Of a DNA stretch of 64,000 bases, positions 1-64,000 are shown piece by piece (within the stretch, counting starts at the first letter, position 1; every line of letters starts with the position of its first letter). Below the pieces are notes generated by a model. The model made no database searches and was not told the origin of the DNA. It saw only the letters and a list, made by a program, of their open reading frames with translations. The DNA lies in the NCBI GenBank assembly GCA_023627715.1, contig JAMAHW010000060.1, positions 124,001-188,000 on the forward strand, given 5' to 3'. Position numbers and translations under genes: made by a program. The DNA comes from Periconia sp. R9002. Lineage: Eukaryota; Ascomycota; Dothideomycetes; Pleosporales; Periconiaceae.

Positions 1-155
1 GCAGCATCGTCAATGTGCGCGACAAAGCGAGGTTGAGTGTAGAATTCGGTATCGACGCTTTCATCGTAGCGCTGGAAGTCGGATGGCTTATGAGGCCATT
101 TGGTCCTGAGTGGTTGGTATTCTCGCACGGGATAGGGCGGTGGTGATGCGCTCAT
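1..155 (-). CDS. SAM-dependent methyltransferase, N-terminus (partial)
   Basis: An ATG at 155 on the minus strand opens a frame that runs off the left edge. It starts MSASPPPYPV and contains YDESVDTEFY followed by PRFVAHIDDA. These short motifs match the N-terminus of fungal class I (methyltransferase type 11-like) SAM-dependent methyltransferases, where they precede the SAM-binding fold. Only about 51 residues are visible, so neither the catalytic fold nor the substrate can be assessed. A different-frame ORF over the same bases (88-339) lacks this similarity and was not used. The family call is from memory of the motif. Confidence 0.6.
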   Translation of the reverse strand, partial: MSASPPPYPVREYQPLRTKWPHKPSDFQRYDESVDTEFYTQPRFVAHIDDA

Positions 156-1431
156 GGTGAACAGTCGCTGTGGGTGTAATGAGCGGCGTAGAAATGAGAG
201 CGATGCCGGTTTGATTTGACGTAGGATCATAAAGATATCTTCGTTGTACTGTGTTGCATGAGAAACAAGGAATTGATTCAACAATCGTGTAACAATTCTC
301 TTTCTCAGTGATACTGATGTGGGAGAGTGATGATGTCATGTGTCGCAGCGGGTAGACGCGAGTCCCGCTTGTTGTTATCGCGCCATCACGTGCTTCGTTG
401 AAAACTCATTTGACTTGATGAACTTTCAATTGCGAAAAAGATAATGAATTCAATGCCAATTAGCAGAAACCCTACTGACTCATCTCCCGATTCAGTGCTT
501 TGTTGATCGCAACCGTTACTGGTTTCAAAGCTCCCGGCAAGACCCCCTTATGCTCCATCTTTTTGCCGTTATGAAACACTTTGAGGCCACCTCCGGAATC
601 CGAAAGCTTCATTCGCGTAGCATATAAGCGTATTTCGTTATTTTGAGCTTGTTGTGAGCTGTAAGGTTTTAGCGCCGTCTTGTAACATCGAATAGAGGGA
701 AAATGTTTAGTAGATACCAGGTCTTATTCGCTTGGGGGGGAGGTGGAAGGAAAGAATTTTGGACGAGGACTGCAAGGAAATAGAGAAACGCACAATTGGC
801 TTCCCAGAGATTTTTCAATAGCAGCCATCTCATTGCGATCGGCGGCTGGATCGAACAAGCTGAAAACATTGACTCCAGGTTGTTTCTTGAAGCGGGTATC
901 AAAAATGTGTTCTTCTTCGCGATTTATTTCGGTAATCAGTCACCTTGTAGCGGGTATATTCCCCTTCCCTAGCAAGAAGTCAGGCCTGATTCTGGCCGGA
1001 AAGGCTGGGTCCAATGCCAAACTGGCGAAAGATGTACGTACGTTTCTATTAGTTTCCAAGACATCGTGTTTCAATACTAGTTCTGTGGACGTGAGACTGG
1101 AGGTGATGTGAAATAGAAAAGGACAATGAGAGCTACGATTCATCTCACGGACAGCATTTATGAGATCCTATCATTTTCGTTTCTTGGAATAAAAACCGAT
1201 CTGCAATCGACGTCAATCTGCATGTGGTGAGGCCAATAGAAAGCCCGTCGTAAGATCTAGCCAACCACAATACTCCGGAGCGCCACCATCGCTCCACATA
1301 CTTGCACAGATCGCATACTAACCCGTTTCAACCGACAATTTCCCTGTTTTCGAGTATGTTTCAAAAAAGAAAGCTCTCTGGTGGCAATAACGAATAGCTC
1401 TCCATGGTACAGATTAGGGATCCATGCATGG
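156..1431. other. No gene recognised; left flank of the exon array
   Basis: I find no convincing coding region on either strand. A degenerate unit of the neighbouring array may lie at about 1257-1432: on the minus strand a CTGATG branch-like site and an AG near 1432 precede a frame containing AWIPNLYHGE, but the 15-nt spacing and the GW pair are not kept. Confidence 0.4.
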
Positions 1432-1579
1432 CTGCTCGCATCGCGCATCAGCAAGGATAAATGTTATCGATGGAACACGCGATTGTACCGTAAAAAAGTC
1501 GCCATTTCATTCATACCAACCTCCATGTTACGACAAACGTTATGAGTGAGAGTCGAGCCTAAATGTCCCAAGCTCGGTA

Positions 1580-1828
1580 TCAACCACACGCAGCAAATCC
1601 TTCATCCGCTTCGTCCTCAAAGCCCCTCACTTGATACAGCTCAATCCGACGAAAAATATACAGATTGAGAAAAGGTTCTAGTCGGGTTCCGTTAAGCGTC
1701 CGCTGCCTGGTGTGTCGCACGACTGAGATCATATCTGGGTCCTGGACATGAGTTTCGAACAGACTGAGATTGTGCAGAGACATATAGCCCCGACGAAAAT
1801 GAAGCCACCAGCCCATGTGGCACACTTT
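1580..1828 (-). CDS. GW-array candidate exon
   Basis: Acceptor after GCTGATGACTC...TTCAACAG. The exon reads KVCHM-GWW, then SLHNLSLF, and stays open for 82 codons. It is the last unit of the array in transcription order and one of the longest. No function is recognised. Confidence 0.5.
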   Translation of the reverse strand, partial: KVCHMGWWLHFRRGYMSLHNLSLFETHVQDPDMISVVRHTRQRTLNGTRLEPFLNLYIFRRIELYQVRGFEDEADEGFAACG

Positions 1829-2498
1829 CTGTTGAAATAAGAGAGTCATCAGCAGCCATTCTTATTTATACTAATGAGTGCGACATGATCAAAAGAACAA
1901 TGAAAACACAAGCCAAATAAAAAAATAAATATCCCTGGAATCCGGTATTTTATCGTCCTTTAGGAATGTGATGACAACTTTGCGATTGTGTATGACGTTT
2001 TAATCCATCTCGGGGTCAGCGAACCGGCGATTCATAATTCCCCAAAAGCCGCTATCCTGGTTGGACATCAGGACTCGTTTGTACGATCAGGATAAAGTTG
2101 TTCCGAGCTATAGTGCAGGATATACATTTCATTAGTGACCCAGTTGAAGATAATTATGTAAGGACACTTCGTGTCCCTTTTCTGTTAGTGATTAGTATAC
2201 GTTACTTTATCTTTCAGCGTATATGAAACAAAGTATGGAAAGGAACAAAACCACCAATTGAATGTAAATGAAGGATGGGAAGTCCGGTGCAATGCCAATA
2301 TGAGATATTTGACCATGACACTGTCGTTTGTGTACAGACTCTGGCTTCTGGATATAGCGTTACACACGAGAAGCCCCATCGTACTTGAGTAAAATTTCCC
2401 ATTGAGTTCCCTCAACCTTGTGACTCTCCTTTGATTTTTGTCATGCTTTCATAATCCTCGTAAACGGCCCAGGGAGGCGACGGAATCCAGGGGAGCAC

Positions 2499-2648
2499 TT
2501 ATATCGCAAATCCAAGGAACCCGTTTTGGCTGACTCGCAACTCCAATACTCTGTCTTCGCCAGGGCCGAAAAGATCGAGAATTTCCATGCCGTGTATAGA
2601 CGTACACTTCCCGTCAATAGAAATCCACCAGCCCGTCATTGGTTCATC
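2499..2648 (-). CDS. GW-array candidate exon
   Basis: Branch ACTAATTT and acceptor AATAACAG. The exon reads DEPMT-GWW, then SIHGMEILDL. It has 49 codons before the stop at 2499-2501. Confidence 0.5.
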   Translation of the reverse strand, partial: DEPMTGWWISIDGKCTSIHGMEILDLFGPGEDRVLELRVSQNGFLGFAI

Positions 2649-2826
2649 CTGTTATTTGTCTGAAATTAGTGTAATCTCTTTGTAATATGTATTGAGAGTG
2701 GAACAAGAACTGTTAAAAACTAAGTGAAGGAGTAAGGGACGTAGAATTCCAAAATGGTGTTGCGCATCCGCGGAGAACTGGTGATTTTTCCAAAAGCAAA
2801 CTTTGATAGCCACCTGGGTATCGTAA

Positions 2827-2868
2827 TCATCCACAGAAAGTAATCGTGACCACCGAAGTTTTGTACTT
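2827..2868 (-). pseudogene. GW-array unit, GW lost
   Basis: Branch GCTAACTAAGACAG is intact, and 15 nt follow (KYKTS), but the GW position reads Val-Val and a stop comes after 13 codons. It is a decayed unit that kept its acceptor. Confidence 0.4.
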
Positions 2869-2991
2869 CTGTCTTAGTTAGCTCCAACAACCGTAGGGGC
2901 AATTGGGAATATGTAGTTCTTTATAAGTATATAGTGGTATAAAGAGAGCTATAAGAGAGATAATGAGGTTATTGCTTATAGAAAAACGGCT

Positions 2992-3192
2992 TTAAGCCCT
3001 AGCAGTTGTCCGAGAGGCAAAGGGGTCACCGTAGAGGGCATAGCGAAGAGACGCATGATATAAAAGTCTCCAAGGCACCAGGTTGATTCGGATTTGGGGA
3101 GTGAAAAAATCTTCCCACATATCTACGTCGTGGCTGGCCGTAGTTATATTGGTACCGGGAGGGTTATACCACCACCCCGTCAATCCGATAGC
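2992..3192 (-). CDS. GW-array candidate exon
   Basis: Acceptor CTGATCTCTCTAG. The exon reads AIGLT-GWWYNPPGTNITTA. It is closely related to the unit at 3319-3513 over the whole exon (shared PPGTNITTA, WEDF, LVP and LYH), so this pair is the most recent duplication in the array. Confidence 0.55.
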   Translation of the reverse strand, partial: AIGLTGWWYNPPGTNITTASHDVDMWEDFFTPQIRINLVPWRLLYHASLRYALYGDPFASRTTARA

Positions 3193-3318
3193 CTAGAGAG
3201 ATCAGTACTTAATAGATTTGGCGATCTGTAAATATTATAGAAAAAGGAAAGACGAAGGAAGACTTTTGGTAAATGGAATGGAAACTCTGGAGAATGATGA
3301 GGACATGGAGTAGCGGCT

Positions 3319-3513
3319 CTAAGCCCTGGCAATTGCCAGACAGGCAAAGGGAACACGGTAAAGGGGATGGCTAGGAGCCACGTGATATAAATGTCGCCGT
3401 GGCACCAGGTTGAGTTGGACATAGCGAAAGTCTTCCCAAAAATATACGTTGAAGATAGCCGTAGTTATATTTGTACCAGGAGGATCATACCACCAGCCCG
3501 TCAAGCCGGTAGT
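3319..3513 (-). CDS. GW-array candidate exon
   Basis: Acceptor ACTAATCTCTCCAG. The exon reads TTGLT-GWWYDPPGTNITTA and has 64 codons. It is the sister of the 2992-3192 unit and differs by many substitutions, yet both frames are still open. Confidence 0.55.
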   Translation of the reverse strand, partial: TTGLTGWWYDPPGTNITTAIFNVYFWEDFRYVQLNLVPRRHLYHVAPSHPLYRVPFACLAIARA

Positions 3514-3737
3514 CTGGAGAGATTAGTGGTTCATCGATTTCGAGATCTGTACGAATCAAAGCAACAATATTATAGAAGTAGGAAATACGAAGAAATGACT
3601 TCTAGTAAATGGAATGGAAATTTTGAGGAAAATAATGACGTGGTCCAAAAAGTAATGGGTGATTCGGCGGCCTTATGGTATATCTTTTTCCCGGCATCCC
3701 GAACCTCTTTGGCAGCATGGAGAGAAAGAGAGGTCCG

Positions 3738-3806
3738 TCATATAATATGAAGCGAAAGAGCTGCGGACGAGTCCTGAGATAAGGTCCAGATTGCGCCGCC
3801 ATCGCC
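3738..3806 (-). pseudogene. GW-array unit, IW variant
   Basis: Acceptor AATGTCAG, then 15 nt (GDGGA), then Ile-Trp in place of Gly-Trp. It continues to LSLHII and stops after 22 codons. The branch site is weak. Confidence 0.35.
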
Positions 3807-3823
3807 CTGACATTGCGCACGGC

Positions 3824-3994
3824 TCAGAGGCCGAGTTCCATCGGCTTGCTGTCGCCTCGTTTATCCAGAATAATGTATGCATGGGAAGACGTCACGGCCT
3901 TCCCGATATTTCTGAGTGGGAGAAGAAGTAAGGAGCTAAAAGATGTCCTATGTGTTTTGAGATTATCCGCAACTGTTCCTTTTATCTCCAGTAT
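3824..3994 (-). CDS. GW-array unit, GT variant
   Basis: Branch GTTAATT and acceptor CACAG. The exon reads ILEIK then Gly-Thr where the others have Gly-Trp, and stays open for 56 codons. Confidence 0.35.
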   Translation of the reverse strand: MLEIKGTVADNLKTHRTSFSSLLLLPLRNIGKAVTSSHAYIILDKRGDSKPMELGL

Positions 3995-4061
3995 CTGTGA
4001 ATTAACATGGCATGCATCCATGGACGCTTTAAAGGTTGGTAATGCTCATTGGGACGCAGCT

Positions 4062-4268
4062 CTAGTACTCAAACATTGCAATCCTTCCATTGGTAGACGA
4101 CCTCCGGAATCGCAGGGTATAGTTGTCTTGCGGACGAAACATCCAAGAGTTATCACGACGGAGTTGTAACCGTCTGTATAAGTCGTCGTTCCACGGGCGC
4201 AGGGTCAGGTTGTGTACTGTTCTGTATCGGATACCCGTGAAGAGCGCCCATCCGATCAACGTATTAGC
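4062..4268 (-). CDS. GW-array candidate exon
   Basis: Branch GCTAACG and acceptor AAACTAG. The exon reads ANTLI-GWALFTGIRYR, then TVHNLTL. It has 68 codons before the stop. Confidence 0.5.
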   Translation of the reverse strand, partial: ANTLIGWALFTGIRYRTVHNLTLRPWNDDLYRRLQLRRDNSWMFRPQDNYTLRFRRSSTNGRIAMFEY

Positions 4269-4561
4269 CTAGTTTCGCCACGTTAGCTTATTTTGCAGAT
4301 AGGGATGAAAATGGAGGAGCAAACAAATTACAGGTAAAAAGTAATTTGATTAACAGTAGAAGTGAAAAAGGAACCAATTCAACAACGTCAAACCCTAAGA
4401 AAGGAACCCTGGTAAATACAAATTACTCCTTGTATGCGACAGCATGGAGAGGTACTCTTGTTGCGTGTTTCCAGAATGCCACCAGGAGAGACAGTGGTTC
4501 CCCTGTAAGCTCCAGGTCCTGAACAACAAGGTATGTGGGAGATGCTATCGTAGACCTCGAA

Positions 4562-4753
4562 CTACTCTGGTGTCGCATCAGTGTTAGGAACGTAATAAAA
4601 CTGGGAGAACGGTGTATTTTGCGGGTTCCAAAATTTCCGCTTCCAACAAGGTGTGGGATGCATCAAGTCCCTCAATTCTATGCCGTGAATTAAAGTAGGA
4701 TCAACAGAAACTAAGAACTGATGGAAGTATAACCAGCCCATAAATAGCCTTCC
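4562..4753 (-). CDS. GW-array candidate exon
   Basis: Branch ACTAACTT and acceptor ACATCTAG. The exon reads GRLFM-GWLYFHQF, then LIHGIELRDL. It has 63 codons before the stop at 4562-4564. Confidence 0.5.
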   Translation of the reverse strand, partial: GRLFMGWLYFHQFLVSVDPTLIHGIELRDLMHPTPCWKRKFWNPQNTPFSQFYYVPNTDATPE

Positions 4754-4767
4754 CTAGATGTACAAAG

Positions 4768-4968
4768 TTAGTAGTGCAGCTGAATAGGTATATAAAAGTG
4801 TAAAGAAATTGTAGGAATAGTATCGTCCCAGTTAATCTTTGGTATCCGGAATGTCTGCGACCAACCAGGTACACTGTTGCTCATTCCTAGAAATGGTAGA
4901 TTGTGGATTGTAAAATGCATAGGCCAATTGGAGGCAGTAACGCAAACCCAACCTACAAACGGCCTAGC
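4768..4968 (-). CDS. GW-array candidate exon
   Basis: Branch GCTAACC and acceptor CAGGCAG. The exon reads ARPFV-GWVCVTASNW, then TIHNLPFLG. It has 66 codons, and its TAA stop is the TAA inside the ACTACTAAC branch site of the next unit downstream. Confidence 0.5.
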   Translation of the reverse strand, partial: ARPFVGWVCVTASNWPMHFTIHNLPFLGMSNSVPGWSQTFRIPKINWDDTIPTISLHFYIPIQLHY

Positions 4969-5074
4969 CTGCCTGTGCGGTTAGCTATAGAGCTAGAAAT
5001 GATTTATAAATAGAAAGATGAAGAAAAACAGATACAAAAAGCTAGAAATATAGATATTGAATTAAAGTCCCAAT

Positions 5075-5149
5075 CTAGTCTTGGCGTTGGGCACTTCTGA
5101 GAGCAACCAGGGAGGTCGAAATCCAAACCCATCCTGGAAACGGCCTGGC
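5075..5149 (-). CDS. GW-array candidate exon (short)
   Basis: Branch ACTAATT and acceptor ACATGCAG. The exon reads ARPFP-GWVWISTS and stops after 24 codons. Its first 15 nt closely match the unit at 4768-4968. Confidence 0.4.
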   Translation of the reverse strand, partial: ARPFPGWVWISTSLVALRSAQRQD

Positions 5150-5230
5150 CTGCATGTGCAATTAGTCGTGCAGCAAGAAGCGGTGGAGAAACAAAATAAA
5201 TAATGAACAAAACTGTATAAGAGAAATCGC

Positions 5231-5425
5231 TTAGGGACAGCGGAGACCGTGAAAAAATAAAGAACCAATAGCAGTGTTATCTTCATGTCTCCGGCAGGTT
5301 CTGGACCCTAGTATATCGTATTTCTTCCGCAAGACGTCCATTTCACGCGCGTTCACACCATGTATGGTGGTCAACCGGTTCCAGACGGGTGTCGGACGCA
5401 AAAACCATCCCGTGATAATCCTAGG
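5231..5425 (-). CDS. GW-array candidate exon
   Basis: Branch GCTAACTCTC and acceptor GCTTATAG. The exon reads PRIIT-GWFLRPTP, then TIHGVNARE. It has 64 codons before the stop. Confidence 0.5.
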   Translation of the reverse strand, partial: PRIITGWFLRPTPVWNRLTTIHGVNAREMDVLRKKYDILGSRTCRRHEDNTAIGSLFFHGLRCP

Positions 5426-5549
5426 CTATAAGCGGAGAGTTAGCAGTGGTGTAGAAAGGAAGTGCAACAAGGGAAAAAACGAAGAACATAAAAAGAGCAG
5501 ATAATGAAAGTGGAGATCGACCAGTAAATTGAGGAATTCTCTCGAGTTG

Positions 5550-5729
5550 TTAAGGTTTCCAATAGAGAATAAAAGTTGCACTGTCGGATCTGTGCCGCTC
5601 CCGCACCAATTGCCATCGAGGTGGGAGTAAACGGAAATCCTCAAAGTCTCTTGTGTCGTTGTCATGGAGCCAGATAATATGATCCGAATTGTTATAAGAA
5701 AAGTAGCACCAGCCCTGGAAGAGTCTCAT
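5550..5729 (-). CDS. GW-array candidate exon
   Basis: Branch GCTAATTTC and acceptor CATGCAG. The exon reads MRLFQ-GWCYFSYNNSD and stays open for 59 codons. It is related to the neighbouring unit at 5877-5963. Confidence 0.5.
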   Translation of the reverse strand: MRLFQGWCYFSYNNSDHIIWLHDNDTRDFEDFRLLPPRWQLVRERHRSDSATFILYWKP

Positions 5730-5876
5730 CTGCATGGATGAAATTAGCAGCGGATCTGACATAGGTGAGCAAAAAAAAGAAAAATAACGTCATAGAATGC
5801 ATCAGCATAGTGCAAGTATTGGATACGGGCCGCGATCGCACGATTTGCCATTCAGAGGGGCGTTGACGTCCAAGAT

Positions 5877-5963
5877 TCAATGTTCCCACTTGTTATTCTG
5901 GAGCCAAGTGGTATCTGTCTGATCGCTATAATCAAAGAAGCCCCAGCTCTGGAAGACTTTCTT
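5877..5963 (-). CDS. GW-array unit, SW variant
   Basis: Branch GCTGATG and acceptor TTGAAG. The exon reads KKVFQ then Ser-Trp-GFFDYSDQTD. It has 28 codons and is a recent relative of the 5550-5729 unit (shared VFQ/LFQ, SDQ/NSD, WL). Confidence 0.4.
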   Translation of the reverse strand, partial: KKVFQSWGFFDYSDQTDTTWLQNNKWEH

Positions 5964-6120
5964 CTTCAATTATATCATCAGCAGCGTATCTAGGCATAAA
6001 TCGAAGAAACAAAAGAGCAAATGAGGAAGTGGAAATGCAGAAGAAGGTTGTAATATTTCCTCTAATGGGCGAGCCTCGTATAAAAAAGAAGTTAACGCGG
6101 TAGTCCGCCGGGAGTGTGCC

Positions 6121-6258
6121 CTAATCCGGGAGCCGTCGCAACGCAAAGCTTGGTCCAGATCTGGGGAGGTATTCATCAAAAGTGAGGTTGTGTATTGTTT
6201 TGATTGGAACCGGTGGTTCGCCTGCCAAAATCAAGCACCAGCCTTTGAACATTCTCAT
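6121..6258 (-). CDS. GW-array unit with mutated acceptor
   Basis: Branch GCTAAC is present, but the expected acceptor reads AA instead of AG. The 15-nt spacing is kept and the frame reads MRMFK-GWCLILAG, then TIHNLTF, with 45 codons. It cannot be spliced at the canonical position as it stands. Confidence 0.4.
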   Translation of the reverse strand: MRMFKGWCLILAGEPPVPIKTIHNLTFDEYLPRSGPSFALRRLPD

Positions 6259-6646
6259 TTGTATGTATTTTGTTAGCAATGCATGAAGACGTGACGCAAA
6301 TAAAGGTAGAAAAACCTTGGCTAAGATGTAAGAGTAAGATGGAAGAGACTTTGGGCTAAGAAACCCACCAGCACAGTGTGTATAACGTTAAATTTAGTCA
6401 TCCTTTCCACGAGCAACTATGTGCCCCAACCCATCAATAATGTCTTCTGTATGCGTGCGATAAGCATCGAAATCCGGGGATGAAAGATACATCCCAACAA
6501 ACGGAGATGATAGAAGAGGAGGGAAATCCCCCAAGTGATGTGGTGGGTGGACAGGGTAATTAGAGGGCGCCCTCGAAACGATGGATCCGGTAAATCGGGC
6601 GGGCAAAAAGGTATCTCGTGGAGGAAAATTGTCGCTACAACATCTT

Positions 6647-6880
6647 TTATACGCGCACGAATATGTCCACCGGCTCATCCTCTCTTGTTGATTCATCCAG
6701 GTATAGACAGATAGGAAAATAACCGTACCGGGACCCCTGTATTTGTCTCCAAGTTTCCCGGATTACAATACTGATTTTGGGGTGGTGGTGCGCTAGTACG
6801 TGGGATACCGGTAAATGATGGATTGTCACCGAGTATGAAACGGTTTCTAGCCTCCGTGTCCAACCGATCATGGCTTTCTT
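6647..6880 (-). CDS. GW-array candidate exon
   Basis: Branch GCTAACCACTC and acceptor TTCCATAG. The exon reads KKAMI-GWTRRLETV, then TIHHLPV. It has 77 codons. Confidence 0.5.
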   Translation of the reverse strand, partial: KKAMIGWTRRLETVSYSVTIHHLPVSHVLAHHHPKISIVIRETWRQIQGSRYGYFPICLYLDESTREDEPVDIFVRV

Positions 6881-7170
6881 CTATGGAAAAGAGTGGTTAG
6901 CTTCGGATGATGAAGTAGCGCAATTAGAGGAAAGATGAAAAACAATTTTGAAATGAGATTCTCGTCGGAATACCGTAGAATCGAGACACGTGGGAAATTA
7001 TTGGTGGAAAAGAGGGAAGACGTTTTTGTCGGTTCAACAAAGATGCTCATCGGTTCGTCCTCGTTTAAAGAGGTGAAACGGTCTCGGAAGGATATCATAT
7101 CGCGAACTTAAGCTCCAGCCGAACAAAGCCCTGTTCTCTTCAAAAAGTTTAATCAGCCTATACTTCCAAG

Positions 7171-7437
7171 TCAGTACAATGATAAAATCTCTCGTAATGG
7201 TAACGAAATACACTCACCGCAAAGGACCACTGGTTCGTCCTCTGTACACACTGAATGTTGGAACAGGAAAGCCCAGAGGGCGACCCCGTTAAGATAACTC
7301 CTGACGATCATCCTTCTGATCGGCTGAAACAGTAGCAGGCTGCTAGCCGCTTGTCCGGCATGGAGACGAAGGTTGTGTATCGTGCTCATACGCGAAACGA
7401 ATCCTAGCCCATTCACCCAGCCGATTATCGATATACT
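7171..7437 (-). CDS. GW-array candidate exon
   Basis: Acceptor TTCGACAG after an AATTAATT sequence. The exon reads SISII-GWVNGLGFV, then TIHNLRL. It has 88 codons, among the longest, with a hydrophobic second half. Confidence 0.5.
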   Translation of the reverse strand, partial: SISIIGWVNGLGFVSRMSTIHNLRLHAGQAASSLLLFQPIRRMIVRSYLNGVALWAFLFQHSVCTEDEPVVLCGECISLPLREILSLY

Positions 7438-7951
7438 CTGTCGAAAAAATTAATTGAGCTCGGACTGATACACGGGCAAGATTGATAAGAAAATACAGGA
7501 TTGAGTCTGTGGAATGAATTCCGTGATTTGGGGAGGGAGAGGGGGAGTATCATCTTGGTTTATAGATGACGAGGTTTCCAGTATCCGTTAAGCCAGCGCG
7601 GGGGGGGGGGGGGGAGGGCAACCAGGTGGTGAGCCTGGAAAGAGCGTTGCGCGAACTGTGAGGAACCCGGAACAAGCAAAGTAATGCACAGCCACAATTC
7701 CTGAAAAGCAGCCGGCGTTCAGATCAGTGCGCTGGATAGCTGTAAAGAAAGAGTAGGTAAACAGGAATAGAGAGAAAATGGTAGTATGAACAGTCGGACC
7801 TTACGTTTTCATTAAGAAAAACGACGAAGAGATTGAAACAAGTAAAGTACCGTCTCATCCCATATCATCCCAATCAACCCCCCCTCAGAAATTTGCATTT
7901 CCATTCGTAAAAGCACGCGAACGCCTTCGTGTTCCGTAACCCAAAGTTGGG

Positions 7952-8053
7952 TCAGTAGGAGCCACTCGATATCTTCCATACCGAGATCATGGTGTTCCAG
8001 ATCTTGGTGTAAACATATAGTGTCATCGTTGAGTGGGCCATAAGTGTGGTTGC
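7952..8053 (-). pseudogene. GW-array unit, GW lost
   Basis: Branch GCTGATGG and acceptor ACACACAG are intact. The exon reads ATTLM then Ala-His in place of Gly-Trp and stops after 33 codons. Confidence 0.35.
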
Positions 8054-8557
8054 CTGTGTGTTTTCCATCAGCTTCCGAAGTGCGAATAATTGACAATGGA
8101 TTGCGACAAGAGAAATGGAACGAGAAAAGGGTTGCTGTAATTCACACAGAGGGGCTGGGTAGCTCACACCTAGTGATTGCACTTATACATTCTCAAGTAA
8201 ATGTGTCTCGAGGGGTCCATAGATAACTGCTTCCAATACCAAAAGTGGCGTTGTAGAGTATGAGAATGGCAAAGTATGGTATCACGCACCATCAACAACC
8301 TTGTCTTGTGACTTCGGAAATCCACGGGATGGCCCTCTGACGGAAGCTGGAACGCATACTAGGCCTGGGATACTGCTCCCGCGGGATCTCGAGGAAAACA
8401 ACCTCAACATGGCGTCCTCGGTTCTCCACGCAAGCACCCTCATGAGAAGTACCTCTCTAGGACGATGTTTGTTACCCAATCCGCCCAGCTTGATATCGTT
8501 ACGCTCTGTATTCGCTAGTTAGCCTTCAGGAGTGGACCGATTGTGAGTTTTGGAAGT

Positions 8558-8731
8558 TTAGTTGCTGTACGCGTTCCGGATGAGAAGATAGAATATAAGA
8601 TGACAGAATCGCATAGCTCTGGACTTCGAGAAAGTACACGGGGATCTCGGATGGCAGATGGGTGGTTTCTTCGTCAGTGGAGCTGTGTGTGGTCGTGATA
8701 ATGTAACGAGAGAAACTGTAATGCATCCGGC
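8558..8731 (-). pseudogene. GW-array unit, GW lost (weak)
   Basis: Acceptor AATGTTAG, then 15 nt (AGCIT), then Val-Ser instead of Gly-Trp. It is open for 57 codons. It is assigned by spacing only. Confidence 0.25.
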
Positions 8732-8999
8732 CTAACATTATAATAGCCCGTACAAAAGTACATGCTCAGATTCGAGACACGCAGACCTCCAGCCTAGGAG
8801 CACAAACACCGGTATACATATTTCCAACCTGCATTTGTGGAAAGAGCGGTACATGGTAAGAGACAAAATTATTCCCGAGTGCGCGGCCGTGGGACTAGAC
8901 ACAGTCCGCAAAGCTGCCTTCTCCGAGAAACCGAACGCACCAGCCTTTTGCGCCGGATGTGTCCAGTGTCGAAGCGGAGACAAGGGAATTCGATTTCGC

Positions 9000-9056
9000 T
9001 TATGGTATAAATAAGACCATAGGTTCCGGTATTCGGTAGTCCAGTATCCAAGACAC
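9000..9056 (-). pseudogene. GW-array unit, GW lost
   Basis: Branch GCTAAGA and acceptor CATGTAG. The exon reads VSWIL then Asp-Tyr and stops after 18 codons. Confidence 0.35.
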
Positions 9057-9124
9057 CTACATGAATTATCTTAGCCGGAATCCTTGAAAACTTTACAGAA
9101 CAAAACATAACGCCTGAGCTACTC

Positions 9125-9289
9125 CTACCTGGTAGGAGAACAGGAAAATTGCAATACTCTGAAAACGCCTTGTGTGTTCCTTCGCACCAATTTGGATTTC
9201 ATTTGAAATGTGATGTAATCAGAGACGAATAGAGACACAATGTGTTCCAATGATCGGCTGTGGATAAACCAGCCTACGAGCGTAACGCT
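9125..9289 (-). CDS. GW-array candidate exon
   Basis: Branch GCTAAGA and acceptor CATATAG. The exon reads SVTLV-GWFIHSRSL and has 54 codons before the stop. Confidence 0.5.
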   Translation of the reverse strand, partial: SVTLVGWFIHSRSLEHIVSLFVSDYITFQMKSKLVRRNTQGVFRVLQFSCSPTR

Positions 9290-9362
9290 CTATATGCATC
9301 CTCTTAGCCTGACTCCGTAGAATACAAAAGGGACCGTAAAAGGTCCTGCCGGTTTCCAAATG

Positions 9363-9545
9363 CTAGGGACGGGGAAAAACGAGTTGTAATAACTGTGTTA
9401 CGCCGCGTGAAGACCTGAATCTCCTTTTCCCTTTTACAACGGAAATTTTGGAGGGAGTCAAAAGGTCCAGCATTGTTACATCGTGGATAAACAGGCCTCT
9501 GTCATTGCAAGTGAGGCCAGTGGTCCAGCCCACGATTGCAACCCT
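9363..9545 (-). CDS. GW-array candidate exon
   Basis: Branch GCTAAAA and acceptor TTGAACAG. The exon reads RVAIV-GWTTGLTC, then FIHDVTM. It has 60 codons. Confidence 0.5.
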   Translation of the reverse strand, partial: RVAIVGWTTGLTCNDRGLFIHDVTMLDLLTPSKISVVKGKRRFRSSRGVTQLLQLVFPRP

Positions 9546-9650
9546 CTGTTCAAATGTTTTAGCTTCCAATTGTGATGAAGTTAAACGTATAAACATGTAT
9601 CCTTTGTCTTTGATGTAGAAGATGGGGAAATCCGGAATAAATGAATCGAC

Positions 9651-9857
9651 CTATGGGCCAGTGAGCACCACATCTTGCGTCTGAAAATCATCCACTCGGG
9701 AGCTCTGTCGTAATAACAGATAATTCCAAGGCACTTCCCGCTTTCTAAACCAGTGCGTGTGGTATCGTCGAGGCTGCCAAATTGCTGACACTGCTATGCC
9801 GTGTATCAGACAAATGTGACCCCAAATTTGTTGTATCCAGCCCTTGATCGTAACGAC
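9651..9857 (-). CDS. GW-array candidate exon
   Basis: Branch ACTAAAT and acceptor GGAAATAG. The exon reads VVTIK-GWIQQIWGH, then LIHGIAV. It has 68 codons. Confidence 0.5.
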   Translation of the reverse strand, partial: VVTIKGWIQQIWGHICLIHGIAVSAIWQPRRYHTHWFRKREVPWNYLLLRQSSRVDDFQTQDVVLTGP

Positions 9858-10374
9858 CTATTTCCTTTTATATTTAGTGTGAACTCGTTGAGATTCAAAT
9901 GACCCTAGCGTCGGTATGGAAATAATGATCGCTGCCCAATATGGGGGGTTGTAGTATAAGACTACTATATCCGCGTAGTCATCTCATGAAGGTTAGTTGC
10001 GAACATAGATTTGTGCTGGTGGTCGGCAGGCCTTCACTCCCAGGCTGTGTCTCCATCGGACCAATATTGAATAATAAATATGCTGATATGGAAAGTATAT
10101 TCCCGGGTACTTGTTCCGTGAGAAGGGGTTGCAGGCATTGAAATGGCATAGTCATCAAGGTGTTACCTGATATAACTGACAAACCCATTGACCGAGCCGT
10201 TCAACAACGTCATACGTTAGGAACCGCAAACACCGACATCTTTGAAATGGGTGGCGCTGTCGAAAAAGGTCCTCGTGTAGAAGTAGGACGTGGTTAAAGT
10301 ATCGATAATTTTGCTTAGCGAGCGTTCGGCGTTCAAAGCTCAGTCTTTAAAACAACACTGTGGAGGAGTAGAAA

Positions 10375-10605
10375 TCAGGATATGAAATTCCCGCCTTCAA
10401 ATTCTGCAAAAAGTTCCCATATGGCAGTAAAAACCGGTCCGATCCCAGGATCCGCAATTCTCCTGTGTCGATAATGGCGTCTTCGGCGGAGGCGAAAATA
10501 GTATCTATCGTACGCGATGTTGATTTTTAAACCATGTATCATTTCACCGATGCGCTCTAGGAAGTTAAGGTGGTCAAAAGTGATCCAGCCCGCAAGTGAA
10601 AGGAT
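10375..10605 (-). CDS. GW-array candidate exon
   Basis: Branch GCTAAGC and acceptor CGGTACAG. The exon reads ILSLA-GWITFDHL, then MIHGLKI, then an Arg-rich stretch. It has 76 codons. Confidence 0.5.
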   Translation of the reverse strand: MLSLAGWITFDHLNFLERIGEMIHGLKINIAYDRYYFRLRRRRHYRHRRIADPGIGPVFTAIWELFAEFEGGNFIS

Positions 10606-10912
10606 CTGTACCGAGTTTTGCTTAGCATGCGTGCCAAATTACAAGGACACAGACAGTAGAGGAGGAATAGTGACGCGGGGATGATGCGAATCTCGAAGCG
10701 CTGCGGAACACCTCGCCCCATATCATTTGCAGTATCGGCCAAATTTGTTTTGCGAGGTTTGTAGCTCCCAGGAAGCTCGGGCTTTGAACAAACAACGGGT
10801 CGAATACTATCCAGGCAACGAGGAAAGCCACTTGGACACCAATATGATATCGATCCATAAAAAGTCGAACGAGCGAATCGATGGGAAGATCGGCGGAAGG
10901 GGACTGCATTCA

Positions 10913-11128
10913 TCATGCCGACGACAAGGAAGTATACATCCGCCACAGTTGATAAACCCTGCCAGGAGAATCTTGGTCGTCATGGCTGCCATGATCGTAC
11001 TCTTCCTTCACTCGCATAATCTTGCCTCGCGACAAGAATCCCCGAAGTTCGTACGAGCTCATTTCATGTATCATGTAGCGGCTCCAAACGTGAAAGTCGC
11101 AAACGACCCAGCCAAGAATCATGGCCGC
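10913..11128 (-). CDS. GW-array candidate exon
   Basis: Branch GGCTAAGATC and acceptor GATAATAG. The exon reads AAMIL-GWVVCDFH, then MIHEMSS. It has 71 codons. It is the well-formed unit nearest the F-box-like gene. Confidence 0.5.
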   Translation of the reverse strand, partial: AAMILGWVVCDFHVWSRYMIHEMSSYELRGFLSRGKIMRVKEEYDHGSHDDQDSPGRVYQLWRMYTSLSSA

Positions 11129-11159
11129 CTATTATCGCGATTGATCTTAGCCCGTACTC

Positions 11160-11345
11160 TTAGATAGATGCTTGCAAAAGAGAGAAGCTGTCCGTAATGG
11201 CGAGTGCTAAAAATTTCACGTCTTCCAATACCACGGGCCCGCAGGCGGCTGGTGTGAGGTGCATTCGGAAGTGTAGCATATATTCAGGCTCAGTGGCGTT
11301 AACAGTGAAATTGTACCATGGCTTAAGTCCAAAACAAGCTTTCAT
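11160..11345 (-). pseudogene. Degenerate GW-array unit
   Basis: The frame reads LKPWYNFTVN followed by YMLHFRMHL, which matches the GW...IH layout with Pro-Trp. The candidate acceptor (GAAAG) is 17 rather than 15 nt upstream, so it is out of phase. Confidence 0.3.
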
Positions 11346-12002
11346 ATCAAGAGGGACGCGACAGGTGCGCCAGAAAAACGGTCCAACCGATATGTGTGAG
11401 GTCCTATCACCAATTTCATCTCTTAGTCTGCATTAATTTGAAGATTACTGTAGCGGATGATACGGGAAAGTGGCTCTGGTATGTCGAGTTTTACGTGGTG
11501 GGTCCGCAACGGTGGTCCCGGATGGTTGCGTATGAACGCGGTCGCACAACAAGCTGGTGGATTGCTGAAGCAAGCAGTTTGTGATACGAAAATTTCGCAG
11601 TTGGGAGCGAGGCGGATCACGTCCCGGTACCATCCCCTACGTGAACCGCCTGGACAGCTTGAATCACCGTGTGATTGTGCGAACGGATTTTCGCCATGTC
11701 AAGCCAACGAGAAAAGTAGAGTCGATAAAGAGCATATCGTCATTTTTTTGAACGTAACACTCTTCTTGCGAACTGTTAGTTTTGTAGAACATTCCGAATG
11801 ACATGGAAGCCACGCAGAAAGAAAGTAAGCAGACCTTGCGGTCTAGTTACGTCACCGTCTAACCTGAGGACAAAGCGAATATAACAACACCATGAGCCAT
11901 TACTCCGAGCGCCTACGCAGAGGCTACGAGAGATAGGCAAATTCCCACTGTTGGTCTCAATCAGCGCTAGGCTCTCGAAAGCGGGGAAGGGGCTGATTCA
12001 AG
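11346..12002. other. Spacer; no feature recognised
   Basis: I see no coding signal, tRNA or obvious repeat on either strand. It separates the exon array from the last assigned exon of the F-box-like gene. Confidence 0.4.
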
Positions 12003-13285
12003 TCATCTACCCTTACTAGTAACCGCGTGGGAAGCATTGCTCCCTCTCAAGCTTATCATTATTTGCAGAGATCCGTCGTGGCTTCCGTTTAAAATAACCC
12101 ATGGGGAGTAGAGCTCCGCGATGAAGATGGAAACACTCAACCAATTCCAGGTCCTCGGCGAGGGAGTCGTCCAGGGTGCAATGTCCAGCGGAGTAATCGT
12201 CTTATACACTTCTCCGGTGCAGGGCGGTACGAAATGCTCAAACGGAAAAAAACAGAATAGAAAGTAGTGTACAGATGTGCAAGATAAAAGAAAAGAATCC
12301 ACATTAACTTAGGAGAATATCGATCTATACGTACCTCATTCCACTTGAGCTGATTCACCACCAGCTTATCGCCCTCCGAATCGTAGTCTCCCTCTGCATG
12401 ATCGATGTATCCGCCCCATTTCTTGTTGGTAATCGTTCCTTCTTCAGGTGGAAGTTGGTCCTCGTTAGGCCTCTCGCGAAGTCTCTGGAGTTTTTGTTGC
12501 AGCCATGCGCCTTTAGGATCGCCCGCTTGGATGCGAGCCGCGCACCAATCGTCAAGCTCATCTTTGGCCCATCCCTCGCATTTTCCAAATCTGTGCGCTG
12601 TCGCCAACATGTCGAAGACGATAGAGCGGTTGCAGCCTGCTTCCATGACGGCGAAATGGATGGAGGCAATGTCGGGTGCTTTACCCAAACGTCGATTGTG
12701 GTTGAAGAGTTCGACAGCTTCGAGATTTCCTTGCAAAATGGCGTCTTTCCGGCTCTGTAACACAATCTGACGCATCTCCTCATTTGCCCAATCGACCGTC
12801 ATGCTCGTGATCCACAATAAGAATCGTAAGAATTCAATTTTTTCTTGAGTCCACTCGCCCTTAAACAGCTTTTTAGGCAGTCTGGCGTTTACCCACGCAA
12901 GCGCGGGCAAATGAGCTCGACTGAAAGGCATTTGTGAAGCATCCTCGAAGTTGATGGGCCACTGCCTGTCCCAGCAACCCGCTTGTTCCGTCTTGCCGCA
13001 CAGACAACCATTGGGCTCGTACTGGTGGAGAACCCACGATTTGAAAAAGTCCCAGGTCATCCATTTGGACGCAAAGATCAAAGTCTGTGACGCTTTCTGG
13101 TGGGCACGAACATCGACATGCTGAGCTGTCAAGTGATGATCGCAAACGTCGGTGTAGATGTTCTTGTCAGACAGCTTGGCGGCAATGTGGGGCGAAGCGA
13201 GGGGCAACGAGGGGTTGTACCCCGAGTCCCTGAAGATAGGTTGGATGAGTTCTGCCGGAAGGCGTTCAATGATTGATGGAGGCAT
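12003..13285 (-). CDS. F-box-like protein; constant exon upstream of the GW-exon array
   Basis: Proposed model: exon 1 13285-12335 (317 codons, starting MPPSIIERLP) and exon 2 12236-12003, joined across a GTACGT donor at 12334 and an acceptor at 12238, giving 394 aa. Residues about 5-35 (ERLPAELIQPIF...LPLASPHIAAKL) fit an F-box-like motif, the Skp1-binding adaptor of SCF ubiquitin ligases. The middle is helical and Trp-rich, with no domain I recognise. Exon 1 ends ...NQLKWNE at phase 0. Exon 2 contains LYSPWVILNGSHDG followed by QIMISLRG, which resembles the PW/GW...IH pattern of the downstream array. An alternative AG (CATCGCGGAG, near 12139) would join KWNE directly to LYSPW in phase. An in-frame upstream start at 13411 (MVSGSAHR) is possible. 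Splicing is inferred. The F-box call is moderate. Confidence 0.65.
12329..12334 (-). promoter_or_regulatory. Phase-0 5' splice donor (GTACGT) of the F-box-like exon
   Basis: The donor follows codon GAG of KWNE. It is the only recognised phase-0 donor upstream of the array, whose acceptors are also phase 0. It is therefore the candidate common donor for alternative terminal exons. Confidence 0.5.
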
Positions 13286-13567
13286 CTTGGTGTGAACGTA
13301 AGATTTAGAGAGAGAAACCTCGGGGAAGGTAGGTATCCCGTGGTTGGTTACGAAGGTGGAGTACAGGCGGGGGCCAGAGCTATTATATCTGTGAGCGCTG
13401 CCTGATACCATACCGCTTACGCATCAGATGACTCTCCAATCGCTGCTCGTTGCTTTCTCGTAAAAAATGAAGGGATACCTAGATTAGGCGACCAACATGT
13501 CCGAGCTTCTCGTGACCCCGCAGTTGTGGTACCTAACGAATTTATAGATGCAGATATCGTATCATTT

Positions 13568-14398
13568 CTATCGGACATTGATGTCAAAGAAAACTGTATC
13601 GTAGCTACTACTCCCCCAATTCCTCACGGAATCAGAAACATTATCGCTGTGCCACCACCTCGACTCGCTCAAGAAAAACCGCGTGTTGGCCCGTTCGACG
13701 AAGAGACGAAAGGTGCTGCTCGAGTATTCGGGTATCGCCCATTGGTAACGCAGACGGCGAACGCGCAGCGGCCCCTGGAGTCTGAATCGTCGAAATGTGT
13801 GGGGAGGAGCGACTTGATCTTTTTCTTGCTGGGAGATCAAGACGCTCGAAAGATCCGTTAACAGGCCGTGCGGGATGAGACGTGACGTGAGTATAGTGTG
13901 CGGAGATTGATACCCTTCGTTATAGTAGTATCCGATGGTAAGTTGGGATACGTAGAGTGAGAATAAAAAACTGAGACATGGTTCAAGTTGCGAGGGAGGT
14001 ACATAGTCGTCGTCATGGGGTTTCTCGTCGTCGTGGAGGAAAGGGTCGTATAGGGAAACTGGGAGTCGGACCTCGATGTCACTCATTTCGGAAATCTTGG
14101 TCGGGTTTCGAATGCGCAGTTCCAAATCATGCGGCCATTCGGAGCGGATACGGTTGAAGAGAAGTTTCATTGTGTTTATTGCTTCGTGCTCATACTCGGT
14201 GCGAACTTGTTTGGAAGCCAGAAGGAGCCCTTGGAAGTCTTCCATGTATCCGGTCAATGGGGTACAGAAGCCATAAACGGCATTTCGAACTTCCGGGGGA
14301 AGATCTGTGAATCGCATTCCCGGCATTTTGGTGTCGCTCTTCTTTGTTTTCCGGTCAATCACAATTCGAGTATTTGAAGATAGGTATGGTCCATACAC
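13568..14398 (-). CDS. F-box/2EXR-like hypothetical protein
   Basis: A single open frame of 276 aa. Near the N-terminus it has MRFTDLPPEVRNAVYGFC followed by LLLASKQVRTEYEHEA. This is the pattern of fungal F-box-like/2EXR proteins (a LPxEVRxxIY helix followed by LLxxxKQVRxE). The rest is rich in aromatic and charged residues, with no further domain recognised. The start could be 14398 (MYGPYL) or the internal ATG at residue 25 (MPGMRF), which sits closer to the motif. It faces the same way as the neighbouring F-box-like gene but is not an obvious duplicate of it. Function is unknown; a substrate-adaptor role is only implied by family. Confidence 0.65.
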   Translation of the reverse strand: MYGPYLSSNTRIVIDRKTKKSDTKMPGMRFTDLPPEVRNAVYGFCTPLTGYMEDFQGLLLASKQVRTEYEHEAINTMKLLFNRIRSEWPHDLELRIRNPTKISEMSDIEVRLPVSLYDPFLHDDEKPHDDDYVPPSQLEPCLSFLFSLYVSQLTIGYYYNEGYQSPHTILTSRLIPHGLLTDLSSVLISQQEKDQVAPPHTFRRFRLQGPLRVRRLRYQWAIPEYSSSTFRLFVERANTRFFLSESRWWHSDNVSDSVRNWGSSSYDTVFFDINVR

Positions 14399-16538
14399 CC
14401 ATCCGTAGCTTCACCGAACGACCCATCATGTGATTACTAATGCATGCGCTAATCCCGATTCGTGGTTCACATACTCCCCTCAAACTACGTCAAATGTACA
14501 CACACGGCTAAAATGATAAACTGGGAAAGACTGTAAGATCAATGTAACCAATAATCTCTACCATACTATTCATACTGATAAGTTACCATTTTATCAAGGT
14601 TTCATTCTAAGGGAACGCCTTGACCTTTTTACCAACACGTTGGCCTCACTATCCGAATCCGTCTCGCAGAATTGGCAAAACAACAAGATACATCGCATAT
14701 TAAATTGAAAGTTCGATCAGTGTCATTTTGAACTATTTTTACGGGAGCTCCGGTGACTAGTTCAAGAAATGGGGACATAGACCCATCATACTAACTATCC
14801 CGCAGCCAAGTTCGAGGCAATCACTTATCAATCAATGCCTGTACAGATTTTGAAGTTAGATACTATATACACAGGTACTTCGTATCCGGGAACAAGTATG
14901 TACACATCCAATCTCTTTGTATAAGACACTTGGAATAGTACGAGTACTACGTACACTATCATTAATCTACCTACACCTAGTTCAAAAAACTTTCAAACAG
15001 CTAAGAAATAAAAGCAAGCTAACAAATAACGAGAAAGGAGTGTACACAAACACAACCACAACCACATACGTTGGTACCCACACAACTATCCCAACCCCCC
15101 GCACCACCAACCTGTCCTCTTCCCAACCCTTATCTACCCTAAACCCTCCTCAAACCCCCTCCTTCAAACATCAAACCAAGCACTTACATCCAGGAACACT
15201 TCCTCAGAGGAGGGCAAATGACCCCTTCCATGAAGTAAAATACTATGTAGCCTGGAAAAGCCTCGAACCTACATTTCACATACGCGCTACAAATGTATAC
15301 ATTTAAGATGCGTTGATACCCGGAGTATTACAATACTTTGCGATGATTCGTTTATACTTTTCGTATACGTTGAGAGATACAGCGGTATCTCAAAATCTAA
15401 AAGCTAATCACAGTACGGAAAACCGTTCCAAAAACCCCAACCCACGCCCCCGAAAATAAAACTTCATCCATCTCGTCAGACGACTAATACACATCTCCCT
15501 CACATCCCTTCACATCCCTCCCCACGTCCCCCCTATCTCCCCATCCCACATACTCCCCCATCCCCCCCAAACATCCCTCTTTCATACCTACTTACCTCCT
15601 TACTCCACATACATCCCTACCTACATCCCTACCTACCCCCATACCACTCCTCCGCAGGTCGTGACAAAACCTACATAACAAACACTACTAATAACAGAAC
15701 AGAACTTAAATGCGTACATATCAATCATAAAAGGATCAATACCTGGAGTAGGTACGTGATCGATTAAGTATAAACTGACTTAGCTGAGACTAACTCGGAG
15801 GCAGAGGGGGGAAGGGAGGGGATTAGTGTGTATGAGGTATGTATGTATGTATGTGTGTGTGTGGAGACGGTGTGGAGATGGAGTGAGTGGTAGAGGAGAG
15901 GAGAGGTTAGGGAGGTAGGTGGATTGATGTGGATATGTATGTATGTATTGATGTAACTACTACGACGCAATATGAAAAGAACGATTCCTTTATTAACGCA
16001 CGTGCATGCTGCGACAACGGGAGGAAGCGGTGTGTGTGCTTTACTTCACCTATAGGACGGGAGAGACGGGATTGGGTGTGCGTTGCGGATGGATAGGTGT
16101 AGTTGGTGTGGTGATGGGATCAATGATGAGGGAAGGCCATTTGCAAGATTTCTACTTTGATAGCTCGGGGATCGGTAAATGTATACTTACATAGTATGCG
16201 GTATTCATGTGAGAAGTAAAGCAGACAGTGAAAGAGGCAAAGTAAAGGGACTAAGAATAGAATAGTAAGGTGAGAAGTGCGAAAAGACAAAGGAAAGCAC
16301 GACCGCGGTATCGATTGCGCACCTAGAAGACGACACCGTGACAATACCTTTCACCTCGCGTGCTGCGTGTTTATTCACCTCGCCTTACTTTACGGACGGA
16401 CAGACAGCACGCTCCGGTGCCTTCACCGTCTCTTACTTTTGCGGCATCGTATAACCGTATTTTACGCCCGTTTTCGACCGCCTCCGTTACAGTCTACTCC
16501 CGCCAGCTTCAACCCGTTGGGATCAAGTTCTGATCATC
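14399..16538. other. Intergenic, C- and pyrimidine-rich, with microsatellites
   Basis: No gene recognised. Positions 15040-15660 are strongly C/A-rich and pyrimidine-rich on the plus strand. Positions 15837-15865 hold a GTAT/GT microsatellite. A segment at 15320-15365 is shared with 33755-33805. The stretch from about 16,200 probably contains the SET gene promoter; no TATA box is obvious. Confidence 0.5.
15837..15865. repeat. GTAT/GT simple repeat
   Basis: Alternating GTAT units followed by GT units, with no coding context. Confidence 0.8.
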
Positions 16539-17581
16539 ATGGCGACCGTTAACGAGAAGACCACGGATACTACGAATGGCGAGCCCGTTGCGATGGGTCG
16601 CAAGGCACGTTTGGTGACAGGTGAGTAGATGCAGCGTCCAAGTCTACCAAAAGTTCGCCTGCTCATGGATTAGACAATGAGTACTACGAGATTCGACGCA
16701 CTCCCCAAAAAGGGTACGGCTGTGTTGCCAAGCAGGACATCAAGTGCGGAACGCGCATCCTCGCCGACGAAGCGCTAATGGTTGTGCCCATTGGCAACTA
16801 TGGGGGGAAAGACATCGAGGAAGCCTTCGACAAGCTCACGCAGGAGCAAAAGGACCGTTACCTCAGCCTCTCCTGCGGCCAGGAAGAAGACGAAAACGAA
16901 CCGGCAAAGTTCTTTGACGCCGTCGGAGAGATTCCGCGGGTGGTCCGCATCTTCCAGATCAACTGCATGGAATGGAACGATGGCGCGGCCATTTTTCCTA
17001 ACGCGGCCCGCTTCAACCACTCGTGTGTTCCCAACGCCACCTTCAGCTGGCACCCATCGCTCGGTAGGGAAGTTATCCACGCCACCCAAGATATCCCCAA
17101 GGGCGAGGAGATCACGCTGACATACTGCGGTATGACGGGTGATCTCACTCTCCGCACGTGGTTGCTGGAGCACTACGGCTTCAAGTGCCAATGTTCAGCC
17201 TGCGGCAGCGACGCAAGCCGGGACCGGCGATTCCGCATCGACGAACTGCTCCAAACGTTGCGGCCTTTCCGGGGTTTTAATCTCGAGGCGGGCAACCAGC
17301 GGGTCACCAAGCAGATGTTGGAGCTCGCGGTGCTGTGCAAGGCGGAGGGCGAGTACTCGATCCGCGTTGCGCAGCTGTTGCTCGAGCTGGCGATCTTGTG
17401 CGAACGGACGGGCGACTGGAAGCACGGGCTGGAATTTGCGGCGGGGGCGGTCAAGATGAAGCGCGACTGCCAGGGGGCGGATTTCCCTGGTTACGACAAG
17501 TACACGGAGGTTTTCAAGAGGATCTATGGAAAATCGAAGGAGGCGGCGGCGGCGGCAACAGTTCGTGAGGGATCATCATGA
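16539..17581 (+). CDS. SET-domain protein methyltransferase-like
   Basis: Two exons: 16539-16620 and 16674-17581, with a 53-nt intron (GTGAGT...TTAG), giving 329 aa. The SET domain spans roughly residues 28-150. YYEIRRTPQKGYGCVAKQDI is the SET N-part. RFNHSCVPNATF is the NHSCxPN motif that binds SAM and forms the pseudoknot. EEITLTYCG is the C-terminal active-site strand with its Tyr. FKCQCSACG is a post-SET-like Cys cluster. This is the layout of SMYD/SET5-like lysine methyltransferases lacking a MYND finger. The C-terminal third is helical and may be TPR-like. The substrate is unknown; it could be histone or non-histone. The ATG was chosen because it gives a plausible 27-residue lead-in and a clean splice. 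Confidence 0.85.
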
Positions 17582-18430
17582 GGTGGGAAAGGGGAGTGCT
17601 GGATGTCGCCAGCCCAACAATATCAGGGCACTTCATGTTAGGAGTGAAGGTGGTGATGGATGACGGAGGACGGCTGAACAGCGACCGGGCGGGAGATCTG
17701 CCCTAGTCCCGATATGGCCATGGTACCTTTCGGTGGTAAATAGTGTATCATCTCATGAGACGACTCTGAAGCACTACAATGTACACGTAATACTATCAAA
17801 TCAATCAATACCCAGTCGATGCCGCCTTTCCAGAAGGAAGAACAGGAAATAGAATCTGAACAGAGACATCGTGGCTCAGCTCCCTCGTACGCCGCCACGG
17901 CGCTATCTCGAAAGGTACGGCGATCTGGCACAGCAGGTTATGCCCCTCGCGTATCTTGATTCTTGGTTTCTTGGATTCATTGACGTATGCCGTTATCAAT
18001 TGACCTCCCCTTTCCGCTCATGTCCTGGTACCTTTTTCATTTCCACAAAGGTTATTAGTCTCCCCGAGATATCTGATAGGGCTACGGGGGAAGAAGCCGC
18101 TGACGTATTGGCCTAGTCCCTGCATCTCGCATCCTCGTTCTCCTTCCCCAAAGTGGGCGCCGCTGGCGTCTCGCCCACCTGAAACAACACACCTACTTGT
18201 CTGTTAAAACTCTCTCGCTCCTTGCTTATTCTCCTTCTTTGACGTCCATATATCCTGTCACTCTGGCTTTTCCTTTTGATACCCCCTGAAGCGCGAGCAT
18301 AAGTACCTACGCATATACCACACCTTCACGGTTGACATCAGCAAACAACATCAGCACCATCCCCATCTCCGACGAGAAAAGAACACACAATCGATCCTTC
18401 TTTCGCACCGTCTTCACCACGCCAGCCATC
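17582..18430. other. Intergenic; 3' flank of the SET gene and promoter of the AhpC/TSA gene
   Basis: No gene recognised. The last 300 bp before 18431 are pyrimidine-rich with CAAACAACATCAGCACC-like leader sequence, typical of fungal 5' UTRs. Confidence 0.5.
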
Positions 18431-19597
18431 ATGGCCACTATACAGAATCCCACCTCGGACCCAACACCCACCAAACTCCCCACGCCGCCGCCCTCACAAG
18501 CTGGCGGCGCAACCATCACCCGTAAACCCCTCGTAATCGATGCCTCCAACGACCCGCGACCCTCCTTCTCCCCCTCCGCCGCACCCTCCACTCCGCCCTT
18601 CTCGCCCTCCAGCACAACGGGCATCCTCTCCAAAGACAACCGCTCCTCGCAAGACACCCCCTCCGACCTCGACTTTATCGGCAACGTCTCGGTGACCAAC
18701 GACCTCCCCACCGCTGCTGACCTCGCCGCCGCCGACCTACTCCACGTGCTCGACTCAAAGGGACGTTCCAAACCCTTTGGCGAAGTCTACAAGCGCGCGC
18801 CGCCGCCGCAGGAAGGCGTCGATTCCGAGGGCGACACGCACATGGACATTGCGCCGCGACAGCTCGTCATCTTCATCCGGCACTTCTTCTGCGGCAACTG
18901 CCAGGAGTACCTGCGCGAGCTGTCGGCGAGCGTGACGCCCGAGGAGCTCCTCGCGCTCGAAACACCCACCTTCATCACCGTCATCGGCTGCGGGCGGCCC
19001 GACCTCATCGACATGTACGCCGAGACGACGGGGTGCCCGTTCCCCATCCTCGCGGACCCCACGGGCAAGCTGTACGACGTGCTCGGCATGACGCGCACGC
19101 TGGACCTCGGCAAGAAGAAGCCCAAATACATCCAGTCCAACATCCTCGTCACGTCGATGCAGAGCGTCGTGCAGGCGCTCAAGACGGGCAGCAACGCGCT
19201 CAAAGGCGGCAGCTTCAAGCAGGTCGGCGGCGAGTTCCTCTTCGAGGACGGCGAGTGCACGTGGGTGCATCGCATGCGCAACACGCGGGATCATACCGAG
19301 GTGGAGGAGCTGCGACGCACGCTGGGTTTGGTGCAGGAGAAGCAGCGCGTGGTGCGGAATCGCTGGAGCCATGCTGCGAAGAAGGCGACGGCGAGTACGC
19401 CGGAGAAGGAGGCGGCGAAGGCGGAGGACAAGGAGAAGAAGACCGCAAAGGCAGAAGATAAGGAGAAGGAGAAAAAGGCAGGGACGCGGAGACGCAGCAT
19501 GAGCTGGAAGAGTCTGGGGAAAGGGAATAAAGACAAGGAGAGGGAGAAAGAGAAGGAAGGGTTGGTCGCGGGGAGTCCGGTGAGGGAGGAAGCGTGA
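18431..19597 (+). CDS. AhpC/TSA-like antioxidant (PRXL2-type) protein
   Basis: An intron-free frame of 388 aa from ATG 18431 (MATIQNPTSD). The upstream in-frame extension has no ATG. The first 120 residues are Pro/Ser/Thr-rich and probably disordered. A thioredoxin-fold domain follows at about residues 135-290: LVIFIRHFFCGNCQEYL carries a CxxC at the position of the peroxidatic Cys, then FITVIGCG, CPFPILADP and YDVLGM. This matches the AhpC-TSA_2 / AAED1 group of peroxiredoxin-like proteins. The C-terminus (from about residue 320) is a highly charged Lys/Glu/Ala coiled-coil-like tail. A redox role is inferred from the family. GC-rich codon use fits a conserved, well-expressed gene. Confidence 0.8.
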   Translation: MATIQNPTSDPTPTKLPTPPPSQAGGATITRKPLVIDASNDPRPSFSPSAAPSTPPFSPSSTTGILSKDNRSSQDTPSDLDFIGNVSVTNDLPTAADLAAADLLHVLDSKGRSKPFGEVYKRAPPPQEGVDSEGDTHMDIAPRQLVIFIRHFFCGNCQEYLRELSASVTPEELLALETPTFITVIGCGRPDLIDMYAETTGCPFPILADPTGKLYDVLGMTRTLDLGKKKPKYIQSNILVTSMQSVVQALKTGSNALKGGSFKQVGGEFLFEDGECTWVHRMRNTRDHTEVEELRRTLGLVQEKQRVVRNRWSHAAKKATASTPEKEAAKAEDKEKKTAKAEDKEKEKKAGTRRRSMSWKSLGKGNKDKEREKEKEGLVAGSPVREEA

Positions 19598-20701
19598 TTG
19601 TACCCATCTTGTCTGTCTCTTTGGTGTTTTTTTTTTTTCCTTTTCTTTTTTTATGTACTACAATATACCACCTTTCCTTTTGTTTCTCGCAATCCGATGC
19701 GTTGTTTTACTCTGCATGATTTTTTCAAAAATAACGACTGAGTGATTGATTCCCCTATGCATCCCATCGATTTGTGTCCACCTGCAGTCAGTGTGAAGAA
19801 AAGAGAAGCAAATATCTTTCTTGACAGTCTTTTGATGACAGCAAGCTTGTTCAATCAATCAATGTCTCGAAATATATCCCCCCTATCACCATCCCATCAC
19901 CGTTTCCTACATGGTAGGTACGTCAAATATGTACCACCGCAATCCAATCCAATCCAATCCAAGCCCATCTTGTCCTATTCCTGACCAACTAAAGCCTTAG
20001 CTATATATGAAAATAGTACCTACCCTACCCGTACCCAAACCATACCTCCAGATATCCCAAAACAGCAACCCGGTCCGCCCTTCCTTGTTCCACCCCTCCA
20101 ATCCCCCAATCCACCCCTTCTACTATACTGCGAACAAACCCCGTGGTGCCCGAATATTAGTGCGGAACCGAAGGATGTGCGAGATTTTGCCGAAGTAAAG
20201 CGAATGAGACGGGGTTATTAATGTGGATGGAAGGATTTCAATTTCGTGGGGTTAACTACAGTAAGACCGAAAGGAGGTAACGAGGAGGGGGAGGGGTAAC
20301 GACTATGACGCGCACTCCCTCTCACTCCCCATCACATACAAAGGCGAACAACAAATGTACGGCAACCAACGTTGCATTAACTGAATATGAGAGATTCCAT
20401 GTGCAAGAAAGCTCTACGATTTTCTATAAGAAAAAAACATAGAACTATGTGAATGCAGTATGTAGATGGATGTAGTAAACTCGTCCGCCCGGCAAGTGTC
20501 GCGTCCTGTTGCCCCATCCAACTACAATATCCTGTAGCCCCACCACTACCTATCACTCTACTTTACTACCTACTACTACTACCACCCTATATCTCCTCTC
20601 TTCTCCTCTCCACTTCCTCTTATCCTTCTTACCTCTGCTTCTGCTTCTTTTTCTTGCTGTATCCATACCATTCCTCAACATATACCCCTCCATCATCCAT
20701 T
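19598..20701. other. Intergenic
   Basis: No gene recognised. T-rich tract at 19627-19653 just after the stop. A (CAATC)n-like run at 19938-19962. Positions 20500-20700 form a CT-rich leader typical of the strong promoter of the following dehydrogenase gene. Confidence 0.5.
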
Positions 20702-22596
<1,895 letters not shown>

Positions 22597-23184
22597 ATTG
22601 GTGGCGGGGCAACAGATTAGAGCGTGTCAATGGCGAGGAAGCGTAGGTATGGAGGGAAGTAGAAAGAAGAACACGAGTTGCCGTGAGCAGTGACGTAGCT
22701 TTGTAACATGTACGGAAGGAAAGAGTGGAAGGCGCCACTGCTGCATCCCGTCGTGCCTTCCCTTAAACCCCCGCAACGGGAGGGAAGCAAGTGGGGAACA
22801 AACAGCACTCTAGCAAAATACCAAAATGATGCAATTGAACAAGAAAAACTTTTCAATTTTGAATCGTGTATTCCCTTTGAATGCGTTGTGCTTTTCTGTT
22901 TTTCTTGTATACATACGTTTTCGATGTGAACATATATGCAGGTATGCATGTGTGGGAAATGACAGTACATACATAGGAGTGAGTACCTTGTTGATCACCC
23001 CAGTGCCGAATTTATCGCGCAAAGCTAGGTAGGTACATGTGCCATGCATCCATCCAAGCTAGAACTTATCGATCACCTACTTTATTTTTTCATGTTTCTG
23101 CTTTTCTCAGTATTCATGTTTTCTCCCTACCTTTTCTTATTTTTTTTTCGAAAATACATGTACATGTACATGTACATATGTATC
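22597..23184. other. Intergenic; 3' flank of SFA1 before the hairpin array
   Basis: No gene recognised. A (TGTACA)n microsatellite sits at 23155-23180 just before the first hairpin of the array. Confidence 0.5.
23155..23180. repeat. (ACATGT)n simple repeat
   Basis: About four copies of a self-complementary hexamer immediately before the first hairpin. Confidence 0.7.
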
Positions 23185-23231
23185 GGTGGGTGGTAATGAT
23201 GATGATGATGACGATGAATCTCACCACCATC
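23185..23231 (+). ncRNA. Hairpin without recognised TATA (array entry)
   Basis: GGTGGTAATG...GATGAATCTCACCACC forms a stem. No TATA/CTTTACACTG module precedes it, so it may be the 3' remnant of a truncated unit. Confidence 0.4.
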
Positions 23232-23295
23232 CTTCATTGTTCCTCCCTACCTACCTACCTACGTACGTAATCAAATCTAGTGACGGGGAGGAGGG

Positions 23296-23552
23296 TATAT
23301 AAACCCCCCCTTCCTCCCCTTTTCTCTTTTCTTCTTTTTCTTCTTTACACTGCGACGGGCGTGGGGTGAGGTGAGGTGCTAAAATGTCTAAAAGAACCAA
23401 GACATGTTTGGTGCTGGTGTGTGAGTCGGTGGATGGGTGGGTCGGTGTGTGGGTCCATGTATTCATGTATTCATGTGTTTTGTTTTTGGGGGTTAGGTGG
23501 AAGTGCGATGGTGGTGGTTATGGTGATGATGGCGAAATTCATCATCACCATC
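23296..23552 (+). ncRNA. Candidate hairpin RNA unit 1
   Basis: TATATAAA, then a pyrimidine tract to CTTTACACTG, GCTAAAATG in the body, then a perfect 12-bp stem ATGGTGATGATG / CATCATCACCAT. Confidence 0.5.
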
Positions 23553-23647
23553 GTTTATTCTGATATACTTACATATCATTGACATTGGACGGGGGATAGG
23601 GTGACTGGAGATATGCGTGGGCTTAGTAATATCGAGTAGGTCTGAGG

Positions 23648-23882
23648 TATATAAATACCTCCCTTCTTCCCCCTCCTCTTCTTTTCTTCTTTACACTACG
23701 GAGAGCGGGGGTTAAGGTGGGGTGGTGTACTAAAAAAAGCTAAAGCCCATCGTGTATGTGGTGCTGGTGCGTCGGTGGGCGGGTATTGTAGGTTCATTTG
23801 CTGGGTGTTTTGTTTTCGAAATTGGGTGTGGATACGATGGGGATTATGGTGGTGGTGGTGGTGAGATTTATCATCGCCATCG
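23648..23882 (+). ncRNA. Candidate hairpin RNA unit 2
   Basis: TATATAAA, TTCTTTACACTA, GTACTAAAA, then GGTGGTGGTGAGATTTATCATCGCCATC. Pairing uses G-U wobbles. Confidence 0.5.
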
Positions 23883-23960
23883 TGTGTTTTGTAACTACGG
23901 GAAAAGGGGGGGGAAAAGGCGTGGGTACATAGGTTTAGTAAGAACGAATCATGTCTGAAG

Positions 23961-24141
23961 TATATAACCCCCCCTTTCTCCCTCTTCCTCTCCTTTTTCT
24001 CTTTACACTGCTGTGGGATAGTAAGAGAAGGAGCGAGATCAAGCAGCGGAAGAAGCTCGCCCATGACCTGTGTGTCTCGTCTTTTTCATTAGCGTTGGGT
24101 GGTGGTCCTGGCGCTGGTGGCAAGATTCATCATCGCTATTG
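23961..24141 (+). ncRNA. Candidate hairpin RNA unit 3
   Basis: TATATAAC, CTCTTTACACTG, then GGCGCTGGTGGCAAGATTCATCATCGC. The stem is weaker than in units 1, 7 and 16. Confidence 0.45.
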
Positions 24142-24231
24142 TTTATTCCTATATACATATCATTGACACTCAAAGGGGGAGAAGAGGCGGGCGGTGTGTG
24201 GGCTTAGTTTAACAAGTATGTCTGATCAATG

Positions 24232-24453
24232 TATAAATACCCCCCTTCTTCTCCCTCCTCCTCTTCTTTTCTTCTTTACACTGCTTTGGAGTAGCAAGAG
24301 TAGGAGAGGGATTAAAACACCGAATATGTGTCCAGAATGTTCTGTGTGTCTCGTCTTTCCTATTTACTATTTTTAGTTCCAAGAAGTGAGTATAGCGGTT
24401 TATAGTGAGGATCATGGCGGTGGTGCTGGTGGCGAGATTCATCATCACCGTCG
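24232..24453 (+). ncRNA. Candidate hairpin RNA unit 4
   Basis: TATAAATA, TTCTTTACACTG, TATTTTTAG, then GGTGGTGCTGGTGGCGAGATTCATCATCACCG. Confidence 0.5.
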
Positions 24454-24531
24454 TTTATTCTTACATACCCATGTACATATCATCTACAAAAATTGGAGGA
24501 TAGGTGGACGGGTGCGTGCGTGAGACTGAAG

Positions 24532-24734
24532 TATTCAAACCTCCCTCTTCTTCTCCCTCCTTTTCTTTTCTTCTTCTTCACACTGCTGGGGGTGATAGGA
24601 TGTGATTATAAAACAATTATGTAACGTCAACATGAATTTTTGGAGTTGGTCTTTGTGCCTACATACCCGCCGCGGCATCATGGTTTCCTAATTTTAGTTC
24701 GTGGAGGTGGTGGTGCAATTCATTATCACCATCG
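24532..24734 (+). ncRNA. Candidate hairpin RNA unit 5
   Basis: TATTCAAA (degenerate TATA), CTTCACACTG, then GGTGGTGGTGCAATTCATTATCACC. Confidence 0.45.
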
Positions 24735-24806
24735 TGTTTTTGTAACAAATTGGGATACGAGGAATAGGGGCGTGTGTTGGCTTAGTAAGAACGCATATTT
24801 CTGATG

Positions 24807-25006
24807 TATATATACTTCTTTACCTCCTTCCTTTCTTTTCTTCTTTACACTGCTAGGAGATAACAAGAGGTGATTATAAAAACATGGACGCGACTTCTAA
24901 TAAGTGTCTGGAGTTCGTTATTATACTTGCATATGTACGTACCGTGACAACATGAATTTATGTTTTTGGTTCGTGGAAGTGGTGGTGCGATTCATTATCG
25001 TTGTGT
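24807..25006 (+). ncRNA. Candidate hairpin RNA unit 6
   Basis: TATATATA, TTCTTTACACTG, then GTGGTGGTGCGATTCATTATCG. Preceded by GGCTTAGTAAGAACG. Confidence 0.45.
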
Positions 25007-25067
25007 ATAGGGTGTTTGTTCTTACTAGTTAGGGGATAGCGGGGGTGTAGGGGGGCGGGGACGTAGG

Positions 25068-25257
25068 TATAAAAACCCCCTTCGTCCTCTGCCTCTCTTC
25101 TTTTCTTCTTTACACTGGTATGAGGGCAGGAGGGTCAGCAGGACATTCGAAATATGGATGGAAAAACTCCAATGTTCTGCGTCCCTTGGTTTTTCATGTT
25201 TTAATTTTTAGCAAGATATTCATGCACGATAGTGGTGATGAGATTCATCACTATTAA
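25068..25257 (+). ncRNA. Candidate hairpin RNA unit 7
   Basis: TATAAAAA, TTCTTTACACTG, TTTTTAG, then a 12-bp RNA stem ATAGTGGTGATGA / TCATCACTATT with two G-U pairs and a GAT loop. Confidence 0.5.
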
Positions 25258-25313
25258 ATACCTACACGGTGAATTGAATAGATTTGTGCGATTAGTAAGG
25301 AGTAGGTCAAAGG

Positions 25314-25500
25314 TATATAAACCCCGTGTTTCTTCCTTCTCTTCTTTTCTTCTTTACACAGGTATAAGGGTAGGAGGGCGAGTAGGATATTAAAAAAATC
25401 ATTTTCGATGGTTATATGTTCTGCGTTTCTTGGTTTTTCATCCTTTATTTTTTTAGGAAGATATATAGGCACGATGGTGGTGATGAGGTTCGTCACTATC
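25314..25500 (+). ncRNA. Candidate hairpin RNA unit 8
   Basis: TATATAAA, TTCTTTACACAG, TTTTTTTAG, then GATGGTGGTGATGAGGTTCGTCACTATC. Preceded by GATTAGTAAGG. Confidence 0.5.
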
Positions 25501-25564
25501 CTCGGGGTAAGGTGTATTTCCTTCATTTCGTTTTCCTTCTTTCTACTACTATCTTAAAATTTAG

Positions 25565-25656
25565 GTACAGAGGCGTTTATTATCGAGACACCACGGGGCG
25601 TAGCGTATTAAGACACTGATGATATACTATGACCACCCTAGTTAAATTTAATTAGG
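25565..25656 (-). mobile_element. MITE-like dispersed element, copy 1
   Basis: The reverse complement matches the copies at 31010, 40685 and 45241 (CTAGGGTGGT, TAGTATA, GTGTCTTA, CGTGGTGTCTCGATAA, CTGTACC). It lies between hairpin units 8 and 9 and replaces the promoter of unit 9. Confidence 0.6.
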
Positions 25657-25680
25657 TAAAGAAAAGTAAGAGGGTTGTCA

Positions 25681-25826
25681 TACTAAATGAATTATAGGGC
25701 TACTATTATGTCTGGTGTTGGTACGCGTTGTTGGGCAAGTATCATATATTCTACGTTTTTGATTTTGAAAATGAAGTAAATTGGCTCGTAACGGTGGTGG
25801 CGATGATGATGGGATTCATCACTATT
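25681..25826 (+). ncRNA. Hairpin RNA unit 9, promoter replaced by MITE
   Basis: The body has TACTAAATG and the hairpin GGTGGCGATGATGATGGGATTCATCACTATT. No TATA or CTTTACACTG precedes it; a MITE-like element is there instead. Confidence 0.4.
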
Positions 25827-25910
25827 AAGTACCTAGAGCGAGATATTGTAGGGGGTTTGTGTTTGTGGGCCCACTAAGAATGAGTCAGTACACGGGTGTG
25901 TGTGGGTGGG

Positions 25911-26099
25911 TATATAAGCCTCCTCTTCTTGCTCTCTTCTTTGTTTTGCTCTTTACTTCCGCGCGGTGGACGAAGGTAGAAGAAGGTCACATGCTGTATA
26001 CGACTTACAATAAATGGACATGCTCTGGTGTTTGGTTTTTAGATGGGGAAGTACAATGGTCGGTGATGGTAGTGGCGGTGATGGGATTCATCACTATCG
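25911..26099 (+). ncRNA. Candidate hairpin RNA unit 10
   Basis: TATATAAG, a pyrimidine tract with CTCTTTAC, TTTTTAG, then GTGGCGGTGATGGGATTCATCACTATCG. Confidence 0.45.
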
Positions 26100-26168
26100 A
26101 ACCCCTCATAGCTCGGTGTCCTAGCAAGTCTGTGTTTGTAGGCTTAGTAAGTACATAGGGTACGTGTG

Positions 26169-26406
26169 TATATAAACCCTCCTACTCTTCTCCTCTTTCT
26201 TCTTTTCTTTTTTTTTTCTCTACACAGAGCGTGGATTGAGGTGAGGTAGGGTGTTGTACTAAAGAAGAGTTTGAGTGCGACTGATGCTTGGGGTTTGTTG
26301 GCAAGTGGGATAGTATAATGTCCCTACATTTTTTATGTTCAGAAAGAAAGGTATAGTATTTGGTGACGGTGGTGATGATGATAGTAGTGAGGTTCATCAT
26401 CACCAT
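26169..26406 (+). ncRNA. Candidate hairpin RNA unit 11
   Basis: TATATAAA, CTCTACACAG, GTACTAAAG, then GGTGGTGATGATGATAGTAGTGAGGTTCATCATCACC. Preceded by GGCTTAGTAAGTAC. Confidence 0.5.
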
Positions 26407-26458
26407 TCATGTGTCGTTTGTTCCGACTGATTAGGGTATAGGGTGGCTCGGATGTAAC

Positions 26459-26643
26459 TATATAAACAACGTCTTCTCCTTCTCGCTGTTTTTCTTTGTT
26501 CTTTACAATACGAGGGAATGATATTATTAAGATAAAACCGTTTAGACGAAAATAATATGTTCGGCGTGCCTATTATAATATGTTTTCAAATTCTGATTCA
26601 CGCATGGTAATAGTACTGACGATAATTGAATTTATCATCATCA
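26459..26643 (+). ncRNA. Candidate hairpin RNA unit 12
   Basis: TATATAAA, TTCTTTACAATA, then GACGATAATTGAATTTATCATCATC. The stem is short. Confidence 0.4.
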
Positions 26644-26707
26644 ATTTTCCGTTTCCCTGTAGTAGGCTCAGAGTACTGCTTAGTAAGAAAAAAGTGTGGG
26701 TCCCAAG

Positions 26708-26908
26708 TATAAATACTGCTCCCTTTCTCCCTCCTTTCACTCTTTACATTGTTGGGAGGATAGAATGATAAGGTGTTGGATTAAAAATTACTGAACTCAA
26801 TTCATGTTCTGCGTGTCTGTTCCGTCGAATTTTTAGGTTTCGAAATCACGCGTAGCGGTCGGCCATAATATTGAAAATGATGATGACGGTATGATTCAGC
26901 ACTGTCAC
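26708..26908 (+). ncRNA. Candidate hairpin RNA unit 13
   Basis: TATAAATA, CTCTTTACATTG, TTTTTAG, then a weak hairpin around GATGACGGTATGATTCAGCACTGTC. Confidence 0.4.
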
Positions 26909-26996
26909 AATCTATATTGTAGTTACATGTGCATATGCCAGTAGTATTCGAGTGGCTTTAAGGATTAGTGAAGGTTGGGTGTGCGTGTGGCCTGGT

Positions 26997-27252
26997 TATA
27001 TAAACTGTTCCTCTTTCTCTTTTCTTGAGTCTTCTTTACACTCAAGTGCTACTAGATAAGGGCAGTAGATTAGGAGAGTGGGGTGAAGTGCGGTGTCGGA
27101 CTAAAATAAAAATACGTCTCTGTGCATGTTCGTGGTGTGTCGGTGTGTCTACATACATGTGCGTCATGTTTTTGAAGTTCTTCATCGAAGTACAGAGGTT
27201 AGTAACGATGACTGGGGGTAATGACGATGATACTGTGATCCATCATTATTAT
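26997..27252 (+). ncRNA. Candidate hairpin RNA unit 14
   Basis: TATATAAA, TTCTTTACACTC, GACTAAAATA, then a weak hairpin around GATGATACTGTGATCCATCATTATT. Confidence 0.4.
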
Positions 27253-27341
27253 TGTTTTGTTCCTATTGATCCACAAAAGTGATGTGCGTATGTGTGGGCT
27301 TAGTAAGAAGCGATAGGTGTGTGAAGGTGCGAGGGTGCGGG

Positions 27342-27560
27342 TATATAAACTGCTCCTCTTCTCTATTTTTCTTCTTCTTCTTCACACCGCTGGGAGAGGG
27401 CAGGAATGAGAGTGAGGTGTTCTACTAAAAGAAGCACAAAAAAAGCTGATGTTTGGGGTTCGTTAGTTCATATTAAGTATTGCTCTTCAGTTTTCGAAAT
27501 GAAAAGTATAGCGATGATGACGATGGTGGATGATATTGGTGATGAGATTCATTATCGCTG
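27342..27560 (+). ncRNA. Candidate hairpin RNA unit 15
   Basis: TATATAAA, TTCTTCACACCG, CTACTAAAAG, then TTGGTGATGAGATTCATTATCG. Preceded by GGCTTAGTAAGAAGCG. Confidence 0.5.
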
Positions 27561-27629
27561 CGGTTTGGTCACAGCAATGAGTAGGGCCTTAGGGGTATGT
27601 AGCTTAGTAACAAGGAGACAGGTAGTGAA

Positions 27630-27781
27630 TATATAAACCACCTCCTTGTCTCCTCTCCTTCATCCTCTTCACAATGCTAAGGGAGGGCATTATGGTGTTA
27701 TAATCAAAGGATATTCCATGATCTGCAATGTGCAGAGTGTTTTTTAAGGTAGAATGGTGGCGATGAGATTCATCGTCGCCA
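27630..27781 (+). ncRNA. Candidate hairpin RNA unit 16
   Basis: TATATAAA, CTCTTCACAATG, then an 11-bp RNA stem GGTGGCGATGA / TCATCGTCGCC with two G-U pairs. This is the shortest unit. Preceded by AGCTTAGTAACAAGG. Confidence 0.5.
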
Positions 27782-27822
27782 ACCTATCATCTCGGATAAG
27801 TTGTCGAATTATTGCGCTTAAG

Positions 27823-27880
27823 TATATAAATGCCGCCTTCTTTTCTATCCCCGTTTCACTTGAAGTATATTAGCCGAAAT
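27823..27880 (+). promoter_or_regulatory. Last TATA/pyrimidine module of block 1
   Basis: TATATAAATG followed by a pyrimidine run and CGTTTCACTTG. No hairpin follows, so this is the truncated end of block 1. Confidence 0.4.
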
Positions 27881-29040
27881 TATAGCTAGTAGACATAATA
27901 TACACACTACTTCGGCGTGGTTGTATCTGGTCGATCCCAGGCGATCAAGCAAGCGCAAGAAGTATACGGCCCCTGTATCAATGTCATTTCCAACAGGCTC
28001 GCGAGAGACCTGCGAGTCATTTTCACCTTTTGCCGAGCCTAGGCAGCTTTCAGCTTGATTGGAGACTGTGAATACTCCACAGTCTCATGCAGCCTTGCGG
28101 ACTGTGGGGAAAGTCAACAGCCCATGGTTCTATCAGGGTCCAGATCAGCGATTAAGACTACATCGCGTTAGAGGATCGCATAGAAAATTCGAAGATTTCG
28201 AGCAGCAACATGTAGGCGTGAAAATGTGAAACACCAATCCGATAATCGGATCCGTCAAAATCTAGTCAGGTGTCCCGAGGCTGTGGACAGCATGGTGGAT
28301 ACATCTTGGTCTGGAATCAGATGTACAGTATGTACAAATGCTTTAGGCGCATGTTGAGCTGCGTTGCCCCTGTATAAGTGCAGAAATGGCTTCCGTCCTT
28401 AGCTGTAGGCATTGTCGAGCCGCGGAGCTGGGTGGACCCGCTCCTAGCCAGAAACATCTTCGACGATTAGTTGAATTGGTACAACTCCTCCAAGTTCTTG
28501 CGCGCGACAATATTGTGGACCGTCTTTGCGGTTATGGAGCGAGAGTTGTTCACGTATGACAACTCAGCTCAACACCGGAAACAACCCTGCACACACTAAA
28601 CATTGCATGGGGCAGCGGAGATGGTAAGAATCAGGAAGGATGCAGACGTGTCGAGAATAACAAAGACTGCGCAGGAGCTAAGGGAATCTTGAGATACTTT
28701 AACGTTGCCAGAATATACACCACAACAATCATCAATTAATCAATCCAGAGCGGCTGGTTAAAGTGCTGTCATCAATGCCTCTGTGCCCTGTGTAGAAGAA
28801 AAGCTGAATTGAAGTGATAGTTCGACAGTCTATCTAGCAACCCGCAGTCACTGCTGACTCGTTTAGAGAAGCTGGGGCTGAGCGCCATGCGTAGCGGCTG
28901 GCGTGATGTGGTGAAGCCACAATCGCTAGTGGTTGTAGAAGTTCTAAAGTTAAGTAGTTCAGTGGCCCAGATACAATCACCTTCTTTTTAGGTTGCCCTT
29001 CTTTCACACTACATTGTTGCGATCTCATCGATCTTTCGAG
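27881..29040. other. Spacer between hairpin block and membrane-protein gene
   Basis: No gene, hairpin unit or tRNA recognised. Base composition is more balanced than in the arrays. The promoter of the following gene is presumably within it. Confidence 0.4.
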
Positions 29041-30716
29041 ATGGATGATTATCTGGATTATCGTACTTTCGCATTTCTGGCCAACTTCGCAGCCGCCATG
29101 TTACTGGCAACGGTGTCACTGGGCATCTATGTCACTACCAACAAGCTCTACGTCGGGCATTTGAGCACGAAGGACTACCCCGTCATCTCCCTAGATACCA
29201 CTTACTGGAACGTTGGATGCACTATAGCCGGAACCGCCATCGGCACACTGGCCGTAGTCGCGTTCGCAATGCAAGACAAGTGCTTAACGCGGCACGATTT
29301 GGTTGCCGAGCGAGGTGTGGTTGCGATGTTCCTGCGGCCGCTCACGATCAAGCGCGGTGGTGATCAACTCGTGCGTCGGCAGCTGCCACTGGAACGCACG
29401 CTTTTGGCGCTGCTGACGCTCACGGCTGCGCTCTCAAGTGCGATGGTCGTGGCGCTGTTTGGGGTACGCTCAGTCTCAGACGTAGTTGTCAACCCGCTTC
29501 CGTCTTACGGACTGGTTGACTTCTTCGACAGGTATTTTCTGTCGACGGAGCAAAGGGTGGAATCGTTCCCAACCTCTATCTCTTCGACGTTCCGATTGTG
29601 CCCTTCTTAACCGGATTTTTATACAAAGCGGCTTATATTGCTGGTATAAAATCGGGTGGCCAGCCCTACAGAGGTGGCTTGTTGAACCCGACGGAGCAAG
29701 GTCTGGTTGGAAGTAACCTATACGAGACGCTCTATACAGGTGGCATCGGCCTAAACGTATCTTCCTATCTACGATATGTCGGCACACCGCGGGAATTCAG
29801 TATGCCGGCAGACTATAGCTTCAACAAGCTGGAAGCCATAGTCTTCGGTACGCACGTTCATGTAACCTGTACAAACGTAACCTCCGAGTATTCGATCAAA
29901 CGTGTTGATGTCATACCTGATATCATTAAAAGTATTGTCACAGTCGCAGTGGCAGAGAAACCTGGCGGACCCAACTTCAAGTTTGCTTATTGGCCCTTTG
30001 ATACCTCCCCACTAGAAATCGATTCCTCGGTTACCATTGACCCAAGCACTAGTAAGCCAACACTTTTTCTCGCTCTAGGTGGTGTAAAAACAGTACGACA
30101 ACCCTTCATCCTTGGGTGCACGTTCGGAGGGAGAGAGTATCTCGCCAGCGTGTCCGTTACTTCGGTGTCATCGCCGCTCCGGCTCGACCATGAGGTGTTT
30201 CAGGGCCCTGAGCTCAGCCCAATCATGCAACAATATCTGGCAAACATGAGCCAGATGCTATTTGGATATAACGGCGTGGGTGTGGTTCGAGGATTCCTTG
30301 ATGCAGGCCTTGACGGCTCGGAGGAATCGACGGCCTCATCTCTCCAAACTGTCCTAGAGCAACTTGGCGAGGCATACTTTGCGTATATGCGGCAGACGGT
30401 GGAGAAGCCTAACATTGTTGGAACTCGCAGTGAAGGTAAAACCAACGGGAGCAGGTTGCAGCTGTATATAACAACCGTTCGTCTGGGTGGAGCATCGTAT
30501 GGCTGGTTAGTAGTTCCTGCTGCACTCTTATTGGGCACAATGATTGGGATCGTTAGAATTTGTACATACAGGACCATGGCTGAGTTTGAGACACAAAACG
30601 CGGTCAACCTACTGCAATCGACGTTGCAGAACGCGGCCATTTCCGACACTTCAAAACTAGAGTACCGCGACGGGGCAATACGGGAGATAAGAAGTGGTCA
30701 AGAAGCTGAATCATGA
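29041..30716 (+). CDS. Multi-span membrane protein of unknown function
   Basis: Two exons: 29041-29463 and 29532-30716. The 68-nt intron (GTACGC...TTCGACAG) restores the frame exactly, giving 535 aa. Predicted layout: a membrane span near residues 9-30 (FAFLANFAAAMLLATVSLGI), a second near 63-80, a third near 118-141, a long loop with potential N-glycosylation sites (NVT, NVS), and a last span near 460-480 (WLVVPAALLLGTMIGIV) before a short basic tail. A possible upstream start at 28993 (MPFFHTTLLR) is in frame. I do not recognise the family; the architecture recurs among fungal hypothetical proteins. The gene sits between the two hairpin arrays and looks as if it were inserted there. It is the only protein-coding gene in that interval. 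Confidence 0.7.
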
Positions 30717-30916
30717 ATAATTTCCAGCGTAACAAAGCGGAGATAATACTCCTTCTTACCTAGATCATCTTTTTAAAAATGAGTAAGAACCTCGGTACCG
30801 TCTATGTTACCCTTTTTCTTCACGTTATCAGGGCAAGGCAGAATGGGGGGAAAGTGCCACACTCCAAGGGTGATTTCGATACTAATATGTACTAATTGTA
30901 GTTTTTGTGGTTCAGA
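30717..30916. other. Short spacer, re-entry into hairpin array
   Basis: 3' flank of the membrane-protein gene. No separate feature is seen before the hairpin at 30917. Confidence 0.4.
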
Positions 30917-30950
30917 AAGGTGGTGATGAGATTCAAGATTCATTCCCCAG
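30917..30950 (+). ncRNA. Hairpin remnant of block 2
   Basis: GGTGGTGATGAGATTCAAGATTCATTCCCC. The left arm is intact. The right arm is altered by an apparent duplication of GATTCA. Confidence 0.4.
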
Positions 30951-31009
30951 TTCAAGCGATGGGTTAGTGAGAGAGGGTGGGTAGATAGGGAACGTAGGGG
31001 TATACCTTT

Positions 31010-31120
31010 ATCGCGTGTACAAAATTAGTTGAGTGTAACTAGGGTGGTTACAGCACATGGTTAGTGTCTCAATAAGTTACGCTACGTGGTCTCTCGTCAA
31101 CAAACGAATCTGTACCTAGG
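31010..31120 (+). mobile_element. MITE-like dispersed element, copy 2
   Basis: From TGTACAAAATTAGTTGAG to CTGTACCTAGG. It shares AACTAGGGTGGTTACAG, TTAGTGTCT and CTACGTGGTCTCTCG with the other copies. The ends are short inverted repeats (GTACA...TGTAC). Confidence 0.65.
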
Positions 31121-31353
31121 TTTCAAAATATAACTTCTTTCTCCTCTACTTTCTTTATGTTCTTCACACTGACGAGGGGGGCAGGAGGTTAATGTGCTAT
31201 AGTATACTAAATTGTATTGACGATTGCTAGTGTTTGGGGTTTGTTGGTGTGTGTGTCATGATCTAGGTTTTTCGAATTACGCGTGCCGGTAATAAGGAGC
31301 GTCATCGTCGGCATCGGTCCTAATACGTAAACTGGTCAATGCTAAAGAATTGA

Positions 31354-31590
31354 GTATATAAACAGCCTCTTCTTCTTCTTCTTTCCCCTCTTTTTTTTCT
31401 CTGCATTACAGTGAGGGGTAAGAGGATAATATAAGATGTTAAAATTGAGAAATACGAAGAAGCATTTGCGGTTGTTTGGGTTTGGCGTTTGGCTTTTGTT
31501 TGGCTAGCAGCGCGGCACATAAGTAGGCGTCATGTTTCTTAGGGCTTGGGTTTTGGGATTAAATGGTAGTGGTGGTGGATATCATTATGA
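31354..31590 (+). ncRNA. Candidate hairpin RNA unit, block 2
   Basis: TATATAAA, TTCTCTGCATTACAG, TGTTAAAATTG, then GGTGGTGGATATCATTATG with a weak stem. Confidence 0.35.
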
Positions 31591-31670
31591 CGAGCCATAG
31601 CTTACTCATCTCACTACGGCCTAGTCTCCACGCTGGAGGATTCTATAGATATGCTGTGGGTGTGGACAGG

Positions 31671-31847
31671 TATATAAATTTCTTCTCTTGCTTCTTCTGG
31701 GTAGTGAACCTGGGTTGAGGTATCAGACGAAAATACACAAACAAGAGTAGGTATGTTTGCGGTGTGTTGGTTTTGAGTTTTTGAGTTTTCAATTTTAGCG
31801 TTTCATGCGCATAGGTAAGATCATGAGATATATCGTCATCACCGAAG
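31671..31847 (+). ncRNA. Candidate hairpin RNA unit, block 2
   Basis: TATATAAA and TTCTTCTGG, with a body of the usual composition, then GATCATGAGATATATCGTCATCACC. Confidence 0.3.
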
Positions 31848-31909
31848 TTAGTGGACAAAGAGTAAGGGTACATGATGGTAGATATCGCTTAGTAAGTTCG
31901 GCATGTAGG

Positions 31910-32116
31910 TATATAAACGCCTGCTCTTGTTCATTTCCTTCTTTTCTTTCTTTTCTCTACCTATACACAGCGTGGATTGAGATTTAAAATAAACAGCGAC
32001 CAGGAAAATGGAGGATGTTTGTGTTTGTTGGTTTTGCGCTTCTTTTTCCATTTTCTTTGTGGAATAGGAAATATTTAGTTCATAATGATGTAGTGATGAG
32101 ATTCTTAATCATTATC
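31910..32116 (+). ncRNA. Candidate hairpin RNA unit, block 2
   Basis: CTTAGTAAGTTCGG upstream, TATATAAA, CTATACACAG, ATTTAAAATA, then AATGATGTAGTGATGAGATTCTTAATCATTATC. Confidence 0.45.
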
Positions 32117-32493
32117 AACAATTATCAATTTCATTTCTTTTGAACAACCCTCATGTTTTTAGATTTTTCGAGCATAGGTGACCACATGACGTGAAGGGCC
32201 TGCTTTCCTGTCAAGATACTGGTACATAAATCTCTGGCTTTGATCTCGGACTTCTTCTTCCCTCTACTACAATTTATCGAGGGTGAAATTTTAATCTTCA
32301 AAAAGTGCTACTTTGTGCCCATGTCCCCCAACTGTCGCGTGAGGTGGCGAGTTGAAATATTTCGGTGGACGCCATTATATCCTGAAAACTGTGGTGTCTT
32401 ATTTTTCGAGTCTATCGATAATGATGAATTTGATCATGACAAGGCTCATCATGCTAAATGCCTCACTTTAGTCCACGGTTATTGAAGTATATG

Positions 32494-32703
32494 TACATAA
32501 AGTCCTTTTTCTCTCCATTTCTTTTCCCATCTACCTTACTGTTGCAGGAGATGGTAAAAATAAGAACATGAGGGGAAAGTCAGATACGGTCTTTTCCCGT
32601 TTTTTTTTTTTTTTTTTTGGGTAGATAGGATAATATAGTACTGATTTCTCAATTTTTGGTTTTTTCTGATGAAAATGTTAGTGATGAGGTTCACCATCAC
32701 CGT
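32494..32703 (+). ncRNA. Candidate hairpin RNA unit, block 2
   Basis: TACATAAA, a pyrimidine tract to CTTACTGTTG, an internal T tract (32600-32618), then GTTAGTGATGAGGTTCACCATCACCG. Confidence 0.4.
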
Positions 32704-33006
32704 TCTGGACTCCAAGTCCTTTCGAAATGACCATTACGCACACGTTACCTGCTGTCTGGGGTCCGTGCTAGAGGAAATTATAAGGATCTTTTTCTTTCTT
32801 TCTTTCTTCTTTTCCTCCTCTACGCGCCAATTATGATGAGGATTTCAAAATCAAACGGACAACAATGTCATGTTCCGTGTTTCTGTTCGTCTTTTTAAGC
32901 CAGTGGTTATGGACGCGTACTATTTGGGTGCTCAATTTGAATGTCATGCGCAACATGTTTTCAAATTTGAATGAAATTCGGTGGTGATTATGAGTAGTAT
33001 CATTGC

Positions 33007-34371
33007 TAGCCACGCTGCGCAGATCATGAAAATACAGAATTTCTTAGATACTCGCGTTCCCGTTTAGCATCTTGTTTGCGATAGTACAAGGGGGTAAAGA
33101 TGAACTAAGAGTGTATTTACAAGATGCCTACGTTGCGTACCTGCGGGAATGTAAATTTGTTATAACACCTGTTTCCGATTTCGAGCCTTCCGGTGGCGGT
33201 AAAGGCTAGGATCATCCACATTATACGCTAACCGTAGCACTATATCTATATTTAACTACGCTTTCGGGATCTTCTGTTATCGAGATACCGCATCCTCTGG
33301 GGTAGCGTATTATAACACTAATCATATAACTACTCTAACTTCACGTAGGCAACTCGATGCGCACTACATAGCTGCGTCTTCTGTTCATTATCTTCCTCTC
33401 TTGCTGCTCCTTTCTGCTGGGAGACTAAAACACACAGCACCGATGGGGCCCTATGTGCCTTTCAAGGGCTTCCAGGTTTGCAAAATGAATGACTCTGAAT
33501 GAATATTGACTGTTGGAGCTTTGGTCTGTCAAACAGCGAGACGATGATCGCTGGTAGTGTGTCCACGATCGTTACCTTCAGTGCTCCACGTCAAGACGAG
33601 TCATAACTTTGTTAACATCTTCTCGGGGAACCAAGACGTGGTATACTTCACCAATGACATTGCGAAGACAAGCCTTTAGCTTCGAAGCTTGTGAGTCTAC
33701 ACATATTGGTACCGCTCTGGCCGAGGGTGTTACTGTGAACTTCGACTGTGTCGATACGGCAAGCAGTACAATACTCTGCGATGATTTTTTTATACTTCCA
33801 CGGATATTGATAGGATTCATGCACTACTCTTCCGATGATATGTTTCTGTTTTGTCTTATTATCGTATTATGGTGTAGCCGGTTCGCGTTGTTCTTGGTTA
33901 TGTGACTAGTAGAATCATCACGGCTAATCGGCTCAATGACTTTGTAGCAGTCCTCACATGATCACTGTGCACCCCTTTGTTTATTGATTTTTCTGTCGGT
34001 GCGTTTTTTTTTTTCTTTTTGTCTTGGTAGGATCGCCCGAGTAGGTAGTACTTCGGTGCTACTTCTCTCTATCCCAATAAAGAAAGGAGTATCTGTGTAT
34101 CGAATTGGAATCCATTGCCAATAATGATCTACACGAAAATTATGTCACTAGTCGCCGTTTTTCTTACTAGTGCAGTAGCCCTATTCGTAACGTGCGCAAA
34201 ATATCCACATCGGTGGCACTCTAGCTAGTAAGTCGGACGGTGAAACGCGGCGTGGGGCACAAATAGGGGTCCGATCCTCCGATATGATACTAGCCATACG
34301 TCGACGCAAAAATTTGAAGTTTCACTGCATTTCAATATCACTCTTTCAGGAACTTTTTCGAGTAGAAAGAG
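33007..34371. other. Intergenic with a MITE and no clear gene
   Basis: Contains MITE copy 3 (33268-33350) and the segment shared with 15320-15365. A 34-codon frame at 34126-34230 begins with a signal-peptide-like stretch (MIYTKIMSLVAVFLTSAVAL), but nothing supports it as a gene. Confidence 0.4.
33268..33350 (-). mobile_element. MITE-like dispersed element, copy 3 (diverged)
   Basis: TTATCGAGATACCGC...GGTAGCGTATTATAACACTAATCATATAACTAC on the plus strand is the reverse complement of the family core, with several substitutions and an 8-base extra stretch. Confidence 0.5.
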
Positions 34372-35603
34372 ATGGGTGCGTACAGGCCGAGAACGAGCAG
34401 CGAGTGGGGGTTCTTCAGTGTAATCGCAGGACAGACGATATGCGCTACAATCCTTGACATGTATGTTTTTCCAAATGAGACCGCTCCCGTGGAACGGCAA
34501 CCCACAAGTTCGGAAATCTGGAGATGCTAACGGGATATTTGAAGCGCCTTACTGTGGCAGTATCTTGCGTGGGTTACACCGATAGTATATCAGGTGCCAC
34601 GAGGATATTTCATACCACTGAACTGTGGACTGATTATCTTCGGGCTCTGCTACCAATCACTTCTCACCGTGGATGCACTGCGCACAAGAAACAATGTGCA
34701 GTTGTATAACATTTGCATTTGCAACGTGCTGTTGCTTGCATTCGCTGCACTTTCATATGGAGAAACATTTGACGTGATCAAAGGCTTGAGCGAAGCACGT
34801 GCAATGGGCAACCTGCCATTGGTAGATGTATCGACCGACCTGTGGGCAAGAGTGCGCCCTATCCTACTCACCCTGGATCTTGTTGTGGCTGTATCGACCG
34901 TGGCTATCTTTTTCTACGGCTACAAGCTACACAACGAGTTTGCGTGGGCCATTTACCGTCATGTCAAGGGGAGTCGTCACATGAGACGGCGGTTCCTGAT
35001 GTACAAGGTGCGTACACAAGTTATGTGCCATACGCAGTCACTAATATACCGCAAAGGTATTCGTCGTGCTGATAAAGGTCGAGCTTTACTTTTTCACTGG
35101 CTTCCTTGTCATATACGGTCTCATAGATGTTCATTTCGAAGTCCCTGAATTCCCGTTGCTTGTGTGCCTTTTTCTGTTGGAGTTTGTGCAGGTAGCACTA
35201 GGGTTTTATTCCACCAAGTACGAAAAGACGATCGGGGCTATAGTAGCTATGGTATGTTTCGTCCATCACCCTGATTTAATACTGAGTTATACTAATGACA
35301 GTAAAGGCTCTTCGATTAGCCCAAGTGGCCTATCTTATCAGCCGGATTGTTGTTCTTCGTGGCCACGGTTTGAGAGCAAAGACGATAATGAAGGGCCAGA
35401 TGCTCCTGTTTGCAGGCTCAGCGCTGGCGTTTAACGTTTTGATCTGTCTTAATTCCGCATTTTGTTTAGTCAACTTCGGCTATGGACTGAAGCCGTTAGT
35501 GACAGGCGAGATACAAAACGGGAGAGATTCGTACGAATTCCAACCGCTAGAGTATCAATCCGGCCACCAATATTTTGTATCGAGGCGCCTCAGTTTGGAT
35601 TAA
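34372..35603 (+). CDS. UPF0658-type multi-span membrane protein
   Basis: Four exons: 34372-34460, 34545-35007, 35057-35251 and 35307-35603, giving 347 aa. Introns are 84, 49 and 55 nt with CTAAC/CTAAT branch points, and all phases agree. The protein begins MGAYRPRTSSEWGFF and has about seven hydrophobic spans. It carries the hallmarks of this fungal family: YQVPRGYFIPLNCGL, ALRTRNNVQLYNICICN, KLHNEFAWAIYRHV and FFTGFLVIYGLIDVHF, then ISRIVVL...MLLFAGSAL near the C-terminus. S. pombe members of UPF0658 are Golgi membrane proteins. The molecular activity is unknown. The third intron could instead end 5 nt earlier, but only 35306 keeps the frame. Confidence 0.8.
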
Positions 35604-35847
35604 TCTGGGAGGGAAACATACAGGAGCTGGGCTGCTAATGTGTAATTGTCTGGATTCAGCACAATAGGTATGAGGCTACCGGCAGAGCAGTCTGGTTTTC
35701 GTCGGCCAATCGGCAATTGAAGACCCCTAGTGGAGCTAGCATCAATAACCATTCTACCTTCACGCAACCGCATCGACTGAACGTATCTCCATTCGTCTTC
35801 ATTTATGTCTATTCCATCAAACGCATAGTCATCCTCTAATAATACTA

Positions 35848-37083
35848 ATGGATAACAATTCTACGTCACAGTCGCGCGATTTGGTTCTACGACACCCTAC
35901 ACCAGATGAATGCGTGAAAATCTGGACGGCAACTGCAGATTCTTGGGCAGACTCCCTTCCTTTCTCAACCTACCTGAAAGAGTCACAGTACCTCACCACC
36001 GTACCTCTAGCAAAAAACGGAAATAGAACAGATTGGATTCTGGTTGACAAAAACCTCCCGCCGGGTCAGAGACCAATCCTCAGCTCCTGCGAAACGTTCC
36101 GCAAGCGATCGCTGACAAGTGATGCCCTCGGGAACATCACGGAAAGCATTGTCCATGGTATCGCAAGCGTATTTTGTCACCCAGCATATAGAGGTCAGGG
36201 CCATGCAGCACGAATGATGAAAGAGCTAGCTAAGGTTCTCCGTACATGGCAACTCCAAACAACAACCCGGTGCGTGGGAACGATACTTTACTCCGACATA
36301 GGCAAGTCATATTATACAAAATTGGGTTGGCACCCCAATGCGACGAATTCGCACATTGAATTTTCACCCAAAATCTCAACGCCAAAAGCAAAAACGATCG
36401 TGATAGATGATCTCGAGGAACTCTGTAAAAGAGATGAGGCGAGGGTCCGAGAACTAATGGCGGTGCCATCGAAAGACACTGTGCGGCGCGTAACAATTCT
36501 TCCCGATGTAGATCATATGCTTTGGCATCTTAAGAAAGAAGAATTTGCCACAGATTATCTCTTCGGTAAAATGCCGCATGCCAAAGGTGCCATCGTTGGT
36601 GAACCAGGACGTCAGTCAAACCCCGCGTGGAGGGCCATCTTAATCGAGAAACCGCTGACTTTGTATCGAAATATAGATCAAATCTGGGCCATATGGGCTC
36701 ACCGCTATTACGATGATCCTACCTCGTCGTCCGCCAACAACGTTCTATACATCTTGCGACTTGTCGTAGAGAGTGACAAAACAGCAACACGACTTCCGTC
36801 TGACGCGAATAATGTACAAATAGAGAATTACGATGAGCAGTTGGGTTATTTGAAGGCGGTACTGCAAGCGGCGCAAGCAGAAGCCGCAGCATGGAAATTG
36901 AACTGCGTAAAGCTATGGGATCCCACGCCACTGGTCCGAAAGTTAATGACAGACTGCGGGATTGAGCACGCTGTGGTGGAGCGAGAACAGGATAGTATTG
37001 CCAGTGGAATGTGGTACGACGATGCTGGAGCAGTGAGTAATGCTCATTTATGGATCAACAACGAACACTACGCCTGGGTCTGA
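35848..37083 (+). CDS. LYC1: LYC1-like lysine N-acetyltransferase
   Basis: A single-exon frame of 411 aa. The N-terminal GNAT domain (about residues 10-175) includes LRHPTPDECVKIWTATADSW, then GIASVFCHPAYRGQGHAARMM. The RGQGHA loop is the acetyl-CoA pyrophosphate-binding motif A, and YSDIGKSYYTKLGW is the C-terminal GNAT strand. The remainder (CKRDEARVRELM, WHLKKEEFA, LWDPTPLV) matches the C-terminal region of the yeast/fungal Lyc1 family, which acetylates free lysine in Yarrowia-type lysine catabolism. Length fits the family. Whether this copy acts on lysine is inferred; fungi carry several paralogues, and this one sits in a repeat-rich accessory stretch. Confidence 0.8.
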   Translation: MDNNSTSQSRDLVLRHPTPDECVKIWTATADSWADSLPFSTYLKESQYLTTVPLAKNGNRTDWILVDKNLPPGQRPILSSCETFRKRSLTSDALGNITESIVHGIASVFCHPAYRGQGHAARMMKELAKVLRTWQLQTTTRCVGTILYSDIGKSYYTKLGWHPNATNSHIEFSPKISTPKAKTIVIDDLEELCKRDEARVRELMAVPSKDTVRRVTILPDVDHMLWHLKKEEFATDYLFGKMPHAKGAIVGEPGRQSNPAWRAILIEKPLTLYRNIDQIWAIWAHRYYDDPTSSSANNVLYILRLVVESDKTATRLPSDANNVQIENYDEQLGYLKAVLQAAQAEAAAWKLNCVKLWDPTPLVRKLMTDCGIEHAVVEREQDSIASGMWYDDAGAVSNAHLWINNEHYAWV

Positions 37084-38070
37084 GGCATCACATCATTATT
37101 GATTAGAACATGTGCGATTTTTATTTTCGCTGATGACGATAAGTTGCATTACCATCATTTCAACTTGATGCACGCTAGTGCGCGCCGTATATAAATCCCT
37201 CTGCCTTCAATCATACTTTCTTACTTTTCACTACTCTCACACAGAAAATTTTCCGGCGTCGGCTAAAAACATTAGCCTCCACGTCTTATGCTTGTCTCTG
37301 TCCTTTTGGAGATACCCTCATGTAGGGTGAAGCGCTGTTTGGATGCGTTCTTGTTTTCATGTTATTACATAGTAACGTTACATACTAAAGTCAAGCAGTA
37401 CATGATTTCGAATTTTTATCTTAGTGCTGATGATGATTAGTATCATCATAAACGTCTGGTTTAGGAAGCGGAGAGGTCATAGCGAAAGTATAGACCTATT
37501 CATCTTTTTTCCTCTTCCCTACACTTGGTTGGGTTTGGATCAAACGATTAAAAAGACGAACGAGTACCCAAATGTGTTGTCTTTCCGCTGTTTTCGTTCA
37601 ATGGGTAATGGCTCATGAGTTATAGTGTCGGTTCTTAGAAAAATTTGATGATGATACTGATCGTCATGTTCAAGCCATGGGCGCTCCAATCATGAGAATT
37701 AAACGCTTTTACAGCCCACGACTTCCGATTACAGTGTCATGCTGAATTAGCATGTTACGCAGCACAATGATATGTATGAAGAGAATTGCGTCCCAACTTA
37801 GTACCACAGTCCACCAACAAGCTTCGATCACTAACAATCATCGGATTGTCAACAGCGGCTACCATTCGTGCGCGTCATGGACTATCATATGATGGGCTGG
37901 ATGAGTCACGAACCGCCGAATGTCTGCTCCGCGAACACAAAAGGCCGCCCCCCTACACATTGATTGCACAGAACATTTCGACCACCTACACATCTCACCG
38001 CAAACTCCGTACCCCCAATATTTCTCGATTCTCACGAAAAACCTTTCCAGCGCCAACAGGATTTAGCACG
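37084..38070. other. Intergenic with isolated hairpin/TATA remnants (block 3)
   Basis: Holds a GATGACGATAAGTTGCATTACCATC remnant (37127), TATATAAAT at 37189 with a pyrimidine tract to CTCACACAG, GATGATGATTAGTATCATCATAA (37430) and GATGATGATACTGATCGTCATG (37648). These match the modules of the two arrays. No protein gene recognised. Confidence 0.45.
37127..37670 (+). repeat. Hairpin-array remnants, block 3
   Basis: One TATA/pyrimidine/ACACAG module and three inverted repeats of the GATGAT...ATCATC type, spaced about 200-300 bp as in block 1. Confidence 0.4.
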
Positions 38071-38589
38071 ATGGGTTCCAAGAAAAAAGTCAAGGCTCAC
38101 AACCAGAGCAAGAAGCCACAGCAACAGCAACAGCAATCGCAATCGCAATCGCAGAAGTCTACCGAATTCGCGAACGATCAAGCCACAATCAAAGCCAACT
38201 GCAAACTGTCGGATCTGCGACAAAACCGAAATCTCTGGTACAAAATCTGCGTTCTCATCTACGATCTGCGCAACGCCAAAGACAAAGCTTCTGAAAATCG
38301 AACTCTGCGCACTACCGACGAACTATACATCAGTGCGCCATATTTCTCGCCCGAAGAGGCCACCGCAATCAAGACCGCACGTTTGGACGACGGCACAACC
38401 TTGGAGCAAGCAATCACTACGATGCTCCAGAACTTTTTCGAAAAGCGACGGGCAAGCGGTGACTGTCGACCCTGCGGACCACATGACATGGTACCAGTCT
38501 ATATGTCTTGCTTTGGAATTAATAAAGACGAGATTGAGGACGAAAAATTTATCTCTCGACTTCGCCGGTCAGGTTTAGGCAATACCTGA
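38071..38589 (+). CDS. Hypothetical protein with Gln-rich N-terminus
   Basis: A 172-aa frame from ATG 38071 (MGSKKKVKAHNQ). The longer upstream frame to 37786 lacks supporting features. Residues about 1-35 are a Lys/Gln/Ser low-complexity segment (QQQQQQSQSQSQ). The remainder is a compact, charged, probably helical domain (LSDLRQNRNLWYKICVLIYD, then LEQAITTMLQNFFEKRR). I do not recognise a family. Its codon use and clean start and stop make it a plausible gene. A nuclear or RNA-related role would be a guess. Confidence 0.55.
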   Translation: MGSKKKVKAHNQSKKPQQQQQQSQSQSQKSTEFANDQATIKANCKLSDLRQNRNLWYKICVLIYDLRNAKDKASENRTLRTTDELYISAPYFSPEEATAIKTARLDDGTTLEQAITTMLQNFFEKRRASGDCRPCGPHDMVPVYMSCFGINKDEIEDEKFISRLRRSGLGNT

Positions 38590-39021
38590 AGAGAGCTCAT
38601 TCTTGTTCTTCACTTACCTCAAGGATAGCAAATGTCTGCGCATGTGGGATGGCAGAAACGACTTTCCGCATGAAATAGAACGATGAATCGTCGCAGAGTA
38701 ATTTCACCCTTGGTATCGACATAGGCAGGGGAGGAAACACTTGGTAACGTATTCGGCCAGGACGGACACACAGGCAACTCGACGACTTTCCATATAACGT
38801 AAGCCCTTGAAAGGGTTCTCGTGTCGCTTTCTTTTCCCCGAGCAGACAAGGCCATGTTGCTTCTCGAATAGGGCAACAAATAAGCTTAGCGGTGAGAAAG
38901 TGCAAGATTCAACAACAAAACGGACTAGTGCAAACCAGAATGCAAAAATGTACCATAAATATATGAAGGCGACAGCCGCTCAATGTAGAAGGCTCAAGTC
39001 CCCTTTCAACTAGTCTCCCCC
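38590..39021. other. Intergenic
   Basis: Promoter region of the next gene; nothing else recognised. Confidence 0.4.
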
Positions 39022-40557
39022 ATGATTATGTCTCCTATACACTTTCTCTGCCTTCCTTTCTCCATACGCGAACAAATATACACGGAGCTGCTAGTCCCCT
39101 CAATCGCCAAAGACTCCGAAGACGGATACGTTTACAATGAGACAACAACGTCTATTTTCCACGTCAGTCGCGCAATTTACGCGGAAAGCAGCGCCGTGTT
39201 CTACACCCGAAATCTGTTCGTCGTGGTCCGCTCCAACAGTCCCCAAGCCTTCGTCGAGTTGACCCCCAAAAAGACGCCAGTCTTCGCACGTGTCAAGGCT
39301 CGATCCAGCATCGCGCAATGCCCTCGATTCGCTCTATTTGTGCAGTTACGCAGTACCAAGACACTCTCAATCGTACAATCCACGTCGCCCGCATATGTGA
39401 TTACATCGGAAGCACTCCCCTTGTTCTTCCCGGCTCTCGTGGGGTCCACCCTCCACGCAGACCACTATTTCGGGAATTTCACCAACACAGGCGCCATAGC
39501 ACTATTTCAAACCCCTTCAGCTGCGCCATTCCGGTACACACACTCTCGCTTCTCAGAGCTAACATTCGGCCGCCTCGCTACCCTCGCCGATGGGCATTAC
39601 CCACGCTTCAGCGCGTTGCGGATCGAAAGCAATTCCATCTCGTCAGCGCACCATTCTGCACTAATGCGCTGGTGCGATACAAGTAGCTGGCCACTTGACT
39701 CAGCGTATGTCCCCTGGGCTATCCACCGCATTATTTATGACTCGCAGGTAGACGGAACTTTTGATCCGGGGGAGTACCCAAGGAAATATCCCTCTAGTGA
39801 CGAGATTGGCACAGCATTCGACCAGATGCTGGAATGTATTGACATCTATTGGGAGTGCTCTACTGCTCCCAATAGGCAATACCTTCCCATTGAGGAAGAC
39901 GATGCTGTAGCGAAGAGAAAGTTGTGTGGAAAGCTCTATGACGTTGTTCTCACTTTATGTAATGAGCTTGTCAGAAAGGTTTTCGGAAACGCGAGAAACG
40001 ATCCGGGTTGTGCAAAAGCATGCTACGCACAAGGGCGACGGATCGCGGAAGCGGGAATCCAGTATCTCAATCGCAATGAGCGCGCAATGGTGTGGCTGTC
40101 CAATGGGGAAGATGTAGGAGTCATCGACGAGGGCCGGGGACAGTGGTGGTCCATCATCCGCGAGGACCGGGGGGATCGGTGGCCCGACATCCGTGAGGAT
40201 GAAAATGGACGTTCCGAGGAAAACACGATTCTATCTCTTAAAGCTGCCAGGGCCTGCAAGGAACTAGGCGATTTCGTCGCAGCGGGGGAATACATCGAAG
40301 ACGCGCGTGCGACACCACATATTCCGCATTACGTAGAGGATGTGGAACGGTCGATAATAGATGCAACCTATATTTACAAGACCAGCACTGGGTATGTTGT
40401 AGAGCCGTCGCAAACGACGAAAGCCATCTTGTGGGGGAGGAGAAGGGTCGCGAGTGAGAATTTGGCGATGATAGATCGACCTGACCCGCCGTATGACGTT
40501 GATTTTGATCTATTGGACACGAATGTAAAGATGTTGTCTTTGAAGACGCCCCTCTGA
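39022..40557 (+). CDS. F-box/2EXR-like protein
   Basis: A single-exon frame of 511 aa. The N-terminus HFLCLPFSIREQIYTELLV followed by IFHVSRAIYAESSAVFYTRN is the fungal 2EXR/F-box-like pattern (LPxxIRxxIYxxLL, then a VSRxIYxEsxxvfY helix). The middle is Ser/Thr-rich. The C-terminal part is helical with an internal near-repeat around IREDRGDRWPDIREDENG (GQWWSIIREDRG and DRWPDIREDENG), which may be a short tandem duplication. No catalytic motif is seen. The start could be either ATG at 39022 or 39028. Confidence 0.7.
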   Translation: MIMSPIHFLCLPFSIREQIYTELLVPSIAKDSEDGYVYNETTTSIFHVSRAIYAESSAVFYTRNLFVVVRSNSPQAFVELTPKKTPVFARVKARSSIAQCPRFALFVQLRSTKTLSIVQSTSPAYVITSEALPLFFPALVGSTLHADHYFGNFTNTGAIALFQTPSAAPFRYTHSRFSELTFGRLATLADGHYPRFSALRIESNSISSAHHSALMRWCDTSSWPLDSAYVPWAIHRIIYDSQVDGTFDPGEYPRKYPSSDEIGTAFDQMLECIDIYWECSTAPNRQYLPIEEDDAVAKRKLCGKLYDVVLTLCNELVRKVFGNARNDPGCAKACYAQGRRIAEAGIQYLNRNERAMVWLSNGEDVGVIDEGRGQWWSIIREDRGDRWPDIREDENGRSEENTILSLKAARACKELGDFVAAGEYIEDARATPHIPHYVEDVERSIIDATYIYKTSTGYVVEPSQTTKAILWGRRRVASENLAMIDRPDPPYDVDFDLLDTNVKMLSLKTPL

Positions 40558-41069
40558 GGGGAGATGGTAGGACGGGTAAACTTACGTCGTTAGATGATAG
40601 ATGATGTACTAGAGTAGTAGGGTAGCAGAATTAATATTCGTCTGCTCATCCGAATGTGTCAATAGATTCTGTGGGCATTGTGATACCTATATCGCGGGTA
40701 CAAAGTTAGTTAAATGAAACTAGGGTAGTTACAGTATATTATTAGTGTCTTAGCACGCTATACTACGTGGTGTCTTGATACTAAACAACCCTGTACTAAA
40801 CAACTCTATACTGAGAATTTAATATACCTGTTATCATGTCTGTCTTGCTATCAATATATGTAGCTCAATGATTGACATTGCACCGATGAAGTTTATGTCC
40901 CAGGTTCGATGTGCGTTTGAGTATTTCTGCGTATCATATCATAAAAATTCATTCCCTCCTATTCCACTCTGCACAGTTTTTCAACCACGTCTATTTTAGC
41001 AGAAATCCAAGACTGCAGAGATGACCAAAGAAATGAACATAAGTATTGAAAAGTGGTTGATCAATGTTT
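40558..41069. other. Intergenic with MITE copy 4
   Basis: Contains the MITE-like element at 40685-40798; otherwise nothing recognised. Confidence 0.5.
40685..40798 (+). mobile_element. MITE-like dispersed element, copy 4
   Basis: GGTACAAAGTTAGTTAAATG at the left and CCCTGTACTA at the right. It shares ACTAGGGTAGTTACAGTA, TTAGTGTCTTA and CTACGTGGTGTCTTGATA with the other copies. Confidence 0.65.
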
Positions 41070-43141
41070 TCACCTGTACCCCTCGTGAGCTGCCTCCTCG
41101 CGACTCAAGAGATCCGGATCTTGAGCCTCCGTGTTAACCCTATCCTGTACATTTTCACTTTCATAGCCCTCTTCCAAAGCTTCCTTTAACGCCTCAATGG
41201 TAGGTCTGTTCTCTGGTCTACCTTTCAAACATAGCAATACAAGATCCAAGAGTTCTTTGTTGTAACACTTATGAATCAAGTCATATTGACGCGCCTCTTG
41301 ATCCAAATCGTAGTTTTGAACGTGATCAAAATTCTCTTCCCAGGAATCTGCGGGTGGCATCCAAGCGAAATGGGGTCCGACCCAGCTACGTTTATGGCCC
41401 ATTAAGTCGTATATGATCCATCCTATCTGAAACACGTCGCTCTTGTCTGTGATTGGAGTATCTCTATCGTATTGTTCATGATTTTCCTGTGATATGATTA
41501 GCGCTGACTTAGGTCGCGTTTACTGCTCCCCACTTACGGCCGCGTAACGCCAATCTCCTTCTGCAAACTCTGTACCCATTCTGCACTCTCGTGGGTTATA
41601 TCTCAAATTTGGGGGAAGGTTATGACTCGTGCCAATTTCGTAGAAAGCGAGTCCGAAGTCTGCGAGAACAATACGCGGCCACTATATTACATCATCAGCG
41701 TGAATCCTTTCCTTAATTTACTGAACCCTTTCTTGCTTACGCTTTCGTGGAATTCATCCTCTGGCTTTCGGTCATCTAAGAATATGTTTGACATGTTGAT
41801 ATCACGGTGCACTATTGGTCGCCAATGTTTGGGATATTTCTCCTCATCCTCTTGACCGTGTTTCAGCACCATAATTGCTCTCACAAGCTCGCGGAAAACA
41901 TGCCAGATGAAATTTTCAGGAAGAATGTTTTTGACCGGAGGTGGCGGATCATGCGATTTCCACTTTCCTATATTCCAATCATCGTTCCCATCCATTAAAA
42001 GGAAACGATCGTGCAACCCGGTGCTCAAATCTGCCCTAGGTAAATATTCTAGATAAATTCTGAAGCGCCTCTGCGACATTAATAAACGATACCCTCGGTG
42101 CTTTATGAGACTGCGGTAGACATTGGGGTCTTGGTTTTCGCGCTCGTTATCGATGATCCGATGGAGGGTGATTTCTTGAGGAAGTCCTTGACGCCAAATG
42201 TTTGGATCTCGCCAGTTGTCCTCCCTCGTGATTACATCTTTGCATACAATTTGCTATTTCGAAAGTTTAGTATCTTTCCTTTACAAAACTCACCAACAGC
42301 ATCAATGAAGGAAAGAGGCTATGCGGATGATGTACTCACATCCAGAACATTCCCGTCCTTATCTTTCTTCTCCCACAATCCCGCACTCCCATAAGTGCCC
42401 TGCCCTAAAAACTTGGTTCCCACCCATGTATCACTATCATTACCCCATTCCGACGGTGGAAATAAGCCCCCTTCGAGCCAATCTTGCTTCCACCTTTCGA
42501 TCTCGGCTTTTCTCAAGTTATCACGCTGGGTCTTTTCCTCCTCTGTCAAATCTCTATGGGGGGGTAAATGGGATGATACCCTTGCCATAGGGGGTAACTG
42601 CATTTCAGGCTCAGGTCCCCACGGCAGCGGCGGCCAGAATGAAAATGGGTACTGATCTTGGCAATGACCGTTGGTGTTTGTGGCGGTCGAGGTCATCGTT
42701 AGAACAGCTCTTCCTTGAGGTAAACCCGGCTGCTGTTGAGAAGGCAAGTTCTGCAACCCAGTCGGATTCTGCTCATTTTGCGCTCCTGACTTGGCTCTCT
42801 GAAACGCGGCATCTCTCTGAGCTTTGTTATACGGCTGCGCTGGCACGATCGTTGGGTCCCAAGAAGGGCAATTGGTGCTCTGGGATTTCTTGGCTGACTC
42901 AAATGGCTTCCGGAAGTTGAAGTCATTGTACCAGAGGTATTCGCGCGTGTTTTTTCGGTCCTCTGATTTTGGGTTAGCGGTTCCAGTTTCAATCTGTGGT
43001 GATGCGTTGATGATTGATCAGGAGGAAATGGTAACGCTTACGAGTTGACCAGTCAGTATGATTGGTTTTTGCCCATGGATCAAAACACCCGAAATAAAAG
43101 TAATCGGGAGCTGTTCTAAAACGGCCTCTAGCTCTAGACAT
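41070..43141 (-). CDS. Protein kinase (Ser/Thr type), five exons
   Basis: Exons on the minus strand: 43141-43042, 42962-42340, 42253-41741, 41681-41538 and 41486-41070; all phases agree, giving 598 aa. Intron 1 ends after GCTAACCCAAAATCAG. The N-terminal about 200 residues are disordered, Gln/Pro-rich. The kinase domain starts at LGQGTYGSAGLW (Gly-rich loop). QIVCKDV holds the ATP-binding Lys, IVHRDINMSNIF is the catalytic loop (HRD..N), and VLADFGLAF is the DFG motif. The usual APE sequence is not obvious, with EGDWRYAA at the activation segment. Helix F is DKSDVFQIGWIIYDL, and RPENRPTIEAL is the final conserved Arg region. A large insert follows the beta3 strand. All catalytic residues are present, so it should be active. 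Family and substrate are unknown; related kinases are expanded in fungi. Confidence 0.85.
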
Positions 43142-43230
43142 GGTTATCGGTGGCAGTTGAACGATAGATTTTCTCTGGAACGGATGATGATTTGGAGACC
43201 TTGGGGCCGAATGATTGCTTTAATTATTAA

Positions 43231-43470
43231 CTATCCCTTTGAGCAATCAAAGATATCTATGTAGAAAGTGCACGGACAAACTTGATCGCGAAAGCCTTTG
43301 TTCAACGCAAATCTGGTTGCCCGAGTGCGGATACATGCTTTGAGAAAGAAAACAAAGGAAAACGAGCAAAGAATATGAGCGGAAAATAATAGGCCGACAT
43401 GATTGAATATTCGTATTACGGTTTCGGGGGGAAGTTGGAGGAGTGACATAGGATGTTGATCAAGAGGCAT
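43231..43470 (-). pseudogene. Truncated F-box protein remnant
   Basis: The frame begins MPLDQHPMSLLQLPPETVIRIFNHVG, a good F-box start (LLxLPPExxIxIFxxVG). It then loses similarity within 30 residues and ends after 79 aa. No downstream continuation is seen before the kinase gene begins at 43141. It is probably a 5' fragment of an F-box gene cut off by rearrangement, but an unrecognised intron cannot be excluded. Confidence 0.4.
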
Positions 43471-43824
43471 AGAAGAGTGGCTTTTATTTGCAAGTAGGAG
43501 GGCTGATTCAAGATCGGCTGTGTGTTGAGTGTGTGTGTTCAGCGAGCTCAGACGGCTAACCGCTTCTGTGCTAGTCCTGACTAGCTACGCCTCAGTCTAA
43601 TAAGCCTGCTGAGCCTAGATAAACCTCAGGCTTCTCCCGCATCCACCTCACGCATGATGCAAACCCACCTGGCACGCCTAGCCTGCTGCCTAGGTGCTGT
43701 CTACCAGAAAGGTGGCTGCTACATAAATGTGCCTGGCATCCACCGCTGGCCCACTCCCCTCGCCACTCTTTCTCTTCGTTCTGCGCATCAGAGACTTCTT
43801 TTCCGAGCACCAGCTTCTATTTGA
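43471..43824. other. Intergenic
   Basis: Divergent interval between the F-box remnant and the APH-type kinase. Rich in AGCCTG/CAGGCT-type short sequences; nothing else recognised. Confidence 0.4.
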
Positions 43825-45072
43825 ATGCTGCCAACATCGAGCACAATGGCAAGACCAAGTGAAGATTGGTCAGGTTTTGTTGGCCTAAGTCCAGAGTCCG
43901 ACACATATAAGCGAATCAAGCTCGTGCTGTCTTCAGGAAACTTCAATCATCTGCAGAAGTGCGCAATAGACTCGAGGCGCAGACATCACATAGGCCTACA
44001 TCCTAATATCAAGTGCAGCATAAATCTAACCCAATTTGCGAAAGGTTTCAACAATCTAGTTTTTGAGCTTGCATTTTCAGATGGCATCTATTGGATTGCT
44101 CGGATTCCGTATCGCACCATGGATGACAACACTAAGATCTCGTTGCTGAGCGAGATAGCCACCATGAACATCGTCCGCCAACGTACAAGTATCCCCATAC
44201 CTCGTATTTTCGAATTTGAGATGTCTACAGAGGGCCCGTTCGGATATCCGTATGTCTTGATGGAGTACTTAGGTGGCCGTCAACTCGATAATGGGTTGGC
44301 GCAATCGATACCTCAACAATATCACACTAAGGTAGCCAAGCAGTTTGCAAATGTGTTTGCGGAGCTTCAAAACCTGACTTTTAGCCGCATTGGACGACTT
44401 TGGTGTGGAGAGACCGCGGATCAGCCCGTCGAGATCATTCCCATGGCGTGGCATCATTCGCCCGGCCCTTTGGAAACGTCGCTAGAATATTTTTACAATC
44501 AACGACAAGGGGAAAACCGAGAAATCGTCGCCTTACAACCGAACAATGCAGACTGGCTTACGGCATGTTGGGTGCTGAAAACAGCTCTAGCCCACACCAT
44601 CATCGAAGATAGAGTCCGAGGCCCATTTCCATTGTGTCATCTTGACCTCCATTTCGGTAACCTTTTCTTCGACGAGGAATACAATCTGACCGGAGTCATT
44701 GATTGGAGCGACGCGCAGGCGGCCCCAATTGAACAGTTGTCTGTCTGTCCAGAACTAGTCATTTTCCCTGGGCTATCTGAGGAGCAGAATCGACCGATTG
44801 TGGACTTCAAGAACCTCGTTATACAGTTTGTAAAGGAAATGGAGAATAAGCCGCCCTTGTATCAGCAGCAGGGGGGCATGAAGCAGAGTCAGCATCTTAC
44901 ACCACTTTCCACCTACATGGCCTCTGAAAGTGCCGAACTCATGCATCGTCAGTACATGGCTTCACCTGGTGGAAGCCTTTGGGCTGCGAAGAGGGTTGCG
45001 AAACTCATATACGGGGAGCATATTACTTGGGAACAGCTTAGAAAGGTATATGGTTGTACGCTGCTTCTCTAG
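43825..45072 (+). CDS. APH-fold phosphotransferase (aminoglycoside phosphotransferase family)
   Basis: A single exon of 415 aa (or from the ATG at 43846). The N-lobe includes FNNLVFELAFSDGIYWIARIPY. SEIATMNIVRQRTSIPIPRIF is the conserved helix alphaC-SIPxP segment, and PYVLMEYLGGRQLD is the hinge. HLDLHFGNLFF is the catalytic loop (HxDxxxxN), and TGVIDWSDAQAAPIEQL carries the metal-binding Asp. This is the large fungal APH/choline-kinase-like group of small-molecule or protein kinases. The substrate is unknown; it should not be read as antibiotic resistance. Confidence 0.85.
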   Translation: MLPTSSTMARPSEDWSGFVGLSPESDTYKRIKLVLSSGNFNHLQKCAIDSRRRHHIGLHPNIKCSINLTQFAKGFNNLVFELAFSDGIYWIARIPYRTMDDNTKISLLSEIATMNIVRQRTSIPIPRIFEFEMSTEGPFGYPYVLMEYLGGRQLDNGLAQSIPQQYHTKVAKQFANVFAELQNLTFSRIGRLWCGETADQPVEIIPMAWHHSPGPLETSLEYFYNQRQGENREIVALQPNNADWLTACWVLKTALAHTIIEDRVRGPFPLCHLDLHFGNLFFDEEYNLTGVIDWSDAQAAPIEQLSVCPELVIFPGLSEEQNRPIVDFKNLVIQFVKEMENKPPLYQQQGGMKQSQHLTPLSTYMASESAELMHRQYMASPGGSLWAAKRVAKLIYGEHITWEQLRKVYGCTLLL

Positions 45073-45571
45073 GGCTAGTGATAACCTCATACTCTCCGTA
45101 GCAAACTCTTGTCTTACAATGTCCGCTCTCTACGATGGGTTGCTTGTCTGCTGGCATTTCTGCTCATGCCTTCTAGAGAAAGACAGCCTTAGAAGCTAAC
45201 AAGCTTGATCGGCTTCCCGAAAGAAAATCGTATCACACACCTACATCGTGGGTACAAACTCAGCTAAATTCAACTAGGGGTGATATATAAGTGATAAATG
45301 TCTCAATATACCACGTCACGTGGTGTCTCGATAACAAACGACTCTGTACCTGGAGTTTACCACAATAAAGGTAGAGAGGCGAATATAGCATAAGATAAAG
45401 ATAAAAGAGTTGTTTTGTTTTTTCAAAACCACAACCAAGGAGCAATGAAATCGTTCGCGACCTCGCGGTCCAAAGGAAATCTATCAAATGAAGGAACGCC
45501 CACAACATATGCTGAGAAAGCCACGCCAACAGTACAATAAAAAAGGAATCACTTGAAACATGGAATAAATC
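45073..45571. other. Intergenic with MITE copy 5
   Basis: Contains the MITE-like element at 45241-45350 between converging genes; otherwise nothing recognised. Confidence 0.5.
45241..45350 (+). mobile_element. MITE-like dispersed element, copy 5
   Basis: GGTACAAACTCAGCTAAATT at the left and CTCTGTACC at the right form 6-bp inverted ends (GGTACA/TGTACC). The core ACGTGGTGTCTCGATAACAA is the best match to the family. Confidence 0.7.
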
Positions 45572-47634
45572 TCAATGTAACCCGCTCTCTCCAGTCTCAA
45601 CCATGTACTTCTGGCATTCCACAAGGGCAGTAACCTGCTGGCCCAGCTCCTCCAGCCTCGAAAGCACGATCCCATTTCCTTCCACAAACCCATAGCACTG
45701 ATACTTGATCTGGGTCTTCTCGCAAAATTCCCGAACCAAGGCCTGCGTCTTCCTCAAATTATGTCTCGGCACACGTGGGAACAAGTGGTGCACGGCTTGA
45801 AACTGCAAGCCGCCGTGGAACCAGTCGAGCCATGGCGGACACGCGACGTCCATGGTGGTACGCAGCTGCCGCTGGGGAAATGACTCCGTAGGACCCAGGT
45901 CTGATGTTGGCATGCCCCAGTGCGAGAGAGTGATTTGTACGTGCAGCACAATGGTTACGGCGTGGCTTAGCATCACGAAACCCACGCGTACTGGCCAGTT
46001 AGGGAGGGTAATCCACACTAGGAGATAGCCGAAGAGGTACCAGTAGCATGCCATGAAAAGGATTTCAACGGGGCGCGTCCACCATGCTGCCCCCAGTTGT
46101 GCAGCGCGCGGGCTCACGAGGTGTAGCCATGAGAGCATGTAGAGATTGAACCGCGCGAGCGCCATAACCGGGTAGTATGTGTATTTCTGGTAGGGCACCA
46201 TGAAGTCGCAAGCTGCGTCCCACACGAAGCGGAAATTGTAAAAGGAAGAGAGAATGGATTTCATATAGGTTGGAGAAGTGCTGAAGAGAGGGATATTTTG
46301 AATGTCCGGGTCGTGTTCCGGCATGTTGGTGATGAGGTGGTGCACATTGTGTGAGGATTTCCACCATCCGATGCTCAAGCCGCAGCAGAAGTCGGCGATG
46401 AAGGCTCCAATTAATGTATCCACAATGAAGTTCGACGTTACCCCCATATGTGCGGCATCGTGGGCTGTGAACATGATCTGTTGCTGTGAGGGAATTAGTA
46501 TTGAACCTGGGGTGCTGGCACTGAAAAGAGTAGACATACCCAGAACAAGCCCAGAAAGATGGAGGATGTGAGATACCACTTTATATGGAGTAAATATATA
46601 AAAGCGGCGAATAAAGCTCCATAACGTATACACTCTTTGCCGTAATTACTGAAGTGGCATTTGTAGAGACCCTCGTCCTTGATCTTCTGGTGTAGGATCC
46701 GGTACTCATTCACGATGGCTCTTTGTGTTTCAGGGTCCACGGATGGATTGTTTTTGAGGCCCTCGGCTATCTCTTTCTGTTCGAGCTCCACGGCGTAATT
46801 CTCTCTGTGCTGCTTCTGTGCTGCGATTGTATTTAAGGAAGGCGTGGGAGGTTTCTTTTCCTGGTCGCAAATAACATGGGCACCAGTTCTCCTATTGCAT
46901 GTGGTCGCGAGCTTTTTGTGCAGAACGTGTGCAGCCTTTTCTAAGTCAGCCAGGTCTGCTACATGGTTCGTACTGTACGGGTACAGCGTAACGGTGATGT
47001 GGTAAGCATCGGGAAGGACGCACGGAGCTAATGTCTATGCTTTTGCTTCGTCTGTTGTGTCTGACCTCCTCAATGACAGGAACAACATAAGCCTTCTCCA
47101 GAGTTGTAGCTGCAGCCAGTTTCTCATAGTAATCGGGGGAGCGAATCGGCGGGTCGAGGTTGATCCACGGTGAGTGTACGCGACCGATGCGGTATTGCTT
47201 CATCATGAGCAGAGACCGGTTGGAATGGTAACTAAACGTTGCAAAGCCGTGTCAGCCAGTGTACAGAGCCACCTTCTTTGAATACAAATAGGATAAACAC
47301 ATATGGTATGTGAATTGGTGCTGCTTAATAAGATTGTAAGGGGTTTGCACTGTTTTTCCCTAAAATGGGAAGATGGGACCACGGCTACGCGCGCGTATGC
47401 AGGGACCGACTAGGGTAACTTTGAAATTTGGAGATGTTATTATTTTGCAACGTACATGTTGACCTCGTCGGTTGCATCTCTACCGACCATGTGAAGGATA
47501 GACAAGCGACCGCCTGGATGTCTGTCTATCCATTCAGTCAAATCCAAGGCAAAGCCTTCGTGTACAACCACAGGATGGCCCTGCGCAATAAGCTCCTTGA
47601 TACGTTCCGCCTCAAGGAACTGGAGTTGCGACAT
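45572..47634 (-). CDS. Delta-8 sphingolipid desaturase with N-terminal cytochrome b5
   Basis: Exon model on the minus strand: 47634-47456, 47231 to about 47066, about 47034-46540 and 46483-45572, about 580 aa. Residues 1-110 are a cytochrome b5 domain: DLTEWIDRHPGGRLSILHMV, with HPGG as the heme ligand, then VGRDATDEVNIYHS. The desaturase has three His boxes: FTAHDAAHMG (HDAAH), WWKSSHNVHHL (HNVHH) and LQFQAVHHLFP (QxxHH), with ADFCCGLSIGWW and LRTTMDVACP typical of fungal sphingolipid delta-8 desaturases. It inserts the delta-8 double bond in ceramide long-chain bases for glucosylceramide synthesis and is membrane-bound in the ER. The linker between domains is uncertain. The frame is open from 47034 to 46825, but a longer intron from 47065 to the AG at about 46826 would give a shorter, more usual linker. 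Confidence 0.88.
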
Positions 47635-50600
47635 GACGACGATAAAAGTGTCGTTATTCGAACAACTATCCAGGCAGGAAAGAAACAGGTCGTTTCGAAA
47701 GAAAAAAGACGTGGGGATTTTGGAAGGACAATACGTTTAGGGTAGCGAAAGCCCGGCACTACCTATCTAAATAACACTGGCACATGGCGGTACTAGTAAT
47801 GCCCCCCTTTCACTGAACAAATCGTCCAAGCTTGCGAGATCTTCGGCCTGGGCCTCCATAGTACGCGCATGTCGAGGCGTACACAGGACACAAAACAGCA
47901 GGGAAGAGGGGAGGGAGAGTGTCTAAGGCCCGTGTGGAGCAGAACTACGGCTCACGGGTACTTGGCAGGGCTTGGTCCACGAGTTGAACAGGGTCTCAGG
48001 TATGCCCATATGCGTGGAGACTCTGGAGAGTGCGCGGTAGGCATTGCGCATCTTTCTTCTTACGGCTGAAGGTTATCTCTGAGAAGGTGAACTGTGAAGA
48101 CGGTTAGGTAAGGTCTTACGTGTTACCGGGCGGAGTCAGATTTCGTGCGTATGTATGCCTGAGTATTTTCTCCGGTCCACCGCAGCGTGCCAATTCCTGC
48201 GAATCTGGATAATGTGCAGGTAACAGGGTGTCGGTGTATGGTGGAGGCGGAAAGGGAAGGGGTTGAACGCGGCAGACAAGTAGTACCGCTCGGTACACTT
48301 AGGTAGGTAGTGTACAGTGCCAACTATACTATAGTTACCTAACATCTTAAGCTATCGTATGTATGTACAACTTTGCAAGAGCTGGGGCCATAACTCGCCC
48401 TTCACTGGATTTCAAGGGTCGAGCGGAGAAGGCCTAACGCGACGCTACAACTGGAGATCAGTCCGCCATTGACCAATCATCGTATCCAAGCCAAGGACAT
48501 TCCGCCCCTCTGCTCATCTCCTCGCCATCCTGTTCCGTTTCGCATCTTCACAGCTATCAATCAACACTCGATGTCTCCACCTCCACCATCATCGTCCCAC
48601 TGTTGTACTCTTGTAGTCTGTCCATCCCCCAATTCTTGTTCCATGCATGGCGTCTCCAATAGCGCCATTGTCCCTATCAATGAAGTCCCGCTTGTATAGC
48701 ACAAGTTAACAATGCACATACCAGAGCATAGCTATGTGGAACGCCCCAGGACACAGTAAGGATAATCGACTGCGCCTCCCCGTTGCACAGAGCGAGATTC
48801 GCCCGGGACAGCTGCCTGCCAGGAAACGTGTCCCTTTGGACGCACCTCGTGGTATTTCGAGAACTTTGCTCCAAGTACCCGCGGCCTGCGATTCTCGCAG
48901 TACGATACAAGCGTGCTTGCGAAGAGCGATTTTCGCGCCGAAAGCCCATCTAGCAGACCGCGGAATGAAGTTGGCACTTCTTGAACGTCAATCGTAATGA
49001 TGGTACGTCATGTACTCGCGGCCTGCGATTCTCGCGATACCATCCGAACGTGACTGTTTCTGATCACTTATCTACAGTTTCACAGTACACACCAAGTCAG
49101 ATCCTTTCCGTCGGGAACCCACTGCTATCTAAGTTTAAGAGAACACAGAGTACCAAGAGCCTAATGCCTATATTGGACTTTTGTGCGATGGCGTCGACCC
49201 TGCTTTTTGCCCTCGGACCGTGATCTCGATAGCGGCAAGCGCCGTGTCAACTCTCCACCCTTTCCCACTCTTCGCTTAGAATATTTCAAGGAACTTCCAT
49301 ACTAGCTTGACGCGATTCCGGATCCTGGAGACTAGAGGCTGTCATCGCAAAACGCAAGTTCTGTCTGCTGGCGCTCGCCACAACTTCTCGTGCATCTCCG
49401 ATCGCTATTACCACCCTCTTTGTCAATCGCATAGACTCTCTGGAAATCTGGCTTTTCGCCCGTCAATGGCTTCATTGAAAAATTTAGTTGCTCATGGATC
49501 AGAAACCGATGATTGTAGCTAAGCATGCGTTATGTTCCAGAGGAAAACTGAATGGAGATGCAGATTTTCCGACGGGACGCGCAACCTTGGGGTCTAGTGA
49601 AACAGCAAGTCACTAATCAGGCGCGATACCTGTTATTCGTTTGAACCGAGTCAGGATCTCGTGCGAGCATGTTGTTTAAAAAGCAACACAAAGTTTATGT
49701 AGTAGCCGTACGTATGCTCCAACGGTATCACTACTCAAGCTGCAAGTGTGACATCCTCTCTCCTGATAAATCCCTTCTCCCCTCTTCGATTGCTCAACGA
49801 CACCCCTTTTAAAAAAAGACGCCCGAGAATTGTTGCCAACCACCACGCGCGAAGCCGCATATGGAATGTCGTGGCCAGCTAGGTAAACCTATCATGCATG
49901 CAACGGCATGTTGAATCCGAAAATTCGTGCCGCTTTTGCCATGTCAGCATATGCTCTTGCTTGAATTTCTTTAAAATACAGGATGCCTATGCACTACGAA
50001 AAATTGAGCGCTGATCTCCTTGCTCGCTGTTTGAAAGAACGAAAACTTCTTGGTAGATGACTGCAAATTCAGCGTTATTAACAAACTTGCTTTTGATCAA
50101 TACACACGGACAGTTACATTGATGAGGCCACGTTATCTCGAATGTTGTTTTGGTGTGGCCCTGCCCAATATAACTACCTGCCGTTGCCTATGCGTTAGAG
50201 GAAAAAGAAAAATAGATCAGGGACTAATTAGGGGCAATAAAGTCTATGTCGCAGGGGATATAGCTTTGACGGCAATGCAATATATGAGCATTTGATGGAT
50301 GGGGTTGAATAACGGAAAGGTATGTATCAAAACAATCCACCATAGCCACATTGCATTTGATATTTACTATTGCTGCATCATAATTACACTGGTTTGCCAG
50401 CAATTATATGCAGGATGCATGCGGTGCTCTCGAGCGCGCACTTTCCTTCTCAACTTCTACCTCTTCTTCCACGAATTATCCACTTGATTTACAACCTCAT
50501 CAATCTGCTCAGTCACACATAATACAAACAAAAATGTTACCTCCATCCCTTTTAGATCATCTTCACTGCAAGCCATCCTACTCTCTCAAGAATCTATGTA

Positions 50601-51986
50601 CCTGCTGTCTCGTTCCAACCAGTTCGGGTTTTGTATTTTTTCATGTTCTTAAACAGCATGAAGGAGATCGCGGAATAGTAAACAAGTTTCTCACACCGTC
50701 TTGCACTCACCACCTAAACCACGAAGCAACTTTATCTCGTTGGAATAGCGGTATGGGCGCTTCTGTTTACACCAATACATTTGAATCAGGAACCTCAACC
50801 CCTACCTACCCCAACCAAAGTCCAAACCAAATAACCCGTTTGAAGAAGACGACAAACGCACACCTACTATTTCCTTTTTAACATAGTTCTAAACCTGAAG
50901 GAGGGGACATAATGTGTGGTGATTTCCGTTTATTTGAGTGATAATCTTGAAAGCACAATAAGGCAAAGAGAGGACAGGATAGGGGATATACTCTTTCTTT
51001 CTAAAATGAACTACGAGCAGAACGCTAATGTATGGGAGTAGAGAAGAGGATCGAGTGTAGTTAGTTACCTGAGATCCAAACCAGTGTTTATACCGTGACT
51101 GATGACACCAGTCAATTGCGAAGAAGAAAGCACCTTTGATGAGTGTAGTTAGTTGATTTATAGAGTGGTCAGCATATTCAGGATGATGGAAGGGAGCGGA
51201 ACATCAAGGTAAAAGGTATAGGGGGTGTTCAACGGGTACGTTTGACCCTCAAGGACTGAGGAGAGATGTGGTTTTTTGGTTATATAACGCATCACGTCAA
51301 GGTAGAAGAAGTAGAAAAGAGGAAAAGAAATATACATCATTGAACGAGAATGAAGTAATGCGTGAATGATCTAGGGACGTTATGCTCACTGTAAGATTAA
51401 CGATATGAATTCGACTTTGTCAGAAGCATGATTGCGCGCGGCATTACGGTTTACAGATAGGGCAGATAAGTGAGATCGAGAAGATTCGTGTTTGATGATC
51501 GTGATAATGGGGTATAAAAGGCGCAGAGGTAGGAACATGTGCTTAAGAGAGAATTTCATACGTGTAGAAAGCATGTCTGATATTGAAATATCATCCTTGT
51601 GGACGTAGACTGAAGTAGTACCTGTATATACTTCAAATATGTACAGGGGAGATAGTTGCAAAGGTGCAAAATGACTAAGATTTAACTTTTTTCGCTTTTA
51701 GACCACAGTGTAGATGCTAGAATACGTAATGATGATACTGCGAGACTTCTCATGTCTTGAAAATATAGCTTATATGTTTCTGTGGGACAATTCTCGGCAT
51801 TTGAGTGGTATCGGCTGTTTCCTGCTCGTCCAAAGTCGAGCATGTTGAGATCTTCAATGCCACTTTTTCTATATCCGCTACTTTCACGATGGAACAGACG
51901 GCACTTCTTATCTCACCCTGTAACGCCAGTACGCCATTTATCCGTAATGCAAAGGGATATACTTGTTCCGAACCCCTTTCAAACAT
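47635..51986. other. Gene-poor 4.3 kb region
   Basis: No coding region with recognisable motifs on either strand. It contains a 20-bp direct repeat (48880 and 49017), a C/T-rich stretch at 48480-48640, and AT-rich sequence from 49,680 on. It lies between divergent and convergent conserved genes and may hold a decayed gene or an unrecognised lineage-specific one. Confidence 0.4.
48880..49036. repeat. Short direct repeat pair
   Basis: CGCGGCCTGCGATTCTCGC occurs at about 48880 and again at about 49018, each followed within 10 nt by GATAC. Copies are about 138 bp apart. Confidence 0.6.
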
Positions 51987-52790
51987 TTATCTCCAAACCT
52001 TTCTCTCTTTACCCTTGTTAGCCTCCCACTTCGTCACCCTTTTCCGTATATCAGCAGGCGTCTGTTGCATAGGGTTCAACTTCATATCCCTGCTCATCCG
52101 CACGTAATCGTCCCCGTATTTAGCCACCAAACGCTCGCACCATTCTGCCTCTCTCTGGCTTTGACCCCTTGGGGCCTTGCGCACGCCCTTCGACGCTGCC
52201 TCCTCGAGCTGCCGTATCACGGGATTATCGCTCTTCTCGGTCGGCACCATGGCGAACCCGTTCCACTCCGGCACTTCATCTTCGTCTTCTTCAAGCTCGT
52301 TGAGGGGGTCGTTTAGAGGGTTTTTATCTTTGGAGTTGGCTTTTGCGCGATCGGCGCTGGTTTGTTCTAATACGCGCACGATGGCGCCTGTTTCTGGGTC
52401 GCGCTCGACGCGGATCTCCTCTGGCTCTATAACCTGCGTAGGCCGCTTAGAGACTACGTTGAGGACGTCGGCGGTGCTATTTGCGGCGGCATCGGCTCTT
52501 GAGGAGGTAGGATCATTGAGGCCGAGGAGTTTGATGGTCTTTTCAGTACCACCGGTCGCGTGATTCAGGCGCGAGGTGAGGCCGAGACGACGGTAATTCT
52601 GGGAGAGGGTCTCTTTTTGATTCCTATCCGAAATTTAGCTCCGTTCTTTGGCGGTGCGAAGATTGGAAGCTGTAGCTTACCAGTTGGCGGCGATAATAGG
52701 GTTTTGCAGTATCTTCTTCTTGGAGGGTGCCCTGTGGCGACGCTTGGGTAACGAGGACTTGTTCTTCTTTTTCTGGAGTTCACGACCCAT
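51987..52790 (-). CDS. NOP16: Ribosome biogenesis protein Nop16
   Basis: Two exons: 52790-52681 and 52623-51987, with a 57-nt intron (GTAAGC...CGGATAG), giving 248 aa. The N-terminus MGRELQKKKNKSS is Lys-rich and nucleolar-type. WNQKETLSQNYRRLGL follows directly from the splice and is the Nop16 signature. The acidic middle contains EEDEDEVPEW. The C-terminus WCERLVAKYGDDYVRMSRDMKLNPMQQT followed by ADIRKRVTKW is the most conserved part of the family. Nop16 acts in 60S pre-ribosome assembly in the nucleolus. It is divergent from, and about 280 bp away from, the ZIP transporter gene, so the two may share a promoter region. Confidence 0.93.
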
Positions 52791-53072
52791 TTTGAAAAAT
52801 GTATAGCGTGTGAGGATTTATCGGGGGTTTGTTGTTGTCGGGCTCGGCAAGTATGTGGCATCAATCCAATTCACCCGATTCAAAAATCTCGAATCTTTCC
52901 CGAAATCTTGGCGCGCTATCTCTTATCGCATCTTATCGCTCATTTACTTATCGATAAGAAACCTAATGTTCCGAGTTCCGATGGTCACGTGTCATACCCC
53001 TGAGCCCACACGTCACGCTTCTCATTCATTTGAAGACACATTTCCCACACGAACAAGAGAACGGACGCGACA
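52791..53072. promoter_or_regulatory. Shared divergent promoter region, NOP16 / ZIP gene
   Basis: 282 bp between two divergent start codons. Contains CTTATCGCATCTTATCGCTC and CTTATCGATAAG (a palindrome with GATAAG/CTTATC at 52947-52960), which are GATA-factor-type sites, and TCACGTGTCA (52983), an E-box-like CACGTG. Confidence 0.5.
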
Positions 53073-54485
53073 ATGTTGTCACGACGCAACAAAACGCTCT
53101 TGTCAGTCTCTCTTTTTCTAGCGGTCTGGGCATGGAACGTCTCAGCGGTAGCCATCGAGAAGGGGGCATCTGTCAGTGATTTGAGCGTGTCGCAAATTGA
53201 GGACCAACTGCAGGTATGCCTTCATCCAACGCATTCATGACTCGATCCATGCCTGGCTTAATCTCTATCGTGCTCTCTACCGATCATGGTTTCGCACATG
53301 TATATTAATCTATCCCATATTGCCGTACATAGGAATGCCCCCTTGTCCAAGCCCTCAACGAACACAAAGTAGCCTCCAACCCCACTACCTCCAGCCTCAC
53401 CTCCCAGATCTTCGCCTTTCTCTTCCCAGGAAGTCCCGCCGTTAACGCTCTCCTCGCGACTCTCTACATCTCTGGCCCTCCGAACTTTCTGTTGGCATTA
53501 TGTCCTCCCAATATCGATCCTTCGTCGCTCTCTGTCATGGTGGCCTTTGCCGTGGGCGGTCTGTTGGGTGATACTCTCTTCCACCTACTGCCTGAGATTT
53601 TCTTGGGCGAGGATGAGCATGACAAAGTAAAGTTCGTTATGGTCGAACCCAACAAGAACCTGCTGCTCGGCGTAGCCATCATGGTGGGGTTTGTCACTTT
53701 CGTTGCTATGGACAAAGGACTGCGTATCGCAACCGGAGGAGAGGGCGGCCATGACCATTCCCATGGACATTCTCATGAAAAAGTCGAGGCAACCGCAACT
53801 GCTACCGGTGCCGAAACAAACGGCTCTAAGGATGCAGTGCGTTCCCGCAAATCGAAGCAAGATACCCCGAAATCAGCCGCGATTGAGCAGGAGAAGGAAA
53901 TCAACGCCAGCGTTAAGCTCGGAGGATATCTGAACCTGATTGCTGATTTCACCCATAACATCACCGATGGCTTAGCCATGAGCTCCTCCTTCTACGCTTC
54001 CCCCACCATCGGTGCCACTACCACCGTCGCCGTCTTCTTTCACGAGATCCCACACGAGGTTGGAGACTTTGCCCTTCTGATCCAGTCGGGCTTTAGCAAG
54101 AGGGCTGCTATGGGGGCTCAGTTCGTTACTGCAATTGGAGCGCTTCTCGGCACCTGCCTTGGAATTGCCATCCAAGAGTTCGGCGGCAATGCCTCGTCTG
54201 CCGATGCGTCTTCAGGACCTGGATTGTGGGGTACCAGTCTTCGATGGGGTGATATGCTGTTGCCCTTCACGGCCGGCACGTTCCTGTATGTTGGAACTGT
54301 TGCGGTGATTCCTGAACTTCTGGAAACGGGGCCGAACAAAAGGCAGGAGCTCAAAAAGACTCTCACTCAGTTTGCAGCCATGTTCACTGGTGCCGGCATC
54401 ATGCTGGCGTAAGTATTTTCCCTGTACCAACTGCTTTTAAGTCTATTCTATACTAACTTCATAATTTAGGATATCATGGTCATAG
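53073..54485 (+). CDS. YKE4: ZIP-family zinc transporter, KE4/ZIP7 (LZT) type
   Basis: Three exons: 53073-53213, 53333-54408 and 54470-54485 (only 16 nt), giving 410 aa. There is a signal peptide (NKTLLSVSLFLAVWAWNVSA) and about eight membrane spans. A His-rich loop GGHDHSHGHSHEK sits between spans III and IV. HNITDGLAMS is the HNxxDG zinc site in span IV, and FFHEIPHEVGDFALL is the HExPHExGD motif of span V that defines the LZT subfamily. The protein ends MLAISWS, encoded across the last intron (branch TACTAAC). Members export zinc from the ER/secretory pathway to the cytosol (yeast Yke4, human ZIP7). The call of subcellular site is by family. Confidence 0.92.
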
Positions 54486-57075
54486 ATCAATTCAACGACA
54501 GAAGCATATGCTACCTTAGCTGAAATACGCGCCGAGATACCCGCCTTCTCCATCTATTCGTACTTTATGTTGACGCTTTGATTTGCATTTGAGTCGATAT
54601 CGCACATTATGGGTGCTGGGCTCAGAAGCATTGTTGCACATCAAAGCTGCAGAGCTAGATTAAATAAAGTAGAAAACCAGCATCTCACTCACAAATAAAT
54701 ATAATCATCGATGTGTCGGCGAGAATTCTCCTCTGTTTGTGATCCGCCTGCGCACCCCTATATTGCCTTACACCCTTTTTCGTTTTTTTTTTCTCTCGAA
54801 TCGCTGGATCCTCGCACACATACCCGTCCACTCCTATACTCCCAGAACCCACCTACTTCCAAATAGTTAACTACTGTCTCGTTACCTTAACTCATACAAC
54901 GTCATTTTTCCAACATAACAATCCTACTTCACATCTCGCATCACCACCGATCCTGCAATCCCCTCTTAGATTTCCGGCTTAGGCAACCTCATCGTTCAGC
55001 ACTAAAAAGTGGTTGGGCAAAGTACTCGTCATATTTGACAACCCTTACGCACGGAATAGGTAATATCCTTCGTTGGATGGGCAGCAATTTCTTGCGCTAC
55101 ACGGCGTGCCCAAGTATAATCATGTCCTCGTGCGGTATCCTTCAGCTTTCTTTTCTTTTCATTGCGCCTCAGGAGGATGAAGGATGAAAGGGGGTTGCAT
55201 GGGATGAAAGTTTCTAGAAGGATCAATCTTAGCTTTGCGGCCTAAAGGTGCGGATTTTTCCTTTCTTTTTTTTAGAGAATTGGTCTTCGACGTCATGGTC
55301 ATGGAATACCAAAGTAGGCAATCTAACGACAAATAACCTAAAAGTGCAAAAAGAAGCAAGCAACTACTAATCCCCAAACGATGGATCCTTAATCTGCGCC
55401 CTGCGGGAATTTTAGGGCATGGAACTCGGAGCGCCTTGCATCGAGTGAAATGTTCCCAGCGGCGTGGTTCTCCGAGGATTGGGATGAGGAATTTGTCCCA
55501 AGAGGCCATGGACGCCTAACTGTAACAAATGTAGTGCCTCGTAGTCTATAGCGACTCAAGACTTGACAATATTGCCGTAGATCCCAACTAGCGGTACTAA
55601 CCCTATGAGGCATACACTATGTATACTCGTTACCATCGTCCTCTGCATACAGTGCATTGCGCTTCATCAATCATCTCCGCCGTCATCCGCCGCGTTCAAC
55701 AGGCCCCATACGTAAGCCCCATCAAACCTTCAGCTCCCAAGAAAAAAGAAAGACTGTGCCAACATCGTGCTGGAACAATCTGATTCTGTGCTGCCTTCTG
55801 AGTTGCTGCCTTCCGTGAGGCGTAGGTATCGTAGTACCATCTGAAACTTGTTGTGTAGCTGTCTTGCTCCATGCCCATTACCACTGCTTGACCATATGAG
55901 GAAACTTGCCTACATAGATCCCTGCTACGCGCTCGCGGTAAACCAGAGCGTTTACTGTACAGGCAGCTCTTTCATTTCCTATGCTAGACTAGGGGGCTAC
56001 CGCCACGATGATCAGTGATCAGGGTAGGTGTCGGTAGTCGGTGTCAGCGTCCTGAAACGACAACAACAAAGCAGGGCGTGAGAAAGAGAACTGAGGCGCC
56101 AGTCGCATCTCCCATAGCCCCATCATCATGATCACGAAGTATCACTTTCTGCTGAGGTCTCGTACTTTTATCCCCGAAATCTTCCTTCGACGCACAACAA
56201 GGCAACGGTACACGATACCCTTTCCTCCTTAGCTCTGCTATTATTGGCCTGTCATTTCTCATTCAATTAGGAACTTCGTTGGTCTTGTGCGGGGACCGAA
56301 AAATGTGGCGTGTGCGTTGGGTAGCGGCCCCCGTTCGCGCTGCTAAGCTCATTCGTTCACTTAGTGTGGATGCCTCGTACTCGTAGTTTGACACCCTGAT
56401 CCTTTGCTGGCGGTGGCTTTGAGGGTATTGCACGGCGCCAGTGCAGATGGAGTCGCGAGGAGAATTATTATTGGGGACGGTGACAAGGCTGGGATGTTGG
56501 GATTCATTTTAGGCCTTGGGGCGGAGACTAGCTGAGCTGACTGAGGCGGGGTGCGGCATTGACTTGGGCGTGTTCTCAGTCGGATGATGGTTTTCGTATA
56601 AAAGTACGCGGTGTTCGCATGGGGTGAGTTTTAAATACTCTAGCCCTTGTCATCTTTCCACTCAGATCTTTTCCTACGATTTTCTTTTGTCTTTTGTGCT
56701 GTTGGTTGGAGACAGGCTCTCAACGAAAGAAAGGTCGCTTTCTGGTATACACCTCGTATTTCGCCGCATTCAAAACGAAGGGTACCGACATATCCGAGAT
56801 ACCAAGGATCCACAAGGCTGCAGTGGATCAGCTCGTCATATTCCCTCTGCGATTGATCAAACGCGACTCCTTCGGTTTTTCGGCACTGCAGTACATCGGA
56901 ACAGACGGGTCGGTCACTACTTTCTGGGCACCTTAAGAGTGGGGGAGCCTATCTTGAAAAAAACACTTCGATATTTATCCAGTACTTAACTGTCGCCGTC
57001 ATCGCGAACACGCCAGCGATAGGTATCAGGATACGAAGCGACGGAGCTGAAGAACGACTGAAACAAAAAGATTCA
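54486..57075. other. Intergenic, about 2.6 kb
   Basis: No gene confidently recognised. An 80-codon frame at 56694-56936 (VYTSYFAAFKTKG...FGFSALQYIGTDG) looks protein-like but has no start context or recognised family. T tracts at 54787 and 55266. A TATA-like GTATAAAAG at 56597 lies upstream of that frame. Confidence 0.4.
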
Positions 57076-57525
57076 ATGGGCTCCACACACCCACACCTCA
57101 GTATACCCGCAGCGCAACCACGCCTTCAAACAATCTCGTCATTTCTCACAACAATCCGCCACTCCCAGACATCACGCACCTTCCAAAGCTCAAAACTCTT
57201 TTCCACGGTCCTCCTCATCCTCGCCCTCCTCGCCATAGTCACACACCTCCTCACCAACTTCGCCATCCCCTCGCTCTCCACCGATCTCGCGCATACTTTT
57301 GCCGCCGCAACCCCATTAGCTTGCACCGCCAGCGTTGGCGACTCACTATGTTGTTCGTTGTTCTCCGAGGCAGAGCCATGTGTGGAGGAATGTAGGAGAA
57401 AGTTTATGGATCGCGAGACTATGGAGTTCGAGGCTGGTTTTGGAGAGTGTGAGAGTATGTGTTTGACGACGTACAAGGATGAAGGATGTGGTGAGAAGCG
57501 CGGAGAAAGCAGGTTGGAGAGGTGA
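57076..57525 (+). CDS. Small single-span Cys-rich membrane protein, hypothetical
   Basis: 149 aa starting MGSTHPHLSI. A hydrophobic span at about residues 43-65 (STVLLILALLAIVTHLLTNF) follows a basic N-terminal segment, suggesting a type II membrane protein or uncleaved anchor. The lumenal/extracellular part has eight Cys (ACTAS...DSLCCSLF...EPCVEECRRKF...ECESMC...EGCGEK), probably disulphide-bonded. The first half has the C-ending codon bias of expressed fungal genes. No family recognised. The opposite-strand frames over the same bases are shadows. Confidence 0.55.
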   Translation: MGSTHPHLSIPAAQPRLQTISSFLTTIRHSQTSRTFQSSKLFSTVLLILALLAIVTHLLTNFAIPSLSTDLAHTFAAATPLACTASVGDSLCCSLFSEAEPCVEECRRKFMDRETMEFEAGFGECESMCLTTYKDEGCGEKRGESRLER

Positions 57526-58511
57526 TGGGATGAAGAAGCACTGATCAACGAGTGCAAATGATTTGTCTTTCTCTCGTACACCTGCAGCCATGATATGATC
57601 ATTAAGGAATATCATCAGGGAGGCAAAGAAAGAGGGGGAGAAGAAGAAGTGAACGACCAGCGTCAACCCAAACCCCACGCAATCATTCAACTGATGGAGC
57701 ACCTTGTTGCAGTCCACGCACAATCCCGTCAACCCTCCCCCTGTCAAACGCCACCAATTCGCTCTTGGGAACCTAGTCACAACCGATTAGTCTCACTCTA
57801 CACCGACATGAGACGTCAATTCTGGCACTGTGCTAGCAAATCCAGTCCGCTGAACGTTGAATGCAATCCCTTGCGTTACTACACGTTGTCTACTAGACTC
57901 TACTATGCGATGAGAATCGCCTGTTCGGACAACCTTAGTTGGTGGCATGGGGCCGTAGCCGATTAGGGTCCCACGCATATGAAGTCGTGGTCTTTTCAAG
58001 ATTCAGTTTTCGGAGTGGGTGTGAATGAATTACTCGGAAATGTTTGAGATATTGTTGCTGGTGAAATGGAAAAGGATTTGGAGAAAGCCGACCACGCGCT
58101 GGCATCGATTGAAGGGTCAAGTCTTGTGAGACGATAAAAGAGCTGTGCATCCAGGCTCTAAGCTTTATATGTTTATTTGATTTGGGAATGGTTGAGGGTG
58201 AGAATGAGGGATCTGGTATTTGATCTAAACATTGATGACTCCGCTCAACCCCAATTTCAAACCAGTGTATTATGCATTAATGAAACACTTTTATATTCGG
58301 AAAAAGTTCACTGGAAATAATAGATTCCCCGTAAACTCTTGCGGAAGGCCCACAACATCGAGCTTGGTTCTGACCGTTGTCTTCGCTAAAATGATTCCGA
58401 AACAGTTTATCCCACCCCACACCCCGCATAACTACGCCTCACTCAATACCACCAAGATTGCAGAGTATACACCAAACCAGACGCCTCGAAAAATCTAAGA
58501 ACGCCCTAGCA
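57526..58511. other. Intergenic
   Basis: No gene recognised; probably holds the promoter of the following kinase gene. Confidence 0.4.
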
Positions 58512-59906
58512 ATGGAGCAGCATATGCCATTCGATGATGTAGCATGGGAACAGAGCGACAATATATTCGATGAATGGAAAAAAAAGCTATTTGTTAGGGA
58601 TACGCAGCTGGCTATTGCTCATTTTATCACAAAACACCGGGGAGGTGTACCTGAGGAGCTTCTCGTACCATTATGTGGCTCCTACAATGTTTGCTACCAG
58701 CTTTTGTTCCAAGACGGCGGATCTGCAATATTGCGAATCCCGTGCCCTGGCATACACCTATTCCCAGACGAGAAAATCCGCGACGAAGTTGCAGTGATGA
58801 AATGTATTTCCGAGAAGACGACAATACCCATCCCTTTTGTTTTACATCACGGATCTACAGACGAATGCCCGGGCAATTTAGGACCGTTCATAATCATGGA
58901 ATGGGTCAACAATGCACACACTCTGTCCACCTTGCTGAATGTCCCCGGTCGGAAAAAAGAAGATGGCCAAATTTTAGACCCCAAAGTCGACGAAACAAAA
59001 TTGCAATACGTGTACGATCAGATTGCAGACATAATGTTCCAACTCTCGAATATCACATTCGACAAAATAGGAACACCGTTGGAAACTGCAAAAGGTGTTT
59101 GGGAAGTGACGGAGAGGCCGCTTACTTGGGACATGAACGAGCTGGTCCAGCTGGCGAACTGCCCCCCTTCGGCGCTGCTGTCCTCGACTTTCGCGACATC
59201 TAAGGCCTACTACTCCGCGATGGCCGAATCCAAGATGATGCATCTCGACATGCAGCATAACGACGCCATACAGTCCCCGGAAGACTGTCGGCGTAAGTAC
59301 ATTGCCCGCCAGCTCTTCAAAAAGCTCGCTGCTGAAGGAAAACTTCACGATCCCACGTCGGAGAATGGTCCTTTCCGGCTCTGGTGTGATGACCTGCGCC
59401 CTGGAAATATTCTCGTGAACGAGAATTGGCGCATACTTGCCGTTATAGACTGGGAATTCACCTACGCCGCGCCAGCAGAGTACAGCTTCAACACTCCTTG
59501 GTGGCTTCTAATTGAGACACCCGAGTGGTGGTTCCCCGGTTATGACGATTTTGTCAAAGAGTATGAGCCTCGCATGAATATGTTTCTCCGCAGTATCAGC
59601 CAACGAGTGAAAAGCGCGGTTGAGCGCGGAGAGCGGCTCAGCGATAGTAGGATGGCCGAGAGAATGCGGGAAAGTTGGACATCTGGAAGGTTCTGGATTG
59701 ATTATGTGTGCAGGAGAAGCTGGGCGTTTGACGCTGTGTTCTGGAAGTTTATAGAACCGATATTCTTTGGTGGCAATGGAAGCGGAGACGAGTATGAAGC
59801 CAGGCTTGAATTGTTGGGAGAAAAAGAGAGATCAGGCATTGATGCATTTGTGGCCAAGAAAGTTGAAGAGTCTAAAGTGAGGACTCTAAAGAATTGGGAA
59901 GAATAA
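58512..59906 (+). CDS. APH-fold phosphotransferase (second copy type)
   Basis: 464 aa from ATG 58512 (MEQHMPFDDV). N-lobe: GSYNVCYQLLFQDGGSAILRIP, then RDEVAVMKCISEKTTIPIPFVL, then GPFIIMEWVNNAHTL (hinge). The catalytic loop reads RLWCDDLRPGNILVNE, with Asp and Asn in the HxDxxxxN positions but Cys-Asp-Asp replacing the usual His-x-Asp. Metal-binding Asp in LAVIDWEFTYAAPAEYSF. The C-terminus is a long helical extension. It belongs to the fungal APH/phosphotransferase group but is of a different subgroup from the gene at 43825, so the two are not a tandem pair. Substrate unknown. Confidence 0.85.
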   Translation: MEQHMPFDDVAWEQSDNIFDEWKKKLFVRDTQLAIAHFITKHRGGVPEELLVPLCGSYNVCYQLLFQDGGSAILRIPCPGIHLFPDEKIRDEVAVMKCISEKTTIPIPFVLHHGSTDECPGNLGPFIIMEWVNNAHTLSTLLNVPGRKKEDGQILDPKVDETKLQYVYDQIADIMFQLSNITFDKIGTPLETAKGVWEVTERPLTWDMNELVQLANCPPSALLSSTFATSKAYYSAMAESKMMHLDMQHNDAIQSPEDCRRKYIARQLFKKLAAEGKLHDPTSENGPFRLWCDDLRPGNILVNENWRILAVIDWEFTYAAPAEYSFNTPWWLLIETPEWWFPGYDDFVKEYEPRMNMFLRSISQRVKSAVERGERLSDSRMAERMRESWTSGRFWIDYVCRRSWAFDAVFWKFIEPIFFGGNGSGDEYEARLELLGEKERSGIDAFVAKKVEESKVRTLKNWEE

Positions 59907-61260
59907 GGTGGAGCATGTCTTCATGCTGTCATGCAAACACTTCTGGAAAGTAATTGAAGGATCCTCTTTTTTATGCCCTGGCCAAGCTTTAGATCGCAAA
60001 CTCCCATCGCGTGAGATAAGCATCATAGCTTGTATGAAAGAGATAGTTTTTTCTGCATACAAAAAGTGGTAGTGAACCACTATCGTACGAGATAGGGATC
60101 CAGTGTGATGCACCCCGTGATGTTACAACAGTAGTCCGGTACATACTCATCTAAATGAATACAGATATGTACCTAGGCAGAGTCCATCTCATACATCCTT
60201 GGGAATTACGCGCAACCAAATGCCAGCAAAACTTGAATCAATACATACATCAGTCCCCCGCAATAATCTCAATAGTTAAGTTTCGCACTCCGCTCGCGCG
60301 CAACTCACTGCGCAATCGAGTAATTTCCTCTGAGTGATTTTCCTCTATGCATTCCATCACCGTCAGCGAACAAGCACAAACCAGCTCGCCGGAGTCGAGA
60401 ACGCGGTTCGAACATAGCGATGATTCGCGGACTTTCCAAACGGTGTGAGGATGCAGGAAGATTTCTCTTTCGTGTTGTGCTTCAGAGAATGCGTGATCGC
60501 TGGCAGGGGTGGTAGGCGATCCCGTCGAACGGCAGCTTGCGGACCACCCCTCCTCAACAGCTAAACAAAAGCCAACACGAACTAACAGCACAAATCAGTT
60601 ACCACATCTCTTCACGAGCATTTCATCAGTTCTGATTGACATGAAGAGGACTTTGCTACAAAAGCGTCGTAATATACAGTTGTATTTCACTTATGGTTCG
60701 CACGCTCTCAGACCCTGAAGCCCGGATGGGGGCGGACTCTTGCGCAAGTCCTGAATCCACTTTCAAACACAACACAAGATGGCTATTCCGCCGCCCCACC
60801 TTAGAGATCTCTATACTACAGCTCATTCGCTCGTTTAAAATTAAGGTTCATGTCTTATAAGCTTAATTACCCCAGATTGCCTCTTCCAGAAGGAAATGAG
60901 CCTCGAGTCCAAGAATAGGCCCGCTCGAAAGACTTGTCAGGCCGTCTCATGTTGCGCCTGAAAAGTACGTCAGGTGTCGACAGATCAGAACTCTCCGTAG
61001 ACTATGTGGTATGGATCAGCACGCACAGTGCAAGTGTACGCGCCCCCTACTCTGGTATAAGTATGTCCTCTTCCACATCCACTGGTGAGCATCAAGCCTA
61101 CGTCTTGTTCGCCATACCTAACCACTCTTCACTCTGGTAGTTTTGCATTCTTTCTGAGTCTGGTCACTCAATTTTTGTTTACTTGATCACCCTTTTACCT
61201 CGCTCATTTCTTTGTATACCTTTTTCACACATTTTTTTATACCCACTCCACATCATCAAC
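59907..61260. other. Intergenic
   Basis: No gene recognised. A minus-strand 113-codon frame at 60250-60591 has some protein-like character (VWKVRESSLCSNRVLDSGEL, then ITRLRSELRASGV) and may be a fragment. The region just before 61261 has a T/C-rich leader. Confidence 0.4.
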
Positions 61261-62387
61261 ATGAAGACCTCTCTCATCCTCCCCACCCTCTTCACCGTTG
61301 CCTTCACAGCTCCCGCAACCTTCATCCCCCTCCGTCGTCAGAACAATGCACAAACCTTCACTGGCAACCTAGGCGGCGCCGCAACCCCCATCGTGGACTC
61401 CGGCAACGCTGACCGACCCTTCCAAGTGGGTCAAGATACCTTTGTCAACATTGGAGCGGCTGTCCAGCGAAGCTGCGATCAACAGTTTAACAAATGTGCG
61501 AATTTGGCCAACGGAGGAGACCAAACTGTAGATGTCGCTGCTTGTACTGCGCAGAAGAGTGAGTGAAGGTCTTGCGACGATTTTGGGGGCTCAAAACTGA
61601 CATCGTAATAGCTCAGTGTGATGCTGCGGGCGCAAATGCGGGAGCAGGAGCGGGAGCAAATGCCAACGCCGCAAATGCCAATGCCAATGCTGGGAATGCT
61701 GGAAACGCAAATGCTGGCAATGTCAACGCCGCAAATGCTGGAAACGCCAACGCCGCAAATGCCAACGCTGGAAACGCAAATGCTGGCAATGCTAACGCAG
61801 GCAATGCTAACGCCAACGCTGGCAATGCCAATGCCAATGCCGGAGCTGCTCAAAATGCCACCGCGGATGCTGGAACCGCTGCGAACGCTGGAAATGCTAA
61901 TGCTGGTGCCAATGGAAAAGCCAATGGCAAGGCAAAGGCAAAGGGAAAAGCCAACCAGGCCAACGCAAATGCTGCAAACGCGAACGCTGGCAATGCCAAT
62001 GCCGCCGCTGCAAATGCTGCAAATGCTGCCGCTGGAAACGCCAACGCCGGAAATGCTGCAAATGCCAATGCCAACGCCGGAGCTGCTCAGAACGCCACTG
62101 CGGATGCCGGAGCCGCTGCGAATGCTGGCAATGCTAATGCTGGTGCCAATGGCAAGGCCAACGGCAAAGGAAAGGCGAAGGGGAAAGCCAACCAAGGCAA
62201 CGCAAATGCGAACGCTGCAGCTGGAAATGCAAATGCGAATGCCGGAAATGCAAATGCTACTGGCAAGGGCAAAGGCAAGGGCAAGGCAAATGCCAATGCT
62301 AATGCGAATGGAAACGCAAATGCAAACGCAAATGCAAACAATGCGGCTGCCGCTAACGCTGGTAACGCTGGTAATGCCAACAACTGA
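61261..62387 (+). CDS. Secreted Ala/Asn/Gly-repeat protein
   Basis: Two exons: 61261-61558 and 61612-62387, with a 53-nt intron (GTGAGT...CGTAATAG), giving 357 aa. There is a signal peptide at residues 1-17 (MKTSLILPTLFTVAFTA). A conserved Cys-containing domain at about 25-105 (QTFTGNLGGAATPIVDSG, RPFQVGQDTFVN, VQRSCDQQFNKCANLAN, CTAQKTQCDAA) is common among secreted fungal proteins. Residues 105-357 are almost only Ala, Asn and Gly in ANAGN-type repeats, interrupted by two copies of an about 75-residue block containing AAQNATADAG, NGKANGK and KAKGKANQ. Likely a cell-wall or secreted structural protein. The minus-strand open frame across the repeat is a codon-composition shadow. Confidence 0.85.
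61630..62384 (+). repeat. GCAAATGCC-type coding repeats in the secreted protein
   Basis: Imperfect 6- to 18-bp units of Ala-Asn-Ala-Gly-Asn codons. A larger internal duplication spans about 61846-62010 and 62086-62230. Confidence 0.8.
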
Positions 62388-62830
62388 GTCCAGAGACGAC
62401 ATCGAAGACTATCTCCTTGGACTCAAAAACTCAAACTCTCGAAGTCTCGAATCTCAGGCGTCGAAACCGTATGATGGATGATACCCATGATACACCCCTC
62501 AAAAGCGTGCGTGGCTGCAGCGAATTGTTTCTATTGTATTATATAGGTTAACCGTGAATCGAAAGTGTTCTTGTCTTCGCGAACGATCGAGGAGTGGCTC
62601 GCCGTGAATACATATTCCTTCTCTGGATTGTTCAATGCCGGTGTGCTTGACATGAGATTTCCTTCGTGCGTATAGTGTGATCAGGAACCGATGACTCTTG
62701 TGACGTTGTTGCGAAGGTATCTAGAGAAACAAGCCTTACCCCGAAAAGAGTAAGATGGCAATAAAAAAAAGCAAAAAAAAAAGAATTGTAGCCGTTAACT
62801 GAAGCCATCGAATCGGCAGTTTGGAAAACT
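62388..62830. other. Intergenic, 3' flank of the secreted protein gene
   Basis: A-rich tract at 62762-62783. No gene recognised. Confidence 0.4.
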
Positions 62831-62900
62831 GCCCAGGCTGAGAATCGAACTCAGAATAACACGGCCACAACGTGTCGTGATACCATTTCACCACCTGAGC
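62831..62900 (-). tRNA. tRNA-His (GTG)
   Basis: The minus-strand sequence starts GCTCAGGTGG and ends CAGCCTGGGC. The 7-bp acceptor stem (GCTCAGG/CCTGGGC) has one wobble. The anticodon stem ACACG/CGTGT encloses loop TTGTGGC with anticodon GTG. The T arm CTGAG-TTCGATT-CTCAG is intact. No intron. Confidence 0.92.
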
Positions 62901-63694
62901 GATGTGATTCGTCATCGTTTAAACATATTATATACCTATACACATCGTTATTCGACTGCATTCAAATCTTCGAATACGCAATGCTTGATGTGTTCACTGA
63001 ATAGAATATTGTGGCCCCGCTTTGTGTGGCGCATTATTCACACCGTTCTTCGGCGGCGCTTCTTTGGTTGGTGGTGTGGACCAATGGAATTTTTGTCTAG
63101 CGCAAGTGCTACCAAACCTTCCACCTCCATTGATTCTTTTTCTTGATGATTCCGTTCCTCAACTCGGCACAATTTGCTGAATCAAGACAAACTGGATGAC
63201 TTAGTGAGGTCGCATGGTTGAGAGAAACATACATGAGGCATGATGCCATTGCGCACATGAGAGAAATGCCCGTAAGAACAGCTATCGGTGATATTACAAA
63301 AATTGAGAATCTAAGCAATGTCTTTCATAATCATTCTTCTTTAACAAACTCCATCAATCCTTAGAGCGTGCATTCTACGACGGACATTGTGCCATGATGT
63401 TCCACGCTCAAGTGCTACATATGCGAAAACCCTTCAACTCTCAAGGCTTCCTAAAAAGCTCGGGCAAAAGAACTCTGTGGGCTGGGGAACGTAAAGAATA
63501 TCTCTCAGCTATTCCAATACTATTTGATTCATATTATTGCGGTCGCCCAACACTGAGCAGTCCCTTCATTCTCTCCTTTCAACATCGTTGATGCATTGTG
63601 CGAATTCGGTGTTCGCGGGGTACCGCACAGACCATTGCCCCACCAAAAAGAAAAAGTATTTGCGGAAGCTCATGCTTCAACCGGAGCAAAAAAA
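62901..63694. other. Spacer between tRNA genes
   Basis: No gene recognised. Confidence 0.4.
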
Positions 63695-63779
63695 TGATTC
63701 AGCCGAGGTTTGAACTCGGGACCTTCAGTGTACTAACTTGATGTTAGACTGACGTGATAACCAACTACACCACCGAACC
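63695..63779 (-). tRNA. tRNA-Val (AAC) with short intron
   Basis: The minus strand reads GGTTCGGTGGTGTAGTTGG at the start. The anticodon stem TCAGT/ACTGA encloses CTAACA (anticodon AAC), followed by an 11-nt insert (TCAAGTTAGTA) at the canonical intron position after base 37. The T arm is CCGAG-TTCAAAC-CTCGG. The acceptor stem GGTTCGG/CTGAATC pairs with two wobbles. Confidence 0.9.
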
Positions 63780-64000
63780 GGTTGCTTGATGAGATTTTTG
63801 TGCATTTTGTTAAATATATACTGAACGTAAAGAAGTGAGTTAAGTGCTCGAAGTGGGAACGAATCGCACCATGAAAACACAGACGAAGGGTTTAGCTAGC
63901 GTTAGGAGACGAACATCTTATCTCAATCGAAATCTAAGCGCAACATGGTTTGAATCCGGTGGTATCCGTTCTCTGGCTTTGGCGGGGAGCCATATGCGGG

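Follow-up and report, generated by a model that had tools for sequence, protein, structure and literature searches.

Introduction

Does the row of exon-like sequences behind a single fungal gene form a bank of alternative terminal exons, or is it what repeated duplication has left behind? We asked this of a 64,000-nucleotide stretch of Periconia sp. R9002 (contig JAMAHW010000060.1; hereafter the window), for which a sequence-only reading had proposed that one constant exon is joined to any of 24–25 variable C termini. Animals offer textbook cases of large exon banks. The lola gene of Drosophila has a constant 5′ part with many alternative 3′ terminal exons, and in both lola and mod(mdg4) the constant part contains a BTB domain and the tails are zinc fingers. 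Among the best matches listed from the open-access literature, no large exon bank in fungi was found.

Results

The constant exon 1 (Table 1) has 160 matches in a protein search, the nearest among the 120 listed being from Periconia macrospinosa (84%). It is single copy in its own genome, with one full match and one 31% paralogue (on C48), and no GW exon lies across the 8 kb behind this paralogue. The last exon-1 base is 12335 and the junction reads GAG/GTACGT, which places the phase-0 donor exactly where it had been proposed, at the end of KWNE. The locus thus has one constant upstream part and one donor (12334), as expected of a bank. Close behind the donor lies an open frame that lacks GW and is a possible proximal exon; its length is not beyond chance, as 3.1% of the AGs in the region open an equally long frame and there are 15 AGs in the first 300 nt.

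Exon 1 had also been described as F-box-like, and its LP-x-EL-like start is what we take to be the F-box-like feature. Profile searches do not bear this out. P0001 has no Pfam match at E up to 1, none of 75 relatives matches any Pfam F-box model, and at E up to 0.1 the Pfam matches of these relatives include no F-box, BTB or zinc-finger family. Pfam and NCBIfam together gave no useful match for exon 1 and its relatives, and exon 1 is absent from the 54 F-box matches found genome-wide. By sequence profile, exon 1 does not appear to encode an F-box protein. A Foldseek search of the PDB with the predicted structure of P0106 returned no match below E 0.16 (best E 0.16). Three PDB matches by sequence to human LRP4 (E 0.001–0.02) were judged spurious.

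Table 1 Features of the exon 1 locus, in window coordinates.
Feature	Position	Strand	Description
Constant exon 1	12335..13285	−	317 codons (P0001), MPPSIIERLPAELIQPIF...LKWNE; open frame and homologues
Phase-0 donor	12329..12334	−	GTACGT, after KWN-GAG; sequence, splice point common to relatives
Possible proximal exon	12003..12236	−	77-codon open frame, GAG acceptor 98 nt from donor, no GW
Truncated unit	11350..11403	−	DLTHIGW, 18 codons
Intact terminal exon unit	10916..11128	−	AAMILGW, 71 codons
Intact unit	10378..10605	−	ILSLAGW, 76 codons
Intact unit	9654..9857	−	VVTIKGW, 68 codons
Intact unit	9366..9545	−	RVAIVGW, 60 codons
Intact unit	9128..9289	−	SVTLVGW, 54 codons
Damaged unit	8443..8505	−	SVTISSW, 21 codons
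Intact unit	7174..7437	−	SISIIGW, 88 codons; no CTRA branch motif
Truncated unit	7037..7135	−	NRALFGW, 33 codons
Intact unit	6650..6880	−	KKAMIGW, 77 codons
Truncated unit	6420..6446	−	KTLLMGW, 9 codons
Unit with AA at the place of the acceptor AG	6124..6258	−	MRMFKGW
Damaged unit	5880..5963	−	KKVFQSW, 28 codons; 5′ part duplicates 5729
Intact unit	5553..5729	−	MRLFQGW, 59 codons
Intact unit	5234..5425	−	PRIITGW, 64 codons; structure predicted
Truncated unit	5078..5149	−	ARPFPGW, 24 codons; 5′ part duplicates 4968
Intact unit	4771..4968	−	ARPFVGW, 66 codons
Intact unit	4565..4753	−	GRLFMGW, 63 codons
Intact unit	4065..4268	−	ANTLIGW, 68 codons; own-genome protein search finds itself only
Intact unit	3322..3513	−	TTGLTGW, 64 codons; 74% nt identical to 3192, its tandem duplicate
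Intact unit	2995..3192	−	AIGLTGW, 66 codons
Intact unit	2502..2648	−	DEPMTGW, 49 codons
Most distal intact unit	1583..1828	−	KVCHMGW, 82 codons
Downstream gene, 5′ part	1..230	−	Continues left of the window; methyltransferase-like by our reading

Behind exon 1, the claimed array of exons with an acceptor, 15 nt and Gly-Trp is real. The pattern AG-15 nt-GGNTGG occurs 20 times on the minus strand against 0.42 expected from first-order Markov shuffles of 1000–12334 (maximum 3 in 500). On the minus strand of 1–13300, 20 of the 29 GGNTGG have an AG at exactly this spacing, and no other spacing between 0 and 39 exceeds 7 occurrences. Combined with a CTRA branch motif and a YAG acceptor, the layout is seen 17 times (0.034 expected), with a single match in the remaining 114.7 kb of strand sequence of the window. 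Genome-wide, CTAAC...AG-n15-GGNTGG is no more frequent than in a reversed control (39 matches against 46), and its sole cluster of separate sites comprises five, all inside the array.

At least 40 codons are open after GW at 16 of the 20 layout sites, compared with 24% of background positions (P = 2e-7), in keeping with the proposed phase-0 acceptors and a stop specific to each unit. The other four (11403, 7135, 6446 and 5149) are truncated. Further damage is seen at 8505 and 5963, which encode Ser-Trp, and at 6258, the one unit noted earlier for its AA in place of AG; two possible remnants spotted by eye near 2880 and 2150 are doubtful. The total of 23 clear units (16 intact, 7 damaged) and 2 doubtful ones comes close to the number first proposed. 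Acceptors follow one another at 181–1068 nt, and the intact ones lie 1.2 to 10.5 kb from the donor.

Since the layout served as the search criterion, the independent signs are the frames, YAG, the branch motif, the T-rich tract and H-x-[ILVMF]. All 16 intact units have a YAG acceptor (background 43%), 15 carry CTRA at −28 to −8 (background 10.8%, P 5e-14), and a T-rich tract is present at their acceptors (P 1e-7). The IHN/IHG described after GW is better worded as H-x-[ILVMF], which 15 of the 16 contain (shuffle maximum 11). The distance to the previous AG is not larger at unit acceptors than at other AGs (24 vs 21, P 0.13). Codon use does not flag the units as coding: of the three frames on the sense strand, frame 0 is best in 9 of 16 units, and of all six it is best in 4 of 16.

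The same gene in relatives points to where the units come from. Among 125 relatives, 17 (models or contigs) share the exon 1 splice point (W-N-E/Q/K) and continue into a tail with Gly-Trp at residues 6–7; the other 108 comprise 10 with unlike tails, 90 that read through and 8 that could not be placed. Unlike tails thus make up 10 of the 27 relatives with models leaving exon 1. H-x-[ILVMF] follows GW in 15 of the 17 tails (shuffle maximum 9), and this match of layout and motif between the units and the known last exon of the gene is established by sequence comparison. Profile similarity over whole exons is weak: of 3000 anchored shuffles, 5 score at least as well as the best unit and 27 at least as well as the best tail; with their twin left out, 3513 and 3192 do not score above shuffles. 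Because relatives splice exon 1 to a GW tail of the same layout, the array is, on the sequence evidence, a tandem expansion of the gene's own last exon. Of the proposed bank of variable C termini, the supported part is therefore the origin of the units as duplicates of this gene's terminal exon. Searched jointly against proteins, six of the 16 units revealed no outside relative; of 96 candidates, none had E up to 10. In scans for stray fungal DNA, bacterial and archaeal genomes and viral contigs likewise contained no relative.

In the Didymellaceae, two unlike last-exon types, RGWL and GWFY, are each conserved between species. The two types occur in separate proteins, one in P0124 and P0126 and the other in P0085, P0108, P0122 and P0123, and both are strung together in one Stagonosporopsis model; P0119 has both types. 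P0121, which is similar to Didymellaceae models, reads through an intron of only ~147 nt into RGWL. In the sole pair measured, P0124 and P0106, the RGWL exon is 96% identical and exon 1 is 70% identical. By hand count, 25 proteins carry the source tag lgn alone; 20 of them read through the intron, 3 are unplaced and 2, P0106 and P0125, are spliced. These two lie on contigs of 1.4 and 1.7 kb, and their short contigs and splicing suggest that they are probably cDNA. The Boeremia model P0123 contains exon 1 and a GW exon and then runs into the same downstream gene as in Periconia, with 44% identity over 280 alignment columns between that gene and the downstream part of the model.

The unit bodies have diverged widely. 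At E up to 1e-3, self-comparison matches only three pairs (74%, 78% and 72% over 331, 55 and 90 columns), and no pair exceeds 80% identity. The closest pair is near neutral, with dN 0.24, dS 0.36 and 17, 12 and 14 differences at codon positions 1, 2 and 3. The short pairs 5149/4968 and 5963/5729 (13 and 24 codons) are left out of claims about selection; dN/dS is 0.24/0.38 and 0.42/0.40 for the two. Across five divergent pairs 54–61% of aligned sites differ, and most change falls at position 3, an outcome that the protein alignments used favour. The sequence-only reading had named acceptor conservation and dN/dS as tests of the units: YAG is kept in all 16 intact ones, and dN and dS of the closest pair are near neutral.

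In a neutral simulation that assumed 0.08 indels per substitution, the share of copies that keep both anchor and frame is 5% at 0.15 changes per site and 0.2% at 0.3, and at 0.5 not one of 4000 does so. The frames and splice signals of the array have not been lost at the rate of the bodies. Free decay fits poorly because these frames and signals survive while the bodies are saturated.

Discussion

We favour, at a probability of about 0.6, a bank of alternative terminal exons served by one phase-0 donor. A single-copy gene common across Pleosporales has had its last exon tandemly duplicated many times in the interval that separates exon 1 from the next gene; 16 of the copies are intact and at least seven damaged. 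A YAG acceptor, a phase-0 frame and a stop belong to every intact copy, and a CTRA branch site to 15 of the 16. Each mRNA would join the common donor at 12334 to a single copy and terminate behind that copy, yielding a constant 317-residue body with one of many tails. The tails have a small common scaffold of a GW strand and H-x-hydrophobic, followed probably by a helix and two strands, while the remainder diverges fast, as expected for a variable binding surface. For Periconia sp. R9002 we infer unit splicing, alternative 3′ ends and tail function from these features. Counting against the bank, introns of 1.2–10.5 kb are unusual for fungi, for which the mean intron lengths given in one source do not exceed 1 kb (PMC8476143), and the Didymellaceae show only two alternatives, the intron that P0121 reads through being short. 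On the same side weigh the empty protein search with six units, the unlike tails of 10 relatives, codon use, the ordinary distance to the previous AG, the near-neutral closest pair and the weak whole-exon similarity.

Repeated duplication of the last exon could also have left one proximal copy in use and the rest as functionless, decaying duplicates. Seven clearly damaged units, the almost neutral divergence of the closest pair, codon use without signal and the very long introns implied by distal units would agree with this account, which we nevertheless consider unlikely. Although the bodies are saturated, frame and YAG persist in sixteen units, and the branch motif and H-x-[ILVMF] in 15 each, whereas in the simulation anchor and frame are gone from almost every neutral copy once 0.3 changes per site are reached; damaged units are equally the expected outcome of birth and death. 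Moreover, there is no intact GW unit within 1.2 kb of the donor, and a distal one would therefore be needed anyway, unless the candidate frame at 12236 serves.

The problem of long introns would be resolved if promoters inside the array drove transcription of units that were then trans-spliced to exon 1 transcripts, as in mod(mdg4), whose anatomy is similar and whose alternative 3′ exons are described as transcribed from independent promoters (PMC12692577). This seems improbable to us, as the units all follow exon 1 on its own strand, an arrangement that needs no trans-splicing, and no nuclear ascomycete case is among the best literature matches listed; one fungal case is, as its source presents it, mitochondrial (PMC9410150). 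The sequence-only reading had also raised the copying of cassettes into the proximal position. If gene conversion supplied a proximal expression site, variable cassettes lined up beside one constant part would be the expected anatomy, but near-identical copies divided into such a site and its stores are not found: the longest similar pair is the 74% one, and the proximal 1.2 kb holds no intact GW unit. We regard this as very improbable, and find it harder still to credit that each unit is a small separate gene with an undetected first exon between units. The acceptor spacings leave some room for such exons, but self-comparison reveals no repeated upstream exon, and in the models of relatives exon 1 is itself joined to an exon of this kind.

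The bank of terminal exons has partial parallels elsewhere. Like mod(mdg4), for which one account gives over 30 isoforms (PMC12692577), and like lola, the locus combines a constant 5′ part with many 3′ terminal exons that would give many C-terminal tails. In contrast to both, it is fungal, BTB and zinc-finger domains were not found, all units lie on one strand, and joining is here inferred from sequence. Dscam1 and chelicerate Dscam have tandem arrays of homologous, diverged exons, as described in one source (PMC4835542) and as seen here, yet those arrays consist of internal, mutually exclusive exons or of 5′ cassettes, whereas the units here are terminal exons with stops. The closest likeness in gene, splice point and layout is to the RGWL and GWFY last exons of Didymellaceae, with the downstream neighbour shared in Boeremia P0123; there, however, two types are each conserved between species, while here 16 intact units are extremely diverse. 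We put at slightly better than even the odds that in this filamentous ascomycete a single locus supplies one adaptor-like protein with more than a dozen alternative C termini, through splicing of its donor to rapidly diversifying terminal exons as far as 10 kb away, as a fungal counterpart of mod(mdg4) and Dscam grown from the two-exon state kept in related families.

If the units are used, a compact, short-intron fungal genome can run an exon bank, and would need splicing over distances for which fungi are not known. The tails resemble a recognition surface that diversifies while the body stays constant, and their targets, be they self/nonself, selfish elements or degradation substrates, therefore become a testable question. 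Gene models of this family call for caution, as they pick one last exon arbitrarily and those of close species differ in the tail.

Layout of the exon array

On the minus strand, the roughly 12 kb between the donor of a constant 317-codon exon (exon 1) and the next gene contain the layout AG-15 nt-GGNTGG 20 times, against a mean of 0.42 and a maximum of 3 in Markov shuffles; among AG-to-GGNTGG spacings of 0–39 nt, every other spacing occurs at no more than 7 sites. When a CTRA 5–21 nt ahead of a YAG is added to the layout, 17 sites are found against 0.034 expected, and the window's other strand sequence, 114.7 kb in all, contains one match. The frame stays open for at least 40 codons past the Gly-Trp (GW) codons at 16 of the 20 layout sites (background 24%, P = 2e-7), and seven damaged units accompany these intact ones. 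The intact units all have YAG intron ends (8 CAG, 8 TAG), 15 carry CTRA within −28 to −8 (background 10.8%), and the −70 to −25 region is T-rich (42% versus 29%, P = 1e-7); the gap from the previous AG to their acceptors is no greater than at other AGs. Comparison of the units as DNA gives matches at E ≤ 1e-3 for three pairs only. Leave-one-out profiles show the units to be akin beyond the GW anchor: for 7 of 16, no more than 1 in 3000 GW-anchored shuffles scores as well or better; scores are weaker in the other nine, of which units 3513 and 3192 (named by first exon base) do not rise above shuffles.

Features bounding the array (window coordinates)
Feature	Position	Strand	Basis
Exon 1	ATG 13285 to KWN-GAG 12335, then GTACGT	−	sequence
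Next gene behind array	ATG placed by us at 230	−	reading of sequence

Between units 8505 and 7437, within the array, lies a long C run (about 7600–7613, minus strand). A 77-codon frame at 12003–12236 (minus strand), 98 nt behind the donor, has a GAG acceptor and lacks GW; it may be a simple proximal exon or have arisen by chance.

Some relatives of exon 1 carry a tail of the same layout

Exon 1 is single copy in its own genome, with one paralogue at 31%. A protein search returned 160 relatives; among the best 120 the nearest is from Periconia macrospinosa (84%), and those named belong to Pleosporales. We examined 125, the best 120 plus five from a search with a last-exon region, a query that favours GW tails. 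Gly-Trp stands as tail residues 6–7 in 17 (12/120 from the protein search, 5/5 added), and 10 have tails of another kind; ninety read through the intron and 8 could not be assigned. Didymellaceae, or proteins similar to theirs, make up most of the 17; among the rest, from about six families, are the congener Periconia digitata (P0003), Parastagonospora nodorum (P0075), Alternaria, Bipolaris, Decorospora, Pyrenochaeta, Cucurbitaria and Clohesyomyces.

GW is followed 6–18 residues on by H-x-[ILVMF] in 15 of the 17 tails (absent from P0003 and P0028) and in 15 of 16 window units; counts in anchored shuffles average below 3 and reach 11 at most. A narrower form, H-x-[ILVM]-x-x-x-[DE]-hydrophobic, occurs in 5/16 units and 6/17 tails (shuffle maximum 2); over the whole exon, profiles of units and tails show weak similarity. 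The sequence-only reading had proposed the units as terminal exons of the exon 1 gene. The array consists of copies of that gene's own last exon, a link based on the shared gene and splice point together with phase, spacing and motif.

The same reading assigned exon 1 an F-box role, which finds no support: Pfam gave no F-box match in 75 relatives, exon 1 is not among the 54 F-box matches of its own genome, and Foldseek of the predicted structure of its relative P0106 against PDB returned no match below E 0.16. A second gene lies just upstream of exon 1 on the same strand (13571–14326, minus); its start, MPGMRFTDLPPEVRNAVYGF, looks F-box-like.

AlphaFold2 predicts P0106 (75 sequences) as a confident helical body with a low-confidence tail, ordered strand 321–327, strand 335–339, helix 341–346, strand 360–365 and strand 372–380. 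The model of unit 5425, built from the 16 window units, has strand 2–10, short strand 19–20, helix 26–36 and strands 42–44 and 54–63 (mean pLDDT 60, pTM 0.35). In both models GW sits in the first strand, and the H motif lies within the second strand or immediately after it, which hints at one fold common to the tails.

Alternative last exons in Didymellaceae

Two unlike last exons occur among Didymellaceae and proteins similar to them, RGWL (P0106, P0124, P0125, P0126) and GWFY (P0085, P0108, P0122, P0123), with 27% identity in the one pair measured. P0119, a Stagonosporopsis model, joins both in one protein. P0121 reads in frame across an intron of about 147 nt and on into RGWL, so that RGWL is proximal there. 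P0123, a Boeremia gene model, continues into a protein homologous to the gene behind the array (44% over 280 columns), so the interval from exon 1 to the downstream gene is probably syntenic with Boeremia. P0123 and P0124 both bear the name Boeremia exigua, yet their exon 1 sequences are 71% identical, so they do not represent a single locus of a single strain. P0124 and P0106 share 96% identity in RGWL and 70% in exon 1; in this pair the last exon is far better kept than exon 1, the reverse of the diversity among window units. The spliced P0106 and P0125 come from 1.4- and 1.7-kb contigs of source lgn, in which 20/25 proteins read through the intron; both are probably cDNA.

Upkeep, proposed splicing and alternatives

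Decay of tandem duplicates had been put forward as the conservative alternative. The layout was the search criterion, so its constancy proves nothing; independent signs are the open frames, the YAG acceptors, the branch motif, the T-rich tract and H-x-[ILVMF]. In simulated neutral decay, with indel rates that we assumed, the share of copies retaining both anchor and frame was 5% at 0.15 changes per site and 0.2% at 0.3, and fell to 0/4000 at 0.5; five divergent unit pairs differ at 54–61% of aligned sites. By neighbour spacing we estimate room for perhaps 35–45 units, so that 16 intact ones are at odds with free decay. The unit bodies look unconstrained: in the closest pair dN/dS is 0.67 and the codon positions change almost equally; codon use is uninformative. 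This pattern fits either a constant scaffold whose surface is free to vary or recently relaxed selection.

As the simplest working model, the donor at 12334 would be spliced in cis to the acceptor of one unit, with alternative 3′ ends behind the chosen unit. Intact acceptors lie 1.2 kb (nearest) to 10.5 kb (farthest) from the donor, and mean intron lengths in fungi stay at or below 1 kb (PMC8476143), making length the main difficulty of the cis model. Joining of units to exon 1 by trans-splicing, as described for mod(mdg4) (PMC12692577), would remove this difficulty, but we consider it improbable. The lack of near-identical units in the array speaks against copying of cassettes into the proximal position, also proposed from sequence. 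Among the matches listed in the open-access literature for alternative terminal or last exons and for duplicated or mutually exclusive exons, there was no fungal counterpart of a terminal-exon bank.

Elsewhere in the window, a long low-complexity frame with Ala-Asn/Gly repeats spans 61563–62387, with both strands open. A plus-strand frame at 16625–17581 contains NHSCVPNATF, a SET-domain hallmark.
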